From a virus: a stretch of DNA of 64,000 bases. The stretch is from IMG/VR virus record IMGVR_UViG_3300043598_000016, positions 1 through 64,000 of that record; one strand, written 5' to 3'. Position 1 is the first letter of the stretch. Every line of letters begins with the position of its first letter. The translations under genes and the position numbers were made by a program. Below, in pieces: positions 1 through 64,000 of this stretch. A model generated the notes under the pieces. That model searched no databases and was not told where the DNA came from. It was given only the letters and a program-made list of their open reading frames with translations.

Positions 1-117
1 GCCCCCGCCCTTGGGGGTGGGGAGGGCATGCCCCCCGGGTGATCCACATCGCCCATGATCAACGATCTTCAAAGATCAACGATCATTGATCAATAAACAT
101 TAATATCAATTCGTTAT
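1..117. repeat. AT-rich left edge with clustered GATC sites
   Basis: No gene is seen here. After a GC-rich first 40 bases, six GATC sites occur at 41, 57, 64, 74, 81 and 88. The 11-mer GATCAACGATC is repeated at 57-67 and 74-84, and GATCTT/AAGATC form a small inverted repeat at 64-77. A strongly AT-rich tract follows to about 117. Iterons beside an AT-rich tract resemble origins or protein-binding end regions, but function is inferred only. Confidence 0.5.
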
Positions 118-471
118 TCAATTACAATTCTTTCGTGAGTTGCACGAGCGGCATAGGATAGGGGGGGTGGGTGTACCCCTATGCCTATCCCCTCCCCTAT
201 ACCATGACACTGGCACACCATGGTCATAGGTGAGGTCAGTGCTATGGTGCGGAGGGCACAGGTAACCGGGGCATAGGTAACCATGGGCCACTATCCACCT
301 ATGCACCATTGCCTTACGCATTGCACGTTCACTATGTTCTATTATCTTGGTTGGTACTGTTCGCTTCTCATATCGCTCACGCTCACTGGCATGGGTAGAG
401 CAGCGGCCTAAGCGGGTCGCCTTATCCGGGCATCCTCCGATGGTGCATACCCGAGCGGTACGCCTGGCCAT
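118..471 (-). CDS. HNH endonuclease
   Basis: A 117-aa HNH-family nuclease. The core is visible: a Cys-containing segment, then TYDHGVPVS carrying the general-base His of the beta-beta-alpha metal fold, then the C-terminal LCRSCNSRK containing the CxxC/Asn part. In many actinophages an HNH protein lies directly upstream of the terminase genes and assists packaging-end cleavage. Here it is the last gene of the leftward replication operon, and joining the window ends would place it just before TerS. GYLCP is tandemly duplicated (GYLCPGYLCP), encoded by a 15-bp imperfect repeat near 262-291. The gene is less GC-rich than its neighbours, suggesting separate acquisition. The start ATG at 471 follows an AAGGGGGTGG ribosome-binding site. 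Confidence 0.85.
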   Translation of the reverse strand: MARRTARVCTIGGCPDKATRLGRCSTHASERERYEKRTVPTKIIEHSERAMRKAMVHRWIVAHGYLCPGYLCPPHHSTDLTYDHGVPVSWYRGGDRHRGTPTPPILCRSCNSRKNCN

Positions 472-787
472 GCCACCCCCTTGCTACCTGGGGTACCTAC
501 CTCAGCTACCTATCTTTGATCTACATCTGATCCACACCAATACCGATAGTGGATCTATGTGTGATCTACATCTGACTGCCAACCTGGCAGCACCAGGCGC
601 ACGGGCATGGCCATGGTCTAGGCACCTGAGCTCGGCCCATCACCCCAGGCCGCACACGGTGGGCGGCCCATGGGTACCGGGGGTAGGTCTCACCCTGGGG
701 TAGCTCAACGGGGTGGGGTGGATCAACGGGGGTGCACTGACAAAGCACCAGCCTCACCGCGCAGCGTTCCTAAGTAGACCGATCTTG
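472..787. other. Intergenic region with 14-bp direct repeat
   Basis: A 316-base stretch without a convincing gene. The 14-mer TGATCTACATCTGA occurs twice, at 517-530 and 562-575, exactly 45 bases apart and in the same orientation. ACCCCAGG (642-649) and CCTGGGGT (694-701) form an inverted repeat around TGGGCGGCCCA. GATCAACG, repeated at the left edge, recurs at 721-728. It lies upstream of the HNH gene, so an operator, promoter or end-recognition function is possible. No clear -10/-35 pair was recognised. Confidence 0.45.
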
Positions 788-1684
788 TCAAGCCGAGCAG
801 CGCGTGGTACGGGCCCTGGTGCCCACCCGGGCCAGGGTGGCCATGGCCTGCTCAGCGTCGTACAGCGGGGTGCGCGTCAGGGGGTCCAGGTCCACCGGTA
901 CGCAATGCTTGGTGATCACGGACTGGGCCCTACCAGACAGCCGCCGCAGGGTGTCCCGGCTGATCAGCGCCCGTCTGCGGGTGAGCCGCTCGGTGACCAG
1001 GCCGAGCTGCCGCATCCGGGTATGGATCATGCGTCCGGCCCGCATGAATTGCCCGGATGTCCACACGTGATCGCAGTCCGAGCAGCGCATCAGCGTGGGG
1101 TCAGCCTCCCGGGTGGGGATCAGCGCCAGCACCGTGCCGGTGCAGTACGCCGCGCGCTGCCCAGGCTGCGGGCACGGGCCCACCGGAAACCGCCGGTCGT
1201 ACTCGGGCAGGTCGATGGCGTGCCGGGCCGCGTCCAGGGCGTGGTCCAGCCTGGCCGCCGCCGGCCCGATGCCGGATCGCAGCACCAACTCCGGGCGCTG
1301 GGTCCAGAGCCACCGGGCCAACGGGGCCGGATCCGGGTTTGAGCCCTCAGCGCCAATCTGAGCCACGCACCGGTGACAGGCCACCTCGCAGGCCGTCAGC
1401 GGGCCCGCTAGCGCGTCCAGCGCCCGTACGGCGCCAGCGAGGCGGCTCATGGCGTGACTGGCCTGCTCGTTCCACGGCAGCGGCCGGGCCGAGCTACCCG
1501 AGGTGGGGTCGCCCAGGCAGTCCTGCCGGGTCCGGGTGATGAGCAGATCGGGCCAGACCTCGAGCACCTCGAGCAGGTCTGTGTCCAGCCCCTCGGCGCA
1601 CCCGGTGCACAGCAGCCCGTTGTGTTGCGGCACCCCGCAGCCCGGCGCGGTGCAGCGGGGCCGGCGCTCAGGCTGGCTCGTCAT
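788..1684 (-). CDS. Zinc-finger/HTH DNA-binding protein
   Basis: A 298-aa protein. The N terminus has a treble-clef-like set of Cys (CTAPGCG, then LLCTGC, residues about 11-29). The middle has more Cys pairs (CEVACHRC, then MRCSDC near residue 200). The C-terminal 70 residues (LTRRRALISRDTLRRL, ending in a SVITKHCVPVDLDP-type segment) look like a helix-turn-helix reader. Similar zinc-plus-HTH proteins are common in Streptomyces-type phages and are usually unassigned. Its start overlaps the end of the upstream 85-aa gene by 17 bases, so it is translated in the replication operon. A role in transcription or replication control is inferred from domain type only. Confidence 0.6.
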   Translation of the reverse strand: MTSQPERRPRCTAPGCGVPQHNGLLCTGCAEGLDTDLLEVLEVWPDLLITRTRQDCLGDPTSGSSARPLPWNEQASHAMSRLAGAVRALDALAGPLTACEVACHRCVAQIGAEGSNPDPAPLARWLWTQRPELVLRSGIGPAAARLDHALDAARHAIDLPEYDRRFPVGPCPQPGQRAAYCTGTVLALIPTREADPTLMRCSDCDHVWTSGQFMRAGRMIHTRMRQLGLVTERLTRRRALISRDTLRRLSGRAQSVITKHCVPVDLDPLTRTPLYDAEQAMATLARVGTRARTTRCSA

Positions 1685-1925
1685 CGTCGTCTCCCAGGTT
1701 GAGGGCGGTGCCGCGCAGCACGTCCAGCGCGGCGGCCATCAGCCCGCGTTTGTCGATCCAGTCCAGCCCGGTGCTCGAGTAGGTGCCCAGCGAAGTCACC
1801 CCGGTCTCAAAGTTCTGGATCTTGCAGATCAGGAACCCGGAGACTACGTGTTCGTGATCTTCCAGATCGGCGACCAGGCCGAGCCGCTCGAGCACCGGGG
1901 CCAGCGGCTGATGATCTTCACTCAT
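1668..1925 (-). CDS. Hypothetical protein, 85 aa
   Basis: An acidic 85-aa protein not recognised as a known family. It begins at ATG 1925, nine bases after the polymerase stop codon, behind a GAGGGG ribosome-binding site, and overlaps the following zinc/HTH gene. The C terminus ends in a run of acidic residues (GDDDDEPA). Its position directly after the polymerase and tight coupling suggest a small replication accessory, but nothing in the sequence proves this. Confidence 0.6.
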   Translation of the reverse strand: MSEDHQPLAPVLERLGLVADLEDHEHVVSGFLICKIQNFETGVTSLGTYSSTGLDWIDKRGLMAAALDVLRGTALNLGDDDDEPA

Positions 1926-1934
1926 GCGTACCCC

Positions 1935-4900
1935 TCACGTGGAGTCGGTCCAGAACGGGGACGGCTCATCCGGCTCGGCGATGATCGGCACGCCGAATAG
2001 GTTCCCTTGCATGCACTCGACCAGCGCGGCGGTGGCCTCGGCGCCGTCTTCCTCGGGCACCTGGATGATCAACTCATCGTGTACCGGCATCAGCGTGCAG
2101 TGCCCCCATCGGGTCTCCCGCCAGCGCAGCAGGGCATCCACCAGCAGCTCCCGGCACGATCCCTGGATGGCGTAGTTCGGCGCCTTGTGCGGGAATGCCG
2201 GCGGGAAGTGGATCACGCGTCCGGAGTAGCTGACCATGTGGGTCTGGCCCCGGCGGACCGCCTGGCGTAGATCATTCGACCACTGCTGAAACTGCGGGGT
2301 GAGCGCCTTGAGGCTGTCCACGATCGCGGCCATGGTCTGCTCGTTCACGCCGATCTGCTGGGCCAGCGTGACGATCCCGCCGCCGTACATGTGCCCGAAC
2401 ACACCGGGCTTCACCGCGTAGTAATCCGCCTTGGTGGCATCCGGCCCGAAAGCCTGTTTGGCGATCATCCAGTGGAAATTGACCCGTGCGTCCGGGTCGG
2501 TGTTGGCGTCCGCCTCGGCGATCTTGGCCAGCATCGTCTGGTCCCCGGACAGCGCGCCGGCGCCGCGCAGCTCCACCCCGGCGAAGTCGGCTTTGATCAG
2601 CACGTGGCCCTCATCGGCCCGGTACAGCGCGCGGATCCCGCCGGTCTTGGGCAACTGCTGACAGTTCGGCCTGACACTCGACATACGCCCGGTGTCCGCC
2701 GAGAGAGTGTAGATCGTTGGCCGGGCCCGCCCGTCCCCGTTGTTGATCAGCAGGCCGTACGGCTTGAGGAACAAATTGATCACGGTGTCCGAGTGCCGCC
2801 AGTCGATCACCAGGCTGGCCAGGCGGCCCGCGTCGGTGTCCGGGTGGTCCCGCTTGAGTACCTGCAGCACGTGATCCGCCGTGCTGGCTTGGCCCTGGGG
2901 GAATTTTCCGGACGGCTTGGTACGCGGGCACCGGTAGCCCACCCGCTCGAGCCCAGCGGCCAGCTGCTGGCTGCTCTTGGGGTTCTCCACCCGGTAGCCG
3001 GTGATCTCGGCCATTGCCTGGGCCATCAGCGCGGTGTGCTCGGCCACCTTGCCCCGGTGCAGCTCGGCGTCTAGGGGCAGCCCCCGGTAGGAGATCCGGG
3101 CGGTCATCTCCTGGGCCGCCCGTTCCCGGTGCATGATCGGCGCCGGGATGGTGGGCAGCCGCCGGTCCAGCGCGGCGGTATCCAGGACATCGGCGGCGGC
3201 GTACCGGACCATGGTCGATGAGTTGGGCTTGACCTGGGCCCAGCCCGAGCGCTCGAGCGGGGTCTCTGGCTTGACCTTGGTGAGCCACCCGCCGGCTTTG
3301 AACAGCCCCTCACGGGCCTCATCGGCGCCCTTGGACACCCCGGCCGGGCCGAGCACCTTGGCGCCCAGAGACTTGAGATCCGGATCCGAGCCGGTGGAGC
3401 GGGGATCGCCGAGCTTGGCCGGGATCACGGTGTCCCACATCCGGTACCAGCCAGACTCAATGGCGATCATGTCAGCCCAGGCCAACGGGTTGAGGTCCGC
3501 CGTGGCCGAGTGCGCGCAGAGCCTCGGCGCCTCGGCCACCAGCGCGGTGACCACCGCCCGCTGCTCCGCCGAGGTGGGATCGAGCACCAGCGCCAGATCC
3601 TCATCGCCGAGCTGCACCAGGCGCAGCGCGTACTCATCGCGCCCGAGTGCGTAGCCGGTGTGCTCCACGTCAAGGGTCAACGACCCGCTGCGCTCGAGGA
3701 TGCACCGCCCGGCGGTGAGTGCCTCGTCCGTGGTGATCTCGGTGATGGCGCCGGCCCGGTTGACCGCCGCCGGCAGCGTGACCTCCGCCCCCTCGGCGGC
3801 CGCGATGGCCACCAGCCGAGCGGCCGCCTTGGCCTCAGCCGCGATCCGCTTTTTGTCCACCGACACCCGGCCGGTATCGGTGCGCGCGGTCACCTTGGCC
3901 GGCGGGTCGAATAGGCCGAGCTCACCGGCCCGGCGCGCGATGTCCTCGAGCTCGGCGGCGGCCGCGCCAGTCACGCTCTGTGTATCGGTGGCCGGCGCCG
4001 GCGGGTCGTTCGTTAGGCTAACGTAATTGGTATCCGCTGAACTCGATGGCGGCTCGCTGGCGAGTACCGAATCAGTACCCGCCCGCGCCGGTTGGCCGAG
4101 GTCGGCCGCGAATCTGGGCGAGGATTCCGGCGGGATTGGCGGGGCGGCTTCTATTTTCTCTGTGTAGTGCTGTGTAGGTACTCCATTAGGTGTAGTAAAT
4201 GACGTGTTGTGTGTTGTGAGGCTTATAGGACGGGATATACCCGCCAACCCGCCACTACTATTACTAGAAATACCGTTTGAGCTGGCGTTTTGTGGCGTGG
4301 CGGGTTGCGGCTGGAGACCCGCCCCGGACCCGCCGAACCCGCCCGGCGCCCCGCCACCCCCGTGAAGATCCATAGCGGTGCCGCCGGTTACGGAGAGTGG
4401 CCGATACCAGCGTCCATCCAGCTTGGCCGCCGGGTGCCCGAGGTCTGTCAGCGCCCGGCCGAACGCGGTTTCGCTGCCCGGTCCGGTGCGCCGGTAGAGC
4501 GGGTGGGATTCCAGCCAGGAGGCGTACGCGATGAACAGCTGGCGCCCCGGTGTGCCCGGCTGGGCCGGGGTGGTCCGCTCGGCCACCCAGGCGGACACCG
4601 GGGACTGCTGGGCCACCATCTCCTCCGCCTCGCGGATCAGCGCAAGCGGCGCGCGATGGTTGCTCGCCGAGTCCCGGTCAGCCAGCCAACCGGCCGCCTC
4701 GGTCATCAGCGCGGCGAGGATTCCAGGCGCCTCGGCGGCCCAGGTCACCGGCCGGGCCAACTGCTGGCGCAGCGGCCGGATGTCCGCCTCGAGCGCCTCG
4801 CACGGCACCATCCGCATGCGGGCCCGTAGCGCCGGGTCGGTGATCGGCGGCTCATCGTTAGAGGTGAGCACCAGCGTGTGAGTGGGCGCGAAAGTCACCG

Positions 4901-6842
4901 GGTTGCCGCGCATCGGGTTGCCGGTGAGCGGGATCCCACCGGTGATCTGCTTGAGCCGCTCGGTAGCCAGGTGACCACGGCGCGGCCCCTCATCCACGAA
5001 CGCCAACCTGCAGCCCTTGAGGGCGTAGATGATGCTGGCGTGCGCCTGGTCCGCGCCGGCCAGCAGCCGAGCGTCCGCCGCGATGCCGTAGGTACCCAGC
5101 ACCCGGCAGAGCAGCCCGATCACCGAGCTCTTACCCGAGCGTTCCCGGCCGTAGAGCACCGGCAGCGCCGCGTCCGGGTAGCCGGTGAGCGAGATGGCCA
5201 GCACCCGGACCGCCCAGGCGCGGATCTCCGGATCGGGCCACACGGCGGCCAGGAACGCATCCCACACGGGCGTAGGGCCGGGCGCCGGGATCACCGAGGC
5301 GGTGTGCATGTGCGGGGTGTTCGGATCCACCCAGTCGGCCACCGTGGGCACCTCGAGCGAGCGGGACAGCGACCAGGGCCAGCCGCCGGCCCACAGCACC
5401 TCGGGATCCTGATCGAGCTCGGCCACGTCAACCGACCACGGCGCCCGGTCATCCCGGGTGATGTCTTTGACCTTCCGGGTGATCTTGGCCGAGCCGGCCG
5501 AGCTCATATATTGATCACGCCAGTAGCTCGCCCAGTGCTCCCGGGTCCAATCCTCTTTGTCCTTGGGCCGGGGCACCACGCCAGCCGGCATCAGCCGCGC
5601 CACCATGGACACCGCCCAGCCGGCCCGGTCGTGGCGCTCGAGCCAGCGTTCCGCCGAGCGGGCCAGCCAGGTGGCCGAGCTCTCCGACCAGAGCAGCGCC
5701 GGGCGCATCCGCATCAGCACCGCCTCGGCGTGCGCCTGGTCCGTCCCGGACGGCTCGAACGGGTGCGCCCCGATCGCGGACAGCACCGACCACGGCGGCG
5801 GGGGCAGCGGGGTGTCCAGGGGGCTCGAGCTGAGCACGTCCTCGGACAGTTCCACCCCGCCATCCGCCATCCACTGCGCCTCTTGGGCCGGGGTGTAGAC
5901 GTAGAACGGCCGCTGCGCCCCATCAGCCAGCCCCTGGGCCATCCACAGCTCATCCGCCTCATCGGGGGCACCCCAGCAGGCCGCCACGGCGCCACGGAGC
6001 CGCTCAGCCGCGTCCGCCTCGGTGAGGTAGCCGCCCCCGACGTAGCCGCCGAGGGTCAGCGCGGCGCGCATCAGCACGTCCCGGAACCCACCGGCCCGGT
6101 CATGCTCGGCCACGGCGGTGAGCTTTTCCGCCATCGCGGACTGGGCGGCCCGCTCGGCCTGCGGCGCCTTGGCCGAGCGCTCCATGGCCAGCCAGCCGGC
6201 CGGCACGTTCTCCGGGGCCCTGGCCATGCTCGGCCCACCCGAGGCGGCCGCCATCAGCTGGCGCAGCGCCTCCCCGGAGTTGTCCACCCGCCAGCCCAGC
6301 TCCCAGGCGCCCAGGTCCGGCCCGCCGGCCCATCGGTACGCCCGGGCCACGCCGTCCACCTTGGACACCCGCACCGTGGGCGGCAGGAACACGAACCCCC
6401 GGCCGTGCCCATCCCCGGCGCCGGCCTGGATGTCGATCCCGGGCAGCACGTTGGTGGCCTTGGCCACGCCGAGCGAATTGATCCACAGGTGCCCGCCGCC
6501 GGACGGGGTGGCCACCGAGCCGTAGGCGGTGGGCAGCGTGCCATTCATCTGGGCCAGCGACTCGGCGCCGCCGTTGCGAGGGTCCACGTCCAGCACGTCC
6601 AGGCCGTGCCCCATCACCGCGCAGAGCGCCCAGCCAGGTTGCCAGCGATCGGGCACCGAGGCATCCGGGCCGGTGTGCTGCCAGCCGGTGGGCAGCGCGA
6701 ACCCGGTGGAGCTCGAGGGATCGGGCGGGGCGACGAACAGCGGGATTCCCAGCCGGGCTATCCCACGCGCCGCCTCGAGTGCGCCGGCCAGCTCATCCGC
6801 ACTGAGAGGCCTGGGGGTTTGAGGCGTGTCTTGCCTGGTCAT
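1935..6842 (-). CDS. Primase-polymerase / SF3 helicase / 3'-5' exonuclease / family A DNA polymerase fusion
   Basis: A single 1635-aa replisome protein. Residues about 20-210 match the bifunctional primase-polymerase (AEP) fold, with the catalytic LDVDP near 84 and TPSGGGHLW near 115. Residues about 480-760 are a virus-type SF3/D5-like helicase: Walker A GRERSGKS near 567, Walker B LAFVDEG near 614, and a TSND sensor. Residues about 820-950 are a Ser/Gly/Asn-rich linker encoded by unusually AT-rich DNA (4010-4330). Residues about 1050-1220 carry a DnaQ-like proofreading exonuclease (DVEHTGY; HSATADL; YAAADV). The C terminus is PolA-like with motif A DFAGVELR near 1419, FGHMYGGG near 1485 and motif C HDELI near 1590. 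This would let one polypeptide prime, unwind and copy phage DNA. Start ATG 6842 follows ACCGGAG. Confidence 0.9.
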   Translation of the reverse strand: MTRQDTPQTPRPLSADELAGALEAARGIARLGIPLFVAPPDPSSSTGFALPTGWQHTGPDASVPDRWQPGWALCAVMGHGLDVLDVDPRNGGAESLAQMNGTLPTAYGSVATPSGGGHLWINSLGVAKATNVLPGIDIQAGAGDGHGRGFVFLPPTVRVSKVDGVARAYRWAGGPDLGAWELGWRVDNSGEALRQLMAAASGGPSMARAPENVPAGWLAMERSAKAPQAERAAQSAMAEKLTAVAEHDRAGGFRDVLMRAALTLGGYVGGGYLTEADAAERLRGAVAACWGAPDEADELWMAQGLADGAQRPFYVYTPAQEAQWMADGGVELSEDVLSSSPLDTPLPPPPWSVLSAIGAHPFEPSGTDQAHAEAVLMRMRPALLWSESSATWLARSAERWLERHDRAGWAVSMVARLMPAGVVPRPKDKEDWTREHWASYWRDQYMSSAGSAKITRKVKDITRDDRAPWSVDVAELDQDPEVLWAGGWPWSLSRSLEVPTVADWVDPNTPHMHTASVIPAPGPTPVWDAFLAAVWPDPEIRAWAVRVLAISLTGYPDAALPVLYGRERSGKSSVIGLLCRVLGTYGIAADARLLAGADQAHASIIYALKGCRLAFVDEGPRRGHLATERLKQITGGIPLTGNPMRGNPVTFAPTHTLVLTSNDEPPITDPALRARMRMVPCEALEADIRPLRQQLARPVTWAAEAPGILAALMTEAAGWLADRDSASNHRAPLALIREAEEMVAQQSPVSAWVAERTTPAQPGTPGRQLFIAYASWLESHPLYRRTGPGSETAFGRALTDLGHPAAKLDGRWYRPLSVTGGTAMDLHGGGGAPGGFGGSGAGLQPQPATPQNASSNGISSNSSGGLAGISRPISLTTHNTSFTTPNGVPTQHYTEKIEAAPPIPPESSPRFAADLGQPARAGTDSVLASEPPSSSADTNYVSLTNDPPAPATDTQSVTGAAAAELEDIARRAGELGLFDPPAKVTARTDTGRVSVDKKRIAAEAKAAARLVAIAAAEGAEVTLPAAVNRAGAITEITTDEALTAGRCILERSGSLTLDVEHTGYALGRDEYALRLVQLGDEDLALVLDPTSAEQRAVVTALVAEAPRLCAHSATADLNPLAWADMIAIESGWYRMWDTVIPAKLGDPRSTGSDPDLKSLGAKVLGPAGVSKGADEAREGLFKAGGWLTKVKPETPLERSGWAQVKPNSSTMVRYAAADVLDTAALDRRLPTIPAPIMHRERAAQEMTARISYRGLPLDAELHRGKVAEHTALMAQAMAEITGYRVENPKSSQQLAAGLERVGYRCPRTKPSGKFPQGQASTADHVLQVLKRDHPDTDAGRLASLVIDWRHSDTVINLFLKPYGLLINNGDGRARPTIYTLSADTGRMSSVRPNCQQLPKTGGIRALYRADEGHVLIKADFAGVELRGAGALSGDQTMLAKIAEADANTDPDARVNFHWMIAKQAFGPDATKADYYAVKPGVFGHMYGGGIVTLAQQIGVNEQTMAAIVDSLKALTPQFQQWSNDLRQAVRRGQTHMVSYSGRVIHFPPAFPHKAPNYAIQGSCRELLVDALLRWRETRWGHCTLMPVHDELIIQVPEEDGAEATAALVECMQGNLFGVPIIAEPDEPSPFWTDST
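4010..4330 (-). other. AT-rich linker segment inside the replisome fusion
   Basis: Base composition drops sharply compared with the flanks although the reading frame stays open. It holds a perfect CGTTAG-G-CTAACG palindrome (4011-4023), the minus-strand 12-mer AAGCCTCACAAC (4213-4224) also present in the 13.6 kb leader (13618-13629), and ACTATTACTAGAAAT near 4255, which matches 13 of 15 bases near 63672. These features look intergenic, consistent with two ancestral genes joined through a former spacer. Confidence 0.5.
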
Positions 6843-6890
6843 CCGGTAAACTCCGGTCTGTTTGGTAATCCGGGTAGGGCCCGGCCGGGT

Positions 6891-6904
6891 GCGTGAGGCT
6901 CCCC
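6891..6904 (-). promoter_or_regulatory. Orphan start-associated element
   Basis: The minus strand reads GGGGAGCCTCACGC with no start codon directly behind it; the polymerase ATG lies 49 bases further on at 6842. It overlaps a CCCCGGCCGGGG palindrome (6901-6912). It may be a remnant of a lost small gene or a displaced translation enhancer. Confidence 0.4.
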
Positions 6905-6916
6905 GGCCGGGGAAGT

Positions 6917-7474
6917 TCAGATAGAGGCGGTGTGTTCGCTGGGCACACCGTGGGGGGCGCCGGACACATCGGGCGGTGTGTCCGGGCCCCGGCGCCGAGC
7001 TCGGGCAGCGCGGGCGCGCCGGCCCAGCGGATCCGGCAGTCCCGCGTCATGGCACGCGGCGTAGAGCGCGTGCCGCAGTCCGTCCAGGCCGTGGTTGGCC
7101 ATCCCCTTGGCCACCGCGACCAGCCCGGCGGCCTGCATGCGCGGTTCGGTGGCCCAGGCTTTGACCTGGTGCGCCGGCCGCAGCCAGCCCACGTCCGCGC
7201 GTTCCTCGGCCAGTACGGCGAGGTGCTCCACCAGGGAGCGGGTGGCCACCGCCGCGCCGCCTTCCCGGGCCAGCCCACTCACGTAACGCTCCACCGCCAC
7301 ACCGACGTGCCCGGGCGCTTCCTCGATCAGCGAGGCCACCAGCGCCATGGCCATGCCCGAGTCACATTGCGCGACGTGCGCGCCGAGCTCCAATGGGTGG
7401 TCGGTGTCCCAGTCCAGCACCCCGATGCCGGTGGTGAGGCCGGGGTCCACACCTATCACTCTGATCATGGTCAT
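6917..7474 (-). CDS. RuvC-like Holliday junction resolvase
   Basis: A 185-aa RNase H-fold nuclease of the RuvC type. Residues 6-16 read VIGVDPGLTTG with the first catalytic Asp at 10. VAVERY at 60-65 supplies the Glu, and a later DGLRHALY...HDAG segment provides the remaining acidic residues. It would resolve branched recombination or replication intermediates before packaging. The start is ATG 7474, whose ATGA overlaps the stop of the HNH gene upstream, behind the element GGGAGCCTCGC. The C-terminal 35 residues are Arg/Pro-rich and probably disordered. Confidence 0.8.
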   Translation of the reverse strand: MTMIRVIGVDPGLTTGIGVLDWDTDHPLELGAHVAQCDSGMAMALVASLIEEAPGHVGVAVERYVSGLAREGGAAVATRSLVEHLAVLAEERADVGWLRPAHQVKAWATEPRMQAAGLVAVAKGMANHGLDGLRHALYAACHDAGLPDPLGRRARAARARRRGPDTPPDVSGAPHGVPSEHTASI

Positions 7475-7779
7475 GTTTGCGAGGCTCCCTCGAGACGGGC
7501 CCGGCGACGTGCCTGGGCCATCAGTCCGCCCTGGCGTGCCTGACAAGGTCCGCAGGCCGGGCGAATATTGGTCTTGCTGTAGGTGCCGCCGTCACACCGG
7601 GGGATCGGCCAGCAGTCCACTGACACCGAGTCGATACCCAGCACGGTGGGGCACATCGAACACACCGCCGTGGTGCCGTCCCCGAAGTTGTCCAGCAGCC
7701 ACTGGCGCCGCCGGCGGCGGTCACGTGAGTTGCCGCGCTGGTTGCCGTTGGTGGTGCCGCGCCGGCACGGGCCGCTCAC
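7471..7779 (-). CDS. HNH-like zinc endonuclease
   Basis: A 102-aa basic protein with an HNH/treble-clef layout: CSMC near residue 40, VDCWPIPRCDGGTY in place of the usual His-rich strand, then NIRPACGPCQARQGG. The Asn and CxxC are canonical, but the HH pair is replaced by DC, so catalytic competence is uncertain. It starts at GTG 7779, overlapping the helicase stop (GTGA), and its stop overlaps the RuvC-like start. Its final codons (Gly-Ala-Ser-Gln-Thr) are written by the start-associated element of the next gene. It may be a recombination nuclease or a homing-type remnant. Confidence 0.65.
   Translation of the reverse strand: MSGPCRRGTTNGNQRGNSRDRRRRRQWLLDNFGDGTTAVCSMCPTVLGIDSVSVDCWPIPRCDGGTYSKTNIRPACGPCQARQGGLMAQARRRARLEGASQT
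7479..7489 (-). promoter_or_regulatory. Start-associated element of RuvC-like gene
   Basis: The minus strand reads GGGAGCCTCGC, four bases before ATG 7474. It lies inside the 3' end of the HNH gene and sets its C-terminal residues. Confidence 0.6.
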
Positions 7780-9668
7780 CCCGAGCCCCGGGAGCCGCCG
7801 AGCAGCTCGGCCACGATGCGCGGATCACCGAGCACATCGGACAGCGCGCCGGCCTTGGTGCGTAGCACGGTGCGGATCTTGGCCTCCACCGTGCCCGGCA
7901 CCATCACGTCAATGATCTCGATGGACTCGTGGCGCTCGGACCCGATCCGGTGCGCCCGGTCCTCGGCCTGGATGGACTCCACGATGCTGAACGGGCGCTG
8001 CAGGAACACCACGGTGCTGGCGGCGGTCAGCGTGATGCCCACCCCGCCGGCCTTGAGCGTCAGCACCATCAGGTCCAGCTCACCGGCCTGGAATGCGGCT
8101 ATCTGACCATCCCGCTCCCGCTTGCCCTGGCCGCCCACCACATAGCCCACCCGGTGCCCGGCCTTGGCCGCCGCCGCGCCGGCCAGCTCGGCCAGCCCGC
8201 GCGACTCGCTGAAACACAGCAGCTGCTGGCCGGGCCGCTCGGCTTTGATCTCCAGGAGGGCATCCACTTTCCAGCTGGGCATCCTCGGGTGCAGCCGCTG
8301 GCGCATCTCCTGCTCGCCGGTCAGCGGGCTGTAAACCGGGTTGCCGTCCGCATCCACCTTGGGCACCAGCTCGATCTCACCGGCGCAACTGGACAGCACA
8401 CAGAGCCGGTTGAGCTGCACGATCGTGTCCATGACCGAGAGCTCATCGCCGTCCGGGAGATCGGCCAGCATCTCGGCGGTCATCTGGTCATAGACCTTGC
8501 GCCACACCGGCGGGATCTCCACCTTGCGCACCGAGTAGACCTTGGGCGGCAGCTCGAGCACATCGGCCTTGGCCACCCGGTGCCGCCGGCCCAGCAGGGT
8601 GTCATGGAACTCAGCCTCGGTGCCCGGGTTCAGCCCGTGGATCGTTTCCCGGTACTGCCCTGGATCTTGGCTCACAAAGCAGTAACGAGCGATGTAGTCC
8701 GAGCGTGACGACCAGGCGCCCGGCTCGAGCATGTTCAGCGCCGGCCAACGATCACCGGCGTGGTGGGTAATCGGCGTGCCAGATAGCGCGATGAACTGGG
8801 CGGCCCGCAGCCCGAGGCGCACCGCCGCCTTGGACTGCTCGGCGGCGTGGTTCTTGGTGAGGTGCACCTCATCGCAGACCACCGAGGCGGGGGCCAGCCG
8901 GATCAGTGAGCGGTTGTAGCCCTTGGCCCGCTCGGCCCTGGCCTTGTGCTCGGTGGCCGCGTCCCGCACCAGCGTGCCGTAGGTGGTCACGTACACGTCA
9001 GCCCGGCCGGTGTGGCGGTGACGGTTGGTGCCGTGCCAGGCCACCGCGCGCCAGTGCGGGGCCAACGCGGCGAACTCATCCAGCCAGGCGCCCACCACGG
9101 ACAGCGGCGCGATCACCAGGATGGGTAGCACCTGGTGGCCGGCGGCCGCGCGCTCGAGCAGGCCGAGCACCGCTGACATGGACTTACCGGTGCCCGGATC
9201 GTGATCGAGCAGGGCCCGGCCCTCCCGGGCAATGGCCAGCGCATCCGCTATCTGGTGGGCGTAGGGCGTGCGGGTGCCCGTGTAGCCGGCCAGCGCCCCG
9301 GTGAGCTCGGCGGTGCGCCGGGTGACCTCGGCTTGCATCCAGGCCAGCAGCTTGGGGTAGGGGCGCCACCGGCCGGGGTAGGAGTTGGCCAGCTGCAGCA
9401 CCGCCGGCCAGGTCAGCGGGCAGAGCAGCGCGCCCACCGGGTGCGGGTTGCCGTTCTCATCGAGCACCGGGGTGTAGTGCGGGGTGGTCATGCCGAGCTG
9501 GCGGGCCGCGAAGATCATCTCAGGCTCGCTGCCCTCGGACATGATGATCAGCTGCTGGCCATCGGCGTGCACGTTGGCGAAGATCAGCGCGCCGGTGTGC
9601 GACGCGCCTCGGATCAAAACGGGTGGCTGGCCCTGGGGATAGGCCGTCCACCCCGGGTGAGTTGACAC
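7776..9668 (-). CDS. SNF2-family DNA helicase/translocase
   Basis: A 630-aa SF2 ATPase of the SNF2/DEAH type. Walker A is DHDPGTGKS near residues 155-163, motif II is DEVH near 266-269, motif III is LSGTP near 295. The second RecA domain carries LLCFSESRGLAE, VLTLKAGGVGITLTAA and the arginine-finger motif AEDRAHRIGS near 585. Such helicases are frequent in actinophage replication modules and act on duplex or branched DNA with recombination nucleases. The GTG start at 9668 sits behind GGGAGCCTCAACC, and the gene is followed by an overlapping HNH gene. Frameshifts and missing motifs were not seen. Confidence 0.88.
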   Translation of the reverse strand: MSTHPGWTAYPQGQPPVLIRGASHTGALIFANVHADGQQLIIMSEGSEPEMIFAARQLGMTTPHYTPVLDENGNPHPVGALLCPLTWPAVLQLANSYPGRWRPYPKLLAWMQAEVTRRTAELTGALAGYTGTRTPYAHQIADALAIAREGRALLDHDPGTGKSMSAVLGLLERAAAGHQVLPILVIAPLSVVGAWLDEFAALAPHWRAVAWHGTNRHRHTGRADVYVTTYGTLVRDAATEHKARAERAKGYNRSLIRLAPASVVCDEVHLTKNHAAEQSKAAVRLGLRAAQFIALSGTPITHHAGDRWPALNMLEPGAWSSRSDYIARYCFVSQDPGQYRETIHGLNPGTEAEFHDTLLGRRHRVAKADVLELPPKVYSVRKVEIPPVWRKVYDQMTAEMLADLPDGDELSVMDTIVQLNRLCVLSSCAGEIELVPKVDADGNPVYSPLTGEQEMRQRLHPRMPSWKVDALLEIKAERPGQQLLCFSESRGLAELAGAAAAKAGHRVGYVVGGQGKRERDGQIAAFQAGELDLMVLTLKAGGVGITLTAASTVVFLQRPFSIVESIQAEDRAHRIGSERHESIEIIDVMVPGTVEAKIRTVLRTKAGALSDVLGDPRIVAELLGGSRGSG

Positions 9669-9670
9669 GG

Positions 9671-9681
9671 TTGAGGCTCCC
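9671..9681 (-). promoter_or_regulatory. Start-associated element of SNF2 helicase
   Basis: The minus strand reads GGGAGCCTCAA shortly before GTG 9668, and it decides this GTG as the start. Confidence 0.6.
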
Positions 9682-9772
9682 TCGGGGGTGCGGACACGTT
9701 AGCGGTACGGGTCTAGAGCCCGAACGGGGCCGAGCCCGGACTAGCGGACTCGGCCCCGATCAGGTGACGGAA

Positions 9773-10894
9773 CTACCCCTGCGCCGGGGCGCCGGACAGC
9801 CGGTCCATCAGCCCGGCGGCGTGCGGGTTACTCGGGCCCTGCTGGGCGTACTGCGGCTGCTGGCCGGCCGGCGGACCCTGCTGCGGGGCGTTGGGCCCCG
9901 GGCCGGCGTAACCCGGCGGCACCTGCTGGGCCTGCACACCCCAGGCACCGCCCTGCTCGGGCTGCCCCTGCGGCTGCTGCGGCGGGCCCTGTTGGGCGTA
10001 CTGCGGCTGCTGCGGCGGGCCCTGCTGGGCGTACTGCGGCTGACCCATGGGCTGGGCCGGCGGCTGCTGCGGGGCGTACTGCGGCTGACCGGCCGGCTGG
10101 CCCTGCTGGGCGTACTGCGGCTGCTGACCCTGCGGGAGGTAGGGATCAACCGGCAGCCCGGGCGGGCCCTGCTGGGCGTACTGCGGCTGCTGGGCCTGCT
10201 CAACGGGCGGCTGAGCCGGCTGCTGCTGGACCGGTTGGCCCTGCTGCCCGGGGCGCTGGTACTGCACTTCATAGATCCCGGCGGCGGACATGCCCGGGAT
10301 GGGCCGCTCCCCCACCTTGCGCACCCCGATCAGCGCCCCGGCCTCCGGGTAGCCGGCCGGCGCGCCGGCGGCGGACATCGCCCGGGTCACCTCGGTCCAG
10401 AGCCCACCGGAGAGGTACAGCTGGGCCCGGCCATCCTGGAACTCGTGATCCGCCGCCACGTTCAGCGGCACCTTCACCATCAGCTTGCGCCGGCCGTCCC
10501 GCAACGTGGCCGGCTTGGTGCTGCGCGGCTCAGTCTGCCCCTCCACGTCCGAGTCGGTGACCTCACGGGCCACCTGGCCCCACCGCCAGGTACCCATCAC
10601 GTACTGGCCATTGGGCGGGGTGGCGAAACTGAACGCCTTCCCGTTGCCGGTGCTCGGCTGGTCCAGGAAATCCTGCAGCGTGAACCGCTCGGGCTCGGGC
10701 TGCGGGGGCACCGGGGCGCCGTAGGGCTGCGGGTAACCGGGCGCCGCGTACTGCGGCTGGGCCGGCGGCCCGTAGCCCGGCGCCGGCTGCTGTGGGTAAC
10801 CCTGGGGATAACCCTGCGGGGCCGGCTGCTGCGGCTGGTAGGGCTGTTGCGGGTACCCGCCCTGCTGTGGGTAACCCTGCTGTGGATACGTCAT
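9773..10894 (-). CDS. PQ-rich putative ssDNA-binding protein
   Basis: A 373-aa protein. Both ends are Pro/Gln/Tyr/Gly low-complexity (YPQQG repeats N-terminally; PQYAQQGPP repeats C-terminally), around a folded core at about residues 65-210 (FTLQDFLDQ...NGQYVMGTW...RKLMVKVPL...YEVQYQRPG). The core resembles actinophage proteins annotated from context as ssDNA-binding-like; the assignment is by motif memory, not search. Its place between the Cas4-like nuclease and SNF2 helicase supports a recombination or replication role. The repeat DNA contains GCGTACTGCGGCTG at least six times. The start is ATG 10894 behind AGGAAGATCAAC, nearly the same leader as the gene at 13994. Confidence 0.55.
   Translation of the reverse strand: MTYPQQGYPQQGGYPQQPYQPQQPAPQGYPQGYPQQPAPGYGPPAQPQYAAPGYPQPYGAPVPPQPEPERFTLQDFLDQPSTGNGKAFSFATPPNGQYVMGTWRWGQVAREVTDSDVEGQTEPRSTKPATLRDGRRKLMVKVPLNVAADHEFQDGRAQLYLSGGLWTEVTRAMSAAGAPAGYPEAGALIGVRKVGERPIPGMSAAGIYEVQYQRPGQQGQPVQQQPAQPPVEQAQQPQYAQQGPPGLPVDPYLPQGQQPQYAQQGQPAGQPQYAPQQPPAQPMGQPQYAQQGPPQQPQYAQQGPPQQPQGQPEQGGAWGVQAQQVPPGYAGPGPNAPQQGPPAGQQPQYAQQGPSNPHAAGLMDRLSGAPAQG
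9830..10210 (-). repeat. Tandem PQYAQQGPP-encoding repeats
   Basis: The plus strand carries GGGCGTACTGCGGCTGCTG-type units in irregular tandem at about 9838, 9988, 10027, 10067, 10108 and 10170, separated by CCCTGCTG variants. They encode YAQQG-rich peptides in the C-terminal half of the putative ssDNA-binding protein and are a likely site of copy-number variation. Confidence 0.7.
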
Positions 10895-10965
10895 GTTGAT
10901 CTTCCTACTCTCACTACTCACTGGCCCGCGCGATGATCACCGAACGGGGGTTCTAGGGGGCCGGC

Positions 10966-11811
10966 TCAGCCAGGGATCTCATCCCGGTGACCGATAGTTC
11001 CCGGGCAGCCCGAGCCGCCATCGCGGGCAGCTTGCGGCCTGTACATCGGGCACCAAATACATACCTCGTCTTCCGGGGTGGCCGGCACGTTCATGATCTC
11101 GGTGCGCCCGTTCATGATCGCTTCAGCCCAGCTGCGCCGGTAGCGGGTCCGGTCGATCACCTGCTCGATCAGCTCATCGTCAGCCACCGAGTACGGGTGG
11201 TCCCAGAGATACATTCCGTCCAGGCTCGAGGCGGCCGCCGGCATCGCGGCCAGCACCACCCGGTCCACCCGATAGCCGAGGTTGCGGTAGCCCTGGGCAT
11301 ACAAGATCATCTGGATCTGGTAGTGGATCGGCGGGCCGTGCGGTGAGCGGATCTTGGCCATGCTGGTGGGCCCGAGGAACTTCCAATCGAGCAGGGCGAA
11401 CTGCCAGCAGTCATAGAGATCGGCGGTACCCGGCCCGTCCCCGTTGAGGTTGAACGGGGTGACCTTCCGCTCCGTCAGCCACCGCTTGGCGCCGAGCCGC
11501 TCATTCTCCGCATCGAAAGCCAGCTGCGCCCAGGCGTGCAACGCGGTGCCCCGGATACTCGGCCACGGATCAGCCACATGATTTGTTGGCGCCATGTTGA
11601 GCATCTTGTGGACCACCTGGCGGTCACACCGCACGCCGAGCTCGGACGGGCCCAGGGTGCGCTGCAGCGTCCGGGGCGCCTGGCTGGCGTGCACGTGATA
11701 CACCCGCCGTAGCTCGGCGCCCATCCGCTGCGCCCACTCGGTATTACCGCCGAGCGGGGCCGGCGCGGACAATTTGAACGCGGCAATTTCAGCGGCCGGG
11801 ATGGCGCTCAT
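10966..11811 (-). CDS. Cas4/RecB-like Fe-S PD-(D/E)XK exonuclease
   Basis: A 281-aa nuclease of the Cas4/RecB family. The PD-(D/E)XK core is clear: GTALHAWA with His92, GTADLYD with Asp131, LLDWKF with Asp142 and Lys144, and YQIQMILYAQG as the QxxxY motif. Four Cys at 62, 251, 254 and 269 (RCDRQ near the N terminus; CIWC and CPG near the C terminus) match the Fe-S cluster ligands of this family. It would process DNA ends for phage recombination. ATG 11811 overlaps the preceding stop as ATGA, behind GGGAGCG. No CRISPR array or other cas gene is present, so this is the phage recombination type. Confidence 0.85.
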   Translation of the reverse strand: MSAIPAAEIAAFKLSAPAPLGGNTEWAQRMGAELRRVYHVHASQAPRTLQRTLGPSELGVRCDRQVVHKMLNMAPTNHVADPWPSIRGTALHAWAQLAFDAENERLGAKRWLTERKVTPFNLNGDGPGTADLYDCWQFALLDWKFLGPTSMAKIRSPHGPPIHYQIQMILYAQGYRNLGYRVDRVVLAAMPAAASSLDGMYLWDHPYSVADDELIEQVIDRTRYRRSWAEAIMNGRTEIMNVPATPEDEVCIWCPMYRPQAARDGGSGCPGTIGHRDEIPG

Positions 11812-12617
11812 GCCGCGCTCCCTGGGTCGGTGTCCAGCATCGCGCAACCGCACGCGCCCCAGTCATCAACCTCGGCCGGCGCTGACCCAGCGTCTTGACT
11901 CTCCCGGAACACGCTTAGCGGCAGCGGTCGCCGTGGGCCGCCGCCCCGCCGATCGGTCAGTATCGACACGTCCCGGCCGAGCAGCGCGCGGGTTTCCTCC
12001 TCCTCCGCTTCCCACTCCAGGAACCGGGGCCGGTTGACCCGCAGCAGCAGACCCCAGGCGGCGTGACCGCCCCGGACACAGGCGCCGCCACAATTGGCAT
12101 GAGGGAACCCCTGGGCGTACAGCCGGGGCGGCTCGATACCGCGCGCCCGGAACCCATCCAGAATTGCGTCTTTCCACAAGTGCGGCGGGTCCAGTAGCGG
12201 CGCCTCAACTGTCCACGGTGCCCAGTGCGGCCGGGCTTTCTCCACCCGGTGCGGCTCGGTCCAGTCGTAGCCGAGCACGATCACCGAGGATTCCGGCCGG
12301 TAGTGCTGGGCGATATGCCGGTGCAGCAGCTGGCGTTTCAGGATCCTGGAGCAGACCGCCATCCGGTCCGAAGGGACCACCCGTTCATCCCGGCCCACCT
12401 GCATCGGGGTGCGCCCATCGGCGATGACATCCCAGCGCGGTGCGCCCAGGGCTGCCACGACTTCCCGAGCGAACCGCCAGTTGTCCTCATCCTCGGCCCG
12501 GGTATCGGCGGTGAGCAGGTGCACCCGGTCAGCGCCGTGCCGCTCCACCATGCGCCAAGCCACCTCAGCCGAGCCGGCGCCGGTGCTGAACTGGACCACA
12601 TAGGTAGGCGCGCTCAC
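11808..12617 (-). CDS. PAPS reductase-like adenine nucleotide hydrolase
   Basis: A 269-aa protein of the PAPS reductase/N-type ATP pyrophosphatase superfamily. The phosphate loop near the N terminus reads FSTGAGSAEVA rather than the usual SGGKDS, so it is degenerate. Typical later elements remain: TADTRAEDEDNW, CSRILKR, VLGYDWTEPHR and the Cys-rich HANCGGACVRGG. In phages this family is widespread and of uncertain function; candidate roles are sulfur transfer to nucleic acid or nucleotide chemistry. The GTG start at 12617 overlaps the upstream stop (GTGA). A longer version beginning near 12641 is possible but lacks a better ribosome-binding site. Confidence 0.7.
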   Translation of the reverse strand: MSAPTYVVQFSTGAGSAEVAWRMVERHGADRVHLLTADTRAEDEDNWRFAREVVAALGAPRWDVIADGRTPMQVGRDERVVPSDRMAVCSRILKRQLLHRHIAQHYRPESSVIVLGYDWTEPHRVEKARPHWAPWTVEAPLLDPPHLWKDAILDGFRARGIEPPRLYAQGFPHANCGGACVRGGHAAWGLLLRVNRPRFLEWEAEEEETRALLGRDVSILTDRRGGGPRRPLPLSVFRESQDAGSAPAEVDDWGACGCAMLDTDPGSAA

Positions 12618-13006
12618 GGCTTGAGCCGCTCGAGCTTCCACGTGGTCGAGGGGGACGAGTAGTCCCGGTAGACCTGCGGGTAGTCCTTTTTCAGCGCCTT
12701 GGTATCCATCCGCCGGGACACATAGCCGAGCATGCGCAGCGGGAGTGACAGCAGCGGGGACTCCAGTAGCACGTTGGTGCGACCCGGCGCGGCGGCGGCC
12801 AGCTCGGCTTTGATCGCCTCCGTGGTCTCTTTGAGCTCGGCGGCGGACGCATCCGCCTGATCCTTGAGCCGTTCGTACTGGTCGGCCAGCTGCTCCAGGC
12901 GGGTGCCCGGCTGGGCCTGCACCACCCAGGGCATGGCGGCCAGCTCAGCCTCGGTCAGCGGCGGCGGCGCGGCCAGCGGGGTGGACTCGAGGGGTTGGCT
13001 ACTCAC
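12614..13006 (-). CDS. Conserved actinophage recombination-module protein, unknown function
   Basis: A 130-aa protein. Residues about 30-70 form a coiled coil (RLEQLADQYERLKDQADAS). The C terminus contains TKALKKDYPQVYRDY, an LDTK-like motif followed by an aromatic tail, as I recall from small proteins next to phage RecB/Cas4-type nucleases. It precedes the PAPS-reductase-like and Cas4-like genes and is coupled to both by GTGA overlaps. No enzymatic motif is visible; an accessory role in recombination is inferred from context. Confidence 0.6.
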   Translation of the reverse strand: MSSQPLESTPLAAPPPLTEAELAAMPWVVQAQPGTRLEQLADQYERLKDQADASAAELKETTEAIKAELAAAAPGRTNVLLESPLLSLPLRMLGYVSRRMDTKALKKDYPQVYRDYSSPSTTWKLERLKP

Positions 13007-13233
13007 GTTCGGGCTCCCATTCTTGCGGACGTGTAGGAGGCGGCGGCCAGCATGATCGCGGCATCCTGGCGGAGGTCACGCGCCGGGCGGTCGGTGTGGC
13101 TGGGCAGGCCCGGGGAGTACACCGCGTCATCTAGCGCGATGATCAATTCCCCCGAGCTGAGCCGCCAGAAGTAGCCGCCATCGGGGGTCCGCCCCTCGGG
13201 CAGCGGCAGCTCTACGCGGATGATCGTTCCCAT
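13003..13233 (-). CDS. Hypothetical protein, 76 aa
   Basis: A 76-aa protein of unknown function with a beta-rich N-terminal half (GTIIRVELPLPEGRTPDGGYFWRL is the opening region, residues 2-25) and an Ala-rich helical end. ATG 13233 is chosen over an upstream in-frame Met because the CCCCGACCA box and GGGAGCCTCACC element lie immediately before it. Its stop overlaps the next gene's GTG. Confidence 0.65.
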   Translation of the reverse strand: MGTIIRVELPLPEGRTPDGGYFWRLSSGELIIALDDAVYSPGLPSHTDRPARDLRQDAAIMLAAASYTSARMGART

Positions 13234-13236
13234 GGT

Positions 13237-13258
13237 GGTGAGGCTCCCTTGGTCGGGG
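13237..13258 (-). promoter_or_regulatory. CCCCGACCA box plus start-associated element
   Basis: The minus strand reads CCCCGACCA (13258-13250) directly abutting AGGGAGCCTCACC, three bases before ATG 13233. This is the most compact copy of the element found in the window. Confidence 0.7.
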
Positions 13259-13320
13259 CGTGATGTTGATACCAGCGCCGGCTGACAGTCCGTCCTCACG
13301 GGGGTCAACGGCGCCGGGCG

Positions 13321-13578
13321 CTACGGGGTGCGCTTGCGCCGTTGAGCTCGGCGCGCCAGCACCTTTCCATCGGCCCCGATGGCTTGGTGGTCGCCGGGAT
13401 GCGCCGGTGGCCGGGTACACACCCAGCCCAGCCCGGCCCGCTCGATCCAGCGGAACCCGCAGTGCACCCGGGGCACCAGGTCCGGCTCACCATCACCCAG
13501 CAGCGGCTCAGCCGGCCGAGCCGGTGGATCGCTCCACTGTCCGGGGCCCACCTCGGCGCTTACACTCAAGGGGCCCAT
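13321..13578 (-). CDS. Hypothetical protein, first gene of replication operon
   Basis: An 85-aa protein without a recognised family. It has a C-terminal half with HCGFRW and VCTRPP-H-H spacing that could bind zinc, and a basic tail (RRAQRRKRT). It is the promoter-proximal gene of the leftward operon. ATG 13578 follows GAAAGGAGTG; an overlapping GTG at 13581 is an alternative start. A CCCCGACCA box lies at 13599-13607. Confidence 0.55.
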   Translation of the reverse strand: MGPLSVSAEVGPGQWSDPPARPAEPLLGDGEPDLVPRVHCGFRWIERAGLGWVCTRPPAHPGDHQAIGADGKVLARRAQRRKRTP

Positions 13579-13598
13579 CACTCCTTTCGGTAGCTCTT

Positions 13599-13607
13599 TG
13601 GTCGGGG
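13599..13607 (-). promoter_or_regulatory. CCCCGACCA box of leading replication gene
   Basis: The minus strand reads CCCCGACCA about 20 bases before ATG 13578, with GAAAGGAG in between instead of the full GGGAGCCTCACC sequence. An orphan AAGCCTCACAAC lies just upstream at 13618-13629. Confidence 0.6.
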
Positions 13608-13629
13608 CGATCTAGAAGTTGTGAGGCTT

Positions 13630-13667
13630 GAGACCCTGGTCCGCGCGGATACGTGGACTGGGGTCTC
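13630..13667 (-). promoter_or_regulatory. Leader hairpin of replication operon
   Basis: Arms 13630-13642 and 13655-13667 (GAGACCCTGGTCC / GGACTGGGGTCTC) surround a 12-base loop. The stem lies in the roughly 110-base untranslated leader of the leftward transcript, between its promoter and ATG 13578. In minus-strand RNA it has 7 + 4 base pairs around two mismatches. It could be a leader element, an attenuator or a DNA operator. Confidence 0.5.
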
Positions 13668-13696
13668 TCTTTGCGTGTGACGGGTGGTGCACCGCC

Positions 13697-13726
13697 AGTA
13701 GACTCCATCCGTGGGGTTGCCGTCAA
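13697..13726 (-). promoter_or_regulatory. Leftward promoter of replication operon
   Basis: The -35 TTGACG (13726-13721) and the -10 TCTACT (13702-13697) are 18 bases apart on the minus strand. The start of transcription would be near 13690. The -35 overlaps that of the rightward promoter, and the two -10 elements are mirror images. Confidence 0.5.
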
Positions 13727-13746
13727 CTCGCACGGTAGGGTCTACT
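13717..13746 (+). promoter_or_regulatory. Rightward promoter of accessory operon
   Basis: The -35 TTGCCG (13717-13722) and the -10 TCTACT (13741-13746) are 18 bases apart. The expected transcription start is about 13752-13754, only two to four bases before ATG 13756, so the first gene would be leaderless or nearly so. Outer arms AGTAGAC (13697-13703) and GTCTACT (13740-13746) make the whole control region symmetric. Confidence 0.5.
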
Positions 13747-13755
13747 AGGCGGGCC

Positions 13756-14019
13756 ATGACTACGCCTAACCCGAACGCCCTGGTGACTACCGAGGAAGTC
13801 AGCCAGCTACTCGGCCACGCCAACATCTCGGTGACCCGGGGATGGCTGCGTGACCAGAAGGTCAAGCCCGTGGGCCGCCGCAGCCTGGGCCGAGTGTCGA
13901 ACCGTTACCGGTGGTCAGACGTTCTGGCCGCGCTACACGCCATGCCAAGAGGCCCGTACCGCAAACCGCCCCGACCAGAGAAGGAAGATCAAAATGGGAG
14001 CCCGCAAGCCTGCCGATAG
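13756..14019 (+). CDS. Helix-turn-helix regulator, excisionase/MerR-like
   Basis: An 87-aa DNA-binding protein. Residues about 9-60 read VTTEEVSQLLGHANISVTRGWLRDQKV...RWSDVLAAL in pattern, which fits an excisionase or MerR-type winged helix. It is the first gene after the divergent promoter and has almost no leader and no strong ribosome-binding site, which fits leaderless translation. It could autoregulate the symmetric promoter. With no integrase seen, a recombination directionality role is less likely than transcription control. Confidence 0.65.
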   Translation: MTTPNPNALVTTEEVSQLLGHANISVTRGWLRDQKVKPVGRRSLGRVSNRYRWSDVLAALHAMPRGPYRKPPRPEKEDQNGSPQACR

Positions 14020-14269
14020 CACCGTGGCCGCCAATCGCTGGATGGCCGCGCTGTTGGCGGCCGGATGTAACCGCTACGCCGAGCTGCTCGTGGAGCAGGC
14101 CGAGACGCTGGCCAAGAATGGCACCGCCTCGGGCCTCGAGCCTCAGCACCTCGGCGCGATGGCCGAGCCGCACGTAATGGATCTCGAGTCCACCCAGCGC
14201 CTGGCCGAGATGTTCCGCCAGCACGCCGCCGAGCTGCTGGCCGCGCACCGGCCCGATCACGGTGGCTGA
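13994..14269 (+). CDS. Hypothetical helical protein, 91 aa
   Basis: An all-helical Ala/Leu-rich 91-aa protein of unknown function with two likely helices (AANRWMAALLAAGCNRY and TQRLAEMFRQHAAELLA). ATG 13994 overlaps the regulator gene by 26 bases and sits behind AAGGAAGATCAAA, almost the same leader as the putative ssDNA-binding protein gene at 10894. Confidence 0.6.
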   Translation: MGARKPADSTVAANRWMAALLAAGCNRYAELLVEQAETLAKNGTASGLEPQHLGAMAEPHVMDLESTQRLAEMFRQHAAELLAAHRPDHGG

Positions 14270-14699
14270 GCACACGGTGGTGGACCAGACGGTCCGTGAC
14301 GCGCCGGACCCCGAGCCCGGGCCGTTCTCCGCCCCCTCGCTGCGCCACCTGATCAAGTGGGTGGCGGTGCTGCTGATCGCGGATGTCAGTCTGCTGATCT
14401 CGTTTGTGGTGCTGGTGGCCCCGCTGCGCTGGTCGGTGGCCGCGCTCATCACCGCGATAGTGCTGGCCGGCACGTTCCGCTGGATGCACGAGGAGATCAA
14501 ATCCGCGCAGTACCGGGCCGACGCCCGGGCCCGCGAGCAGGCCGATAAGGATCGCAAGCCCAGCCAGGAACCGCACTGGCAGACCAAGCCCACCGTGCGC
14601 CCGGTGCGCGAGGGGGAGTGGGGCACCCGAGAGCGCCGGGAGCCACCGAGGGAGCGCCGGGAGCCGCCGCCCGAGCTACCGCCCGACCGAGACGAATAG
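14262..14699 (+). CDS. Two-span membrane protein
   Basis: A 145-aa membrane protein. Hydrophobic spans lie near residues 30-52 (LIKWVAVLLIADVSLLISFVV) and 58-72, followed by a cytoplasmic-type charged tail with RERREPP repeats. It starts at GTG 14262, overlapping the previous stop. It is not recognised as a holin, because it lies in the early operon away from the endolysin. A role in host membrane takeover or exclusion is only a guess. Confidence 0.6.
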   Translation: MAEHTVVDQTVRDAPDPEPGPFSAPSLRHLIKWVAVLLIADVSLLISFVVLVAPLRWSVAALITAIVLAGTFRWMHEEIKSAQYRADARAREQADKDRKPSQEPHWQTKPTVRPVREGEWGTRERREPPRERREPPPELPPDRDE

Positions 14700-14703
14700 A
14701 CCG

Positions 14704-14735
14704 CCCCGACCACTTACCGAAATTGTGAGGCAACC
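14704..14735 (+). promoter_or_regulatory. CCCCGACCA box before 14736
   Basis: CCCCGACCA at 14704-14712 precedes ATG 14736 by 24 bases, with TTGTGAGG acting as the ribosome-binding site. The GGGAGCC core is absent in this copy. Confidence 0.5.
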
Positions 14736-15005
14736 ATGGGCACGTGTCCTTACGGGGTGCACTCGAACCGTCACGGAAATTGCAGCTGCGGTATGCGCAA
14801 AAACAGCGGCTCCACCCGGCGCACCGAGGTACGCCACCAGCGTTCCTATCCGCGCCAGGCGCCCCGTTCGATGAAGTCGCCGGGGTGCAGCTCGGCCAGC
14901 TCCCGGCGGGCCGGCGGGGCCGGTTGCACCGGGATGATCGGCCTGCTCAGCCTGGGTCTGGCGGTGCTGGTGGCCGGCCTGGTCCGCCTGGGCCGGGGCA
15001 GGTAG
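14736..15005 (+). CDS. Small Cys-rich protein with C-terminal membrane span
   Basis: An 89-aa protein. The N terminus has a knuckle-like CPYGVHSNRHGNCSCG segment, the middle is basic, and the last 25 residues (GMIGLLSLGLAVLVAGLVRL) form one membrane span. No family was recognised. It is an isolated transcription-translation unit with its own CCCCGACCA box. Confidence 0.55.
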   Translation: MGTCPYGVHSNRHGNCSCGMRKNSGSTRRTEVRHQRSYPRQAPRSMKSPGCSSASSRRAGGAGCTGMIGLLSLGLAVLVAGLVRLGRGR

Positions 15006-15021
15006 GCCGCCGGCCGATGGC

Positions 15022-15555
15022 ATGGGCGAATACTCCGGGCCCTATGAGACCCAGAATCCAAATAAGAGTGATGCGGTAATGGATGTTGAGGCCGCGCTCT
15101 GTTTCGCCTATGCCCGGGCCAATTACACCGTTCGGGACATAGCGCGAATGACCGGGCTGGACCCCATGACCGTGTGCCGCCGGCTGGATAGGTTGATCTT
15201 GGTACAAAGCCGCCCTAGCCGATCTATCCTGCGGCTGATCGAGGCTGACCGGGTGGACGATATGGCCCGCGCGGTGGACCAGGTGCTGTACGGCTCGGGG
15301 CGCCCGGACGTGGAGCTGCTGGCCGAGCGGGCGGTGGCCCAGGGACTCACCCCGGTGGACGTGGCCGCGCTGCTGAGGGTGCAGCTGGCCGCCTCGGCCC
15401 GGCGGTCCAGCCTGCTCGGCCTGAACACCCCTGAGTCCGAGCCGGATGATCCGCCCCTGGGGGACAGCCCCGAGCCGACCGAGTGGGAGCTCAGCGCCCG
15501 CAACCATCGCGATGAGCAGGCCCGACGCATAGAGAAAGGTGAGTTCGATGACTGA
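15022..15555 (+). CDS. HTH protein, 177 aa
   Basis: A 177-aa protein. Residues about 24-60 contain a helix-turn-helix (NYTVRDIARMTGLDPMTVCRRLDRL) of the sigma-70 region 4/GntR-like type. The rest is helical and acidic with no further motif. It could be a transcription regulator or a DNA-binding scaffolding protein. ATG 15022 is the annotated start; an internal ATG near 15079 would still keep the HTH. Confidence 0.6.
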   Translation: MGEYSGPYETQNPNKSDAVMDVEAALCFAYARANYTVRDIARMTGLDPMTVCRRLDRLILVQSRPSRSILRLIEADRVDDMARAVDQVLYGSGRPDVELLAERAVAQGLTPVDVAALLRVQLAASARRSSLLGLNTPESEPDDPPLGDSPEPTEWELSARNHRDEQARRIEKGEFDD

Positions 15556-16162
15556 CTACCCGCCCGGCGACTGGGACTCTCAGGACTGGCCCGACACCCC
15601 GCCCGAGCCGGACACCGCCACTCACCGCGCTGATAAGCCCTGGCCAGGGCCACCCGGCGCACTGCTGGGCGTGCGCGATGGCGGACCGCCATGCACCCGG
15701 GCGCACTGCGGGCACGCGTACACCCGGCACCTGCGCGCCGGCCCGCCGGTACCAGGCGCGGCCGAGCTGGCGTGCATGTCCCCCGAGTGTGGCTGCCCCG
15801 GCTACCAGCCACCGAGCTCGGCGGCCGAGGCGCACCAGGCACTGAAAGACGCTCCACGTCCGGGCTGGCCACGTACCGGGCGCGTGCCGTTGGCCGATCT
15901 GGTGGGCGCGGCGGCCGCCGCAAGCCTGGGCCACCCGGACCGCGCCGAGGAGATAGAGAGCCGGCTCACCGCCGCGCTCGAGCTGCTGACCCGCTACCGG
16001 ACCACGCTGCACCACGCCCTCGGGCTGACCCGCCCGGTGCCGGATGAGGAACTGCTCACCTACGTAGTGGATGCGATCCGGCACGCCCAGCAGCTGCCGC
16101 CGCCGGTGCGCAGCGGTGAGACCACCACGGCGGCCAGCCCAGGGAGTGAGACTGATGTCTGA
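15548..16162 (+). CDS. Zinc-knuckle protein, ALGL-module family member 1
   Basis: A 204-aa protein. The N-terminal half has a His/Cys cluster (CTRAHCGHAYTRH, then CMSPECGCPGY, residues about 48-87) likely to bind zinc. The C-terminal half holds LTAALELL...HHALGLTRPVPDEELLTYVVDAIRHAQ, which recurs in the proteins at 16155 and 16916. ATG 15548 lies inside the end of the previous gene. Function unknown; the shared module suggests gene duplication. Confidence 0.6.
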   Translation: MTDYPPGDWDSQDWPDTPPEPDTATHRADKPWPGPPGALLGVRDGGPPCTRAHCGHAYTRHLRAGPPVPGAAELACMSPECGCPGYQPPSSAAEAHQALKDAPRPGWPRTGRVPLADLVGAAAAASLGHPDRAEEIESRLTAALELLTRYRTTLHHALGLTRPVPDEELLTYVVDAIRHAQQLPPPVRSGETTTAASPGSETDV

Positions 16163-16736
16163 GGATGACCAGCCCACCGCGCCACACACCGCCTGCCGCT
16201 GTGGCCAGCCCGAGGCGGCCGGGGTGGTGCACCGCGCGGACGGACCCTGTTACGTGGCGGCCAGCGTGGCCCGCACGGCGGAGCAGGTGATCCACCACCT
16301 GACGAACACCCAGCCCGCCGAGGTCAGTGAAGCGTTCGCCCGGATGTATCCCGAGCTGGCCAACGTCATCACCGAGCACCCCGCCGGCCCGGGCCGGGAG
16401 ACCTTGGCGCGGTTTCGCCGGGAGCTGATCAACGCCCTCGGTGTGCGGCACCGGCCGGCGGACACCGAGCTGCTCCGCCTGGCCACCGAGGTGATCCGGC
16501 TGGCCCGGCGCACTGAACCCGGCGCGGTGGACCAGCTGCGGGCCGGCAGCAGAACCCCCCCCGGCGACTTCCCCTGCTGCTGCCCCGCCCCGACTACTGA
16601 GGTGGACCACGACGCGCCCTCGGCCACCACGGTGGGCACCGACTACGCCGCCGAGGTGGCCTACCGCACCCAGGTACAGCGCCCGGCGGACGATCCGGAC
16701 TGGGACATGCCGCCGCACCCCGAGGGTGAGCAGTGA
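16155..16736 (+). CDS. ALGL-module family member 2
   Basis: A 193-aa protein. It opens with a Cys pair (CRCGQPEAAG), then a helical region, then the shared module RRELINALGVRHRPADTELLRLATEVIRLARR near residues 86-118. A short FPCCCPAP cluster follows. It overlaps its upstream paralogue by 8 bases and sits behind AGGGAGTGAG. Function unknown. Confidence 0.6.
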   Translation: MSEDDQPTAPHTACRCGQPEAAGVVHRADGPCYVAASVARTAEQVIHHLTNTQPAEVSEAFARMYPELANVITEHPAGPGRETLARFRRELINALGVRHRPADTELLRLATEVIRLARRTEPGAVDQLRAGSRTPPGDFPCCCPAPTTEVDHDAPSATTVGTDYAAEVAYRTQVQRPADDPDWDMPPHPEGEQ

Positions 16737-16745
16737 GGGGCGGTG

Positions 16746-16928
16746 ATGGCCACGAAATTCACCGGCGTGCGAGACGGCGTACGCACCGCCGCGACGTGCC
16801 CGAGGTGCCGGACGCATCGGCTGTTCACGATGCCGAGCACCGGCGAACGTATGTGCGGGGATCAGGTGCACTGCCGCTACGTCAGCACGGAGAACCCGGA
16901 GCGGGGGGCGGGCCGGTGGTCGAGCTGA
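16746..16928 (+). CDS. Small zinc-ribbon protein, 60 aa
   Basis: A 60-aa protein with CPRCRTH and a second half MCGDQVHCRY that together resemble a zinc ribbon. ATG 16746 lies after GAGGGGCGGTG. It overlaps the next gene by 13 bases. No family was recognised. Confidence 0.55.
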   Translation: MATKFTGVRDGVRTAATCPRCRTHRLFTMPSTGERMCGDQVHCRYVSTENPERGAGRWSS

Positions 16929-17446
16929 TCGAGGATGCGGTGATCGCGGTGGCCCACCAGCTGCACCTGATCTACCGCACGGGCCCCAAGCAGACCGCCG
17001 AGGACATAGCGCGCCGCGTGCTGGCCGAGTACGAACGGGTCAAGGCGGCCGCGTTGAGCGCTGTGCCACTCAGCCGGGCGCCCTGGCGGGTGGGCAACCC
17101 GGAGCTGCGGGAGCGCCCGAACGACCTATACGAGGCGGACCGGGCCGGCCGCTGGCGCTACATCGGCTCGCTGGCCACCCCGGAACACGCCACCTGGTGC
17201 GCGGTGGCCCGGGACATGCTGGCCGGCCAGCGGATAGATGAGGCGTACCGGGTGGCCAGCAGCTCGGCCGATGCGTTCCGAGCCAGGCTCACCGCCGCCC
17301 TTGGGCTGCCCGAGAATCCCGGGGACGCGGTGCTCATAGCCTCGGCCGAGCGGGCCATCCGGATCGCCCGGGGGCTGCCCCGGAATGCTGGGCCGCCCGA
17401 GCTCGGCCAAGGCAGCCAGGCTGACCATTACCGGGGGGACGGATGA
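16916..17446 (+). CDS. ALGL-module family member 3
   Basis: A 176-aa protein without Cys clusters. Its C terminus repeats the shared module FRARLTAALGLPENPGDAVLIASAERAIRIARG. A longer reading from 16733 exists, but GTG 16916 is preferred because it follows GGAGCGGGGGG and avoids reading through the zinc-ribbon gene in another frame. Function unknown. Confidence 0.6.
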   Translation: MVELIEDAVIAVAHQLHLIYRTGPKQTAEDIARRVLAEYERVKAAALSAVPLSRAPWRVGNPELRERPNDLYEADRAGRWRYIGSLATPEHATWCAVARDMLAGQRIDEAYRVASSSADAFRARLTAALGLPENPGDAVLIASAERAIRIARGLPRNAGPPELGQGSQADHYRGDG

Positions 17447-17544
17447 GCAACGCGGATTGGTGGCTGCTGGGTACGTGCTTCCTGGGCGCCCTCGGCGTGG
17501 TGGCGATGGTGGTGGCCATCTACCTGGCCCGGCGGTCACGATGA
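17443..17544 (+). CDS. Membrane microprotein, 33 aa
   Basis: A 33-aa single-span protein (WWLLGTCFLGALGVVAMVVA, then a basic end ARRSR). It starts at ATG 17443 in an ATGA overlap with the upstream stop and ends in an ATGA overlap with the next start. The N-out/basic-in arrangement predicts an inner-membrane anchor. Confidence 0.55.
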   Translation: MSNADWWLLGTCFLGALGVVAMVVAIYLARRSR

Positions 17545-17846
17545 CCCGCCCGGAGTGCCCGGGGTGCGGGGAGGGGCCAGCGTTCCCGGCGCGCCGGCGG
17601 GTGGACTGGGCGCTATGGGTGCACCCCGAGCAGTCCCGGATCTGCCTGGTGCCCACCTGGCCGGCCTACCGCACGGCGCGGATGACGCTGTGCCATGACT
17701 GCACCCGGGGCGCGCTGCTGCAGAGCACCTGTCTGGCCGAGCGGGAGCCCGGCGGCGGGTTCCGGCTGGTGACCGCCACGGTGGCCAGCTGCTGCCCGCG
17801 TTGCCTGGGCCGGTCCTGCCTGCCGGGTTTCGTGATGCCGTCATGA
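17541..17846 (+). CDS. Cys-rich zinc-binding protein, 101 aa
   Basis: A 101-aa protein with CPGCGEGPAFP, then LCHDCTRGAL, then CCPRCLGRSC. This pattern of paired Cys indicates two zinc sites. It lies between membrane microprotein genes and overlaps both as ATGA. No enzyme motif was seen. Confidence 0.6.
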   Translation: MTRPECPGCGEGPAFPARRRVDWALWVHPEQSRICLVPTWPAYRTARMTLCHDCTRGALLQSTCLAEREPGGGFRLVTATVASCCPRCLGRSCLPGFVMPS

Positions 17847-17962
17847 CCGGCCGGGCGGTAGTGCTGGCCCTGCTGGCGCTGATCATGGTGTTGCTGCTGG
17901 CCGCGCTCTGCTTCGCGGTCTATGCGCTGGTCATCACCGGGGCGGTGACCTGCCAATGGTGA
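17843..17962 (+). CDS. Membrane microprotein, 39 aa
   Basis: A 39-aa protein that is nearly all one membrane span (VVLALLALIMVLLLAALCF and onward). It begins at ATG 17843 overlapping the previous stop and overlaps the next small gene by seven bases. Confidence 0.5.
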   Translation: MTGRAVVLALLALIMVLLLAALCFAVYALVITGAVTCQW

Positions 17963-18045
17963 GGGCGCTGGTCATGGGTTGGCTGGGTGACGTCGAGTGG
18001 CTGACCCTGCTGAGCCTGCTGAGCATCGCCTGGGGGCTGCTGTGA
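17956..18045 (+). CDS. Membrane microprotein, 29 aa
   Basis: A 29-aa candidate with an amphipathic N terminus and hydrophobic tail (WLTLLSLLSIAWGLL). It is supported mainly by precise end-to-start overlaps on both sides; expression is unproven. Confidence 0.4.
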   Translation: MVRALVMGWLGDVEWLTLLSLLSIAWGLL

Positions 18046-18185
18046 TGATCAGGCGGTGGCCAGGGTGGTGGGTGCTGGTCATCGTGCTGTTGCTGGCCGC
18101 CGCCACCGCGCGCTCCGTCTGGCTGGCCATCGGCGCCGCCACCGTGGCGGTGGTGCTGCTCGAGCGCCCGAGGTGGCGGCTATGA
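18045..18185 (+). CDS. Membrane microprotein, 46 aa
   Basis: A 46-aa protein with one or two hydrophobic segments (WWVLVIVLLLAAATA and VWLAIGAATVAVVLL) and basic ends. ATG 18045 overlaps the previous stop as TGATG. Confidence 0.5.
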   Translation: MIRRWPGWWVLVIVLLLAAATARSVWLAIGAATVAVVLLERPRWRL

Positions 18186-18388
18186 CTGAGCCGCTGTTCG
18201 TCCAGGGCACGCTGCCCAGCTCAGGCTCCCGCTTCCGAATGTGGGTGTCACTGCGGTGGGCGGTGCTCGAGGTCAACGGGCTAGTGACGTTCGTGCCGAG
18301 CTCAGCCGGCAGCTGGGACCGTCACCCGCTACCGGCTGAGCTGGTGGCGGATATGGCGGTCGCACTCTGGGAAGCGGGCCAGCCATGA
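18182..18388 (+). CDS. Hypothetical protein, 68 aa
   Basis: A 68-aa soluble protein, beta-rich (FRMWVSLRWAVLEVNGLVTF), of unknown function. It overlaps the membrane microprotein upstream and the terminase-like gene downstream as ATGA, so translation of the terminase-like protein may depend on it. Confidence 0.55.
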   Translation: MTEPLFVQGTLPSSGSRFRMWVSLRWAVLEVNGLVTFVPSSAGSWDRHPLPAELVADMAVALWEAGQP

Positions 18389-19974
18389 CCCTGCTGCTGC
18401 CCGAGGACGAGGTGCTGGCCACCGGCCCGTATGTGCTGGCCGGGCCGGATGACTGGGACGGCACCTGGTACCACCGCCAGCTGATGCACTCGGCGGTGGC
18501 CAACTTCATGGCCGAGGCGCGCCGGCCCGAGCGACTGCCGGGCCGGCAGTACCGCCGCGACCTGACCGAACACAACCCGCTGCTGTTCATGTTGATCTAT
18601 CTGACCAAGCACCTGCGGACCCCTCGGCTGGACGGCGCGATCCACCTGTCACGGTTCCACTTGGACGCGCTGCACTACTGCCGGCGCTGGGCATTCCAGG
18701 GCTGGGGGATCGGCGGGTGCCGGGATGGCTGGATCGCGCCCCGCAAGTCAGGCAAGTCAACGATCTTTCTGGTTGGCCTGCTGCTCTGGGCGCTGGCCCA
18801 CGGGCACCGCCGCTTCGCGCTGGTGATCGCGCACACCGGCACCATGGTGGACAAACACATGCTCACCCTGCGCGATGAGATCCAGAACAACCCATGGCTG
18901 CGGGCCGATTTCCCCGAGCTCTGCACCCCGCTCAAGCGGCGCGGCCGGGCGGTGATGGACAACGCGGAGGGCTACATGGCCGAGTCCGGCGCGATGTTCC
19001 TGGTGATGGGTTTCGGCCGGGCCGCCCTCGGCATCAAGGTGGGCACCGAGCTGCCGGATCTGATCATGGTTGACGATGGTGAGGGGCACGAGGAGCGGTA
19101 CAGCCTCTACCAGAAATCACAGCGGCTCAAGACGTTGCGCGCGGCCATCCTGCCGATGAACGAGTACGCGGTGCTGGCCATCATCGGCACCACCACCCGG
19201 CACGGCTCGATCATGCACGACGTGGCCCGGGCGGCCGCCTGGGTGCAGGCCGAGGGGATCCGGGCGCACCATTACCCGGCGATCGAGACGGACCCGGAGA
19301 CCGGTGAGCGGCGCTCGGCGTGGGCGGCCCGCTGGCCGTTGAGCTGGCTGCTGGACAACGAACTGGAAAGATCATTCGCGCTGAACTATCTGTGCGACCC
19401 GCTAGCCCCGGGGGAGGGTAGCTACTGGTCCGATGAGATGTTCGTGATGGCCCCGCCGAGCATCGCCCGACTGGTCACCAGCCGGGCGCTGAGCATCGAT
19501 CCCACGGACCTGGCCAACGGCGCGCACAACGACTTCACGGCGCTGGTGCAGGGGGCGTACTCGGCGCCGTACCGGAAAGCCATTCTCGAGGCGAGCATCA
19601 GCGTCAAGCCGACTGAGGATGAACTCAAGTGGCGGGTGCACTCGGCCATCCGCAACAGCCCGCCGGCCTGCCCGATCACCCGGGTGCTGATCGAGATGAA
19701 TAAGGGCGGCCCGCTGGTCAAGCAGGTGTGCAGCCCGCTGCCCCGGGTCAACGGGGTGCGGGTGGAGTGGGTGGAAGTGTGGGCGACTGAGCACAAGCTG
19801 AGCCGGCTGGGCCGCGCGGCGGACCGGTTCGAGCGCGGCGAAGTGCTGTTCGGCGATACCCTCCCGTCGCTGCGCCGCCAACTCAAGGCCGTGCCCAACG
19901 GCGACCATGACGATGAGGCGGACGCGGTTTCGCAGTACCTGGACGATGTGCTGCCCGGTGAGTACGTCGCCTAG
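18385..19974 (+). CDS. Second terminase large-subunit-like ATPase-nuclease
   Basis: A 529-aa protein with all elements of a phage packaging motor: Walker A APRKSGKST at 118-126, Walker B DLIMVDDGE at 225-233, coupling motif IIGTTTR at 266-272, and an RNase H-like nuclease with IDPTD (Asp372), IEMN (Glu437) and HDDEADA (508-514). It belongs to a TerL lineage different from the TerL at 61406-63106 and has no small subunit, portal or cos-like context here. It ends a chain of overlapping small genes and is followed by a hairpin. It could be a true alternative packaging motor, an anti-satellite factor or a repurposed DNA translocase-nuclease. Confidence 0.85.
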   Translation: MTLLLPEDEVLATGPYVLAGPDDWDGTWYHRQLMHSAVANFMAEARRPERLPGRQYRRDLTEHNPLLFMLIYLTKHLRTPRLDGAIHLSRFHLDALHYCRRWAFQGWGIGGCRDGWIAPRKSGKSTIFLVGLLLWALAHGHRRFALVIAHTGTMVDKHMLTLRDEIQNNPWLRADFPELCTPLKRRGRAVMDNAEGYMAESGAMFLVMGFGRAALGIKVGTELPDLIMVDDGEGHEERYSLYQKSQRLKTLRAAILPMNEYAVLAIIGTTTRHGSIMHDVARAAAWVQAEGIRAHHYPAIETDPETGERRSAWAARWPLSWLLDNELERSFALNYLCDPLAPGEGSYWSDEMFVMAPPSIARLVTSRALSIDPTDLANGAHNDFTALVQGAYSAPYRKAILEASISVKPTEDELKWRVHSAIRNSPPACPITRVLIEMNKGGPLVKQVCSPLPRVNGVRVEWVEVWATEHKLSRLGRAADRFERGEVLFGDTLPSLRRQLKAVPNGDHDDEADAVSQYLDDVLPGEYVA

Positions 19975-19982
19975 CTCCCCCT

Positions 19983-20007
19983 GGTCGGGACTGTCGGGGC
20001 CCTGACC
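19983..20007 (+). terminator. Hairpin after the second terminase gene
   Basis: Arms GGTCGGG (19983-19989) and CCCTGACC (20000-20007) pair with one bulged base. It lies nine bases after the terminase-like stop and just before a new promoter, so it may end the first accessory transcript. There is no U-run. Confidence 0.4.
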
Positions 20008-20024
20008 TGCACTTATCTTAGTTG

Positions 20025-20053
20025 TTGTCATCTACTCAAACCTACGGTAGAGT
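20025..20053 (+). promoter_or_regulatory. Sigma-70-type promoter for 20104 gene
   Basis: TTGTCA (20025-20030), a 17-base spacer and TAGAGT (20048-20053) form the best promoter match in the window. The expected start is near 20060. The region is notably AT-rich for this genome. Confidence 0.65.
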
Positions 20054-20076
20054 GGGAACCGCAAGAGCTTTGCCCG

Positions 20077-20103
20077 CCCCGACCAGCCAGGAGCCCGCCC
20101 GAC
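20077..20103 (+). promoter_or_regulatory. CCCCGACCA box plus AGGAGCCC before 20104
   Basis: CCCCGACCA at 20077-20085 is followed by AGGAGCCC (20089-20096), seven bases before ATG 20104, downstream of the promoter at 20025. Confidence 0.6.
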
Positions 20104-21279
20104 ATGACCGCCCCCCGCACCACCGCCCAGTCCGCCGCCGATGAGGCTTACGCCGCTTTCGTTGCCGGTTGCACGTGCGGCCTGACCGACCACCAGCACA
20201 CCACCGAGTGCGCCGCGCGCTGGGATGCCGCCGCCGAGGCTGCCGAACTGGCCAACACCGAGGCGCCGGCTGCCCCGTTCGAGATCGGCCAGCGGGTCCG
20301 CTTCACCGCCGAGATCGGCAGCCCCGAGCTGGTGCACGTCACCGGCGAGATCACCGAGGCTGGCCCCCGCGAGTCCGTGGTCCGCCTGGACACCCGGGTG
20401 CCCGGCTACGTCGCCGAGCTGCGTTCGTTCAACATCTACATTGAGCCCATCCCCGAGCTGACCGCTGTTGAGGCGGTCCGCCTGGTCACCCGCCGCGCGC
20501 AGCGGGCCGCGCTGGACCACGCCGAGCCCCTCGGCCCGGTGCCGTGTGCTCACGTGTTTATGCGCACCATGGGCGCGCTCAGCTGCCAGAAATGCCACGT
20601 TGGCGCCTCGGCCACACTCGGCGGAGCTTTCCGCACCTACGCCCAGCAGTGGGCCGAGGCGGACCGCCGCACCGAGCTGGCCGCCACCGATCCCACGCTG
20701 TCCGCCTACGCCATGCGCCTGGTGCAGGCCGCCGAATACCGGGCCGAGCTGCGCGCCTACGGGGTGCCGGTGGCCCAGCTGGTTTACCCGTTCGCCATCG
20801 GCCCGGACCCGGAGTACCTCGGCCACCCGGACCGCGCCGAGTACCGCGCCGCCTGGGAGCAGGCCGGGCGACTGACCGGCGCCGCCGAGTACGCCGCCGC
20901 GCTGCGCGCCCTGGCCGACATCGTGGAGGCCACCCCCGAGGTGCACCGCTACAACGACTTTTTCGTCTGGTACGGGGAGAGCCGGGAGGATCTGGCCGCG
21001 CTGGCCCGGGCCGCGCTGGCCGCCGGCGCCACGGTGGCCAAGGACGTGGAGGCGGACAGCTATAACCTTGAGCTGCGCCTGGGCCCGCTCAAGCTGATGG
21101 CGCTGGCCAACCGCTCGGCGGTGTGCGAGCGGGTGGTGCTCGGCACCGATGAGGTGACCGAGATGGTGCCGGACCCGGAGTACGTGGCGCCCGAGCTGCC
21201 GGCGGCGCCCCTGGTCCAGGTCACCCGCACGGTGGACCGGGTGGAGTGGCGCTGCACCCCGCTGCTGGCCGAGAGCTAG
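20104..21279 (+). CDS. Hypothetical protein, 391 aa
   Basis: A 391-aa protein of unknown function. It starts with a His/Cys segment (CTCGLTDHQHTTEC) and has an SH3/KOW-like stretch (IGQRVRFTAEIGSPELVHVTG, with an FNIYIEPIPE end) near residues 60-115. A second Cys set follows (CAHVF...CQKCH near 148-165), then a long helical region. It has its own promoter and is followed by strong hairpins, so it is a separately expressed unit. No enzyme signature was seen; a nucleic-acid-binding host-takeover factor is possible. Confidence 0.6.
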   Translation: MTAPRTTAQSAADEAYAAFVAGCTCGLTDHQHTTECAARWDAAAEAAELANTEAPAAPFEIGQRVRFTAEIGSPELVHVTGEITEAGPRESVVRLDTRVPGYVAELRSFNIYIEPIPELTAVEAVRLVTRRAQRAALDHAEPLGPVPCAHVFMRTMGALSCQKCHVGASATLGGAFRTYAQQWAEADRRTELAATDPTLSAYAMRLVQAAEYRAELRAYGVPVAQLVYPFAIGPDPEYLGHPDRAEYRAAWEQAGRLTGAAEYAAALRALADIVEATPEVHRYNDFFVWYGESREDLAALARAALAAGATVAKDVEADSYNLELRLGPLKLMALANRSAVCERVVLGTDEVTEMVPDPEYVAPELPAAPLVQVTRTVDRVEWRCTPLLAES

Positions 21280-21286
21280 AGACCTC

Positions 21287-21375
21287 GGGGCCGGGCGGGT
21301 GATCCCCCCGTCCGGTCCCCTCCGATGAGCGCCGGGTGCCCTGCGGCTGGGGAGCGGGCACGGCACCCGGCGCTC
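21287..21375 (+). terminator. Tandem hairpins after 20104 gene
   Basis: An imperfect GC-rich stem (21287-21320) is followed by a perfect 14-bp inverted repeat, GAGCGCCGGGTGCC (21327-21340) and GGCACCCGGCGCTC (21362-21375), with a 21-base loop. They lie in the 140-base gap after the gene. There is no T-run, but actinobacterial terminators often lack one. Confidence 0.6.
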
Positions 21376-21419
21376 CACCTACCCACTTAACGAGATCATC
21401 AAACGAGAGGGTTCACCCC

Positions 21420-21578
21420 ATGAGGAACGCATCCGCCCACCGGAACGGTCCCGGCGCCCACCGGGTGACCGGGTGGCCGGCCGTGGTGGCCTGGTGGCGC
21501 CGCTGGTGGCTGGCGACCACACCCCGGGACATCGAGCAGGCCGCCCGGGAGCGGCGGACCCGGCACCGCGCCAGCTGA
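21420..21578 (+). CDS. Small basic protein, 52 aa
   Basis: A 52-aa Arg/Trp-rich protein (VVAWWRRWW, then REIEQ-like helix and RERRTRHR end). ATG 21420 follows GAGAGGGTTCACC. It may associate with membrane or nucleic acid. No family was recognised. Confidence 0.5.
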   Translation: MRNASAHRNGPGAHRVTGWPAVVAWWRRWWLATTPRDIEQAARERRTRHRAS

Positions 21579-21598
21579 CCGCACGTCCCTACTACCAG

Positions 21599-21632
21599 CC
21601 CCGACCAATCGCACACAGACAGGGAGCCCACC
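21599..21632 (+). promoter_or_regulatory. CCCCGACCA box plus AGGGAGCCCACC before 21633
   Basis: CCCCGACCA at 21599-21607 and AGGGAGCCCACC at 21621-21632, directly before ATG 21633. This is a well-conserved copy of the two-part element. Confidence 0.65.
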
Positions 21633-21803
21633 ATGGGCAAGCACCGTGACCAGACCACCCAGCAGGCCGTCCAAGAGCGCCGCCAGGGCATCGAGACTCT
21701 GGCCCGCCACGGGCTGATCAGCGACGACCAGCGGCGCTCTGAGCAGCGGCACCTGGACACCGTGGACCACCACCGGGTGATCGAGAGCCAGCGCAAACCC
21801 TGA
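21633..21803 (+). CDS. Small charged protein, 56 aa
   Basis: A 56-aa hydrophilic, helical protein (MGKHRDQTTQQAVQ at the start). It shares the opening MGKH with the protein at 24115. It is supported by the two-part start element at 21599-21632. Function unknown. Confidence 0.6.
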   Translation: MGKHRDQTTQQAVQERRQGIETLARHGLISDDQRRSEQRHLDTVDHHRVIESQRKP

Positions 21804-21817
21804 ACCGCACCGCCCAG

Positions 21818-21858
21818 CCCCGACCAGACACAGCAGCACCGCGAGTGAGGAGAGCACC
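21818..21858 (+). promoter_or_regulatory. CCCCGACCA box before 21859
   Basis: CCCCGACCA at 21818-21826 is followed by GAGGAGAGCACC directly before GTG 21859, a variant of the usual element. Confidence 0.55.
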
Positions 21859-22158
21859 GTGGACCTACCGGGCATCATCCGCCGGGTGATCGAGCGTGAC
21901 CAGGCGGCGCACGCCGCGTTCGTGGCCCCGCCGCAGTACATCACCGATCGCAATGAGCAGCTCTGCGCCGAGGCGGATGAGCGGGAGGTGGAGCTGGCGC
22001 GGATCGCGGCGCACCGCCTGGCCGCCGCCAACGCGCGCCGGGAACGCAAGGAACGTGAGGAGTTGGCCGCGCGGCAGCGCGAGATTGACCGCCAGTCCCG
22101 CCAGCTGGCCGAGGCCATCGCGGACAGCGTGGTCCAGCAGATCCGCCGGCCGCGATGA
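21859..22158 (+). CDS. Coiled-coil protein, 99 aa
   Basis: A 99-aa highly charged protein whose residues about 35-90 form a long Arg/Glu/Ala helix (AANARRERKEREELAARQREI), probably a coiled coil. It starts at GTG 21859 behind GAGGAGAGC and overlaps the next gene as ATGA. Function unknown. Confidence 0.6.
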   Translation: MDLPGIIRRVIERDQAAHAAFVAPPQYITDRNEQLCAEADEREVELARIAAHRLAAANARRERKEREELAARQREIDRQSRQLAEAIADSVVQQIRRPR

Positions 22159-22391
22159 GGGGCCGGACGAAGACCTGGCTGGCCAGGATGCTCACGCATA
22201 GCGGCGACTACACCATTGGGGTGGCGCCGGTCACGTTCCGGATCAACGCCCTGCTGATCGAGCCGCGCGGGCAGGCTGGCCGGATGGTGTCGGTATACCT
22301 GGACACCCCGGCCGCCGCTCGCAAGCTGGCCGCCGAGCTGACCGCCTGGGCCGAGCTGCGGGAGGGGCTGACCCGCGATGACAAACACTGA
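22155..22391 (+). CDS. Hypothetical protein, 78 aa
   Basis: A 78-aa protein with a basic start, a beta-rich middle (YTIGVAPVTFRINALLI) and a helical end. It is coupled to neighbours on both sides by overlapping codons. No family was recognised. Confidence 0.55.
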   Translation: MRGRTKTWLARMLTHSGDYTIGVAPVTFRINALLIEPRGQAGRMVSVYLDTPAAARKLAAELTAWAELREGLTRDDKH

Positions 22392-22491
22392 GGGCGTGCT
22401 GTTCGTCATCGGCTACGTGATCGTGCTGGCCATGGTCATCGCGGCCGCCCCGACCATTGCTCGCTGGTGGAGTAACCGGGGGCGGCGGTGA
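22378..22491 (+). CDS. Membrane microprotein, 37 aa
   Basis: A 37-aa single-span protein (VLFVIGYVIVLAMVIAAAP, then basic RWWSNRGRR). It overlaps the genes on both sides by 14 and 4 bases. It is part of the recurring pattern of membrane microproteins in this operon. Confidence 0.5.
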   Translation: MTNTEGVLFVIGYVIVLAMVIAAAPTIARWWSNRGRR

Positions 22492-23483
22492 ACCCGGTGT
22501 TCGGCTACGCCCGGCGCAAGTTCCTCGAGTACCTGGACCAGCCGAGCCTGGCCGAGGTGGATGACGAATTGATGCAGCAGCAGTACCTAGCGGAGATGGA
22601 GCCTCACATGAGCAGCGGACAGACCGATCAGGCCGAGGTGCCCGAGCTGGGCATCACCTACCAGCAGGCCAAGGCGGCCGCCTGGCACGGCTGGCGGGTG
22701 GAGTACGTGGCGCCGCGCCCCGGCGGTGGGGATCCCGCGTACGCCGAGCGGGGCGTAATCGCCAACGTGCCCGGCAATGACACCGCCCCCCGCACGTCGG
22801 TATTCGTGCGGTTCGATGGTGACACCGGGGCCAAGAGCACCCCGCTGGACCGGCTGAGGCTCCTCGAGAGCTCGGGCGAGCCGAGCCCGGAGGTGATGGC
22901 GCGGCTGTCCGGCGGTGAGCCCCTGGTGATGGCGGCCGAGGTGCCCGAGCTCGATAGTGAGCCGGATGAGTGGCTGCTCTCGCTGGTGACCAACGTGCTG
23001 AGGGAGTTCCGTGGGCGATCGGTGGCGGCGGCCGCCAAGGCGGTGCTGGACGCGCTGGCCCGAGCGGATGGGCCGGCGGTGACCCGGGCGCTGTACGGGC
23101 CGCCAGTGACCGAGCCAGCGGCCTATGAGGGTCTGACCCCGCCGGCCTATCACCAGGTGGATCCGTTCGGCCCGCCGCCTTGGGGGCAGCAGCCCGAATA
23201 CCCGCCGGTGGCCGAGCAGGCCGCGTTGGTGCCCGAGCCGGTTGAGTACCGCCGGGGGGACCGGGTCATCTACCAGGGCACCCCGACCAACCCGCCGCTG
23301 TTCGCCATCGTCAAGGGGCGTGCCTCGGGCAATCAGATCCCGCCCGGCCTGGCCGAGTACGACATCCGGATCCCGTACCAGGGCACCGGCATGCGCGCGG
23401 CGGCGGACCAGCTGCGGCCGTACCCACTCGGCGCGGCGGCCCCGGAGAACACCGGTGAGGGTGAGACCGGTGGCGCGCCGTGA
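22488..23483 (+). CDS. Hypothetical protein with two SH3-like modules
   Basis: A 331-aa acidic, Pro-rich protein. Two segments look like SH3/KOW-type barrels: about residues 70-125 (RVEYVAPRPGGGDPAYAERG region) and about 255-315 (VEYRRGDRVIYQGTPTNPP region). GTG 22488 overlaps the upstream stop. A start-associated element GGAGCCTCAC ends directly at an in-frame ATG 22608, so a 291-aa form beginning MSSGQ is equally possible, or both may be made. Function unknown. Confidence 0.6.
   Translation: MNPVFGYARRKFLEYLDQPSLAEVDDELMQQQYLAEMEPHMSSGQTDQAEVPELGITYQQAKAAAWHGWRVEYVAPRPGGGDPAYAERGVIANVPGNDTAPRTSVFVRFDGDTGAKSTPLDRLRLLESSGEPSPEVMARLSGGEPLVMAAEVPELDSEPDEWLLSLVTNVLREFRGRSVAAAAKAVLDALARADGPAVTRALYGPPVTEPAAYEGLTPPAYHQVDPFGPPPWGQQPEYPPVAEQAALVPEPVEYRRGDRVIYQGTPTNPPLFAIVKGRASGNQIPPGLAEYDIRIPYQGTGMRAAADQLRPYPLGAAAPENTGEGETGGAP
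22598..22607 (+). promoter_or_regulatory. Start-associated element inside a reading frame
   Basis: GGAGCCTCAC abuts ATG 22608, which is in frame with the longer GTG 22488 start. It suggests an internal or true start for the 22488-23483 gene. Confidence 0.5.
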
Positions 23484-23797
23484 GGTCGCTGGGCGGCTGG
23501 TCGTTCGGAGATCCGCCGCTGCTCACCCTGGCGGACGTGGCGCATACCCGGGTGGTGCGCGAGGCTGCGCACTATTCCATGGCTGCGGCCGCCGAGCTCG
23601 AGCAGCCGCCGGCCCGGTCCGAGCTGGCCATCTGCCCGTGCCGGCGGATCCTGCTGGACTCCGAGCACCTCGGCGCCCCCGAGCACGAGCATGACTGGCT
23701 GGATGACGGGGAGTTCTGCTGCCTGGACGTGGCCAGCTACAAACGGCAGCTCTGCTGGTGCCGGGCTCGGCGCTGGGTGGTGCGCGATGAGCACTAG
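23480..23797 (+). CDS. Cys-rich protein, 105 aa
   Basis: A 105-aa protein with CPCRR, an HEHDW segment, FCCLD and LCWCRARRW, suggesting zinc coordination by Cys/His. It starts at GTG 23480 in a GTGA overlap. Function unknown. Confidence 0.55.
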   Translation: MRSLGGWSFGDPPLLTLADVAHTRVVREAAHYSMAAAAELEQPPARSELAICPCRRILLDSEHLGAPEHEHDWLDDGEFCCLDVASYKRQLCWCRARRWVVRDEH

Positions 23798-23879
23798 CCT
23801 GATCTGCGGCCTGACATTTGTGCTGTTCCTGGTGCTGTTCTGGGCGGCCTGCTCGGCGGCCCACCGGGGTGACCGGTGA
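23787..23879 (+). CDS. Membrane microprotein, 30 aa
   Basis: A 30-aa single-span candidate (LICGLTFVLFLVLFWAAC). It overlaps the upstream gene by 11 bases and the next by 4. It is supported by context and hydrophobicity only. Confidence 0.45.
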   Translation: MSTSLICGLTFVLFLVLFWAACSAAHRGDR

Positions 23880-24112
23880 GCGGCCGGCCGGACGGATGGA
23901 AGCGCACCAGCGGCCAGCGCGCCGGGGTGCCCTACTGGGAGGCCAAGTACCCGGGCGAGTGTGTGGTCTGCCCGGACCCGATCGAGGTGGGCCAAGAGAT
24001 CATGCGCGCCGATGCCGGCGGGTACGTCCATGTGATCTGCCCGCATCCGCCGGCGGTGTCCGAGCGGCCGGGGAAGTTCGACGGCACCAGCTCGGACGAG
24101 ATGGGCTACTGA
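23876..24112 (+). CDS. Zinc-ribbon-like protein, 78 aa
   Basis: A 78-aa protein with CVVCPDPIEVGQEI and a later HVICPHP. This C-x2-C plus H/C layout recalls small actinobacterial zinc ribbons that begin with a YPGECVVC-like element. GTG start at 23876. Function unknown. Confidence 0.6.
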   Translation: MSGRPDGWKRTSGQRAGVPYWEAKYPGECVVCPDPIEVGQEIMRADAGGYVHVICPHPPAVSERPGKFDGTSSDEMGY

Positions 24113-24114
24113 TC

Positions 24115-24273
24115 ATGGGTAAGCACAGCGAGGGAAACGAGCGGCTGGATAGGGCCCAGGAACAACTCGACAACTACCGGGGCAAGGATCCGGCGGAGTT
24201 CGATCGGCTCAATGACGCGGTGATCGAGGCGGAGAAAGGCGCGTCAACGGCGCACCGGCACGGTTGGTGGTAG
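24115..24273 (+). CDS. Small helical protein, 52 aa
   Basis: A 52-aa charged helical protein starting MGKHSEGN, resembling the opening of the 21633 protein. It is the last gene before the terminator at 24287. Function unknown. Confidence 0.55.
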   Translation: MGKHSEGNERLDRAQEQLDNYRGKDPAEFDRLNDAVIEAEKGASTAHRHGWW

Positions 24274-24286
24274 ACCGCGCGTAGCT

Positions 24287-24318
24287 GGGCGGCCCGGTTG
24301 TAGGTGGCCGGGCCGCCC
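24287..24318 (+). terminator. Perfect 11-bp GC hairpin
   Basis: GGGCGGCCCGG (24287-24297) and CCGGGCCGCCC (24308-24318) enclose a 10-base loop, 13 bases after the 24273 stop. It is a likely terminator ending the 21.4-24.3 kb transcript. Confidence 0.65.
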
Positions 24319-24446
24319 CCCGTCATATGTGCTCATAGATCCCCGGACCCTCACCAGCCCACGGAAATTTGGGTCACAGTTGTGTTACGATTCCTCAGGT
24401 TCTCATCAAAACACTGAAACCAACGGTAATTTTTGAGGTGCACCAC
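24319..24446 (+). other. AT-rich spacer upstream of 24476 gene
   Basis: This stretch is clearly AT-richer than its flanks and contains TTGTGTTACGATTCC near 24380. A promoter is expected here because a terminator precedes and a start element follows, but no convincing -35/-10 pair with normal spacing was found. Confidence 0.35.
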
Positions 24447-24475
24447 CCCCGACCACACGAACGGAGCCTCACCCC
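24447..24475 (+). promoter_or_regulatory. CCCCGACCA box plus GGAGCCTCACCCC
   Basis: CCCCGACCA at 24447-24455 and GGAGCCTCACC at 24463-24473, then GTG 24476. A strong copy of the two-part start element. Confidence 0.65.
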
Positions 24476-25033
24476 GTGAACGACACCACCGCCCGCCCCG
24501 CCCCGGTCCAGGCCGATGACTACTTCCCCGCCACCGGTATCAAGGCCAGCCGCGATCACGGCGTGCTGCGCTCGGTCATCCTGGAAGCCAAGGCGATGAT
24601 CAATGCGGATATCGCCAGCGGCCAGGTACCGGAAACCGTGGGCTCGTTCACCGAGCTGCACGACTACGTGGACGCCAACGAATACGCCCAGGATGACGCG
24701 CTGGACCCCGATGGCGGCTACGCCGAGTGGAACTACATCAGCGATGTGCTGGACCGCTGGCTGCGCGTGGGGCGCCCGGACGATGCCGCGCAATTCGCGC
24801 TCAACCGGATGGCCGCCCAGGGCTGGGAGCCGCTCGGCCTGGACGGCTATGTCTGGGTCACGCTGCCCGCCGAGCCGGGCGACCCCGGGCCCAAGCAGCT
24901 CGGCGGCGTGATGCTGGAAGGGGTCAAGGTGGCCCGGGCCAGCACCCCCCGCAAAGACTCGATCGCCTGGCGGCGCTACTCCATGCCGCTGAACCTGGTG
25001 GCCGCGTTCTGGACCGCCTGGACCTCGGCATGA
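24476..25033 (+). CDS. Hypothetical protein, 185 aa
   Basis: A 185-aa protein with an acidic central segment (ELHDYVDANEYAQDDALDPDGGYAEWNY) and a beta-rich second half. No family was recognised. GTG 24476 is fixed by the start element and the gene leads a new transcript ahead of the methyltransferase. Confidence 0.6.
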   Translation: MNDTTARPAPVQADDYFPATGIKASRDHGVLRSVILEAKAMINADIASGQVPETVGSFTELHDYVDANEYAQDDALDPDGGYAEWNYISDVLDRWLRVGRPDDAAQFALNRMAAQGWEPLGLDGYVWVTLPAEPGDPGPKQLGGVMLEGVKVARASTPRKDSIAWRRYSMPLNLVAAFWTAWTSA

Positions 25034-25449
25034 GCGCCCATGGTCAGACCGTGCTGTTTGCCGTGGTGGCGCTGCACGCCGAGGGCTACCCGCTGGCCGA
25101 GATCGAGGCGGCTTTCCAGGCGCCCGAGCTGGCCGAGGTGGACTACAACGCCACGATCACCGATGCCGAGCTGGCCGAGGTGCGCCGCCGGCTGATCGGC
25201 TTGAGCCCCACCGGGTGGCAGCCGGTCACCAACCGGTGGGAAAGCCGCCGAGGCGATGGCTCCCTACTCGTGGTCAAGCCAGCCAGCCGCTCCGCGCGCA
25301 CCGAGCGGGGCACCCCCTACAGCTGGGTGTTCGCCTGGTACGGGCCCGCCGGCGGTGTGCTCCACGGCTACAGCCGCACCGAGTTCTACAACTCAGCTGA
25401 GCGGGCAATGGACGCGGCCGAGGCGCACTTTCGCCGGGCGCTGTCATGA
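25030..25449 (+). CDS. Hypothetical protein, 139 aa
   Basis: A 139-aa protein, helical at first (FAVVALHAEGYPLAEIEAAFQ), then beta-rich with Trp/Tyr (YSWVFAWYGPAGGVLHGYSRTEF). It is coupled by ATGA overlaps to the genes on both sides, including the methyltransferase. Function unknown. Confidence 0.6.
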   Translation: MSAHGQTVLFAVVALHAEGYPLAEIEAAFQAPELAEVDYNATITDAELAEVRRRLIGLSPTGWQPVTNRWESRRGDGSLLVVKPASRSARTERGTPYSWVFAWYGPAGGVLHGYSRTEFYNSAERAMDAAEAHFRRALS

Positions 25450-26204
25450 GCCGCCGGCCGCGTTGCCTGGATCTGTGCGCCGGCGCCGGCGGCTCGGCCA
25501 CCGGGTACGCCCGGGCCGGGTTCGAGGTGACCTGTGTCGATGTCAAGCGCTGGCGGTGCTTCCCGCATGACCGGTTCGAGCTCATCCAGGCGGACCTGGT
25601 GGAGCTCGGCGTGGCCGGCATCGTGGAGCTGGCCGAGCGGACCGGCGCGGACCTGATCACCGCCAGCCCGCCGTGCAAGACGCACACCGATATGGCGCAC
25701 TTCGCCAGCTCGGGCCACGTGGACCTGGTGCCGCTGGTGCGGGAAGCCCTGGCCGCCACCGGGCTGCCCTCGATCATCGAAAATGTGCCCGGCTGCCCGC
25801 TGGTCAACCCGGTGCAGCTCTGCGGCAGCAATGCCCGGTTTGACCTCGGGGTGCAGCGTGAGCGGCTGTTTGAGGCCGGCGGCGGGATCACCCTGGTGGG
25901 CGCCGAGTGCGACCACCAGCGCCAAGCTGAGCGCGCGCCGCTGCTGCCCGGCTACACAGAGCGCGGCTGGCCGATCCGCCGTTACCACCGGCTCAACGGG
26001 GACCAGCCCTACCGCATCGTGATGAGCCCGGTGATCGGCGTGTACGGCGGCGGCCAAGGCCTCGGCCCGGGTGAGACCAAGTTGTGGGCCCGCGCGATGG
26101 GCATCGACTGGATGAGCCGCCGCGCGATGGCCGAGGCCATCCCACCCGCGTACACCGAGTACCTGGGCCGCCAGGTGCTCGAGCAGATCGGAGCCTCGCA
26201 ATGA
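25446..26204 (+). CDS. C5-cytosine DNA methyltransferase-like
   Basis: A compact 252-aa class I methyltransferase. Motif I LDLCAGAGGSATGY lies at residues 8-21 (SAM binding), motif IV ASPPC with the catalytic Cys at 73-77, motif VI IENV at 111-114 and motif VIII QRERLF at 137-142. These are hallmarks of 5-methylcytosine enzymes. The target-recognition region is short, as in many phage versions. It likely modifies phage DNA against host restriction. No partner restriction enzyme is present. ATG 25446 overlaps the upstream stop; the last codons are shared with the start element of the next gene. Confidence 0.8.
   Translation: MSRRPRCLDLCAGAGGSATGYARAGFEVTCVDVKRWRCFPHDRFELIQADLVELGVAGIVELAERTGADLITASPPCKTHTDMAHFASSGHVDLVPLVREALAATGLPSIIENVPGCPLVNPVQLCGSNARFDLGVQRERLFEAGGGITLVGAECDHQRQAERAPLLPGYTERGWPIRRYHRLNGDQPYRIVMSPVIGVYGGGQGLGPGETKLWARAMGIDWMSRRAMAEAIPPAYTEYLGRQVLEQIGASQ
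26190..26200 (+). promoter_or_regulatory. Start-associated element of 26201 gene
   Basis: GGAGCCTCGCA ends directly before ATG 26201 and lies in the coding end of the methyltransferase, giving its terminal Gly-Ala-Ser-Gln. Confidence 0.6.
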
Positions 26205-26527
26205 GCCCCAAACTGCCCACCGTGATGCGCGCCGCCGAGGTGCGCCCGAATGAGCGCGACTATGACCGGCCGCTGGCGCACGTCGATGCCCTCGGCCAGG
26301 TGTTCGTTGAGCTGCCGTGCGGGGTCATCGTGCGGGTGTCTGAAGAGTACGGCGAGTCCTACGTGACTACGCAATTCCGCCTCGCGCCCGACTCGTCCGC
26401 CGAGCTGCTCACCCGCAACGAGGCGGCCACCGAGCTGGCGAACCTGCTCGAAAACGTCGCGATGTCCAAGACAGCACGGGCCACCGTGGACCAGGTGATC
26501 AACAAATACGGAAAGAGGAGGATGTGA
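26201..26527 (+). CDS. Hypothetical protein, 108 aa
   Basis: A 108-aa protein with a beta-rich middle (GQVFVELPCGVIVRVSEEYG) and helical end. It follows the methyltransferase behind a start-associated element. No family was recognised. Confidence 0.6.
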   Translation: MSPKLPTVMRAAEVRPNERDYDRPLAHVDALGQVFVELPCGVIVRVSEEYGESYVTTQFRLAPDSSAELLTRNEAATELANLLENVAMSKTARATVDQVINKYGKRRM

Positions 26528-27159
26528 TGACCGACCACCGCCGCCGGCGCGCGCCCCGCCCGGCCCCCCGGCCGGCGCCCAAGCCCGAGCACACCATCCA
26601 GGCCGGTCTCTACGCGGACCACAAGATCACCCCCGAGTGGCTCGGTGAGCTGCTGGACGGCCGGGTCTCACTGCCACCCGGGGAGTACACGGTGCAGGCC
26701 ACCACCGGCAGCACCCGGGGCCCCGAGGTGCACACCTCCCGGCGCGCGGACCCGTGGCCCGAGATCCGGGAGCCGGCCGCCGAGATCGGCACCAACCTGC
26801 ACGAGTACACCGAGCAGGCTTTCCAGCCGCGCCGCCCGCCCACCGCCGCCGAGGTGGCCGCCGAGGTCCATGGGCGCCTCACCCATCGCCCGGACACCGC
26901 CGCGCCGCCGTGCGAGGCGGACCCGGATGAGCCGGTGCGCCCCGCCGGCCCGGTGCCGAATCATCCAGTGGTGGATCTGCTGGCTAGCATCGCGGCCCAG
27001 CTCGAGCGGATCCGCGAGCAGGGCCTGGCCACCGAGGCGCCGCAGACCCTGGGCGAGGTGGAGGCGTACCGGGCCGGGCTCAACCGGGCTATCGCGCTGG
27101 TGGCCGGCTCGGCGCTGCTGGCCGGCGGCATCGGCGCACCGAGGCGGCGGACGCGATGA
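26527..27159 (+). CDS. Pro/Arg-rich protein, 210 aa
   Basis: A 210-aa protein with a basic Pro/Arg N terminus (RRRRAPRPAPRPAPKP), a disordered middle, and a helical C terminus (NHPVVDLLASIAAQLERI). It starts at ATG 26527 behind AAGAGGAGGATGTG (GTG 26524 is an alternative). Function unknown; the basic arm suggests nucleic-acid binding. Confidence 0.5.
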   Translation: MTDHRRRRAPRPAPRPAPKPEHTIQAGLYADHKITPEWLGELLDGRVSLPPGEYTVQATTGSTRGPEVHTSRRADPWPEIREPAAEIGTNLHEYTEQAFQPRRPPTAAEVAAEVHGRLTHRPDTAAPPCEADPDEPVRPAGPVPNHPVVDLLASIAAQLERIREQGLATEAPQTLGEVEAYRAGLNRAIALVAGSALLAGGIGAPRRRTR

Positions 27160-27455
27160 GCGGCAGCCAGGTGCCCGAGCCGGTGGCCGAGGTGGCGGAC
27201 GGACTGCCCGAGCACGAGTGTGCGTTTTGCAACTGGGATAAGGGACTGCCCGGGGACTACCACACCACCGATATCCGGGATGCGGCCCGGGACTTTTTCG
27301 ACACTCGACAGGTCCAGGTGTGCTCGTTCTGCTACGCCAGCCTGGCCGCCTCGAGCTTCCTTTCCGGTGGCGCGCCGCGCTGCGCTGACCCGCGTGACCT
27401 GGCCACGTTCGCCAACATCCTGCTGGCCGAGATTCGGAAGGTGGCCCAGCGATGA
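27156..27455 (+). CDS. Two-CxxC zinc protein, 99 aa
   Basis: A 99-aa protein with CAFCNWDKG near residue 22 and CSFCYASL near 58, the pattern of a single four-Cys zinc ribbon. Coupled by ATGA to neighbours. Function unknown. Confidence 0.6.
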   Translation: MSGSQVPEPVAEVADGLPEHECAFCNWDKGLPGDYHTTDIRDAARDFFDTRQVQVCSFCYASLAASSFLSGGAPRCADPRDLATFANILLAEIRKVAQR

Positions 27456-27598
27456 GCCTCACCGATCCGATCCTGCTGGGCTTTTTCCTAGGGCTGGTGA
27501 TCGGGCTGCTCCTCGGGATCCGCCTCGAGCGCCTGGGCAGCGCCGGCCGGGCCGGTAAGTCAGCGGCTCGGCGAGTGTGGCGCCGGGGCCGGCGGTGA
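27452..27598 (+). CDS. Membrane microprotein, 48 aa
   Basis: A 48-aa single-span protein (PILLGFFLGLVIGLLLGI) followed by a strongly basic tail (RRVWRRGRR). Type I-like orientation with the tail in the cytoplasm is predicted. Overlaps both neighbours by four bases. Confidence 0.5.
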   Translation: MSLTDPILLGFFLGLVIGLLLGIRLERLGSAGRAGKSAARRVWRRGRR

Positions 27599-27849
27599 AG
27601 CGCCCCGAGGGCTTCCACGGCTTGACGTTGTGGGCCGGGCTGATCCGCGCGGACGGCGCCGAGGTGGACCTGGGTGAGGCGCCGGCCGCCTCGGATCAGC
27701 TGTACGGGATGGCCAACGTGGCGGTCATCGCCGGGCTGCTCCGCAAGCTGGCCGCGCCGGCGGCCGAGGGTGACCAACTGATCGTGCGGATCTACGGCGC
27801 GGCCAGTGTCTGGGCGGACCCAATCGTGCGGGGCGAGGTGGCCCCGTGA
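27595..27849 (+). CDS. Hypothetical protein, 84 aa
   Basis: An 84-aa protein that starts at GTG 27595 in a GTGA overlap. A long central helix (ASDQLYGMANVAVIAGLLRKL) lies between short beta segments. No family was recognised. Confidence 0.5.
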   Translation: MKRPEGFHGLTLWAGLIRADGAEVDLGEAPAASDQLYGMANVAVIAGLLRKLAAPAAEGDQLIVRIYGAASVWADPIVRGEVAP

Positions 27850-28094
27850 TGGCCCGTCACGTCCGCCGCCGCGTCCGGTGGGGCCGCGCCGCCGTGGTCG
27901 TTTTCATCGCGCTGGTGCTGTCCTGGGGGCTCACCACGCTGGCCCGCGCGCTCGGCCTGCCCACCGTTGGCTGGCTCACCCTGGTGCTGGCCGGCCTGGC
28001 TGTCCTGCTGTCCGTGGTGCTGGCCCCCTGGTACCTGCAGCCACCCGAGGATCCCCCGACCGCCCCGACCCCCAGAGGAGACAGAGACCGATGA
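27849..28094 (+). CDS. Two-span membrane protein, 81 aa
   Basis: An 81-aa membrane protein with two spans (AAVVVFIALVLSWGLTTLA and WLTLVLAGLAVLLSVVLA), a basic N terminus and a Pro-rich tail. GTG 27846 is an alternative start. Small two-span proteins here could be membrane-remodelling or exclusion factors; no holin-endolysin context exists at this site. Confidence 0.55.
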   Translation: MARHVRRRVRWGRAAVVVFIALVLSWGLTTLARALGLPTVGWLTLVLAGLAVLLSVVLAPWYLQPPEDPPTAPTPRGDRDR

Positions 28095-28615
28095 CTACCG
28101 AGACACCGAAGAGCGACCCGGCGCCGCCGGCGGACGGCTCGGTGGCGGCGGCCAAGGACACGTTCGTCCGCGCGTCAGCCCACGAGACGGCACGGCTCGA
28201 GATCCGGATCCGGGAACTAGAGCGGTTGGTGGTGGCGCTGTCCGAACGCACCATCCAACTCCGCGCCGCCGAGCGGCGGCTGGCCGAGGCTCAGACGGTT
28301 CTGGCCACGCTCGGCGCCGAGCTGGCCGACGCGCGCCGCCAGCTGGCCGAGGCGCCGACCCGGCAAAAGGTGGCCGAGCGTCAGGAGAAGTTCGGCGCCG
28401 ATATCGCCGAGGTGCTGCGCCACGCGCAGCAGGTCCCGGCGGACCAATGGCACGACCCGGCCGCCGAGCTGGCCACCACGCCGCCGGCGGACCAGGAGAT
28501 CGGCGCCATGGCTGCCGTGCTGGGGGCGCTGACCGGGCTCAACCCGCCGGCCCAGGATGCCGTGCTGAGCTGGGTGGGCCGCCGCGTCGAACGGGATCGG
28601 CAGAGCAAGCGATGA
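28091..28615 (+). CDS. Coiled-coil protein, RELERLVVAL family
   Basis: A 174-aa protein, mostly helix. Residues about 33-100 form a coiled coil that includes RIRELERLVVALSER. The same RIRELERLVVAL string occurs in the 83-aa protein at 29981, so the two share ancestry. ATG 28091 follows GAGGAGACAGAGACCG. Function unknown. Confidence 0.6.
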   Translation: MTTETPKSDPAPPADGSVAAAKDTFVRASAHETARLEIRIRELERLVVALSERTIQLRAAERRLAEAQTVLATLGAELADARRQLAEAPTRQKVAERQEKFGADIAEVLRHAQQVPADQWHDPAAELATTPPADQEIGAMAAVLGALTGLNPPAQDAVLSWVGRRVERDRQSKR

Positions 28616-28968
28616 GCACCGAGGCGGGCACGATGACCGATCCCGAGGAGCTCGGCGGAACCCTGGCGCTGCGCACCGCGCGGAGTTTCGCCCACCGCCT
28701 CGGCACCCCGGCCTACCCGGTGGGCGCCCGGATCGCGGCGGTGGAGGCCATCCGCGATGAGTGCGGGGTGTCCGATGGCACCGCCTACGCCGCGCTGCGC
28801 CACCTGCAGCGGTGGGGGCGGCTGTCCAGCCACCAGGGCGCCCGCTCGGTGGTGCTGGCCCCGCCACCGCCGGACCAGGCCGCCGAGCGGGCCCAGGTGC
28901 TGGCCGATGCCCGGGCCGCCCACCTAGCCCTCGGCCGACTGATCGAGCAGCTGGCCGAGCTCGAGTGA
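28612..28968 (+). CDS. GntR-like winged-helix protein
   Basis: A 118-aa protein. Residues about 33-82 read YPVGARIAAVEAIRDECG and DGTAYAALRHLQRWGRLSSHQG, the GntR winged helix-turn-helix pattern, with a short C-terminal helix and no ligand domain. It is likely a small transcription regulator or DNA-binding factor. Confidence 0.65.
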   Translation: MSTEAGTMTDPEELGGTLALRTARSFAHRLGTPAYPVGARIAAVEAIRDECGVSDGTAYAALRHLQRWGRLSSHQGARSVVLAPPPPDQAAERAQVLADARAAHLALGRLIEQLAELE

Positions 28969-29013
28969 TGGCCGCACCACCCAGCCCACAAGATCAACCC
29001 AAGTGAGGAAGTC

Positions 29014-29571
29014 ATGCCACCACGCAAGCGCGCCGCCGATCCAGCCACCAACGGCACCCACCCGGCCGGGCCGGACCGCCCGGTGCACGCCGAGTACAGC
29101 GATGAGCCAACCTGCCCCAAGTGCCTCAGCCAGGAGATCAGCGCCGAGTACCACGCGCCCGGCACCCGGCCCGGGCCGGCGGACACCACCGTGGGCCCGG
29201 CGCCCGGCATGCCCGAGTGGTTGCGCCGGATCTGTGAGTGCGGGTTCAGCTGGCCGGAGATGTGCGCGGACTACTACGACCCGTGGGCCCAGCTGATCCG
29301 TGACGCGGTCGGGGCCACCGGCGCCATGCCGGACTTTGGCCTGCCCCCGTCCGCGCGGACCAGCTACCTGGACGCCAGCGGCACGGTGGTGGCCCGGTGG
29401 GCGCACTACAACACCGCCGAGCTCGAGGGCGTGTCGCGTTGGGAGAACGTCACCTCGGTGGAGGTGGTCATCTACCAGCCCGGCGATGCGGCCAACCCGG
29501 AGACCGTCATCACCGTGCCGAGCCCATGGACCGCGCCGGCCCAGCCAGCCGCGCCGGCGGCCGCCCAGTGA
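29014..29571 (+). CDS. Zinc-ribbon protein, 185 aa
   Basis: A 185-aa protein with CPKCLSQ and CECGFSW near residues 34 and 72, giving a four-Cys zinc site, followed by an acidic/aromatic region and a beta-rich C terminus. ATG 29014 follows GAGGAAGTC. No family was recognised. Confidence 0.55.
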   Translation: MPPRKRAADPATNGTHPAGPDRPVHAEYSDEPTCPKCLSQEISAEYHAPGTRPGPADTTVGPAPGMPEWLRRICECGFSWPEMCADYYDPWAQLIRDAVGATGAMPDFGLPPSARTSYLDASGTVVARWAHYNTAELEGVSRWENVTSVEVVIYQPGDAANPETVITVPSPWTAPAQPAAPAAAQ

Positions 29572-29984
29572 TCGGCGGGCCCGAGCCGCGCTGTTGCCGG
29601 GAGCACCGCTGCCGACGGTCCCAGCCGATCCGGGTATTCCGCTCTGAGCTGACCGGCACCTGGTATGCGGTCACCGAGTGGGCGGACCGGGGCGGCGGCT
29701 CGATCGAGGCCATGCAGAAACACCGGGTACACCCGCACGATGCCGAGCAGCTAGAAACGCTGTTCGACGCGTGGGAGGCCCGGGCCGAGGGGCGCCGGCA
29801 GATCCTGGACGTGCCGCTGCCCAGCCTCGAGCTCGAGGCGGATCCCGCCGGCCCGGCGCCGGTCTGCCGCTGGTGCGGTGAGCTGCTGCACCAGCGGATC
29901 GGCGGGGTCTGGCGCGGCCCGGATGACAAGGTGACATGCGACTCCGCCCAGCACGTCCATGAGCCCCGGGAGGCCGGCCAGTGA
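29568..29984 (+). CDS. Cys-rich protein, 138 aa
   Basis: A 138-aa protein starting at GTG 29568. N-terminal CCREHRC and later CRWCGELLHQR...TCDSAQHVH segments resemble zinc-binding sites. It lies between two genes with overlapping ends. Function unknown. Confidence 0.55.
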   Translation: MIGGPEPRCCREHRCRRSQPIRVFRSELTGTWYAVTEWADRGGGSIEAMQKHRVHPHDAEQLETLFDAWEARAEGRRQILDVPLPSLELEADPAGPAPVCRWCGELLHQRIGGVWRGPDDKVTCDSAQHVHEPREAGQ

Positions 29985-30232
29985 GCGGGCCCGAGCCGGC
30001 CCGGCTCGAGGCGCGGATCCGGGAACTGGAGCGGCTGGTGGTGGCGCTGGCCCAGCTGGTCTTTGACGGCATGCGCGTGCCACCGGGCGCGGACATCACC
30101 GAGGCTTCCCTGGTCCTGCGGGCGGCCCGCAACGCGGCCGGCGGCGGTGGCCTGGCCACCCGGCCCAGCTGGCAGCCCGAGCCGCCGGCGGAACTCCGGG
30201 AGCGGTACGGCGGTGATCACTCGTTCGGGTGA
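29981..30232 (+). CDS. Small coiled-coil protein, RELERLVVAL family
   Basis: An 83-aa paralogue of the N-terminal part of the 28091 protein (ARLEARIRELERLVVAL). It starts at GTG 29981 and ends the long chain of overlapping genes. Function unknown. Confidence 0.55.
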   Translation: MSGPEPARLEARIRELERLVVALAQLVFDGMRVPPGADITEASLVLRAARNAAGGGGLATRPSWQPEPPAELRERYGGDHSFG

Positions 30233-30313
30233 CGTAACCCTGGGATTCTGTAACGCCCAGCCCCGGCCATACGACAGGCTCAACGAACCGTAGTTTTCAA
30301 GCCCACAACTCAA

Positions 30314-30329
30314 GGGAGCCTCACCCCTC
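30314..30329 (+). promoter_or_regulatory. Start-associated element of lipoprotein gene
   Basis: GGGAGCCTCACC (30314-30325) lies four bases before ATG 30330, at the end of a 97-base intergenic gap that could also hold a promoter. Confidence 0.6.
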
Positions 30330-30794
30330 ATGCTCAAGCCACTCGCATTCATCGCCAGCGCCATGGTCGTACTCGGCATCGGCCTGGCCGCCTGCTCCAC
30401 CCCGGCGCCGGCCGAGCCCAAGCCCTACACCGGGTTCACCGGCTACAACGCACCGGCGTACACCGCGCCCGAGGTGCCCGCCCAGCTGCCGGCCAGCGCC
30501 TACTACACCGCGCCGGTGGCGGCGGCCCCGGCCGAGCCCACCTACCAGGCGGCGGAGGTCTACCCGCTGACCGAGGTCACCTCGGGCACCTACCTGGTGG
30601 GGTCCGAGATCACCGCCGGCCGCTACGTCACCGAGGGCGCCAGCTACTGCTACTTCGCCCGGTTGCGCGACCTGGACGGCGGCCTCAGTTCGATCATCGA
30701 CAACGGCAACCCGCGCGGCCACACCACCATCAAGGTGGGCGCCAAGGATGTCGCGCTCGAGGTCAAGGGAAACTGCTCGTTCCGCAAGATCTGA
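30330..30794 (+). CDS. Lipoprotein
   Basis: A 154-aa lipoprotein. A basic Met-Leu-Lys start, a hydrophobic span (LAFIASAMVVLGIGLAAC) and lipobox with Cys22 predict membrane anchoring outside the cell. A Pro/Ala/Tyr-rich linker follows. The C-terminal domain (GTYLVGSEITAGRYVTEG, with CYFARL and a closing CSF) matches a family I recall from actinobacterial lipoproteins. Phage lipoproteins often block superinfection, but that is inference. It has a separate start element and probably its own transcript. Confidence 0.7.
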   Translation: MLKPLAFIASAMVVLGIGLAACSTPAPAEPKPYTGFTGYNAPAYTAPEVPAQLPASAYYTAPVAAAPAEPTYQAAEVYPLTEVTSGTYLVGSEITAGRYVTEGASYCYFARLRDLDGGLSSIIDNGNPRGHTTIKVGAKDVALEVKGNCSFRKI

Positions 30795-30813
30795 CCCGCC
30801 CCCGCACTACCAG

Positions 30814-30845
30814 CCCCGACCACCACTCACAGAGAGAGCCTCACA
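30814..30845 (+). promoter_or_regulatory. CCCCGACCA box plus GAGAGCCTCAC
   Basis: CCCCGACCA at 30814-30822 and GAGAGCCTCAC at 30834-30844, one base before ATG 30846. Confidence 0.65.
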
Positions 30846-31145
30846 ATGATCACCTGGAATGAAGACAAGCCTGAGTTCACCCCCGGACCGCCGGCGCCGC
30901 CGGTAGTCCTCCCGCCCCTCGGCGGCACCGCCACCATGGCGATCGTGTCCCTGACATCCGCACTGCTCGGCCTGCTGATCCTGCCCATCCTGCTCGGCCC
31001 CCTGGCCGTCATCACCGGGGCGTGCGGGTTTGGCCATGGCAAGCCAGCCAAGGGCGCAGCGATGGCCGGGGTGATCATCGGCCTGTTTGACACGGTGGTC
31101 GTGGTGACGCGCTTCGCCGCTCTGTCCCAGGCCACCGGTTACTGA
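30846..31145 (+). CDS. DUF4190-like membrane protein
   Basis: A 99-aa membrane protein. After a Pro-rich cytoplasmic N terminus come two spans (MAIVSLTSALLGLLILPILLGPLAVI and MAGVIIGLFDTVVVVTRF) joined by a GHGKPAKGAA loop. This is the DUF4190 pattern common in actinobacteria. It follows the lipoprotein, and the pair may act together at the envelope. It could be a host-derived cargo gene. Confidence 0.65.
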   Translation: MITWNEDKPEFTPGPPAPPVVLPPLGGTATMAIVSLTSALLGLLILPILLGPLAVITGACGFGHGKPAKGAAMAGVIIGLFDTVVVVTRFAALSQATGY

Positions 31146-31147
31146 TC

Positions 31148-31228
31148 CCCCGCTCGGCGGGGCCAGCCCCCAGGCTTTATGTTTCGATACAGTAACGCTT
31201 ACTGTAATCGGGCATAAACCTGGGGGCT
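31148..31228 (+). terminator. Compound hairpin between 31145 and 31280
   Basis: A short stem (31148-31162, CCCCGC/GCGGGG) is followed by a long one: AGCCCCCAGG-C-TTTATG (31165-31181) pairs with CATAAACCTGGGGGCT (31213-31228). Inside it, TACAGTAA-CGC-TTACTGTA is a perfect 8-bp palindrome (31188-31206). TTT follows the outer stem. It fits a terminator, but the inner palindrome also looks like an operator. Confidence 0.65.
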
Positions 31229-31254
31229 TTCGCCGTATTACCTGGTGCACACAG

Positions 31255-31279
31255 TCCCGACCAAACAACCGGAGTCACG
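31255..31279 (+). promoter_or_regulatory. TCCCGACCA box plus GGAGTCACG
   Basis: TCCCGACCA at 31255-31263 and CGGAGTCACG before ATG 31280, a diverged copy of the start-associated element. Confidence 0.5.
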
Positions 31280-31972
31280 ATGAACGAACGTCAAGCACGA
31301 GCACTAGCCCGGTACCACCGGGTGCGGGCCCAGGCAGAGCTGAACCTGGCCAGCGCCTACGCCTCGTTCGCCGAGGTGGAGACCGAGGCGGAGCCGCCGG
31401 TGGAGATGCCGGCACCGCGCGGCCGCCGCCAAGCCCAGATCACCGAACTGCTCACCGGGGTGGAGGCCGGGCTGACCTCGGCCGCCATCGCGGCGGAGAT
31501 CGGCGGCGGGTACGCGGCGGCCAACGCCCATGACGCGCTGCAGTCCCTCGAGCGCGCCGGCATCGTCGAGCTGGTGGCCGGGGTCCACCCGATCACCTGG
31601 CGGCTGGCGCCGCGCTACCAGCGCAACGGCCGGGTATTCGCCCGGGTGGCCAGCCGGATCAGAGAGGGGGAGTGGGCCACCTACGGGGACGTGTCCGTGG
31701 CGGTCACCGACGACACCCGGGCATCACGCGGGGTGGGCTCGGCGGCCCGGAGGATGCCGGACTTCCCGCACCCCGAGCGGCTGCTCAAGGACGGGGGAGT
31801 CATTCACCCGAACTGGCTGGACGCGGCCGGCCGGGGCCCGGAGCACGCCCGGCAGCTGCTCGAGAGCCAGGGCGTGCGGTTCAGCGCGGATGGGCTGGCC
31901 GACCCGGAGCAGCGGGTCAGCGCGAAGGAACTCCGCCGCCGGGATGAGGTGGAGCCGGTCACCTGGGAGTGA
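31280..31972 (+). CDS. Winged-helix / alkyltransferase-like (ATL) fusion protein
   Basis: A 230-aa protein. Residues about 48-108 are a winged helix (AQITELLTGVEAGLTSAAIAAEI region). Residues about 116-212 match the MGMT C-terminal fold: VFARVASRIREGEWATYGDV (119-138), the arginine-finger-like ASRGVGSAARRMP (148-160), then PHPERLLKDGGVI (163-175) where active enzymes have PCHRV. The alkyl-accepting Cys is missing, so it should bind rather than repair altered guanine, like ATL proteins. It is the last gene of the rightward operon and has its own leader. A role in sensing modified or damaged DNA, or blocking defence, is inferred. Confidence 0.7.
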   Translation: MNERQARALARYHRVRAQAELNLASAYASFAEVETEAEPPVEMPAPRGRRQAQITELLTGVEAGLTSAAIAAEIGGGYAAANAHDALQSLERAGIVELVAGVHPITWRLAPRYQRNGRVFARVASRIREGEWATYGDVSVAVTDDTRASRGVGSAARRMPDFPHPERLLKDGGVIHPNWLDAAGRGPEHARQLLESQGVRFSADGLADPEQRVSAKELRRRDEVEPVTWE

Positions 31973-32047
31973 GCTAGCATCTCTCCCGGCGCGCCCGGCG
32001 TCACTAGCCGCAGCCGCGAGGCGGGCACCCGGGCCCCGCAACACAGC

Positions 32048-32084
32048 CAGCCCCTCGGCCGCACCAGTCCCGGCCGGGGGGCTG
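32048..32084 (+). terminator. 14-bp hairpin ending the rightward operon
   Basis: CAGCCCCTCGGCCG (32048-32061) pairs with CGGCCGGGGGGCTG (32071-32084), with one T-G wobble and a 9-base loop, followed by TCTC. A likely terminator. Confidence 0.7.
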
Positions 32085-32144
32085 TCTCATGCCCTGATCG
32101 AGTGACGTGACCGCCGCTAGGGTGGGCTCGTTAATCCCTGGTGG

Positions 32145-32210
32145 GCTCACCCCGCCGCGTGTTGAGCCCTGGCCCACGGGGAGCGCCGGGCGCCGCGCGG
32201 CGGGGTGAGC
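32145..32210. terminator. 15-bp perfect inverted repeat between convergent operons
   Basis: GCTCACCCCGCCGCG (32145-32159) and CGCGGCGGGGTGAGC (32196-32210) match perfectly around a 36-base GC-rich loop; TTTCC follows on the plus strand. Its position suggests bidirectional termination. Confidence 0.65.
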
Positions 32211-32234
32211 TTTCCTACAGCCGGCAGCCACGGC

Positions 32235-32246
32235 GGGAGCCTCAAT
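32235..32246 (+). promoter_or_regulatory. Orphan start-associated element
   Basis: GGGAGCCTCAAT matches the element found before many genes, but no start codon or reading frame follows. It may be a relic of a deleted gene. Confidence 0.4.
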
Positions 32247-32324
32247 CCCCGGACCACCGGACGTTTGCCAGGCTACGGGCACCCTTACCCGGCGACCAGG
32301 CGGCCTAACCCGCCGAGCGGCCAC

Positions 32325-33080
32325 CTACACAAACAGTGGCATCATGCGGTCTGTGCGGGGCGCCGCCAGGCTCAGTGAGTTCACCGAGAATGTGCCGGTG
32401 CGCGCCGAGCCGGACCCGGCGTTAGGCACGTCCCCGGCCAGCCCGCCGCCGAATTTCGAGATGACCGCGATGGCCGAGTCCCAGAGCCCCGAGGTGGTGG
32501 CCGGCGCGGCGGCTGTCTTGGCTTGGATCACCTGGGCCCAGGTGGGCGCCGAGGCCGGGTAATTCATGATCGCATCACCGGCCGGGTTCAGGTTCCGGGT
32601 CTGCTCGGCGAACTCGTAGAGCTCCAGGGTGAGATCCGCCGGCGCCACCCCGGTGAGCGCGGTAGGTGTGATGGAGGTATTGGTGGCCGGTGAGGGCTGC
32701 TCGATATAGGCGGTGCGCTGGGTGGATGCGCCGGCGCCCTTCACCAGCAGGATCACCCAGGCCATCGGGTGCGATCCGGTGGTCAGCGAAACCCGGTACT
32801 TGGCGCTGCCGCCGGCGTTGGTCACGTCGTAGCTGCTAGCCGGCTTGCACCAGCAGCCCGAGCCCAACGCCGAGTGCGCCGAGTTGGCCAGCACGGTCCA
32901 GGCCGGGGAGACCGCGCCCGAGGGGGCCAGCGTGATGGTGGCATAGGTCTGCGGCGTGCCGTTGGTGACCGCCAGCACGAGCAGATCACCCAGCGCGATG
33001 CCGGCCGGCAGCGGGATGTCCACAAACGTGGCGGTGGCGGTCTGCCCGCCGCCCAGCGCGGTGACATCGCCGAAAGCCAT
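32325..33080 (-). CDS. Tail fibre/receptor-region protein B
   Basis: A 251-aa Thr/Ser/Gly/Ala-rich beta protein at the distal end of the structural operon. It resembles the 273-aa protein directly upstream in layout and in a shared RMMPxF segment (RMMPLFV at its end). It likely forms part of a tail fibre or baseplate appendage. ATG 33080 follows the previous stop directly (TAGATG). Confidence 0.55.
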   Translation of the reverse strand: MAFGDVTALGGGQTATATFVDIPLPAGIALGDLLVLAVTNGTPQTYATITLAPSGAVSPAWTVLANSAHSALGSGCWCKPASSYDVTNAGGSAKYRVSLTTGSHPMAWVILLVKGAGASTQRTAYIEQPSPATNTSITPTALTGVAPADLTLELYEFAEQTRNLNPAGDAIMNYPASAPTWAQVIQAKTAAAPATTSGLWDSAIAVISKFGGGLAGDVPNAGSGSARTGTFSVNSLSLAAPRTDRMMPLFV

Positions 33081-33902
33081 CTAGCACCCCCGGCAGAGCA
33101 CACCGGCGCTGGGCCGGCGGTAGCCGAACACCCGGCGGCGCTGGACGTATAGCCCGCTCGGCCGCTGCTCGAGCTCATCGGCGTGATGGGCCGGCGCGAA
33201 AAATGGCATCATCCGCGCGGTCGGGTTGTCCGCTTTGATCAGCGCGGCGACCAGGTAAGAGGCACTGGACGAGGTCACCGAGGTGGGGGTCTGCGCGGAA
33301 TTGGGAACGCTGGCGTTGTAGATCACCGGGTTGGTGCCGGGGTCCAGCTCCACCGTGTAGCCGGCGGTGGCCCCGGTGGTCTGACCGGTACCGTTGGTGC
33401 CGAACCCGAGGTAGAGCCGGTTGATCCCGCTCGGTGTCATCGTCGGAAAGGTCACCGTGGTTGATGCGGTGGTGTTGGCCCGGGTGCCGCCGGCGCCTAC
33501 CTGGGTGTAAATCGTGCCCAGTCCGCCGGTGGTGGTGAACGCCTTACAGTTGCGCCGCACTGACTGGCCGGTGCCCTGCCCGGAGATGGTGGCGGTGATG
33601 GTGCTGGCCCCGGGGGTGATCACTTTGCCCATCCACAGCTCAAGATCCCAACTGACGCTAGCGAACGGGCCAGCGATCCGCTGCCAGGCGCCGTCCAGCC
33701 CGGATCCGCTGGCGTTACAGCCGCCGCCGGACAGCGCGGTCATAGTCCCGGCGCTGGCGTAGCTGGTAGCGAATACCAGCAGGTCACCGGCCAGCAGCGG
33801 ACTGACAGACAGCGTCCATGATGTCGCGCTGGACGAGGAGGAGGTGGCCTCCCACATGGCCGAGCTGTTAGCCGTGCTGGGCGTGATCAGATCATTGGCC
33901 AT
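33081..33902 (-). CDS. Tail fibre/receptor-region protein A
   Basis: A 273-aa protein rich in Ser/Thr/Gly (long SSSSSATSW-type stretches), typical of phage beta-structured fibres. RMMPFF near residue 230 matches its downstream neighbour, and about 40 extra residues with CRGC form its own end. It probably arose with the neighbour by duplication and divergence in the host-recognition zone. Confidence 0.55.
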   Translation of the reverse strand: MANDLITPSTANSSAMWEATSSSSSATSWTLSVSPLLAGDLLVFATSYASAGTMTALSGGGCNASGSGLDGAWQRIAGPFASVSWDLELWMGKVITPGASTITATISGQGTGQSVRRNCKAFTTTGGLGTIYTQVGAGGTRANTTASTTVTFPTMTPSGINRLYLGFGTNGTGQTTGATAGYTVELDPGTNPVIYNASVPNSAQTPTSVTSSSASYLVAALIKADNPTARMMPFFAPAHHADELEQRPSGLYVQRRRVFGYRRPSAGVLCRGC

Positions 33903-33906
33903 CGGG

Positions 33907-34617
33907 TCAGTACCCCGGCGAGACGGCCAGGCAGTCCCACTTCACATCGGTGGCGTTGTAGACGAACCCGACGTAATCCTTTTTGCTGGCGGTAACAGTG
34001 ATCACCGGTTGGGTTACCAGAGTGCCGAACCGGTAGACCGCATTCCAGGTGACCGCGCGGCTGCCGGTGGCGTCCTGCTTGATCTCAAAAAGGATCTTCT
34101 GGCCATCGCTCGGGTTGCTCGGCGCGCCCATCGCTCGGGTGGCCCCCACCCCCGAGGTCATCAGCAACCTGAAGTGAGTGCCCAGTGCCGCGTTGACCGC
34201 CACCGTGGCCGCGTCGGTGAGCGCCACCGGCGGGTGCGGGACCACCGCCAGATCCGGATCCGGGTAGCTGCCGGTGAGCGCCCCGCCGGCGGACCCGTTC
34301 GGCGCCCGGGAGTCGGTGGTGCTGGCGTGGTTGCCGGGCAGCGCCTGGGCCGCCCCGGTGCCGAGCGTGCGTAGCCCGGCGGTGGCCGCCGCCGGGTCCT
34401 TGATAGCCGCCGCGATTTCCGCGCCGCCTACCGCGCCGGCCGCGATGTCCGGGTTGGGAAAGTTGCCGGTCAGATCACCGCCGGCGGCCGCCGTGGCGCC
34501 GAGCTTGCCGGCCAGCGCCGAGGTGGTGGCCGACGCGTCCGCCTTGGCCGCCAGGTCGGCCACCAGGTTGAGCGTGTCCGCCTCGGGCAACTGGCCGAAC
34601 ATGGCATGCGTGCCCAC
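33907..34617 (-). CDS. Tail fibre protein with GDLTGxxPNP motifs
   Basis: A 236-aa protein. GGDLTGNFPNPDIA near residues 45-58 and GGALTGSYPDPDLA near 112-125 are the repeated motifs seen in many phage tail fibres and hyaluronidase-like fibres. The C-terminal half is a beta-rich domain that may be the receptor-binding head. It is coupled to other fibre genes by 2-4-base gaps. Confidence 0.7.
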   Translation of the reverse strand: MGTHAMFGQLPEADTLNLVADLAAKADASATTSALAGKLGATAAAGGDLTGNFPNPDIAAGAVGGAEIAAAIKDPAAATAGLRTLGTGAAQALPGNHASTTDSRAPNGSAGGALTGSYPDPDLAVVPHPPVALTDAATVAVNAALGTHFRLLMTSGVGATRAMGAPSNPSDGQKILFEIKQDATGSRAVTWNAVYRFGTLVTQPVITVTASKKDYVGFVYNATDVKWDCLAVSPGY

Positions 34618-34619
34618 GA

Positions 34620-35183
34620 TCAGGCCGCCTTATTGACCAGCACCCGGAACTGGTTCGAGGTGGGCACGGTGGTGCCGAAGTCGACAGAGCTGGCGTTCAC
34701 CCCGGTCCGTTTGATCACCGGGTGCACCGTCTGCCCGTCGCTGATCCGCACCACCGTAATGTGCACGTCCAGGCTGTTGAGGTTGTGCGTCACCACGTAG
34801 CTGCTGGCCGCGCCGTCGCCGATGTTGGCCACGTACCCGCCGGCCGAGCCGCCGGCCGCTTCTAGGGCATCCACCCGGGTGTCCAGCGCGCCGAGTGAGG
34901 CGGTGATGGTGGCGGCGTAGTTGGGATCATCGCCGAGCGCGGCGGCCAGCTCGTTCAGCGTGTCCAAGGTGCTCGGCGCCCCGGCGATATCCAGCACGCT
35001 GCTGATCCGCCCGTCCACGTAGGACTGGGCATCGCTGATGGTGGCCATCACCTGGGTGCCGGTGTGGCTGGCCCGGGCCTGCGCGGCGGCCACCCCGGTA
35101 TCCAGCTGAGACTTGACCACCCCGTCCGTGCTGGCCGAGCCAGCCTCGAAGCTGACCTTTCCGTAGAACTGATCGGTTGCCAT
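34620..35183 (-). CDS. Tail fibre/baseplate protein with helical N terminus
   Basis: A 187-aa protein. The region PSTLDTLNELAAALGDDPNY near residue 70 is a common fibre-shaft element in siphoviruses, followed by a coiled coil and a C-terminal beta domain (YVVTHNLNSLDVHITVVRI). It lies between two other fibre genes. Confidence 0.7.
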   Translation of the reverse strand: MATDQFYGKVSFEAGSASTDGVVKSQLDTGVAAAQARASHTGTQVMATISDAQSYVDGRISSVLDIAGAPSTLDTLNELAAALGDDPNYAATITASLGALDTRVDALEAAGGSAGGYVANIGDGAASSYVVTHNLNSLDVHITVVRISDGQTVHPVIKRTGVNASSVDFGTTVPTSNQFRVLVNKAA

Positions 35184-35192
35184 GGGAACCCC

Positions 35193-35834
35193 TCAGGAGA
35201 GCCGGACAATGCCGGTGAAGTCATCGCGGAAATCCAGCCGGACCTCTTGGCCCGGGGTGGTGTAACTCAGCAGCGGATGGATGTTGGAGCCATCGGTGTG
35301 CAGCGCCTCCACCCCGGCCGGGTCGAACCCGAGCTCATGGGTGATGATCGCCACCGTGGTGGGGTCGCCGATCTCGTAGAGGAACCCCAGCGCGATGAAC
35401 CCGCCGCCGCCGCCGGCCGGCGGCAACTGATTGGCCGGCACCTTGCCGGTGGCGTCCAGGCTGGCCACCCCGTTGGGCGCGCCCCGCTCGGCCCGGGTGA
35501 TATAGAGCTCGGGAGTCTGGGAGATCGGCTCCAGGGTGTCCGGGTCCACCAGGTAATCCGTGACATCCACCGGCAGAGTGGGCGGGTCGGTGACCGGGAT
35601 GTCCGCGAACAGCGACGCGCTGCGCCAGATCCGGATCTTTGCCACCACGCCGAGCCCGGCGGTGGGCGGCAGGATCAACTCCCAGGCGCCAGCCTCGTCG
35701 GTGCGCGCCAGGTCCACCCCGCCCACGATGGGCGCCGTGGTGGAGCCCGGCGGCCACAGAGTGGCGGTCACCATCCGCCCGGCGATCGGCTCACCGGACT
35801 CCGGGTCAACCGCCACCCCGCGAACAATGGTCAT
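35193..35834 (-). CDS. Tail fibre adaptor-like protein
   Basis: A 213-aa protein. The N-terminal part is an Ig-like or carboxypeptidase-regulatory-like beta domain (GVAVDPESGEPIAGRMVTATLW region). NGVASLDATGKVPANQLP near residue 125 is a motif I know from fibre-shaft trimers. It is the first fibre gene after the lysis genes. Confidence 0.65.
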   Translation of the reverse strand: MTIVRGVAVDPESGEPIAGRMVTATLWPPGSTTAPIVGGVDLARTDEAGAWELILPPTAGLGVVAKIRIWRSASLFADIPVTDPPTLPVDVTDYLVDPDTLEPISQTPELYITRAERGAPNGVASLDATGKVPANQLPPAGGGGGFIALGFLYEIGDPTTVAIITHELGFDPAGVEALHTDGSNIHPLLSYTTPGQEVRLDFRDDFTGIVRLS

Positions 35835-35849
35835 CGGCGTGCCGGCCTC

Positions 35850-36008
35850 TCAGTAGTAGTACCGGCGCGGCCCGACCGGGCGGCCCGTCACGGACAGCAG
35901 CAGCAGGACCAGCCCCACCACCAGCAGGATGATCCCGATGGCCTTGAGCAGGAACAGCGGGATCAACAGGTAGTAGAGCAGCAGGAAGATCACGCCCAGC
36001 ACGATCAT
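35850..36008 (-). CDS. Single-span membrane protein, holin-like
   Basis: A 52-aa protein with almost uninterrupted hydrophobic residues 2-41 and an Arg/Tyr-rich tail (GPRRYYY). It begins at ATG 36008 within the stop of the upstream two-span protein (ATGA). Its site right after the lysin and the two-span protein makes it a candidate holin or antiholin. Confidence 0.6.
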   Translation of the reverse strand: MIVLGVIFLLLYYLLIPLFLLKAIGIILLVVGLVLLLLSVTGRPVGPRRYYY

Positions 36009-36271
36009 GACTGGTAGCCCTCCGGGTAGTCCGGCAACGGCTCATCGCTGTACGCGGGAGCCCGTACCTGGTGCGGCGCGGCGTAGCCGGCCAGCCCGGG
36101 CAGCCCGCCGCCGGCCAGCACACCGATCACGATGGACAGCCACGCGGGCATGCCCGGCACGATCGAGGCATCGGTGAGGATCGCGGGCAGCCCGGTCAGC
36201 ACCAGGCCGACCACCGCCCCGATGAACGCGGACCACTTCACCTTGGGTTCAACCGGCGCGCTCTCAGCCAT
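36005..36271 (-). CDS. Two-span holin-like protein
   Basis: An 88-aa membrane protein with two spans (FIGAVVGLVLTGLPAIL and WLSIVIGVLAGGGLPGLAGY) and a charged tail. ATG 36271 is chosen over an upstream Met because GGGAGCCTCCAA lies directly before it. It follows the endolysin gene and precedes another membrane protein, the usual lysis-cassette layout. Confidence 0.7.
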   Translation of the reverse strand: MAESAPVEPKVKWSAFIGAVVGLVLTGLPAILTDASIVPGMPAWLSIVIGVLAGGGLPGLAGYAAPHQVRAPAYSDEPLPDYPEGYQS

Positions 36272-36282
36272 TGGAGGCTCCC
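36272..36282 (-). promoter_or_regulatory. Start-associated element of holin-like gene
   Basis: The minus strand reads GGGAGCCTCCA directly before ATG 36271 and begins in the last base of the endolysin stop codon. Confidence 0.6.
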
Positions 36283-37034
36283 TACTTGTCATCGGTCAAC
36301 TGGGCGAGGATCCCGCCCAGCAGTGTTTTGATCTCATCCAGCTGCTGCTGAACAGGCTTGGCCCCCTTGGCGGGGACGGTCGGGGCGTGCCCGGGATCCG
36401 GCGCGCCGAGCGCGGCCAGGGTCTGATCGCGGGCATAGCCGAGGTCATCACGGCGCGCCAGGGTGGCCAGCTCGGCGCGGACTACCGCGCGCACCTCGTC
36501 CAGCGTGGCCATGATGTCGTCCCCCTCATCGGTGCTGGCGCCGGTGAGCCGAGCGCGCCAGGCGTTGTATTTGATCATCGCGTCATCGGCGTACCGCTCG
36601 GCCATCGGCCCCGAGCCGTTGTAGCTGCGGAACCCGGTGCGCGTCCCGCCGGCCCGGATCAACCCGGCCAGCGCGCGGAACCCGACCGTCACGTTGGCCC
36701 GCCAGTCCCAGCAGCCGCCCAGCTGATCGGCCTGGTCCTGGTAGCCGCCGTAGGTCAGCTGGGCCGGGCCGCAGCCTTGGCGCCCGGCCCGGCCGGCGCG
36801 GACCGCCGTGCGGTAGGCCAGGTAGGCGGCTTGGGTGACCACGGCGCCCTTGGCGTAGGTGCCCGCCGCGACAACCACGGCGTCGCTGCCCCAGACGTTG
36901 CGGCCGCCGCCGGTTTCCTTCTGCAGCATGGTGGCGGCGGCGGCCAGGTCCAGACGCTCGGCGGCGGCCAGCTCCACCACCTCACTGGCCCGCAGGATCC
37001 CGCCGGCGGTGAGTACCTGGGCGGCGCTAGGCAT
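36282..37034 (-). CDS. Endolysin (lysozyme-like)
   Basis: A 250-aa peptidoglycan hydrolase. Residues about 15-165 look like a lysozyme/transglycosylase-type domain: LDLAAAATMLQKETGGGRNVWG with Glu40 as the probable acid, GPAQLTYGGYQDQAD, GGCWDWRANVTVGFRALAGLI and YNGSGPMAERYA. The C terminus (about 175-250) is a coiled-coil-like, Pro/Lys-rich tail instead of a recognisable wall-binding repeat. No signal peptide is present, so it needs a holin. It overlaps the small gene upstream by 8 bases. Confidence 0.75.
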   Translation of the reverse strand: MPSAAQVLTAGGILRASEVVELAAAERLDLAAAATMLQKETGGGRNVWGSDAVVVAAGTYAKGAVVTQAAYLAYRTAVRAGRAGRQGCGPAQLTYGGYQDQADQLGGCWDWRANVTVGFRALAGLIRAGGTRTGFRSYNGSGPMAERYADDAMIKYNAWRARLTGASTDEGDDIMATLDEVRAVVRAELATLARRDDLGYARDQTLAALGAPDPGHAPTVPAKGAKPVQQQLDEIKTLLGGILAQLTDDK

Positions 37035-37227
37035 CGTCGTCAGCCGTCCATGCCTCGGCGATGGCCCTGCTCACCGGGTACCACTTGCCACCGTCGTTAC
37101 CGATGTCGATCGGATCGCCCGGGCCGAGCTTGGCGAACGAGTCCGCCCCGGTGGCGGTGAGCGTGGCGTACGCGCGCGCGCCACCGATCAGCGCGATGTA
37201 GTGCCTCACCTCGGCCGCGTCACCCAT
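37027..37227 (-). CDS. Hypothetical protein, 66 aa
   Basis: A 66-aa mixed alpha/beta protein (GDAAEVRHYIALIGGARAYATL at the start) located between the 48-aa protein and the endolysin. It overlaps both. No family was recognised; a role in lysis control is possible from context only. Confidence 0.5.
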   Translation of the reverse strand: MGDAAEVRHYIALIGGARAYATLTATGADSFAKLGPGDPIDIGNDGGKWYPVSRAIAEAWTADDDA

Positions 37228-37366
37228 GCTCGGCCCCGAGGTCCACCGGGCCGATGAGCACCTGCGCCGGGTCGCAACCGGCCCGCTCGGCGAGCTCGGC
37301 CACCAGGGCGCCGAGCAGCAGTGCCACCGCCAGCTCAGCCTCGGGGGACAGCTCGGCGCGGCACAT
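37220..37366 (-). CDS. Hypothetical protein, 48 aa
   Basis: A 48-aa helical protein (PEAELAVALLLGALVAELAER). ATG 37366 overlaps the nuclease stop (TGATG), and the stop at 37220-37222 lies within the next gene. Too short to classify. Confidence 0.45.
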   Translation of the reverse strand: MCRAELSPEAELAVALLLGALVAELAERAGCDPAQVLIGPVDLGAEHG

Positions 37367-37713
37367 CAGGACACCACCGCCGGGATCGGCCACGGCGGCA
37401 CCGGCGCCTTACCTCGGCCGTCCCAACGCACCGCGTAGCCGGCGGCCAGCACCTTGGTGGCCACGTCCACCCCATCGACCAGCCCGATACGCCCATCGAA
37501 CCGGCCCGCGTACTTATCCACCTTGACCGAGTCGATGACCACCGAGGTGCCCACCGGCAGCAGCGTGGCCAAGTACTCCCGGGCATCCCGCCCACCCGGG
37601 GCGGCCAGCTCAATGGCGTTCACCCCGGCCAGGCGACAACTCAGCCGGACCCGGACGTAGAACCCCAGGTCCAGGTCAACTATCACGGTGTCTCCGTCGA
37701 TCACCCGAACCAC
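37366..37713 (-). CDS. Staphylococcal-nuclease-like (SNase) protein
   Basis: A 115-aa SNase/thermonuclease-fold protein: VRVIDGDTVIVDLDL, VRLSCRLAGVNAIEL with the first active Arg position, and REYLATLLPVG followed by a YAGRFDGRI segment. Family members cut DNA or RNA with calcium. No signal peptide is seen. GTG 37713 begins exactly at the fold, although the frame is open further upstream without a start codon. It lies between surface-protein genes and the endolysin, an odd place for a nuclease. Confidence 0.7.
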   Translation of the reverse strand: MVRVIDGDTVIVDLDLGFYVRVRLSCRLAGVNAIELAAPGGRDAREYLATLLPVGTSVVIDSVKVDKYAGRFDGRIGLVDGVDVATKVLAAGYAVRWDGRGKAPVPPWPIPAVVS

Positions 37714-37790
37714 GGTGGCCGGGAACCGCCAAGCGAGGGGTGCGATGAGAGCCTCCGGGAATCCTGGGGAGCGTCCGGGGGTGAGTGAGC

Positions 37791-37823
37791 GCTGGCCCCG
37801 GCCGGGGGGCTCACGGGGCCAGC
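37791..37823 (-). terminator. 10-bp hairpin before SNase gene
   Basis: GCTGGCCCCG (37791-37800) and CGGGGCCAGC (37814-37823) are perfect arms around a 13-base loop in the 142-base gap between the coiled-coil gene and the SNase gene. It may attenuate transcription into the lysis genes. Confidence 0.5.
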
Positions 37824-37855
37824 GCGGCTCACATTGTTGACCTACCGCCCGAGGG

Positions 37856-38311
37856 CTACTCGGCCGGGGGCCCGTGGGTGAACTCCGGGTCCTCGGGCGC
37901 CGGCACCGGATCCCCGGGGGTGGTGTCGGTGGGATCCGCCGGTACCGGGTTGTCCGGGTCCGCGCCCATGTCGCGCAGCCTCGAGCCCAGCGCGGTGAAG
38001 CCAGCCACCGCCTCGTCTACCTGCGCCTGCAGCGCGGCGGCTTCCTCCGAGCCGGGTTGCGCGGCGGCCAGCGCGGCGGTCAGCTCCACGATCTTGGCTG
38101 TCTGCCGGTCCATCTTGTCGGCCACATCGTTGGTGGCGTCGAACACCTCAGCGACCAGATCCGTGATCTTGGACAACGTTCTCCCCATCCTTCGCAGTAC
38201 TCGAGTGATTCGCTGCTCCACCGCCGCCAACTCGCTGCTGGTCGCCGGTCGATTCGGGTGGTACTGGTACCACCGGGTGAGCGCCTCGGTGAGCCGTGGG
38301 TACTCGGCCAT
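37856..38311 (-). CDS. Coiled-coil protein, 151 aa
   Basis: A 151-aa protein with a coiled coil near residues 35-105 (VEQRITRVLRRMGRTLSKI, then VADKMDRQTAKIVELTAALA), and an acidic Pro-rich tail. ATG 38311 follows AAAGGGGTCAGCG. It overlaps the upstream gene by 164 bases in another frame. Function unknown; a small tail or lysis accessory is possible. Confidence 0.55.
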   Translation of the reverse strand: MAEYPRLTEALTRWYQYHPNRPATSSELAAVEQRITRVLRRMGRTLSKITDLVAEVFDATNDVADKMDRQTAKIVELTAALAAAQPGSEEAAALQAQVDEAVAGFTALGSRLRDMGADPDNPVPADPTDTTPGDPVPAPEDPEFTHGPPAE

Positions 38312-38561
38312 CGCTGACCCCTTTCTGTCCGGGCACCTCGGCCAGCTCGGCAAACTCTTTGGCCTGGCTGGCCGCCATATGGATCAGGCATGGCCAACTC
38401 ACCGCGCGGTTACTGGTGCTGCACGCCCGGCACCGTGAGGCCCGGTAGCGCCGATCCCGCAAGTGCTGATTCAAGGCCCGGACGTAACGCTGCTCGGCGA
38501 GCAGGAACGGCACCAGCTCGGGCACGTGAAAGGAGCTGTCATCGTGCCCGGTACCGGTCAT
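38148..38561 (-). CDS. Cys-containing protein with questionable C terminus
   Basis: A 137-aa frame starting at ATG 38561 behind AAGGGGTGAG, right after the sortase stop. Residues 1-80 look real: VPELVPFLLAEQRYVRALNQ and a CRAC...C cluster. Residues 84-137 overlap the coiled-coil gene in another frame and read like an out-of-frame translation. A sequencing or natural frameshift may have removed an earlier stop. Confidence 0.45.
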   Translation of the reverse strand: MTGTGHDDSSFHVPELVPFLLAEQRYVRALNQHLRDRRYRASRCRACSTSNRAVSWPCLIHMAASQAKEFAELAEVPGQKGVSDGRVPTAHRGAHPVVPVPPESTGDQQRVGGGGAANHSSTAKDGENVVQDHGSGR

Positions 38562-38562
38562 C

Positions 38563-39174
38563 TCACCCCTTGGCCACCCGGGCGTACACGATGATCGAGT
38601 CCTGATAGGACCGGGCCCGGTGATTGAACGTCCCGCCACAGGTGATCAGAGTAAGGCCGGCCACCGGGCTGTCCGCGAAAACTCGATCAAACGGGAACGC
38701 TGCCTTGGGCACCTCTTGGCGGCCGGTGATGGTGAACGCGCGCACCAGCCCGGCCCGGTCGGTGACCTCGATCCGCTGCCCGGTCCGGGCGGCGGCCAGC
38801 TGGCCGAACGCTCCCGGCGCGCCGGCCCAGTCCACGTGACCGACCATCACCGCCGGCCCGAGGTCACCCGGGGCGGGGGAGTAGCAGTACCAGCCGGCCA
38901 GCTGCGGCGCCCGATCGATCGGCACCAGGTCCATATCGGACTGGGCGGTCAACCCCACCCGGGTGACCTCCACCCCGACCCGCTGCGCCGGGAAGTAGAG
39001 CCGCATCGGATCCCGGGGCCCGTCCGGTTTCCGGGTGCAGTCCACCGGTAGCGGGGGCCGCCCAGCCGGATCAGAGCCCGAGCTCGGACCCGGCTGAGCG
39101 GCTTGACACCCGGCCAGCGTAGCTAGTGCCAGCAACGCGGTGGCCAGGGCCAGCCCTACGCCTCGAGCAGCCAT
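38563..39174 (-). CDS. Sortase, class F-like, lipoprotein-anchored
   Basis: A 203-aa sortase. The N terminus is a lipoprotein signal (VGLALATALLALATLAGC, Cys23). The catalytic domain shows MVGHVDW with His113, LTLITCGGTF with Cys179, and RARSYQDSIIVYA with Arg188. These are the sortase His-Cys-Arg residues, and the layout is of the actinobacterial class E/F type. It would covalently attach a surface protein on the outer membrane face. It overlaps by 19 bases the gene for a secreted protein with APETGDG and a C-terminal span, its likely substrate. A phage-encoded sortase with substrate in the structural operon is unusual. Confidence 0.8.
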   Translation of the reverse strand: MAARGVGLALATALLALATLAGCQAAQPGPSSGSDPAGRPPLPVDCTRKPDGPRDPMRLYFPAQRVGVEVTRVGLTAQSDMDLVPIDRAPQLAGWYCYSPAPGDLGPAVMVGHVDWAGAPGAFGQLAAARTGQRIEVTDRAGLVRAFTITGRQEVPKAAFPFDRVFADSPVAGLTLITCGGTFNHRARSYQDSIIVYARVAKG

Positions 39175-39770
39175 AACCGGGCCGCGTACACCGAGGCGGA
39201 AATTCCTACGCCCAGCAGCGCGTACAGCGCCATCGCGGGAGCAATGCTGCGGGTGGCCACGTCGCCGAGGTTCTCCGCCCCGGTCGGCTGGCGCGAGCCA
39301 TCACCGGTCTCCGGGGCCCGGCGCGGCCGCAGTGGTACTTGGTAGCCGCCCGAGCTGGGCCGGCGCGAGCTCGGCGGGCTCGAGGGGGCTGGGCTGATAG
39401 TGATGTCCACCTGATCGCGGCAGAGCACGTCCACCCGGTCCTGGGCCAGCACCTGGGCGGCCCGCAACGAAAGCACCGCGCGGATCTTGACCACGGCCGC
39501 GTCATTGTCTGCCTTGGCGGTGCCCAGCAGCGCGGGCAGGCCGAGCCGGCGGGTGAGCTCGTCCACCGTGGTGGTCAGCCCCTCGGTGGCGGCCAGCGCA
39601 TCGTTGAGGTCATCGGTCACGGCGCCGAGGTTGACCTGGGCATCGGCGCACACGGTGGCGGTCAGCGCCGGCGCGGCGTGCGCGAGCGGTACCGGGGTAA
39701 GCCAGGCGCCGCCGGCCAGCAGCATCGCGCCGGCGGCCAGCGCGATCGGCGCGGCGAGAGGATGTCGCAT
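39156..39770 (-). CDS. Secreted protein with PETG-type sorting signal
   Basis: A 204-aa surface protein. A signal peptide (MRHPLAAPIALAAGAMLLAGG..., likely cut after AHA near residue 33) leads to a helical domain with Cys41 and Cys117, which may form a disulfide. A Pro/Ser spacer leads to APETGDG at 152-158, then a hydrophobic span near 175-197 and short C terminus (RLWLLEA). This order matches a cell-wall sorting signal, although LPxTG is replaced by APETG. The adjacent sortase supports this. ATG 39770 follows the CCCCGACCA box and GGGAGCCCTCC. Confidence 0.75.
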   Translation of the reverse strand: MRHPLAAPIALAAGAMLLAGGAWLTPVPLAHAAPALTATVCADAQVNLGAVTDDLNDALAATEGLTTTVDELTRRLGLPALLGTAKADNDAAVVKIRAVLSLRAAQVLAQDRVDVLCRDQVDITISPAPSSPPSSRRPSSGGYQVPLRPRRAPETGDGSRQPTGAENLGDVATRSIAPAMALYALLGVGISASVYAARLWLLEA

Positions 39771-39794
39771 GGAGGGCTCCCTAGGTGGTCGGGG
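39771..39794 (-). promoter_or_regulatory. CCCCGACCA box plus GGGAGCCCTCC before 39770
   Basis: On the minus strand CCCCGACCA (39794-39786) is followed by GGGAGCCCTCC directly before ATG 39770. It marks the sorting-signal gene as a separate expression unit. Confidence 0.65.
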
Positions 39795-39819
39795 ATTCAC
39801 ACCGATCTAACGAGAGCCA

Positions 39820-39891
39820 CCCGGCCCCGTTACGCCTGATCAGGCCGGTGGTGGCGACACGGCGGACCAGCGGGGTGGTAACGGGGCCGGG
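39820..39891 (-). promoter_or_regulatory. 14-bp perfect inverted repeat upstream of the sortase pair
   Basis: CCCGGCCCCGTTAC (39820-39833) and GTAACGGGGCCGGG (39878-39891) are perfect arms around a 44-base loop, in the 202-base gap before the sorting-signal gene. It could be an operator or a transcription stop. A TTAGAT -10-like sequence lies between it and the gene, without a good -35. Confidence 0.5.
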
Positions 39892-39946
39892 CGTACTGCG
39901 CCTAACTCAGCCGGCGGACTCGGGCCCGGCTGCCCAACGGGGAGCG

Positions 39947-39972
39947 GAACACTGAGAATGCTGGCAGTGTTC
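39947..39972 (-). terminator. Hairpin directly after the collagen-like membrane protein gene
   Basis: GAACACTG (39947-39954) and CAGTGTTC (39965-39972) form a perfect 8-bp stem with a 10-base loop, starting at the last base before the TGA stop on the minus strand. It probably ends transcription before the sortase pair. Confidence 0.55.
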
Positions 39973-41133
39973 TCAGCCCCCGAGCAATCCGCCGAGCAGC
40001 CCGCCATCGGTGGGCGGTGGCGCTGTTTCGGCTGGTGGTCCGTCCCCGGCGGCCGGCGGGGCTTCTGTGGTCGGTGCCGGCTGTTCGGCGGTAGGACTGG
40101 GCTGTTCGGCGGTAGGGGCCGGTGGCTCGGGCGACCCCCCACCTGATCCGCCCGAGCCGCCGGGGCATGAGCTGTCACCGGCCGGCGCGTGATCCTCGGC
40201 GCCGTCCGTGTAGACCACCACCGATTCGCACTCCCCGGCGTTGTTGCGTTGGAAGCGCGGCCCGGTGACGATGCCCCGCCCGGGCGCGCCGGGCGCCCCG
40301 TTCTCCCCGGCTGGCCCCCGGAACCGGTCCAGGTTGGCGGTGACATAGGCCGCGATGGCGGCGGCCACCTGCGCCTCGGTGACCACGCCCTGCGGCCCCA
40401 TCGGCCCCCGGTACAGCTCAGGGTTGGCCTCGAGCACCGCCCGGGCGGCCAGGGTGACCGCCTCGAGTGAGGGGCGGTAGATGGCCGGGTGGGTGACGAA
40501 ATAGTCCGCGATCAGCCGGGTGACCTGGGCATCGGTCGGCCCGGTGTCGATCGCGCTGGGCACCTGATTGGCCTTGGCCGCCACGTCGCACGCGCCCCGG
40601 GCCTGCAGCTCATGGGCCAGCTGATCGGATCCCGAGCACATGGCCAGCACCTGGGACTTGACCGCGCCATCTTGGGCCTGGGCGTTCTCCACCGAGGTGG
40701 TGGTGGCCGGGCCGAGCGCGAACGCGGACAGCACGCCGAGGCCCAGCAACGCGGCGCCGGCGGCCATCACCAGCCAGCCCGGGAAATCCGCTGTCTTGAC
40801 CTTGGCCCAGAGCCCGGCGGCGGCGGTGCTAATCCCAGTCCGTGCGGCGCTCACGCGGGAGGGGCCAGTCTTCTTCCGGCTCGCGGAGTCGGTGCCGCGA
40901 GGTTGCGGCGGCTGCTGGTGGCTGCTGAACCGCCGGCGGCGCGCCTTGGGATCCACCCTCGGGCGCCACGGCTGTTCGGGGATCCGCTCGGTGACCAGGG
41001 TCTGCTCGGGTGACTCGGACCTCGGCGCCGAGCTGGCCGACTGTTCGCTCTTGGCTGAGTCGGCTGACCGGTCTTTCCGGTGCCGCCTCGGGCGCGCGGT
41101 CGACTCTGTCCCGTTCGGGGTCTTGGCTGTCAT
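39973..41133 (-). CDS. Membrane protein with collagen-like segments
   Basis: A 386-aa protein. The first 110 residues are basic and disordered, followed by one membrane span near 118-140 (WLVMAAGAALLGLGVLSAFAL). The outer part is helical with Cys, then short collagen-like Gly-X-Y pieces (GPMGPQG; GPAGENGAPGAPGRG), a beta segment, and a Pro/Thr-rich tail (PTAEQPSPTAEQPAP) ending GGLLGGLLGG. ATG 41133 has AGGGGACGAAG before it. It looks like an envelope-anchored spike or surface display protein. It overlaps the upstream gene by 305 bases. Confidence 0.65.
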   Translation of the reverse strand: MTAKTPNGTESTARPRRHRKDRSADSAKSEQSASSAPRSESPEQTLVTERIPEQPWRPRVDPKARRRRFSSHQQPPQPRGTDSASRKKTGPSRVSAARTGISTAAAGLWAKVKTADFPGWLVMAAGAALLGLGVLSAFALGPATTTSVENAQAQDGAVKSQVLAMCSGSDQLAHELQARGACDVAAKANQVPSAIDTGPTDAQVTRLIADYFVTHPAIYRPSLEAVTLAARAVLEANPELYRGPMGPQGVVTEAQVAAAIAAYVTANLDRFRGPAGENGAPGAPGRGIVTGPRFQRNNAGECESVVVYTDGAEDHAPAGDSSCPGGSGGSGGGSPEPPAPTAEQPSPTAEQPAPTTEAPPAAGDGPPAETAPPPTDGGLLGGLLGG

Positions 41134-41371
41134 CTTCGTCCCCTAGCTCGGGCATCGGCGGGGCGGTGAGCCCGTTGGCCGCCAGCAGCACCCGGACCCG
41201 GAATCCCCACCTAGTGACTAACGCGGCGTAGTCACGGAGGTCACGCACCTCCTCGGCCAGCTCCCGCTGCCGCTTGGACAGCCGGGCGCCCACGAACGCC
41301 ATCACCCCGCCCAGGCCGGCCACCAGGGTGGTGAGCGCGGTCATCAGCTGAGTGAGATCCGTGGTGGTCAC
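40829..41371 (-). CDS. Membrane protein with long out-of-frame overlap
   Basis: A 180-aa protein. A membrane span (LMTALTTLVAGLGGVMAFVGARL) near residues 8-30 is followed by a coiled segment and an acidic to Pro/Ala-rich tail. The last 101 codons overlap the collagen-like protein gene in another frame. The overlapped part uses AGA and CGA codons and has weaker GC3 than the other frame. GTG 41371 lacks a strong ribosome-binding site. A small holin-like role is possible for the N-terminal half. Confidence 0.5.
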   Translation of the reverse strand: MTTTDLTQLMTALTTLVAGLGGVMAFVGARLSKRQRELAEEVRDLRDYAALVTRWGFRVRVLLAANGLTAPPMPELGDEDDSQDPERDRVDRAPEAAPERPVSRLSQERTVGQLGAEVRVTRADPGHRADPRTAVAPEGGSQGAPPAVQQPPAAAATSRHRLREPEEDWPLPRERRTDWD

Positions 41372-41375
41372 TCGA

Positions 41376-42098
41376 TCATTGTGGGCGGCGGGTGGGGCGG
41401 CGGGTGGGCCGGCGGGTGGGCCGAGGTGGCCGGCGGTCATCGGACCCGGCCGGGTCCGGGCCCAGCAGCCGCTCGGCTAGGGCCTCGGCGGACTCCCGGG
41501 GCGGGATACCCGGGGTGTCCGTGGCGGCCTGCTCGGTGGCCGCGTCCAGGTCCACCAGCTGCACCGTGTTGCGCCCGGCCCGGGCCGCCCGTAGGGCGTT
41601 GCGCCGGCGGCGGGTGAACTCCCGTTTAACCCGCATGTGATCCTCACTGACCGGCGCGGTGTCCCGAATGAATTGCAGCGGGTTCGCCGTGTCGGAGTTG
41701 GCGAGCCCGGTGGCTTCCCCAATGATCGCTCCGGGGGTGCGCCCAGGCCGACCGGTCAGCTTGCCTTTGCCGCGCCGCGCCTTGACCACCTTGAGCGCCG
41801 CTTTGCGGGCATCAGCGATGGTGGGTGCGTTGAGCAGGTGCTCGGGGTCGGCCAGCTGCGCCTCGCTGCTGGTGGCCAGGTACCGCTCATAGATCACCAG
41901 GTTGAGCACGTCATCCCACCCGACATCGGTGGATAGGTCGATGTCGTACTCGGCGGCCCGGGACTCGAACGTGTCCGTGGGCATGATCCGCGCCATCATC
42001 TCGCTGGTGCCATCGTCATGGGTCAGCTCGAGGGTGAGGACATAGACCTGGATCGAGCCCAGGGTGGACAGTTCCGCGTGGTGCACCGTGACATCCAT
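41376..42098 (-). CDS. Minor tail/structural protein, 240 aa
   Basis: A 240-aa protein. The N-terminal half is beta-rich with acidic patches (GSIQVYVLTLELTHDDGTSEMMARI), the middle is basic, and the C terminus has PTRRP repeated three times. ATG 42098 overlaps the tail-fibre stop as TGATG. It belongs to the tail operon but has no recognised domain. Confidence 0.55.
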   Translation of the reverse strand: MDVTVHHAELSTLGSIQVYVLTLELTHDDGTSEMMARIMPTDTFESRAAEYDIDLSTDVGWDDVLNLVIYERYLATSSEAQLADPEHLLNAPTIADARKAALKVVKARRGKGKLTGRPGRTPGAIIGEATGLANSDTANPLQFIRDTAPVSEDHMRVKREFTRRRRNALRAARAGRNTVQLVDLDAATEQAATDTPGIPPRESAEALAERLLGPDPAGSDDRRPPRPTRRPTRRPTRRPQ

Positions 42099-43804
42099 CA
42101 GGTCAGCGGCATGCTGATTTCGGTGAGCGTGCGGAACGCCCAGCAGCGGATCTTGATTACCTTGCCCCCGGTGGGTAGCGCCGGGGTCTGGCCGACCGCC
42201 GCCGGGCTGGCCCCGTTGTTGTTCAGCCCGAACCGCACGCCGAACCCGGTGAGTGTGTTGGTCTCATCCCGGATCGAGTACATCGGGTTATTTGAATCGA
42301 CCAGCCCGCATGACATTACCGGCGCCATGGCGCTGGCCATGGTGATGCCATAGTCCATGCTCACCCCGGTGATCGCGGCGGCGGAGTTGTTGACCACCGA
42401 GATGTTCATCACCCAGACAGCCGTGTTGGCGTAAGGGAACGTGTAGTTCTCCCAGAATCCGCGCAGCTGCAGCAGCCCATCATCCCAGCTGAACAGCCCG
42501 ATCTCGGCGCCGGCCTGGGTGGTGATACCGAAGTGCGCGGAGTCCTCGGCGAGGCGGACCCGGCCGCCTCGGGGGGTGGCGTCGTTGGCCGCGTCGGTGA
42601 GCCCCAGGAACGCGTCATCCGGACTCATCACCAGCCGGGGCGTGACGTTGGTCTGTACCGAGTTGATGGCCCGAATTTCAAGATTCACATCGTCCGGGAA
42701 GTCAAGCGGCTGATACGAAAACACCCGGGCGTATTTGGTCTCCCCGAGGCTGGGAAAGAATCGGATCTCGTTATCCGGGCCGGACAGCAGAATGCGCCGG
42801 CCCGAACTGCCGGTCTGCACCGACACATCGGCCAGCACCTCCCCGGCGCGGATCTTGTCGGCGGTGATCGCGCCGGCCGCAATGGCGCCGGCGGTGACCG
42901 AGTTGACGGCGATCTTCTCCGCCGTGATGGCCAGCGCCAGGATTTTCTCGGCGGTCACCGCGCCGGCGGTGAGGTGCTCGGCCGAGATGGCCTCGGCCGC
43001 GATGTTGATGGCCTGGATGGCCTGCGCCGCGATGGCCAGCGCGGTCACCGAACCGGCGCCGAGGTGCCCGGCCGCGATGGCCCCGGCGATCAACTGCTCT
43101 CCGCCCACGCTGTTGGCGGCCAGGTGGGCCAGGTCTATCACCTGCTCGCCGATCTGGATGGAGCCCACCGCGCCGGCGGCGATCTTGGCCTGGGTGACCG
43201 CGTCGGTGGCCAGCTGCAGCTCGCCGATGGCGCCCTCGAGAATGTCCGCGCCGACCACCGAGGTGGGCGTGGCGGTGACCGGCTCGCTGTAATCGGACTC
43301 GGTGCCGGACATGTTCACCGAGGACAGCCAGATCCGGTACGGCTTGGCCTCGAGCCCGGAAATCACCAGCATGCTCGGGTTGAGCCCGATCACGTTACCG
43401 ACTACCACGCCTTCCTCAACCGGGCCCTCACCACCCGGGATGCCCTTGGCCAGCCACACGTTGGTGTGGCTGTAGTCCCACATCCAGCGCCCGGTGCTGG
43501 GCCCGTGTGTCTCCACCTTGAGCGTGCCGAACCCGGGCACCACGGTGGGCGCGGCCGGGATGATCGGCGGGGTGGGATTGTTGACCACCCGGCCCCCGAC
43601 GTACGACCCGTCCTCCTGCTTGCCGATGATCGCCCTAGGGTTGCCGTTGGCGTCGTAGACCACCATCGAGCCGTCCTCGATGGACGACTGGCCGAGCTGG
43701 GTGGTGTTGGCGCCGAGCTCGAGGGATTCCACCCGGCGCTGTAGCCGGGCCAGCTCGGCGGCCATCCCGGCGGTGGCCCTGGCATCAGCCTCAGCCGTGG
43801 TCAT
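42098..43804 (-). CDS. Minor tail protein with AITAxKI repeats
   Basis: A 568-aa tail tip or side fibre. It begins with a coiled coil (ELARLQRRVESLEL), then a beta domain with an Ig/fibronectin-like segment. Residues about 190-330 contain a dozen short repeats such as AITAEKI, AVTAEKIL and GAITADKI, giving a repetitive shaft. The C-terminal third is a beta-rich tip. Such repeats are common in actinophage minor tail proteins. It overlaps the neighbouring genes at both ends. Confidence 0.75.
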   Translation of the reverse strand: MTTAEADARATAGMAAELARLQRRVESLELGANTTQLGQSSIEDGSMVVYDANGNPRAIIGKQEDGSYVGGRVVNNPTPPIIPAAPTVVPGFGTLKVETHGPSTGRWMWDYSHTNVWLAKGIPGGEGPVEEGVVVGNVIGLNPSMLVISGLEAKPYRIWLSSVNMSGTESDYSEPVTATPTSVVGADILEGAIGELQLATDAVTQAKIAAGAVGSIQIGEQVIDLAHLAANSVGGEQLIAGAIAAGHLGAGSVTALAIAAQAIQAINIAAEAISAEHLTAGAVTAEKILALAITAEKIAVNSVTAGAIAAGAITADKIRAGEVLADVSVQTGSSGRRILLSGPDNEIRFFPSLGETKYARVFSYQPLDFPDDVNLEIRAINSVQTNVTPRLVMSPDDAFLGLTDAANDATPRGGRVRLAEDSAHFGITTQAGAEIGLFSWDDGLLQLRGFWENYTFPYANTAVWVMNISVVNNSAAAITGVSMDYGITMASAMAPVMSCGLVDSNNPMYSIRDETNTLTGFGVRFGLNNNGASPAAVGQTPALPTGGKVIKIRCWAFRTLTEISMPLT

Positions 43805-46158
43805 TCGGTCACCTCCGGGGGGTCGATGGGCGCGCCGTACTGGAATTGCTCGGACCGGCGGATCTGCGCGGCGACCCGGTTGGCGTCCGGCTCCCAGGTG
43901 TAGGAAACGAAGCGGTGCCAGAGCTCCACGTGCCCGGCGTACGGGATGTCCCCGAGGATCAGCCCGTCATCGCCCACCGTGTAGCTGCCCACCGGGGCAT
44001 TGGGGTGGTCAGCGTCCAGGATGATCTCCCCGATGGTGATCGCGGCGCGGCGGCGCAGCAGCTCGTCCCCGGCGGCCGCGTTGGTGCCGGCCACCGTGCC
44101 CAGGGTCTGATCGGTGACCACCGCCACCCGGCGGATCCGGTGCGGGTCGGCCCGGCCGGCGTAGCCGCGCACAGCGGCCCGGCCTTCCCCCTTGCCCCGG
44201 TACATGACCTGGCTGGCGTAGGCGCCGGGCTCCTCCCGCAGTGGGAACGCGTCGAGCATATTTTCATCCAGCGCAAACCTGAGCTCGAACCGCTTCCTAC
44301 CGATCCTCGGGTAGCCGAGCTCGATCACCTGCAGCACGGCGGTGCGGTCCGCGTTCCACCGGGGCCGCTCCACGTAGTCGATGAAAAACGTCTTACACAG
44401 GTTGTCGATCTCCCGGCCACAGTCGATGTCGGAGTACCAACTCAGCACGTAGGGCTTGGCCTCCACAATGCGCGGCGTGCGGATCTTCTTAGAGCCGTCG
44501 CTCATGTCGATGGTGATCACACCGGTTTCCGGGTCGGTGTAGCTGGCCACCTCGTAGGGCTCCTCGGGTACCTCGGGCTCCTCGGGCGGATCCTCCGGGT
44601 CTGGCTCGTCCTCGGGGTCCACCGGGTCCGGCGGCGGGGCCGGCTCGGTGGTGTCGTCGTAGAGCAGCTCACCGGTGTCCGGGTCAAAGTCGTGATAGGC
44701 CGGCACGCCGAGGCGCCCTTTCGAGGCCACGTCGGGGGACACCATCACGTCCAGCCGGGCGTCCGGGTAGCTGGTGAGGTGCGCCCAGATATCCCGGATC
44801 ACGTCGCACGGGTCAGCCTCGAGATAGGACTCATCGCCCAGGAACGGCATGTTCTGCGCGTAGCCGCTCACGCCGATGGCCTCGAGCGCGTAGGTTTCCC
44901 CGTCCACCCCGGACGGCTGCAGGATGCCCGAGGCGAGGATCTGCCCGTCCTGCTCGGCGTGAATCCAGGTGGCCCACGGATCCAGGTTGAGCTCTTTGAG
45001 CCCCTTATACTCGGGGCGGAGATCGGCCCGGATCACGGTGGGCCCACTCAGTGTGTAGGTGATCGCCGGGTTGATCAGCGGCAGATCCCAGTCAAGCCAA
45101 CGGTGGGTGCGGATGTCCTGGGCGATGAACCGCAGTGGCGCCCGGGCGGCCCGGCGCGGCGGGCTGGTCAGCAGCTCCACGTCCGGCGGTGGGTAGTCGA
45201 TGTCCCCGGCGATCGAGGCGTACGGGATCGAGCGGGGCGCCATCACGGTCAGCGCCTCGGCGCCGGCCAGCTGCAGGTGCACCCCGGCCGTGCTGGACAC
45301 CGGGGCCAGCGGGGTGAGCGCCTCGGCGGTGCTCGAGCGGGAGCCGGTGGGAGTGGATACCGGGTGCGTCGCGGTGATCGTTTTCATCACCTTATAGGCC
45401 GCTGGGCAGCTGCTCACCGGGCCGGCGGCGGTCACCGTGGCGCCGGTCATCCGCTTGCCCGCGCCGGCCGGCACCGAGCTCACCGGCCCGGTGTTGCTGA
45501 CCGTGGCACCCGAGCGCAGCGGCGGGGCGAACCCGGTATTGAACCCGGCGCCGGCGAATTCCATCCAGCCGGGCTGAGTGGTCACCTGGGCGCTGCCGAC
45601 CACCAAGTCCGAGCCGGTGGCGCCGTAGTACAGCGTGCCGGTGTAGCTGGTGCTGGCGGTGTTGCCGGCCCGGTAGCCGATCTCGAGCACCACCCGATCG
45701 CCGGGCTGCGCGGCCACCGGGGTGATCGAGCCGGCGCCGATGATGACCTGCACCCCGAACGCGCTAGTGGAGATGGTCGGGGCCGGCCACTCGGCGCCGC
45801 CGCCCAAGGCCAGGCTGGTCAGCGCGCCGCGCACCACGTCCGTGCTGCCCACCGTGACGAACATGTGTATCTGAACGATCATGTTGGCGGCCGCGTTGGA
45901 TTCCAGGCAGCCGAACGTGAGCGTCATCGCGCCGTCGAGGGTGGCCGCGTTGTTCAGCGGGGTGGAGACGAACCGGCGCAGCAGGGTGGCCCAATTGTTG
46001 GTGGTGGAGGTCTCCGCCTTGGCCGCCGTGGTGCCGGCGCCCAGCTTGCGCGCCTGCAGCGAGGACGCGCCGGTCAGCGTCTTGTCATTCCAGGTGCCCC
46101 GGATGGTGGCCGGGGTGTAGCCGGCGGCGGTGTTGGTGAGGTAGAGGCGCAGCGCCAT
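43801..46158 (-). CDS. Large minor tail protein, baseplate hub-like
   Basis: A 785-aa protein. The N-terminal part has a beta-rich capping region (MALRLYLTNTAAGYTPATIRG start), then Ser/Thr/Val-rich repeats. The C-terminal half resembles siphovirus tail-hub proteins of the Gp37/prophage-tail-endopeptidase type (PLINPAITYTLSGPTVIRADLRPEY; EADPCDVIRDIWAHL), with an acidic Pro-Glu-Asp linker near residues 515-545. It probably sits at the tail tip. Confidence 0.75.
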   Translation of the reverse strand: MALRLYLTNTAAGYTPATIRGTWNDKTLTGASSLQARKLGAGTTAAKAETSTTNNWATLLRRFVSTPLNNAATLDGAMTLTFGCLESNAAANMIVQIHMFVTVGSTDVVRGALTSLALGGGAEWPAPTISTSAFGVQVIIGAGSITPVAAQPGDRVVLEIGYRAGNTASTSYTGTLYYGATGSDLVVGSAQVTTQPGWMEFAGAGFNTGFAPPLRSGATVSNTGPVSSVPAGAGKRMTGATVTAAGPVSSCPAAYKVMKTITATHPVSTPTGSRSSTAEALTPLAPVSSTAGVHLQLAGAEALTVMAPRSIPYASIAGDIDYPPPDVELLTSPPRRAARAPLRFIAQDIRTHRWLDWDLPLINPAITYTLSGPTVIRADLRPEYKGLKELNLDPWATWIHAEQDGQILASGILQPSGVDGETYALEAIGVSGYAQNMPFLGDESYLEADPCDVIRDIWAHLTSYPDARLDVMVSPDVASKGRLGVPAYHDFDPDTGELLYDDTTEPAPPPDPVDPEDEPDPEDPPEEPEVPEEPYEVASYTDPETGVITIDMSDGSKKIRTPRIVEAKPYVLSWYSDIDCGREIDNLCKTFFIDYVERPRWNADRTAVLQVIELGYPRIGRKRFELRFALDENMLDAFPLREEPGAYASQVMYRGKGEGRAAVRGYAGRADPHRIRRVAVVTDQTLGTVAGTNAAAGDELLRRRAAITIGEIILDADHPNAPVGSYTVGDDGLILGDIPYAGHVELWHRFVSYTWEPDANRVAAQIRRSEQFQYGAPIDPPEVTE

Positions 46159-46161
46159 CGG

Positions 46162-46512
46162 CTACGTGGCGCCCTGAACGATCTTGTTACTGAGTTGATA
46201 TTGCCCGGCCACCCCGTACACCTCGGCGGCCGGCAGCGGGCCGCCGGCGAGGTACGTGCCGCCGGTGGGGGCCGACCAGCGGCCGAAGTAGCTGAACGAG
46301 GAACCTAGCGGGATGTCGTGCAGCGTGCCCGAGTTGGTGGACTCACCGGCGGTGCTGGCCGGGTAGGGCCCGTTACGCCTCGGGCTGCCGGCCAGCTCAT
46401 TGGCGCCGGTGGTGCCGGGATCGGCGGTGTGCATGCTGAACCAATCCGCGCCGCCGTTCACCGCGATGGAGTCCACGATTTTGTTTCGGGCGCCCATCGA
46501 GTAGCTGGTCAT
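46162..46512 (-). CDS. Minor tail protein, 116 aa
   Basis: A 116-aa beta-type protein (MHTADPGTTGANELAGSPRR) of the small actinophage minor tail class, located between two larger tail-tip genes. It resembles proteins often annotated as minor tail or head-tail decorating. Function inferred from context. Confidence 0.65.
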   Translation of the reverse strand: MTSYSMGARNKIVDSIAVNGGADWFSMHTADPGTTGANELAGSPRRNGPYPASTAGESTNSGTLHDIPLGSSFSYFGRWSAPTGGTYLAGGPLPAAEVYGVAGQYQLSNKIVQGAT

Positions 46513-46525
46513 CTAGTCGAACTCC

Positions 46526-47581
46526 TCACGTAGTCACCTCGGGCCGCTGCTTAAAGTGGATCTCGGCCACGATGGTGGTGGCCTGGGTGGAGATCAACCG
46601 CCCGGCGCCCAGCCCGGACAGCATCCGATTGGTGAGGTGCCAATGCCGGGTGGTGCCCCGCCACGCCACCGGCACCTCTTTGTTTGTCAGCACCAGCGGC
46701 AGCGTCTGCCGGGTGGTGGCGCCGGGCCAGTCGCACCGCCAGCGCGCCTCGTGCTGCAGCAGCCCGTCAACTAGCAGGCCGAGGAATCCGCCGAGGGAGC
46801 CGAGCCGGATCTGTACGCCCTTCACCTCGATCTTGGCATCGAAGTGGGTGGCCCAGTCCGGTACCTGGATGTCCCAATTCGCGGTGAACGGCCAGGGGAT
46901 GCTGGTCGTTTGGTTGGCCGGGATCAGGTCGCCGTCATCGTTGTCCCCGTCATCGCCACCGCCGCCGGGGCAGACCACCGGGGGCGGATCGCCGGGCGGT
47001 CCCTCACCGCCGCCGTCATCGGCCGGCTGGGTGCCGCCGGTCAGCGGGTTGACCACCGTGCGCAAGTCTTTGATCATCGCCTGGGTGACCGTGCCGGTGC
47101 TGGCCGGGTAGTCGATCCGGGCCAGGGTGATCGCCGAGTAGCCGAGGTTGAGCGCGTGCACCGACTTGACGCCCGAGCCCACATTCTCGAGCACCCGGGT
47201 AAAGATGTACGGCCCGTGCGCGATGTCCGGCGGGATCGGCCAGGGCTCCCCGGAGATGGTGGGGTTTTCCACCGAGGCGATCACCAGATCGGAGCGGCCG
47301 CCGCCGGCCCCGGTGGGGTTGGTGGCCACCTCGTCCTGGGTGAACAGCCGCTGCAGGTACGCCTCTTTGCTGGCGTTCAGCGCCCGGTTGAGGATCCCGC
47401 AGGAACCCGGCAGCACCCGGATACCGGCGCCCGGCACCGCGAGCGCCTGCACCTGCAGATCCACCGAGGAGAAAACTCCCTCTTGCCCCCCGATGGCGGC
47501 CCAGGCCAGCAGCCGGGCCATCTCCGCGCCATGCTCGGCGCCGCCGCCGATCGCCCACGGAACTCCGTCTGACCACGCCAC
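46526..47581 (-). CDS. Minor tail protein, 351 aa
   Basis: A 351-aa protein. The N-terminal part (AWSDGVPWAIGGGAEHGAEMARLLAWAA region, then LPGSCGILNRAL) is a known pattern in actinophage tail-tip proteins. A Gly/Asp/Pro-rich linker (residues about 200-225) separates a C-terminal jelly-roll-like domain, possibly carbohydrate-binding. GTG 47581 is chosen because GAGGAGTCACTA lies just before it. Confidence 0.75.
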   Translation of the reverse strand: MAWSDGVPWAIGGGAEHGAEMARLLAWAAIGGQEGVFSSVDLQVQALAVPGAGIRVLPGSCGILNRALNASKEAYLQRLFTQDEVATNPTGAGGGRSDLVIASVENPTISGEPWPIPPDIAHGPYIFTRVLENVGSGVKSVHALNLGYSAITLARIDYPASTGTVTQAMIKDLRTVVNPLTGGTQPADDGGGEGPPGDPPPVVCPGGGGDDGDNDDGDLIPANQTTSIPWPFTANWDIQVPDWATHFDAKIEVKGVQIRLGSLGGFLGLLVDGLLQHEARWRCDWPGATTRQTLPLVLTNKEVPVAWRGTTRHWHLTNRMLSGLGAGRLISTQATTIVAEIHFKQRPEVTT

Positions 47582-47591
47582 TAGTGACTCC

Positions 47592-48473
47592 TCACGGTGA
47601 TACCCAGGTCTCACGCCACGCGGTGGTCATGGACGCGGTGCCGGTGATGTCTTGGCCCCTCAGCACGATCTCGTATGTGGCCGGCGGCAGCCGCACCTGG
47701 GACAGCACCGGGCTGCCCGGGGTGATGGTGCCGCCCAGGTCCGCGCCCGAGCTGGTGCGCACCCCGCGTGACCACGGCCGAGGATCTACGCCGATCCACT
47801 CACCGGCCTGCAAGATCACGTTCAGCCCGAGGCTCCAATGCCCGACCACCTGCACCACCGGTCGGGTGATCGGGCCCCGGATGAGGAACACCGGCCAGGC
47901 CGGCTCATCGCCCCCGATGGTGATCACCCCGGGGGCGTAGGAGATGCCCACCGATGCCCAGGGGAAAACGGCCGGGAAGATCAGCCCGCCGGCCTCGGGC
48001 GGCACGATGCTGACCGTATTGGACAGCTCCCCGTCGCTGTAGAACAGATCATCGGCGCACTGAAATTGACCGGTCAGCACGGTGTGCCCGGCGGACTCGG
48101 CGCCGAGCGTGGGCAGCAGCTGGCGGGGCCGCCCGTAGACCCGGCGCACCCGGCCGGCCCGACCCATCCGCAGCATGCACACCTGGCCGGTCTGCCCGCG
48201 CACCAGGCTGGCCCGCCACGCGGTGCGCAGCGCGGCGTACTCGTCCAGCTGCGCCGCGCCCGGATCGGTCAGCCCGGTTATGTCCAGCTCGATCACCTGG
48301 CCGGCGAAAAAATCCCGGCCGTAGCGGATCCCGTCCGCCCTCGGGTTCTGGGTGTCGTTGGTGATGATGTCGCCGGGGGAATACCGGATGTCCTGCACCA
48401 GCAGCGGTGAGGGGCGCCGGCCAAAGTAGAAACCGTCCAGCTCACAGCCGTACTCGGGCAGATCAACGATCAC
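47592..48473 (-). CDS. Distal tail (Dit-like) minor tail protein
   Basis: A 293-aa protein directly after the tape measure, the usual site of the distal tail protein. It has the Dit-like N-terminal beta core (VDLPEYGCELDGFYFGR...RDFFAGQVIELDITGL) and a C-terminal galectin-like domain. GTG 48473 is preferred to 48518, since GGCGGGGAGTACACA precedes it. It overlaps the tape-measure stop by 11 bases. Confidence 0.75.
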   Translation of the reverse strand: MIVDLPEYGCELDGFYFGRRPSPLLVQDIRYSPGDIITNDTQNPRADGIRYGRDFFAGQVIELDITGLTDPGAAQLDEYAALRTAWRASLVRGQTGQVCMLRMGRAGRVRRVYGRPRQLLPTLGAESAGHTVLTGQFQCADDLFYSDGELSNTVSIVPPEAGGLIFPAVFPWASVGISYAPGVITIGGDEPAWPVFLIRGPITRPVVQVVGHWSLGLNVILQAGEWIGVDPRPWSRGVRTSSGADLGGTITPGSPVLSQVRLPPATYEIVLRGQDITGTASMTTAWRETWVSP

Positions 48474-51400
48474 TGTGTACTCCCCGCCGGGTATGCCGTA
48501 GCCGGAACATGACCTCACCGGCCACCGCGCTCGGGCCGATGCCGGCCGGCGGGGCCACGTTGATGGTGCCCACCAGCGGGCCCGAGCTGGCCGGGCCGGC
48601 GGCCGCCGAAGCGCCGGCGGCGGCCGCGCGCACCTCCGAACGGAGCCGGCTCAGCGAGGTGGACTGCAGCCGCGCCGCCTCTATGCCGCCCTCGGCGTAG
48701 CGGCGCACCAGATCGAACCCCATCCGCTGCGCGGCCATCATCAGCAGCATCTTGGACCGGGCCGAGCGGTTGATCGGGATAAACGCCTCGTCATCGCGGG
48801 AGCGGTCACCGATCACCCGCAACCGGCGGGGCGGCACGATCTGACCGAAGTTGGCCCGCATCGGCCGGGCGCCGGCCAGCCCACCCTTGGCGTACTTCTC
48901 CACGATCCCGCCGATGGCCAGCCCGCCGGTGGCCAGGATGGGTATCCGGATCTGCATCTGGCTGGCGTTGGCCACAAAGTCATTGATCTGCTGGATGGCC
49001 TGCTCCACGTCAGCGTCCACCAGCACGGTGGCTTTCAGCCCGTCCACGTACGCCTTGAGCTCATCGCCTTTCTGGGTGCCGGGTTGGTTGTTGCCGTCCT
49101 GGGTCATGATCCCGATCAGATTGTCCACGTGCTGCTTGAGCATGTCCGCCTTGGCGGTGCCCGGCTGGATATTGCCGTCCATCTGCACGAACGCTTGCAG
49201 CTGGTCGATGTAGACCTTGAGCGCGTCCCCCTTGGCGGTGCCCGGCGCGGTGTCCGCATCGGCCTTGGCCATGCCGACAATGCCGTCTATGTAGGGCTTG
49301 AGCTGGTCCGCCTTGGACTTGGCCAGCGAGTCATCCGCGTCGATCTTGACCATGCCGTTGGGCATCCGGGTGATCTTGGCGCCCAGGTCGGTGAGTTGCT
49401 TCTCCGCCGCCGCGCTGAGGAAGTCAACAGTGATCGTTTTCTGTCCGGGGATCGCCTGCATTTTCTGCACAATGCCGGTAACTTCCTGCTCCACCGCCGC
49501 CGCGTTGGTGGTGAACTGGGTGGCCGCCACCGCCGGGATCAGCCCGATCTTGTCGGCCAGCGCGTTGGCCGCCTCGGTGGTCAGCCCGGCGCCCTCGGCG
49601 GCGGCCACGAACGCGGCCCGGCTTTCCGCCATGGACTTGGCGGCCGCCGCCGAGGCACCCTCCACCCCGCCGAGCGCAAGAGCGGCGGTGCCGGCGTCGG
49701 TGGCGGCTTTCTTGGCCGCATCGGACAGCCCGTTGAGCGCGGTGGCCATCGCGGCGGTCGGGGCGGCGCCGCTCTTGAGTCCGCCCAAGCTGTTACTGAC
49801 CAGGGCCAGCGACTCGCCGAAAGACTTGGATGCCTCGGCGGCCAGCTGCTGCTCTTGCTTCAGCTTCTGAATCTCGGGCACGGACAGCCCGATGGACTTG
49901 GCCAGGTCGGCGGCCGGCGCGGCGGCGGCCAGCATCTCGTCCACCAGCAGCCGCATGGCTGCCTGGGCCTCGGCGGAGGGAATCGACCCGATCGCCAGCT
50001 GGATCTTTTGCAGCGCGGCCGGGCTGCCGAGGGCGGCCTGGGTGAGGTCATCCAGGGTCAGCCCGAGCGCGTCTATCGAGGTGCCGGCCTCCTGGTACAC
50101 CGGGCTGGTGGCGATCATGTTCTGTACGTGCGCCTGCAGCTGGGTGTTCACCGTGCCGAGGGCGCCGGCCTCGCCCAACATCGCCCGGGTGTAGTCGTTG
50201 GTGTTGATCCCCAGGTCCTTGACCTTTTGCAGCGTGCCGTCCTTGGCCAGCTGATTGGCTTTCTCGGTGATGGTGGCCTGGGTGACCGCCCCGGTGACCT
50301 GGTCCAGCGTGCCGCGCAGCGAGTCGAGCTCGGCGCGGTGCTCGGCGGCTTTTTGTTTGGCCGCTTCCTGGCTGGCCCCGAACGCGCCGAGCGCCAGCGC
50401 ACCGGCGGCCAGTGCGAGCCCCCAGGGGCCGCCCAGGAAGCCCACCAGCGAACCGAGCCCGGTGGTGATTGTCTTGCCTACCCCGGCGGCCAGCCCGGCC
50501 GTCGTCTTGAATCTGGTGGCCCCGGCGGCGGCGGTGTCGAACGATCGCGCGATGGCACCGAGGGTGGTATCCGCCCGAGTCTCGGCCAGGGCTTTCATGC
50601 TGGCCTGCACCGGGGTGATGGAGGTTCCGGCGGCCCGCGCGCCGGCCTGGATGGCCTGCAGCGAGGTGGAGAAATTCCGTACCGCCGTGATCGCGGTGTT
50701 GCCGGTGGTGGCGAACGTGGCATGCGCGGCGCCGAGGGTGCCCAGGTTGGTGCCGTAGCTCTTGGCCAGCGACTGCTGGACCTTCATTTCCTGGCCGAAC
50801 GACTTGATCGCCGAGCCGGCCGAGGCGGTACCGGTGACCAGCGCGCGCACCGGGCTGGTAGCCGCCTGGAATGACTTCCCGAGCAGCCCGACCGCCCGGT
50901 TGGCGCCGCCGGCCTCGGTGTTGGTTTTGCGCAAGCCGCCGGACAGCCCGGAGAGGATGGCCGGGCCCACCTTGAGCGCCAGCAGGGCCAGCGCGGCGGT
51001 CTGGATCGGCCCGGGCAGTTGGCTGAATATGGTGAGCAGCCCGCCGGCCAGGGTGGCCAGGGGTCCGATCACGGTGGCCACGATCTGCAGCGCGCCGCCG
51101 AGCAGCGAGGCGGCGGCGGCCACCGTGCCCAGCCCGCCGCCGGCGGTGACGATGTTGGCAATGCCGGTCCGTACCGGCTCGAGGGAATCCCAGACGGCCT
51201 TGAATCCGTCGCCGATCGGGCGGACCGCCGCCAGCCCCTTGGTGCCCAGCTGGCCGAGCTGGTCCACCACCTTGGGCAGCCCCTCGGCGGCGGAGCGGAC
51301 CATGGACTCTAGCGGGGTTTTGATCTTGTCGAATACCTGCAGGCCAACGGTCTCAAGCTGGGATTTGAATCCCTCAACCGCGCCGCCCAGCCCCTTGGTC

Positions 51401-52377
51401 TTGGCCGCCGCCACGTCCGCCGCGCCGCCGGACTTGGACACGGCGGCGGACATTTTGTCCCAGTCCCCGCCGCTGGTGCGGGCCGCGATGCCGGCCAACC
51501 GGGCCGCGTCCGAGCCGAACGCGATGGAAGCGGCCGCCGCATACTGCTCGGGGGTCATCCGTTTGCTGGCCGCGTTCAGCTGGTCGAAAATCGCGGGCAG
51601 CCCCACGAAATTGCCCTGCGCGTTGAACGCGTTGACGCCTAGTTCCTCGAGCGCCTTGGCGCCCTGTTTGCTCGGGCTGGCCAGCGCCAGGAGAGCGGAC
51701 TTGAGCAGGGTGCCGGCGTCGCTGCCCTTGATGCCGGAGTTGGCGAATAGGCCGAGGGCGGTGGCGGTGTCCTCGATCGAGATCCCGAACTGGGAAGCCA
51801 CCGCCGAGCCGGCCTGCAGCGCGGCGGCAAAGTCGGTGATCTCACCGCTGCTGGCGTTCGCCACGTTGGCCAGCACATCGGCCACCCGGCCGGCATTGTC
51901 CGCCGAGAGCCCGAACGCGTTGAGCGCGTTGGTCTGGATCTCGGCGGCCGCCGCGCCGTCGATCTGCGCGGCGGCGGCCAGCTGCAGGGTGCCCCGCGCG
52001 GCCTGCATCGCCTGGTCAACGGTCAGCCCGCCCTTGGCCAGCTCGGTCATGGCGGCGGCCGCATCGGCGGCTGAGGTGGCCGGCAAAGACAGGTCAGAGC
52101 CGAGCTGGCTGGCGGTGGCGCCCACCGCCTGCATCTGCGCGGCGGTGGCCCCGGTGACCGCCTGCAGGGTGTTCATATTCTGCTCGTAGGTGATCCCGAG
52201 AGTGATCACCTTTTGCAGCCCCACGGCGGCCACGGCGGTGCCGGCGGCTATCGCCATGCCGATCACTCGGCCCGCGTTGGAGGCGGCCCCGGTGGCGCCC
52301 GCTAGGCCGGCCTGCAGCTTGCCCGGGAACCCGGTGAAATCCGGATCCACCAAGATCGAAACCTTGCCACCGGCCAC
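48463..52377 (-). CDS. Tape measure protein
   Basis: A 1304-aa protein that sets tail length and is ejected with DNA. The N-terminal 350 residues match the TP901-type tape-measure core (AVTGATAAQMQAVGATASQLGSD, LAKGGLTVDQAMQAARGTLQL). Ala/Gly-rich helices, hydrophobic stretches around residues 430-500 and 680-710 and repeated VDxLxxxxxxxNxxPGTxKGDxLKxY units near 1050-1130 follow. The GTG start at 52377 uses GAGGAGGTGAGCGC, the same GGTGAGCGCGTGGCC leader as the portal gene. Confidence 0.92.
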   Translation of the reverse strand: MAGGKVSILVDPDFTGFPGKLQAGLAGATGAASNAGRVIGMAIAAGTAVAAVGLQKVITLGITYEQNMNTLQAVTGATAAQMQAVGATASQLGSDLSLPATSAADAAAAMTELAKGGLTVDQAMQAARGTLQLAAAAQIDGAAAAEIQTNALNAFGLSADNAGRVADVLANVANASSGEITDFAAALQAGSAVASQFGISIEDTATALGLFANSGIKGSDAGTLLKSALLALASPSKQGAKALEELGVNAFNAQGNFVGLPAIFDQLNAASKRMTPEQYAAAASIAFGSDAARLAGIAARTSGGDWDKMSAAVSKSGGAADVAAAKTKGLGGAVEGFKSQLETVGLQVFDKIKTPLESMVRSAAEGLPKVVDQLGQLGTKGLAAVRPIGDGFKAVWDSLEPVRTGIANIVTAGGGLGTVAAAASLLGGALQIVATVIGPLATLAGGLLTIFSQLPGPIQTAALALLALKVGPAILSGLSGGLRKTNTEAGGANRAVGLLGKSFQAATSPVRALVTGTASAGSAIKSFGQEMKVQQSLAKSYGTNLGTLGAAHATFATTGNTAITAVRNFSTSLQAIQAGARAAGTSITPVQASMKALAETRADTTLGAIARSFDTAAAGATRFKTTAGLAAGVGKTITTGLGSLVGFLGGPWGLALAAGALALGAFGASQEAAKQKAAEHRAELDSLRGTLDQVTGAVTQATITEKANQLAKDGTLQKVKDLGINTNDYTRAMLGEAGALGTVNTQLQAHVQNMIATSPVYQEAGTSIDALGLTLDDLTQAALGSPAALQKIQLAIGSIPSAEAQAAMRLLVDEMLAAAAPAADLAKSIGLSVPEIQKLKQEQQLAAEASKSFGESLALVSNSLGGLKSGAAPTAAMATALNGLSDAAKKAATDAGTAALALGGVEGASAAAAKSMAESRAAFVAAAEGAGLTTEAANALADKIGLIPAVAATQFTTNAAAVEQEVTGIVQKMQAIPGQKTITVDFLSAAAEKQLTDLGAKITRMPNGMVKIDADDSLAKSKADQLKPYIDGIVGMAKADADTAPGTAKGDALKVYIDQLQAFVQMDGNIQPGTAKADMLKQHVDNLIGIMTQDGNNQPGTQKGDELKAYVDGLKATVLVDADVEQAIQQINDFVANASQMQIRIPILATGGLAIGGIVEKYAKGGLAGARPMRANFGQIVPPRRLRVIGDRSRDDEAFIPINRSARSKMLLMMAAQRMGFDLVRRYAEGGIEAARLQSTSLSRLRSEVRAAAAGASAAAGPASSGPLVGTINVAPPAGIGPSAVAGEVMFRLRHTRRGVHSDR

Positions 52378-52477
52378 GCGCTCACCTCCTCAAATTTGAC
52401 GATCCGTCACACGGGCCACGCGCGTACCATGCTTGCGCCGTAGTCGGGGGACATAGCGGCACCGCTCGAGCACCCTT

Positions 52478-52488
52478 GGGAGCCTCCG
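52478..52488 (+). promoter_or_regulatory. Start-associated element of lone rightward gene
   Basis: GGGAGCCTCCG lies one base before ATG 52490, the only plus-strand copy inside the structural operon. Confidence 0.6.
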
Positions 52489-52489
52489 A

Positions 52490-52894
52490 ATGTCCACACC
52501 CATCCGTCTGACCACCTGCGCCGTTCTGGCGTCCGGGCTCATGCTGGCCACCGCCGCGCCGGCGCTGGCCGCCCCGCCGGCCCAGCCGGTGATCACCGTA
52601 TCCGCCGCCGCCGCGCCGGTCCTCGAGCAGGGTGGCGGTGACCGGGGTGACCGCCGGGCGTTCCGCCGGGGGCTCGAGCAGGGCGCCCGGGAGGGTCGCC
52701 GGGCCGGCGGCCGCGATGCCCGCCAGTCCTGCCGCCGGGCCGACCGGGGCGATGCCAGTATCCAGTCCCGGAAGAGTCGCCAAGACGAATTCGATCGCGG
52801 GTTCGAGATCGGCTACGGCCGGGGCTACAACCTGGCGTTTGACGCGGTGGCCCGGAACTTCTGTAATCGTGGCGGTGGTCGGGGCGGGCGCTAG
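52490..52894 (+). CDS. Secreted basic protein, rightward moron-like gene
   Basis: A 134-aa protein. A signal peptide (LTTCAVLASGLMLATAAPALA) is followed by a strongly basic Arg/Gly-rich mature part (RGDRRAFRRGLEQGAREGRR) with Cys in the second half. It is the only plus-strand gene in the structural operon, between the tail chaperones and the tape measure, with its own start element and convergent overlap with the chaperone stop. The arrangement is that of a moron, acquired cargo that acts on the host. TTGACG at 52396-52401 may be part of its promoter, but no well-spaced -10 was found. Confidence 0.6.
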   Translation: MSTPIRLTTCAVLASGLMLATAAPALAAPPAQPVITVSAAAAPVLEQGGGDRGDRRAFRRGLEQGAREGRRAGGRDARQSCRRADRGDASIQSRKSRQDEFDRGFEIGYGRGYNLAFDAVARNFCNRGGGRGGR

Positions 52895-53870
52895 ATACCC
52901 AGCAGGGCGTCAAACACGTCACTGCTGACCCGGCGCTTCCCGCCGCCGAGGTCCACCCCGGCGCCGTCCTTCGCTAGGGCGGCGCCCGGGGTGAGCTTCT
53001 CCCCATAACGCTCGAGCAGCTCGGCGTACTGGCGCTGGTAGAACTCAGCCAGGCTCGGCGGCCGGGCCGCCACCGGCTCGATCATCGGTATCGGCGGCGG
53101 CTTGTGCCCGGCCCGCTTGCGCTCCGCCACCACCTTTTTGACCTCGGGATCCTCCGGGTCGGTGATCCATCGGCTGTACTCGCTGCGCAGCCAGTAAGAC
53201 CACATGTCCACCAGGTCGGCCAGGTTGGTGGCGATCAGTGACCAGTCGGCCATATCGCCCATCTCCTCACGGGCGGTGGCCGAGCCGGGCGGCAGCTGGC
53301 GGATCAGCTGGGCCATGGTGACCGCCGGCACCTCGCCGAGCGCGTCATCCAGGTCCAGGCGGTAGTAGCGGCGGAGATCGGCGCGGATGGCATCCTGGCG
53401 CGTGGCCAGCGCGGTGGCCAGGATGCTCAGGCTTCCCCCTGGGCCCCCGTCTGGGTGGCCACCCCGGCGATAACCGCCAGCTGGGCCACCACCCGATTGG
53501 ATTTCAGCGTGGGCAGCGTCTCGGTGTAGTCGTTGAGCCGCTGCGCGTCCGCCTCGCCGACCAGCATCGCCCAGCACTTGAGTTCCTCCCCGGCCTCGGC
53601 CAGCTTGGCCCACTGGCCGGCCTCCCTCGGGGTGAGGTCCCGGCGCACCGTGTAGGTGTGCCCGTCCAGCAGCACCTTCTGGGCCGAGGTGTCGATGGAG
53701 GCCAGCTGCTCGTCCAGGTTGATCACGTTGCTGGCGGGCGGCCCGCCGAGCCGGTAGCCGTTCGGGGCCGGCGGCTCGGCGGGTCGCTGCTGCCCGATCG
53801 CGGCGGCCACGGCGGCCACCAGCTCGGGGGTGATGGTCGGGGTGGGGGCTGGGCTGCCCTGCTCATTCAC
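52891..53870 (-). CDS. Tail assembly chaperone, frameshifted long form (gpGT-like)
   Basis: The long tail assembly chaperone is made by a -1 frameshift from the 53427-53870 frame into the frame that ends at 52891. Its downstream part starts GGSLSILATALATRQDAIR and continues with a helical region (MADWSLIATNLADLVDMWSYWL) and an acidic tail. The shift places the tape-measure-binding domain on a minority of products. The relation of frames (2 to 0 modulo 3) matches -1. Confidence 0.75.
53427..53870 (-). CDS. Tail assembly chaperone, short form (gpG-like)
   Basis: A 147-aa acidic protein (VAAVAAAIGQQRPAEPP, then TVRRDLTPREAGQWAKLAEAG) upstream of the tape measure. It is the usual chaperone that coats the tape measure during tail assembly. 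ATG near 53870 lies behind TAGGAGCCTCCACC. It ends right after the slippery run, as expected for the unshifted product. Confidence 0.85.
   Translation of the reverse strand: MNEQGSPAPTPTITPELVAAVAAAIGQQRPAEPPAPNGYRLGGPPASNVINLDEQLASIDTSAQKVLLDGHTYTVRRDLTPREAGQWAKLAEAGEELKCWAMLVGEADAQRLNDYTETLPTLKSNRVVAQLAVIAGVATQTGAQGEA
53433..53439 (-). other. Slippery heptamer for -1 frameshift
   Basis: The minus strand reads GGGGGAA with codons CAG GGG GAA GCC and a TGA two codons later. Slipping back one base gives GGG GGA AGC CTG and continues the open frame. It is not a perfect XXXYYYZ, but GGG repairs exactly and GAA to GGA allows a wobble. Confidence 0.7.
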
Positions 53871-53883
53871 GGTGGAGGCTCCT
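53871..53883 (-). promoter_or_regulatory. Start-associated element of chaperone gene
   Basis: The minus strand reads AGGAGCCTCCACC directly before the chaperone start region at 53870. Confidence 0.6.
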
Positions 53884-54451
53884 ATGCGGCTAGCGGATTC
53901 TCAGACAGGAACTTGCGCACGGCCAGGCCGCCGCCGGACGGGGCCAGCGGGCCGAGCTCGATATCGAATCCCTCCACATCATCGTCAGCGCCCATGACCT
54001 CCTCGGGGATGTTGGCCAGCTCGCACACCGGTACGTAATACGCCTTGGTGTGATCCCCGTCGATGACCCGCATGATGAAGGCGAACGTCTCGGTGTCGCC
54101 CGGGATCATCTCCCAGATACCCGAGGCGGTAGCGGTCTCCGCCACCGAGCCGCCGCGCAGCAGGGTGAGCACGGTGGCCTTGGAGTAGTCCACCGGGCGC
54201 AGCGCAATGGTCGGCTTGGGCGGCTGCTTGATCCGCTTGTACGGCGCGCCGGATTTGTTGTTCCACACATCAACGTCCGTGGTGTCCTGATCCGTGGTCA
54301 GGGTGAACCCGGCCTTGATGCCGCCGAAAGCCTCCCAGCTGGTCAGCGTGGCCGCGAAAATATCGGCCGGCAGCGCCGTATCAGCCGGCGCCCGGAACGC
54401 ATCCCCGTCGAGCCAGAGCCTGGCTAGATCGGGACTGGCGAAGTCAGACAT
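53882..54451 (-). CDS. Major tail tube protein
   Basis: A 189-aa beta-type protein (WEAFGGIKAGFTLTTDQDTTDVDVWN, KRIKQPPKPTIALRPVDYSKATV) with an acidic C terminus, located between the tail terminator and the chaperones. This fits the tail tube protein of siphoviruses. The start is ATG 54451 behind GGAGGATGGTGG. A strong hairpin lies in the gap just upstream. Confidence 0.8.
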   Translation of the reverse strand: MSDFASPDLARLWLDGDAFRAPADTALPADIFAATLTSWEAFGGIKAGFTLTTDQDTTDVDVWNNKSGAPYKRIKQPPKPTIALRPVDYSKATVLTLLRGGSVAETATASGIWEMIPGDTETFAFIMRVIDGDHTKAYYVPVCELANIPEEVMGADDDVEGFDIELGPLAPSGGGLAVRKFLSENPLAA

Positions 54452-54494
54452 TCCACCATCCTCCTACTTGGTTGATCTTCCAGGCTGCCGGGTT

Positions 54495-54543
54495 CCGCCC
54501 CCGCCGGGCAGGGCAGCCCACCACCGTGATCCGGCGGGGGCGG
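54495..54543 (-). terminator. 13-bp perfect hairpin upstream of the tail tube gene
   Basis: CCGCCCCCGCCGG (54495-54507) and CCGGCGGGGGCGG (54531-54543) match perfectly around a 23-base loop. It lies between the tail terminator stop and the tail tube start, so it may end head-gene transcripts or stabilise an abundant tail tube message. Confidence 0.6.
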
Positions 54544-54552
54544 TCTGTGTGG

Positions 54553-55032
54553 TCACGCCGCCTTGACCCGGAGTTCCGCCCGGATCAGGCAGCCGAACAG
54601 CGGCGCGTCCTCACCCCTGGTGGTGTCCAGGATCGGCAGCGGGCCGTCGATGACCCGAGTGACCGACCAGTGCGCGATAAGCCCGTCAGCGCCCGTCCAG
54701 GCCACATTGCGAGCCCGGCTCAGCACGGCGGCGGCCCGGGCCGCGATATTCCAGGCCACCACCTCGGGCTCCACCCCGTTGGCCGGCGCGCACCAGCCGT
54801 TCACCTGCGCTAGGGGCAGCCAGGCGCCGGCGGACGCATCGGCCGGGAATCCGCCGGGGGACTGCACCACGGCGAACGGTTGGGTTACGTCCCGGGGCGC
54901 CCGGGTGCCACAGCGGCCGCCCACCAGCCCGGAGAACTCGAGATCGGCCAGCAGCCAGGCGCGCAGCATGCCCGGCACGTAGGGCAGCGCCGGCGCGGTC
55001 TCCGGGCCGGACAGAATCCCGGGGCCACTCAT
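54553..55032 (-). CDS. Tail terminator-like protein
   Basis: A 159-aa protein (YVPGMLRAWLLADLEFSGLVGGRCG, then TRVIDGPLPILDTT). It follows the HK97 gp10-like gene and precedes the tail tube, the standard position of the tail terminator ring protein. ATG 55032 overlaps the preceding stop. Confidence 0.7.
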   Translation of the reverse strand: MSGPGILSGPETAPALPYVPGMLRAWLLADLEFSGLVGGRCGTRAPRDVTQPFAVVQSPGGFPADASAGAWLPLAQVNGWCAPANGVEPEVVAWNIAARAAAVLSRARNVAWTGADGLIAHWSVTRVIDGPLPILDTTRGEDAPLFGCLIRAELRVKAA

Positions 55033-55358
55033 CGCGGCTGCATCCCGGTGTACTTCCCGAACCGGCGCGCGGAGTTGGTCATCACCGCGTGCGCCGGGGT
55101 GTCGCTGGTGCCGTACTCCTTATAGATCGACTCCTCGTCAGTGCTCTCCGCGTAGACCCGGCCGCCCGAGGTGGTCACCTGCATGGAGTTTTTCCACTCG
55201 CCGGTCTCCACCGGGGCGGCGGACCGGGCGGTGTCCACGATCGCCTGGGCGATCACCTCGAGCTCGTTCGTACCGGTGCGCAGACTGGCCCGGGCCTCGG
55301 CGATGGCCAGCGCCGGGAACACCACAATGCTGGTCACCCCACCTCGCCGAGCGGCCAT
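55029..55358 (-). CDS. HK97 gp10-like tail-completion protein
   Basis: A 109-aa protein with the gp10 pattern: AIVDTARSAAPVETGEWKNSMQV and YGTSDTPAHAVMTNSARRFG. It forms the neck between head and tail. Overlaps its neighbours at both ends. Confidence 0.8.
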   Translation of the reverse strand: MAARRGGVTSIVVFPALAIAEARASLRTGTNELEVIAQAIVDTARSAAPVETGEWKNSMQVTTSGGRVYAESTDEESIYKEYGTSDTPAHAVMTNSARRFGKYTGMQPR

Positions 55359-55741
55359 CAGACCCCCTGCAGATCGGAGATGCGCCGCAGCGCGGCGGCG
55401 GCGTAGTAGGGCCGGCCGGCCCCGGCCAGGTACGGAGAGCGTTCCCTGGTGGCCGGATTGCCCTCCACCTCGTAACGGCTCCCGGTGGCCACGTCGGTGA
55501 TCACCGAGTCCGCGCGCAGCGGCGCGTCCGGCGGCACCAGCAGGGTGTAGAGGCTGACTACCGTGGTCTGCGCGCCGTTGATCTCGATCGCCGAGCTGAG
55601 GTTCTCCACCGGGCGTTGAGACAGGTACGCCCGGGAGCTGACCGTCACCGGCTCCCCGGCCACCTCGTTACCCGTGGTGGGCGAGATGGCCGGCGGGCCA
55701 GGGTTGGTGATGGTGATTTTATGCGGGAGTCGAGGTGCCAC
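55358..55741 (-). CDS. Head closure-like connector
   Basis: A 127-aa beta-rich protein (KITITNPGPPAISPTTGNEVAG, VTVSSRAYLSQRPVENLSSA, ADSVITDVATGSRYEVEGNP). These resemble head-closure proteins. GTG 55741 is a reasonable start within a longer open frame, overlapping the upstream small gene by 23 bases. Identity is from position and beta pattern. Confidence 0.6.
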   Translation of the reverse strand: MAPRLPHKITITNPGPPAISPTTGNEVAGEPVTVSSRAYLSQRPVENLSSAIEINGAQTTVVSLYTLLVPPDAPLRADSVITDVATGSRYEVEGNPATRERSPYLAGAGRPYYAAAALRRISDLQGV

Positions 55742-55916
55742 TCTCGGCCACCTCACCGCTCTGCTCGGTGGCGCCATCCTTGGCCAGCTTGCGGTGCGCC
55801 GCCGAGCCTCGGGCCGTGTAATGCTCCCGGCCATCGGCATCGGTCAGCACGACTACCGAGCTGCCGCCCTCGGGCGTGTCCTCGGGCTCGGGGTCTGTCT
55901 TGCGCCTGGAAACCAT
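55719..55916 (-). CDS. Hypothetical protein, 65 aa
   Basis: A 65-aa charged protein (VSRRKTDPEPEDTPEGGSS) between two head-tail connector genes. It has a small beta hairpin and a Ser/Thr/Glu-rich tail. No family was recognised. Confidence 0.55.
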   Translation of the reverse strand: MVSRRKTDPEPEDTPEGGSSVVVLTDADGREHYTARGSAAHRKLAKDGATEQSGEVAESGTSTPA

Positions 55917-55923
55917 CGTGTCC

Positions 55924-56340
55924 TCACATCGCCGGTGTCACGGAGAATGCTTTGCCCCGGCTGATGTCCTCACCGGCCGGGGTGATCATCTTGAGTTCGT
56001 CCGCCTCGAGCCGTAGGCCGGCCTTGGCGATCTGGGAGTACTGGATGGAGTACTCCGGGTGCGACTCGCCCACGATCGGGATCCCGCCCCGGTCCACCGT
56101 GGTGAGTGCCCGGATGAGCACCTGGGCGGCCACCGCCTCCACCATCAACCGGGAGACCTTGCCGTCCGCCAACCACTGGTCGATCTTGGGCCGCAGTGAG
56201 CGGATCAGCGCCGAGGTGTCATCGCAGAGCGCCTCGATCTGGGCCAGCTCCCCCTCGGTGTCCCACTCGGCACGGCCGAGCCGGACCGCGATATCCCCCG
56301 GTATGACCAGGGGGTCCAGGTCCGGCTCGGCGCTGCTCAC
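55924..56340 (-). CDS. Head-tail adaptor protein
   Basis: A 138-aa mainly helical protein (IPGDIAVRLGRAEWDTEGELAQIEALCDD, LMVEAVAAQVLIRAL) with a C-terminal beta strand. This is the pattern of the gp6/gp15-type connector after the capsid. GTG 56340 is in a short gap after the small capsid-adjacent gene. Confidence 0.75.
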   Translation of the reverse strand: MSSAEPDLDPLVIPGDIAVRLGRAEWDTEGELAQIEALCDDTSALIRSLRPKIDQWLADGKVSRLMVEAVAAQVLIRALTTVDRGGIPIVGESHPEYSIQYSQIAKAGLRLEADELKMITPAGEDISRGKAFSVTPAM

Positions 56341-56342
56341 CG

Positions 56343-56618
56343 CTAGCCCTTGCGGGCGGCCGGCCGGGCCGCTGGCTTGGCCGGTGCCGGCTCAGACTCC
56401 TCGGCCTTGGCCGATTCCTCGGCGGCCGCCTCGGCGTCCTCACGGCGCTTGTCAGCGGCTTCCTCGTCAGCCTCGATCTGCTCGAGCGGGGTGGGCAGAT
56501 CGGACGGCTCAAACGCCCGTTCGTTCTCCACGGTCACCCCGTCAGGCAGATCGGAGCCGGCCGGGTAGACCACCCCGTCCACCACAACAGTCTTGGTCAG
56601 CGTCTTACCCATGATCAT
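56343..56618 (-). CDS. Small capsid-adjacent protein
   Basis: A 91-aa protein: a basic/beta N terminus (KTVVVDGVVYPAGSDLPDG) and an acidic Ala/Glu/Lys-rich helix. It follows the capsid gene directly. ATG 56618 and ATG 56612 are both possible starts behind AAGGGAG. It may be a capsid accessory; no certain function. Confidence 0.55.
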   Translation of the reverse strand: MIMGKTLTKTVVVDGVVYPAGSDLPDGVTVENERAFEPSDLPTPLEQIEADEEAADKRREDAEAAAEESAKAEESEPAPAKPAARPAARKG

Positions 56619-56626
56619 CAGCTCCC

Positions 56627-57661
56627 TTATGCCACGTCAGCGATCAGCGACAGATCCGGGTTCCCCAAGATCGGGATGGCAATCGCCGAGCCCACCGTGT
56701 GAACCCTGATCGGCGTGGGTTTGTTGATGAAGCTGCCCACCACAATGCCGCCGAGCTCCTGGCCGCCGGCCAGCCCATATTCCGGCTGCTGGCTTTCGGC
56801 GGTGGCCCCGTACAACGTGGCGCCCAGGGTGTCCCCGGCCGGCGGCAACATCAGCAGCTTGTCATCCGGGATGAGCCGGGTGGTGGAGCCGCCCACGTTC
56901 TTGCCAACCGCGTCGTACTTGGTGATCGGCGGCAGCCCGAACTCAGCCAGGATGGCCTGCACCTCGGACTCCCGGATCCGGCCCACCGTGGAGCCCACCG
57001 GCAGCGCGAAGGACAGCATCTGCGCGGACTTGGCCAGCAGGGTCACCACCCGGGTGCTGGTCCAGATCTGGCCGGGCTGCTGCCCGTTGGTGGCCACGTA
57101 AATGTCCCGCCACGCCATCAGGTCATCCAACGGCACCGCAGAGGCCGCGTTCGTCCAGAGCACGGTAGCCGGGACTACCGAGTGGGTGCCCGAGCGGCCG
57201 AACACCACCTCGGCCTGAATGTGATCCTCGGCGATGGTCACCCGGCCCTCCACCAGGGCCTGGGCCCGGGCGAACTCAAGGCGCCAATCAATCGCCCGGG
57301 TGATCCGCAACGCGTCGCGCAGCAGCAGATCCCGGACCTCCTGGTCCGCGTTGCGCAACCGCAGTGAGTCGTACTCCCCTAACACGTATTGCCTACCGAT
57401 TGGCGGCAATGAGCCCATCCGCTCGGTGATGCCGGCCCGGGCGCCGAACGTGGGCTCAGCGTCGAAGGCCCGGTAACTGGCCGCCTCCACCAGTCCCTCG
57501 GTGTTGCCCTGGCTGAACTTGTACGTCAGATCGTTGATCGGCTTATCCGGCAGCAACGCGGAGAGCACCAGCTGGTTCTCTGGGCGATCCTGCAGCCCCT
57601 CCCGGGCGTACCCGGTCAGCTCGGCCGGGGTGATGTGCTGGTCAAAGAGTTCTAGCGCCAT
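56627..57661 (-). CDS. Major capsid protein
   Basis: A 344-aa capsid protein, E-type family of the HK97 fold. N-terminal domain: ITPAELTGYAREGLQDRPENQLVLSALLP. Later segments: QVRDLLLRDALRITRAIDWRLEFARAQALVEGRVTI and the C-terminal VVGSFINKPTPIRVHTVGSAIAIPI. It follows the decoration protein and precedes connectors, as in lambda-like heads. Confidence 0.85.
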   Translation of the reverse strand: MALELFDQHITPAELTGYAREGLQDRPENQLVLSALLPDKPINDLTYKFSQGNTEGLVEAASYRAFDAEPTFGARAGITERMGSLPPIGRQYVLGEYDSLRLRNADQEVRDLLLRDALRITRAIDWRLEFARAQALVEGRVTIAEDHIQAEVVFGRSGTHSVVPATVLWTNAASAVPLDDLMAWRDIYVATNGQQPGQIWTSTRVVTLLAKSAQMLSFALPVGSTVGRIRESEVQAILAEFGLPPITKYDAVGKNVGGSTTRLIPDDKLLMLPPAGDTLGATLYGATAESQQPEYGLAGGQELGGIVVGSFINKPTPIRVHTVGSAIAIPILGNPDLSLIADVA

Positions 57662-57678
57662 GATCTATTCACCCCTCC

Positions 57679-58065
57679 CTAGTAGGCCCGGACAGTTGGG
57701 CACGTGCTGAACCCGGTGGCGTCCACCGCGATCGGTAGCCGCGCCTTGACCACGGACACGTGATCAACCATGGCGCCCACCGGGTCCGCCGTGGTGTCCA
57801 CCACCCCGTTGACCGAGACCACCGGCACGGAGAACGCGAGGAACCCGGCGAGCACCTTGGTGGTGGCCCAAGGCTCGTACTTCTGGCTGGTGCCGTTGAG
57901 GGTCAGCGCAAGCCCGGACTTGAGGAACCCGTCCGGGTAGTGAAGGTTCGCGGTGAACGTGGAGGTATCCAGCGTGCACGGAACCGCCGATTCCAGCCCA
58001 TGGCGTGACCTCAGCCAGGTCTGGTCATCGGCAGCCCAGGTCTGGCTGGTCTGCGATAGATGCAT
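57679..58065 (-). CDS. Head decoration protein
   Basis: A 128-aa beta-rich protein before the capsid gene, with the D-like core FLKSGLALTLNGTSQKYEPW and FLAFSVPVVSVNGVV. It probably binds the expanded capsid and stabilises it. ATG 58065 follows the scaffold stop directly. Confidence 0.7.
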   Translation of the reverse strand: MHLSQTSQTWAADDQTWLRSRHGLESAVPCTLDTSTFTANLHYPDGFLKSGLALTLNGTSQKYEPWATTKVLAGFLAFSVPVVSVNGVVDTTADPVGAMVDHVSVVKARLPIAVDATGFSTCPTVRAY

Positions 58066-58074
58066 AGCCGCCTC

Positions 58075-58779
58075 TCATGCGGTCGGTGAGGATCTGCCAG
58101 CGTGTTTCTGGCGATAGAGATCACGCCCGGCCTGCACCGTGGAGGTTTGAGGCGGGCTCCCGTTGCCAGCCGCCTGGGCCGGGTTAGGGGCGAACGGGGG
58201 CGGGGCCGCCGAGCCTGCCGGCGCTACCACCGCTTTGATCTTGGGATTGGCCGTCACGGCGGCGGTCACAGCGGCATCGAGCCGCGTGGCGAAATCCGCC
58301 GCGCCCGGGTCGAGCTGGTGCGCGTCCGCCAGGAACGCGCGACTGTCAAGCAGTGCGTCGGGATCGGCGCCGTGCCGGGTGGCCACCCGGTAAGCCGCGT
58401 TCTCCACCCGCTCCCGCTTGAGCTGGTCCTCACGCTCAACGATCTGAGCCTGTAGGGCCACCGGATCGGGCGCCTGGCCCGCCGGGGTGATGCCGAGTGC
58501 CTGGGCGAGCTGCTGAGTGACCTCAGTGCGCGCCGCCGCCGCCGCGTTCTCACGCGCGGTGGTGCGTTCGCGGGCCGCGTCATCCCTGGTATTCCGGATC
58601 AGGGTCTGCGCCCACTCGGGCAGGCTGGCCACGTCCTCAGGGGGCGCCTGGCCTGATCCCTGCGGCGGCGGTTGCTGCCCGGCCGGCGGTGTCGCTGCCG
58701 GCGGTTGTTGCCCGGTCGGTGCGGGGGGCGCCTGGCCTGATCCCTGCGGCTGACCGGTGGTACCGGTTGGAACTGTCAC
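58075..58779 (-). CDS. Scaffolding protein
   Basis: A 234-aa Ala/Gln/Pro-rich protein between the MuF-like and capsid genes. PQGSGQAPP is repeated near residues 11-19 and 39-47, followed by a long helical segment (DDAARERTTARENAAAAARTEVTQQL) and a C-terminal basic end (LYRQKHAGRSS). Scaffold proteins have this composition and position. Confidence 0.8.
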   Translation of the reverse strand: MTVPTGTTGQPQGSGQAPPAPTGQQPPAATPPAGQQPPPQGSGQAPPEDVASLPEWAQTLIRNTRDDAARERTTARENAAAAARTEVTQQLAQALGITPAGQAPDPVALQAQIVEREDQLKRERVENAAYRVATRHGADPDALLDSRAFLADAHQLDPGAADFATRLDAAVTAAVTANPKIKAVVAPAGSAAPPPFAPNPAQAAGNGSPPQTSTVQAGRDLYRQKHAGRSSPTA

Positions 58780-58845
58780 TGTCTCATCTCCCGCTGATCT
58801 CGGCCAACCGCCTGGGTTGACCTTGATAACCGCCGCCTGGGCGGA

Positions 58846-59877
58846 TCACACGATGTAGCCGAACCGGCCGAGCTGGCGCAGCGTCTCTTCACGGGTCCAG
58901 CCCTCAACCTCGGCCTGGGCCATGATCTCGTCCGGCAGCAGCCGGGGAGCCTTGGCGTAGCGCAGCGACTTGGCCCCCGAGGGGCGCCGCTCGAGCTGCC
59001 CGCGCGGCCGCTTGCGCAGCGTGCCGTCCGGCTGCACCTCATAGCCGCCGTACCAGCCGCGCACCGAGGTGCCCGAGGTGGTGGCCCGCACGTCCCGGCC
59101 GAACGAGGAGACCACCTGGACCCCGCTGTACGCGTTGACCGTCTGGCTGATGTCCGCGCCGGCCCGGATCGCGGCGGCGGCCCCGCCGAACAGCGCGTCC
59201 TGCTGGGCCGGCGCCAACCGGTTGAAATACGCCCGGGGGTCGGTGGTCCAGTCGCCGGGCGCATCCTCGGCGGACGGGATCATGTAGCAGTCACATTGCG
59301 GATGGCGCTTGAAAGCCGAGCGGCGGTAGTGCCGCCCGGCCAGCACGGCGCACCGGGCGCAACTGGTCCCGCGCAGCGCCCGCACGTAGCTCTTGGCCGA
59401 GCTCCGGGCGAACATGCCCACCCCGATGGCCGAGCGGGCCATATCCCGCACGCCCTCGGACACGATCGCGCCGGCCACGTAGCGCGCCCGGCTGGCCGCC
59501 AGGTTGCCGCCGGCGCCGGCCGAGGTGGCATCCCGGTAGGCACTCGGCGGCGCATAGACCAGGTTGCGCAGCCAGCTGCCGCCCCCGTCCGTCTGGTCCA
59601 CAAACGTCTCGGTGGCCACCCGGGCATCGGCGGCGGTGTCCGCGCCCTGGGCGGCCAGCACATCGTCCAAGTACGGATCCGCCTGCTGTACCCCGGCCCG
59701 CTGCAGCTCGAGCAGGGTCGGGCCGGCGTCCACCACGGCGGCCCGCCACCGGTCCGGGTTCCCGCCGGCCAGCGCGCCGCTCTGCTGGTCGATCTGCTCC
59801 ACCGCGTAGGCGGTCAGCAGCTCGAGATCGTTCGAGTAGCCGGCAGCCACGTCAACGACGGCGGCCGGCGGTGGCAC
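58846..59877 (-). CDS. MuF-like capsid maturation/minor head protein
   Basis: A 343-aa protein. The central MuF core shows TSCARCAVLAG at residues 171-181 and FKRHPQCDCYMIP at 189-201, the Cys/His signature of this family. It overlaps the end of the portal gene by 26 bases, the usual arrangement. It takes part in head maturation and DNA ejection. Confidence 0.85.
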   Translation of the reverse strand: MPPPAAVVDVAAGYSNDLELLTAYAVEQIDQQSGALAGGNPDRWRAAVVDAGPTLLELQRAGVQQADPYLDDVLAAQGADTAADARVATETFVDQTDGGGSWLRNLVYAPPSAYRDATSAGAGGNLAASRARYVAGAIVSEGVRDMARSAIGVGMFARSSAKSYVRALRGTSCARCAVLAGRHYRRSAFKRHPQCDCYMIPSAEDAPGDWTTDPRAYFNRLAPAQQDALFGGAAAAIRAGADISQTVNAYSGVQVVSSFGRDVRATTSGTSVRGWYGGYEVQPDGTLRKRPRGQLERRPSGAKSLRYAKAPRLLPDEIMAQAEVEGWTREETLRQLGRFGYIV

Positions 59878-61384
59878 CGTTCCTCCGGGCGTTGGTGGGC
59901 GGCCCAGCCGGCGGCCCGGCCGGCGGCGGCTGCTGGCCGGCGGGAGCAGGCTCGCCCGGGGCCGGGATCCCGGCGCCGCCGGCGGCCCCGTTGAGGTTCT
60001 TGAGCCCGGCCAAGATGTTGCTGGTCCGGGCCCCGTCGCTGCCCATCCGGTCCTTCATCAGGGCCCGCTGCGCCGGGGTGTACCCGCAATCCTCCTGGGC
60101 CTGCTCGGTGTCGATGATGCCGGCCTGCACCAGCTTGACGGCGCGGTCCGCGATGGCCGAGGCGGTGGGCGTGCTGGGGTCGCGCCAGACAGTTTCCATC
60201 CGGTTGCCCTCGGCCGGGTCGCGGCCCATCATCGCCAGCGCGATGCGCATGGCCCGCTCCCAGGTGCCGCCCTTGCCCCGCTGGTGTCGCTCGGCCCGCT
60301 TCACCAGCCGCGCCTCGCTCGAGCGGATGGCGTCCGCCGAGGCCGGGTTCTCACTCGAGTAGCCGAGGTAGTGCGGCGGTAGCCCGTACTTGGACGCGGC
60401 CAGGGTGGCGATCTGTTTGATCACCGCGATGTAGTTGTTCAGGTCGCTGGCGGTGAACTGCCCGATCTGCGGGCGGTCGCCTTCCCCGGCCGCGATGCGG
60501 CGGCCGTCCTCGTCCACCGGCGGCGGCACCGCCCACAGGTAGCCGGCGGCAACCTGCCACGCCTTGAGCTGGTGGCCGGCCTCATCGGTGAACATGGCCG
60601 GGTCCAGGTTGATCGCCCACCGGCGGGGCAGCGCGTGGTGTTCCACCCCGGCGAGCATGTTGGTGGCGGTCTGATTGACCGCGTCCACCAGCGGGATGAT
60701 GTCGGCCAGCTCAGAGTGGCCCAGGCCGCGCCGGGACCGGGTGAGCATCGGCACCACCGGCACCAGCGGGGAGGTCTGGTGCGCCTCGAGTGTCTTGGAC
60801 CAGCCGTCCTTGGTTTTCTCCACCACCTTGGGGCCCTTGGCGCCGTGCTGGTAGGTGATCGAGCGCCCGGGGAGGTAGAGCTGGGCCATGTCCTCGGCGG
60901 TCAGCGCGTCGTCGGACTTCCACACCTTGAGCGCGGAGATCACCCGCCGCGATCCGGGATCCACCTCCACCGCCACCTGGTCCGAGTACTCGACCGTGAC
61001 CAGCGGGATATCGGTGTCCGAGGGGCCCAGCATCACGTAGGACTGACCGCACACCATGGAGGCCACGTGCGCCTCGCCGGAATTTTCGTCCAGGTCATTG
61101 TCCTGCCAGACGTGGCTGAGGTCCTCGTCCACCTCGTCCGCGCCGGCCAGGCGGAAACCCTCCACGTCCAGCCGCTCTTCCACCGAGGCCACGATCAGCT
61201 CGGACCAATTCACCCGCAGCGGCGGGAACCGGTCTCCCTGCTCGAGCAGGATCCGGGCCACGTAGGCCAGCGGCTGCTCATTGTCGTAGTACGCCCAGAG
61301 ATCGGCGTGGTCCTGCTGCTGCTTGCGCCGCTTGCGCTGCAGCCGCTCGAGCCATTGATCGTCAGTCTGGTCCAGCAGGGCCAC
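59852..61384 (-). CDS. Portal protein (SPP1 gp6-like)
   Basis: A 510-aa portal. It has the SPP1-type N terminus (QQQDHADLWAYYDNEQPLAYVARILLEQGDR, then RVNWSELIVASVEERLDVEGFRL) and a wing/stem region followed by a helical C terminus with a Pro/Gly tail. It follows the terminase with a short gap. The GTG start at 61384 is preceded by GAGAGGTGGTGAGCGC, a leader nearly identical to the tape-measure gene. Confidence 0.9.
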   Translation of the reverse strand: MALLDQTDDQWLERLQRKRRKQQQDHADLWAYYDNEQPLAYVARILLEQGDRFPPLRVNWSELIVASVEERLDVEGFRLAGADEVDEDLSHVWQDNDLDENSGEAHVASMVCGQSYVMLGPSDTDIPLVTVEYSDQVAVEVDPGSRRVISALKVWKSDDALTAEDMAQLYLPGRSITYQHGAKGPKVVEKTKDGWSKTLEAHQTSPLVPVVPMLTRSRRGLGHSELADIIPLVDAVNQTATNMLAGVEHHALPRRWAINLDPAMFTDEAGHQLKAWQVAAGYLWAVPPPVDEDGRRIAAGEGDRPQIGQFTASDLNNYIAVIKQIATLAASKYGLPPHYLGYSSENPASADAIRSSEARLVKRAERHQRGKGGTWERAMRIALAMMGRDPAEGNRMETVWRDPSTPTASAIADRAVKLVQAGIIDTEQAQEDCGYTPAQRALMKDRMGSDGARTSNILAGLKNLNGAAGGAGIPAPGEPAPAGQQPPPAGPPAGPPTNARRNGATAGRRR

Positions 61385-61405
61385 GCGCTCACCACCTCTC
61401 TCGGG

Positions 61406-63106
61406 TCAATTCATCACCACCACGCGCCGGCGGCTCGGCTCCCGGCCCTGCCCAGCCGCCACCGCGTCGCAGCGCGCCTCATGGGCCAGCGCGGCGCACA
61501 TGGCCATATCAATCTTTTGATGTTCGGTCGGTTTGCCGAGGATGTAGCGCTCCCCCGGCCGGGCCAGCTTCCGGGCGTTGCCGACATGCCGAGCGGTCAC
61601 CGGGTCGGGATCCGTGGTCAGCGCGCCGGTGCTCAGATCGGTGACGAACCGGACCAGGCAGTCATGCATGGCGGTGATCCGGTTGGTGGGCCACTCAAAA
61701 ACGATCTTGCCACCGTAGGCCAGCGCCCAGCCCTCGATCTCGGTGGCCCAGTCGCGCGGATCGGCGTAGAGCCGCACCACCCGGTAGCGGCGCATCAACT
61801 CGTCCAGCGCGGCGGCCACCTCGGTGCGGGGGATCCGGCCGCCGTGCTGTTTCGGATCCCAGATCGTGGGCAGCCGATCCGGGCCGTAGGTGGGTGTGAA
61901 CCCGTAGCCGTCCATCGTCTCGGCCCGGAACCCGGTCCAGTCCTCCGACTCGGACCCGTCGAACCCGAGCGCGATCCGGGCCCGGTCCGGCACCTCACGG
62001 GTGACCTGGCGGCTCTCCCACAGCCCATCGGGCAGCCAGCTGCCGATACCCGCCTTGGGCCGGTTACCGAAAAAGCGCTCGGCCTGCACCGGATCGGTGG
62101 CCACCAGCTCGGCCGCCTCGGCCTCGATCGCGTCCAGGTCGATGTGCCCGCCGCGTTCGCGGAGGCTCGAGCCGTAGACATAGCGGTGGATGCGCCTTCG
62201 CTCCCGGCGGTCTCCGTAGCTGAGGTTGGCCGGCGCCATCGGGTGGTAGCGGAACACGTCCCGGCCGCGCTGCAGCTCGGCCCGCTGCTCGGGCTCCACG
62301 GTGTGCGGATCCCAGGCCGAGGCGGACTCGGCGGTGCGCTGGGCCACGCTGTCCTGGGTGGGATCCCATCCGTTGGTGGTCTCCTCGGCTCGGCCGCCCA
62401 TCCCGGCCAGGCCACGGCGCTGGGTAGTGGCCAGCGTGTGCATGCCGTTGGCCTTGGTCCAGATCCCCACCTCGTCCTGGGGGGCGAACGTGAGCGGGTT
62501 ACCGAGCCGGGACTGGGCCGAGCTGGCCACCGCGTCAATCCGGCCGCCACCGGGCAGCCGGATGAACTCCTCGGCCACCCGGGGCATCACGTCGAACAGC
62601 GGCCCGTAGCGGATCATCGGGCGCAGCCAGCCGAACACGTTGTCCGTGCTGTCCTCGCTGTACCCGGTGACCTGGATCAGCGGGGTCGGCCAGGGCATGC
62701 CCATGGCTTCACCGGGCTGGTAGTCATACGCCCAGTCGCACGGGCAGCCGTGGTCGCTGCAGGCGTAGCCGTCACCGCGCTGGGCCCAGCCGGCGAACAG
62801 CGCCGGGCCGGCGCCCTCGAGACAGCAATGCGCGGCGGTGTGCGGCCCCTTGCCGGCTTTCTGGGGTAGCACGATCTGAGCTCGGCGGTAGAAAAACGCG
62901 GGGCCCAGCACCGGATTGTCCGGAATCCACTCGGCGGTCTGCTTCACCCGGTAGAAATTGGCCAGACACCACGCTTGCCAGGCCAGCAGGGTGAACGGCT
63001 GGCCGCGCCGGAACCCGTCCGGGATCACGCAGTGCGCCTCCACCCAGTCAAGCGCGACATAGAGGGTGGGCCAGTCGACCAGGAACCCGGACTCGGGTGA
63101 CTTCAC
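61406..63106 (-). CDS. terL: Terminase large subunit
   Basis: A 566-aa TerL. The ATPase half has a modified Walker A (LPQKAGKGPHTA, residues 80-91) and a PQDEVGIW region. The nuclease half has LGFDGSESEDWTGF, VRLYADPRDWATEIEGW and DMAMCAALAHEARCD as its metal site. It is coupled to TerS by a GTGA overlap and followed by the portal, so it is the standard packaging motor of this phage. It is only distantly like the second terminase at 18385-19974. Confidence 0.9.
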   Translation of the reverse strand: MKSPESGFLVDWPTLYVALDWVEAHCVIPDGFRRGQPFTLLAWQAWCLANFYRVKQTAEWIPDNPVLGPAFFYRRAQIVLPQKAGKGPHTAAHCCLEGAGPALFAGWAQRGDGYACSDHGCPCDWAYDYQPGEAMGMPWPTPLIQVTGYSEDSTDNVFGWLRPMIRYGPLFDVMPRVAEEFIRLPGGGRIDAVASSAQSRLGNPLTFAPQDEVGIWTKANGMHTLATTQRRGLAGMGGRAEETTNGWDPTQDSVAQRTAESASAWDPHTVEPEQRAELQRGRDVFRYHPMAPANLSYGDRRERRRIHRYVYGSSLRERGGHIDLDAIEAEAAELVATDPVQAERFFGNRPKAGIGSWLPDGLWESRQVTREVPDRARIALGFDGSESEDWTGFRAETMDGYGFTPTYGPDRLPTIWDPKQHGGRIPRTEVAAALDELMRRYRVVRLYADPRDWATEIEGWALAYGGKIVFEWPTNRITAMHDCLVRFVTDLSTGALTTDPDPVTARHVGNARKLARPGERYILGKPTEHQKIDMAMCAALAHEARCDAVAAGQGREPSRRRVVVMN

Positions 63107-63597
63107 TCGCCCGGATCATCCTCGGGCGGCTCGGGCACGATCTCGAATCGCTCCCGGGCGCCGCGCCGCCGAGCCCGGGCCGCGTCGGTGCCGGTGGCGG
63201 CCAGCGGCTTGGCCGCCTCGCCGATCTTCCACCGGTGCATCCGTAGGCCGGGCATGGTGATGCCGAGCGAATCGGCCAGCTGGCGCCACGCGGTGCGCAC
63301 GTTCACCGGCGCGCCGGGTTGCTCCGCCTCGGTGAATACCCGGACGTACTGGCCCACCTCATCGGCCAGGCCGAGGCGTTCCCACATGAGCGCCTGCGGT
63401 TTGCGCCAGAGTCGGGCCCAGAGCTCCCGTTCCCGGCGGGTGGCTTTCGGATCGAGGGGCCAATCCGGCAGTGGGCGGCCCACCCGGCCCTCAGCCGGCA
63501 GTGTCACCCATTCACCGCCCTGGCCATTGGCCGAGCGGATGGAGTTCGGATCCGGCTTGCTTCCGGCGCCTGGCCGGGCCCCGCCGTGAGTAGGCAT
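63103..63597 (-). CDS. terS: Terminase small subunit
   Basis: A 164-aa protein (LWARLWRKPQALMWERLGLADEVGQYVRVFTEAE, then TAWRQLADSLGITMPGLRMHRW) that matches actinophage small terminases: a central helical core and a C-terminal helix. The N terminus is Gly/Arg-rich. ATG 63597 follows AGTAGGGACAATTCG, in an AT-rich zone with repeated CTATTN boxes that could be its target. Confidence 0.8.
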   Translation of the reverse strand: MPTHGGARPGAGSKPDPNSIRSANGQGGEWVTLPAEGRVGRPLPDWPLDPKATRRERELWARLWRKPQALMWERLGLADEVGQYVRVFTEAEQPGAPVNVRTAWRQLADSLGITMPGLRMHRWKIGEAAKPLAATGTDAARARRRGARERFEIVPEPPEDDPGE

Positions 63598-63608
63598 CGA
63601 ATTGTCCC

Positions 63609-63740
63609 TACTATTGCCCGGGGCGCCTGGCCCCAGGGTTCTCTTTACTATTCCGCCACCATTGTGGCGACACTATTATTAGAGATGGCTGGCCCTATTC
63701 CAGCTGAACCAATGCCTATTCCCGCCGGACGCTACTATTC
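63609..63740. repeat. AT-rich CTATTN box array before TerS
   Basis: CTATTN occurs at 63611, 63648, 63673, 63695, 63716 and 63735. The last four are spaced 22, 21 and 19 bases, close to two helical turns. CTATTCC is exact three times. A CGCCAC-CATT-GTGGCG palindrome (63654-63669) and CCTGG-CC-CCAGG (63626-63637) lie among them. The area is just before TerS, where phage packaging-recognition sites are often located. Confidence 0.55.
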
Positions 63741-64000
63741 TGGTCTCCATTATCCGGCGTTCCTTGATGCAGAACCGGTCCGGGTCCAGCCCCCACCGGT
63801 CAGCATCCCACTCGGTGGCCCGCAGCAGCACGTCCACCAGCCGGTCCAGGTGCTCGTCCAGCTGGGCCGGCGTGGCCCCCAAGTTGATCAACCGTCTGAG
63901 CTGGTCAGCGAACTGGGTCACGGTCTCTGGGTGGCACCCCATGGCATCCCCCCGGCGTTTCCGCTGGTCAAAGGCTTGTGGCTGATCACTCGGCGCTGAG
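63679..64000 (-). CDS. Protein upstream of TerS, open at window edge
   Basis: At least 87 aa from ATG 63942; the frame stays open to base 64000, so the real start may lie outside the window. Residues after ATG 63942 contain helical VTQFADQLRRLINLGATPAQLDEHLDRLVDVLL. The end is encoded in AT-rich DNA and closes with three stops in a row (TAATAATAG). If the window ends are joined, the frame continues to an ATG at base 29 and gives a 116-aa protein. No family was recognised; a small terminase-associated protein is possible. Confidence 0.5.
   Translation of the reverse strand, partial: SAPSDQPQAFDQRKRRGDAMGCHPETVTQFADQLRRLINLGATPAQLDEHLDRLVDVLLRATEWDADRWGLDPDRFCIKERRIMETRIVASGGNRHWFSWNRASHL

Follow-up and report, generated by a model that had tools for sequence, protein, structure and literature searches.

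A second terminase pair set apart from the packaging module in a phage genome, and its possible use outside the capsid

The stretch of DNA analysed here (hereafter, the window; 64,000 nucleotides, nearly the whole of the 64,063-base virus record IMGVR_UViG_3300043598_000016) carries, in addition to an ordinary packaging terminase, a divergent second terminase large subunit (TerL2) in its early operon, almost certainly accompanied by its own small subunit (TerS2). We read the pair as an accessory terminase that would act off the capsid as a TerS-guided cutter and translocase against competing DNA, and we give this reading as a whole a probability of roughly 0.45. The features involved are as follows.

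15022-15555, + strand: TerS2 (g13), small-subunit-like, 177 aa; N-terminal HTH (HTH_23), helical body, end RRSSLLGLNTP
15884-18388, + strand: variable small genes between TerS2 and TerL2 (92, 193, 176, 39, 37 and 68 aa)
18385-19974, + strand: TerL2, accessory terminase large subunit, 529 aa; ATPase and RNase H-fold nuclease; shortened C-terminal tail
20104-21279, + strand: downstream neighbour of TerL2, 391 aa; 61-70% in the relative G001 (see below); no portal
59852-61384, - strand: portal, SPP1 gp6-like (PF05133, 1e-23; PHROG_104, 3e-119)
61406-63106, - strand: TerL1, ordinary packaging TerL (PHROG_19179, 4e-145; PHROG_9, 6e-34; also PHROG_21277)
63103-63597, - strand: presumed TerS1, by position beside TerL1 only

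Judged by its sequence, the ORF at 18385-19974 (+) is a real and intact PHROG_38-type TerL. Its coding statistics are typical for the genome (codon score 152, GC3 0.90), and residues 31-521, covering the ATPase and nuclease domains, matched PHROG_38 'terminase large subunit' (E=9.6e-45); the Pfam search returned no match. The Walker A (APRKSGKST, 118-126), Walker B (DLIMVDDGE, 225-233) and coupling (GTTTRHGS, 268-275) motifs and the nuclease acids (D372, E437, and D509/D510/D513 in HDDEADA) are intact at the positions given by an earlier, sequence-only reading of this DNA, and most of these residues are invariant across the PHROG_38-type family. The AF2 model is a confident two-domain terminase (ATPase and nuclease, pLDDT 84.9), with PhiV-1 terminase and T4 gp17 as the best PDB matches in Foldseek, and Sf6 gp2 also matched. 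The dN/dS of 0.247 is the seventh lowest of 57 genes and indicates strong purifying selection; together with the intact motifs, it rules out a decayed passenger gene.

TerL2 sits among same-strand early genes, away from the structural genes. No portal or capsid gene was found near it in the gene maps and profile searches of the window and of G001, which led to the rejection of an inserted satellite of the MiniFlayer kind and bears out the earlier view of a divergent second terminase outside a packaging context. Its downstream neighbour had a weak DUF1835 match and no PHROG match. The normal TerL was correctly placed far off beside the portal, 41.4 kb from TerL2. TerL1 matches Arthrobacter and Streptomyces phage TerLs at 51% and has a dN/dS of 0.240. 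Calling TerL2 a "second copy" did not hold, as TerL2 (PHROG_38) and TerL1 (PHROG_9) belong to different families, and a duplication of TerL1 is thereby ruled out. PHROG_226 gives the presumed TerS1 the label 'minor tail protein', which the gene at the corresponding position in Streptomyces phage Dubu also bears; this is probably a propagated misannotation.

The two-terminase genome could in principle be an assembly chimera, or TerL2 a recently acquired passenger gene, as might be suspected from the different families of the two TerLs and from the lack of a DNA-level match in isolate phages. A relative found via TerL1 (IMGVR_UViG_3300045000_000052, hereafter G001; 56,250 bases) carries both genes, with TerL2 78% and TerL1 80% identical to those of the window, and the two genomes are collinear over the length of G001 with protein identities of 65-86%. 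The collinear relative rules out a chimera, and the dN/dS of 0.25 and the ancient TerL2 clade (below) likewise speak against a passenger. This explanation is thus already refuted for practical purposes and retains only a minute probability. The sequence-only reading had named a chimera, or absence of the gene from close relatives, as grounds for giving up its claim, and the comparison came out in its favour.

TerL2 is accompanied by a small subunit that the earlier reading did not include. An HMM built from 57 TerS proteins encoded upstream of the family's portal-linked TerLs matched g13 (15022-15555, +) with E=6.9e-11 among 9045 ORFs, and no other protein of the window; it also matched the G001 ortholog (E=2.3e-9), and hhalign gave 95-98%. 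A TerS2 homolog (tblastn 32%, E=7e-11) lies directly upstream of, and overlaps, TerL2 in an unrelated phage from a Nocardioides MAG (JAOPXC010000370.1, hereafter C361; 69,366 bases). TerS2 has a Pfam HTH_23 match (E=5e-6), an RRxxLLGLxxP region at the C-terminus by alignment, and a dN/dS of 0.281. Its AF2 model (pLDDT 85.7, pTM 0.49) had no Foldseek match in the PDB with E<=0.001. HTH_23 alone would allow a mere repressor; this is disfavoured by the match to a TerS profile over the full length and by the place of the homolog immediately before TerL2 in C361. The profile match and the synteny together indicate that the early operon almost certainly holds a second complete terminase, TerS2 plus TerL2.

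The two genes are 2.8 kb apart in the window, and the small genes between them are poorly or not conserved in G001; PHROG and Pfam gave no function for any gene in 15884-18388. TerL2 had been described as ending a chain of membrane microproteins. This is right for 17843-17962 and 18072-18185, which are TM-like in a TM scan, and wrong for the gene directly before TerL2 (18182-18388, 68 aa, ATGA overlap), which is not. A short single-TM protein is found beside or just upstream of TerL2 in the window (18072-18185), in G001 (11134-11268) and in four further contigs (G022-G025), often with overlapping stop and start. A TM microprotein stands directly upstream of TerL2 in 5 of 11 cases, which fall in just two sub-lineages; among small ORFs the share is 20%. 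The single-TM protein is therefore a possible partner of TerL2 but not a general one, and, given this limited recurrence, the microproteins were not accepted as a component of the system.

To place TerL2 in its family, 80 loci were collected in a first scan, and besides G001 all 79 of 79 adjoin a portal. The apparent uniqueness of TerL2 was a ranking bias, as revealed by scans seeded with lone (portal-less) members. C361, followed up as a long-branched match, has a PHROG_38-type TerL2 with a TerS upstream and no portal near TerL2; its contig also encodes a PHROG_9 TerL at another place. Portal-less TerL2s are now known from 18 contigs (the window, G001, C361, G018, G020-G027, L217, L219, L227, L271, L235 and L238), a number that reflects what scans by short patterns found and is no estimate of abundance. 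All but C361 are metagenome virus contigs, and none is from a cultured phage. Absence of a portal was judged from sequence profiles and, in mapped contigs, from the lack of a portal-sized gene beside TerL2. A TerS was found upstream on the same strand, at 0-3.2 kb, in every portal-less case searched (predicted genes, full contigs). No gene family besides TerS and TerL was common to all portal-less loci examined.

A different TerL is also present in 14 of the 18 contigs, of PHROG_9 in 12 (window, G001, C361, G020, G021, G022, G025, G026, G033-G036) and of PHROG_2 in two (G023, G024); for G026 and G033-G036 it was identified by profile only. A PHROG_9 TerL was not found in the other four contigs, all fragments of 32-51 kb, and is absent from all nine control contigs, whose family TerL falls outside the lone clade (eight portal-linked, plus G037, which groups with the portal-linked ones). 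Portals were typed in nine of the 14: SPP1 in the window, G001 (by homology to the window), G022 and G025, HK97 in C361, G020 and G021, and portal-MuF in G023 and G024. With three types among nine typed contigs, the TerS2/TerL2 pair does not track one portal. G022-G025 share TerS2, TerL2 and neighbouring early and lysis families; the head and packaging modules of G022/G025 (PHROG_9 with SPP1 portal) and G023/G024 (PHROG_2 with portal-MuF) are non-homologous. In total, the pair recurs in at least a dozen related and unrelated actinobacterial phages besides the window.

In a tree rooted with Mu-type terminases, 12 lone TerL2s formed one clade (support 99/95), and in a quick tree all 18 did so (SH-aLRT 99) with no portal-linked member inside; long branches leave the inner order of this clade unsure. 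The phylogenies thus place the lone TerL2s as a single, deeply diverged clade within a family whose other members lie beside a portal in nearly all cases.

This clade differs from the ordinary members at the C-terminus. The tail after the last acidic motif has 22 residues in TerL2 and 18-27 in 17 of the 18 lone members, as against 29-46 in 86 of 86 ordinary members of the first set and at least 28 in the second; the exception among the lone members is L238/G036, with 41 residues. Among 47 new non-redundant loci, three had a short tail and no portal, none a short tail with a portal, two a long tail and no portal, and 41 a long tail with a portal, with one unresolved (L235, which lies 0.8 kb from a contig end and has an incomplete gene context). 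Tail length was associated with the portal on these independent loci (Fisher p=7e-4). The two long-tailed loci without a portal are L238 and L255; the latter clusters with TerLs that are linked to a portal, and its own portal was probably missed. At 136 columns conserved in ordinary members, lone TerL2s differ at 32-50 and ordinary members at 22 at most. The catalytic positions K124, D230/D231, D372, E437 (one E to D change) and D509/D510/D513 are kept in the 11 aligned lone members. P-loop glycines are changed in C361/G018 (AAKST) and in G027 (MKST, which also has DDIQ); with these odd motif residues, ATPase activity may differ among the lone members. The clade offers a natural experiment, separating TerL residues that possibly serve the portal (changed) from catalytic ones (kept).

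The C-terminus of lambda TerL contacts the portal, and the Aam42 product, without its last 5 residues, nicks cos and cannot bind the prohead (PMC4856287). By analogy, TerS2/TerL2 should recognise and cut DNA, not package it. Aam42 is a laboratory model of what TerL2 may be by nature, with the difference that it is a mutant of the only terminase, while TerL2 is an accessory gene. Having kept the cutting and motor residues and with its tail shortened, TerL2 probably acts on DNA in some way other than filling its own head. An off-capsid use is favoured by the short tail, by the occurrence of the pair with portals of three types and by its position in the early operon, and on the lambda analogy it is likely that TerL2 is not a capsid-docked motor in normal use.

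The same observations bear on backup packaging, in which the pair would dock on the phage's own portal and package satellite, plasmid, host or phage DNA. Both subunits are kept with intact catalytic residues, the family includes the terminases of the Streptomyces satellites MiniFlayer and Mulchroom, and a distant relationship links the window's portal to those of the family (E=2e-18 to that of MiniFlayer). We nevertheless consider this unlikely, given the short tail in 17 of 18, the three different portal types, the location in an early-strand operon far from the structural genes, and the excess change at otherwise conserved positions. The earlier suggestion that TerL2 packages a satellite or alternative DNA is made less likely by the short tails and portal types and by the lack of an adjoining portal.

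Off the capsid, we lean slightly towards TerS2/TerL2 being a sequence-guided DNA cutter and translocase. TerS2 would recognise a DNA site, and TerL2, loaded there, would cut the DNA with its nuclease and move along it with its ATPase; unable to dock on a portal, it would leave the DNA cut and exposed, not packaged. The favoured target would be DNA competing with the phage, such as that of co-infecting or superinfecting phages, satellites or plasmids, with sites perhaps like the pac or cos of its ancestral family. Competitor or foreign DNA is our best guess, put forward tentatively, in view of three things: the module is an accessory one, it occurs with differing heads, and in C361/G018 it adjoins a serine integrase, a region in which actinobacteriophages often carry prophage defence genes. 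The earlier proposals of a DNA-degrading translocase or an antagonist of another phage's packaging stand as the best class of explanation, although they too rest on inference. PADLOC gave no match for TerL2 and only a weak HTH match for TerS2. As for the clade as a whole, it is rather speculative that these monophyletic accessory holoterminases are portal-independent, TerS-guided DNA cleaving and translocating machines, derived from packaging motors, for conflict with rival phages or mobile elements.

The integrase and the early location could also be expected if the pair processed the phage's own DNA outside packaging, at replication intermediates, concatemers or replication ends, or in the control of prophage excision and circularisation; strong conservation and the kept nuclease residues would fit as well. 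The carriers have very different structural modules, however, and no recurrent replication gene is linked to the pair, so that we regard this as improbable. A role against the host or its immunity, by host DNA degradation or as a decoy or trigger for TerL-sensing Avs3-type receptors, is suggested by the best fold match being the TerL bound by Avs3 (8dgc), and the short tail and sequence changes would suit a bait protein. A decoy could do without a TerS partner and without intact ATPase and nuclease motifs, yet the pair conserves both, and such a role is quite doubtful.

Among the closest known relatives of TerL2, the PHROG_38 TerLs of Microbacterium phages OscarSo, Wyvern and Isperia and of Streptomyces phages Yara, Dryad and Gibson match it at 35-37% (E to 2e-71). 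Like TerL2, the OscarSo/Yara-type TerLs have full-length homology, the same catalytic motifs and a TerS-type gene upstream; unlike it, they are annotated as the packaging TerL of their phage, sit close to the portal where the structural genes begin, and have a long conserved C-terminal tail. MiniFlayer and Mulchroom have a TerL of the same family (30-32% to TerL2) and keep TerS, TerL, portal, scaffold and capsid together, whereas TerL2 is without portal or capsid and its carrier is a full phage. In the Mulchroom TerL (L005:661-2565) a long inserted stretch of low complexity separates the ATPase part from the nuclease part, and the Rhodococcus prophage TerLs L134 and L137 are unusually long, possibly through an intein or linker. 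Phage-inducible islands use their own TerS to recruit the helper's TerL and redirect packaging; they share with the window an accessory terminase part, and the window's pair differs in having its own TerL.

No portal-less second terminase was found among the family's isolate-phage relatives: the full-length actinobacterial matches are annotated packaging terminases, and those inspected in context all sit near a portal. A single-protein viral scan and a DNA-level search of isolate phages gave nothing useful, and the Streptomonospora plasmid phiM2 was rejected as a cultured example on account of the portal adjoining its TerL. Multiple terminase genes have been annotated in the S. warneri prophage vB_G30_01 (ORF41/42), but there the genes are adjacent within the packaging module (PMC11512304), while TerL2 is far from it. 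The 'second TerS' of Kuttervirus was judged a misannotation by its authors, to whom a further small subunit so far away was unheard of (PMC9409062). In the literature searched, with bioRxiv preprints and most subscription papers outside it, no additional TerS/TerL pair at a distance from the first was described.

Phylogenies and predictions of packaging strategy use terminase as a hallmark gene present once per phage, and in genomes of this kind a classification built on TerL can rest on the wrong gene. Used off the capsid, the pair would put the strongest known biological DNA motor to a new purpose, together with a specificity subunit that can be read; if the preferred reading is true, a packaging motor would have been made into a new kind of phage weapon or barrier to superinfection.

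Two other genes of the window were observed. The gene at 1935-6842 (-) encodes a 1635-aa protein of unusual size, by eye a fusion of primase/helicase and family-A DNA polymerase with exonuclease. A C5-cytosine-methyltransferase-like gene at 25446-26204 (+) is 82% in G001 and among the best conserved early genes.
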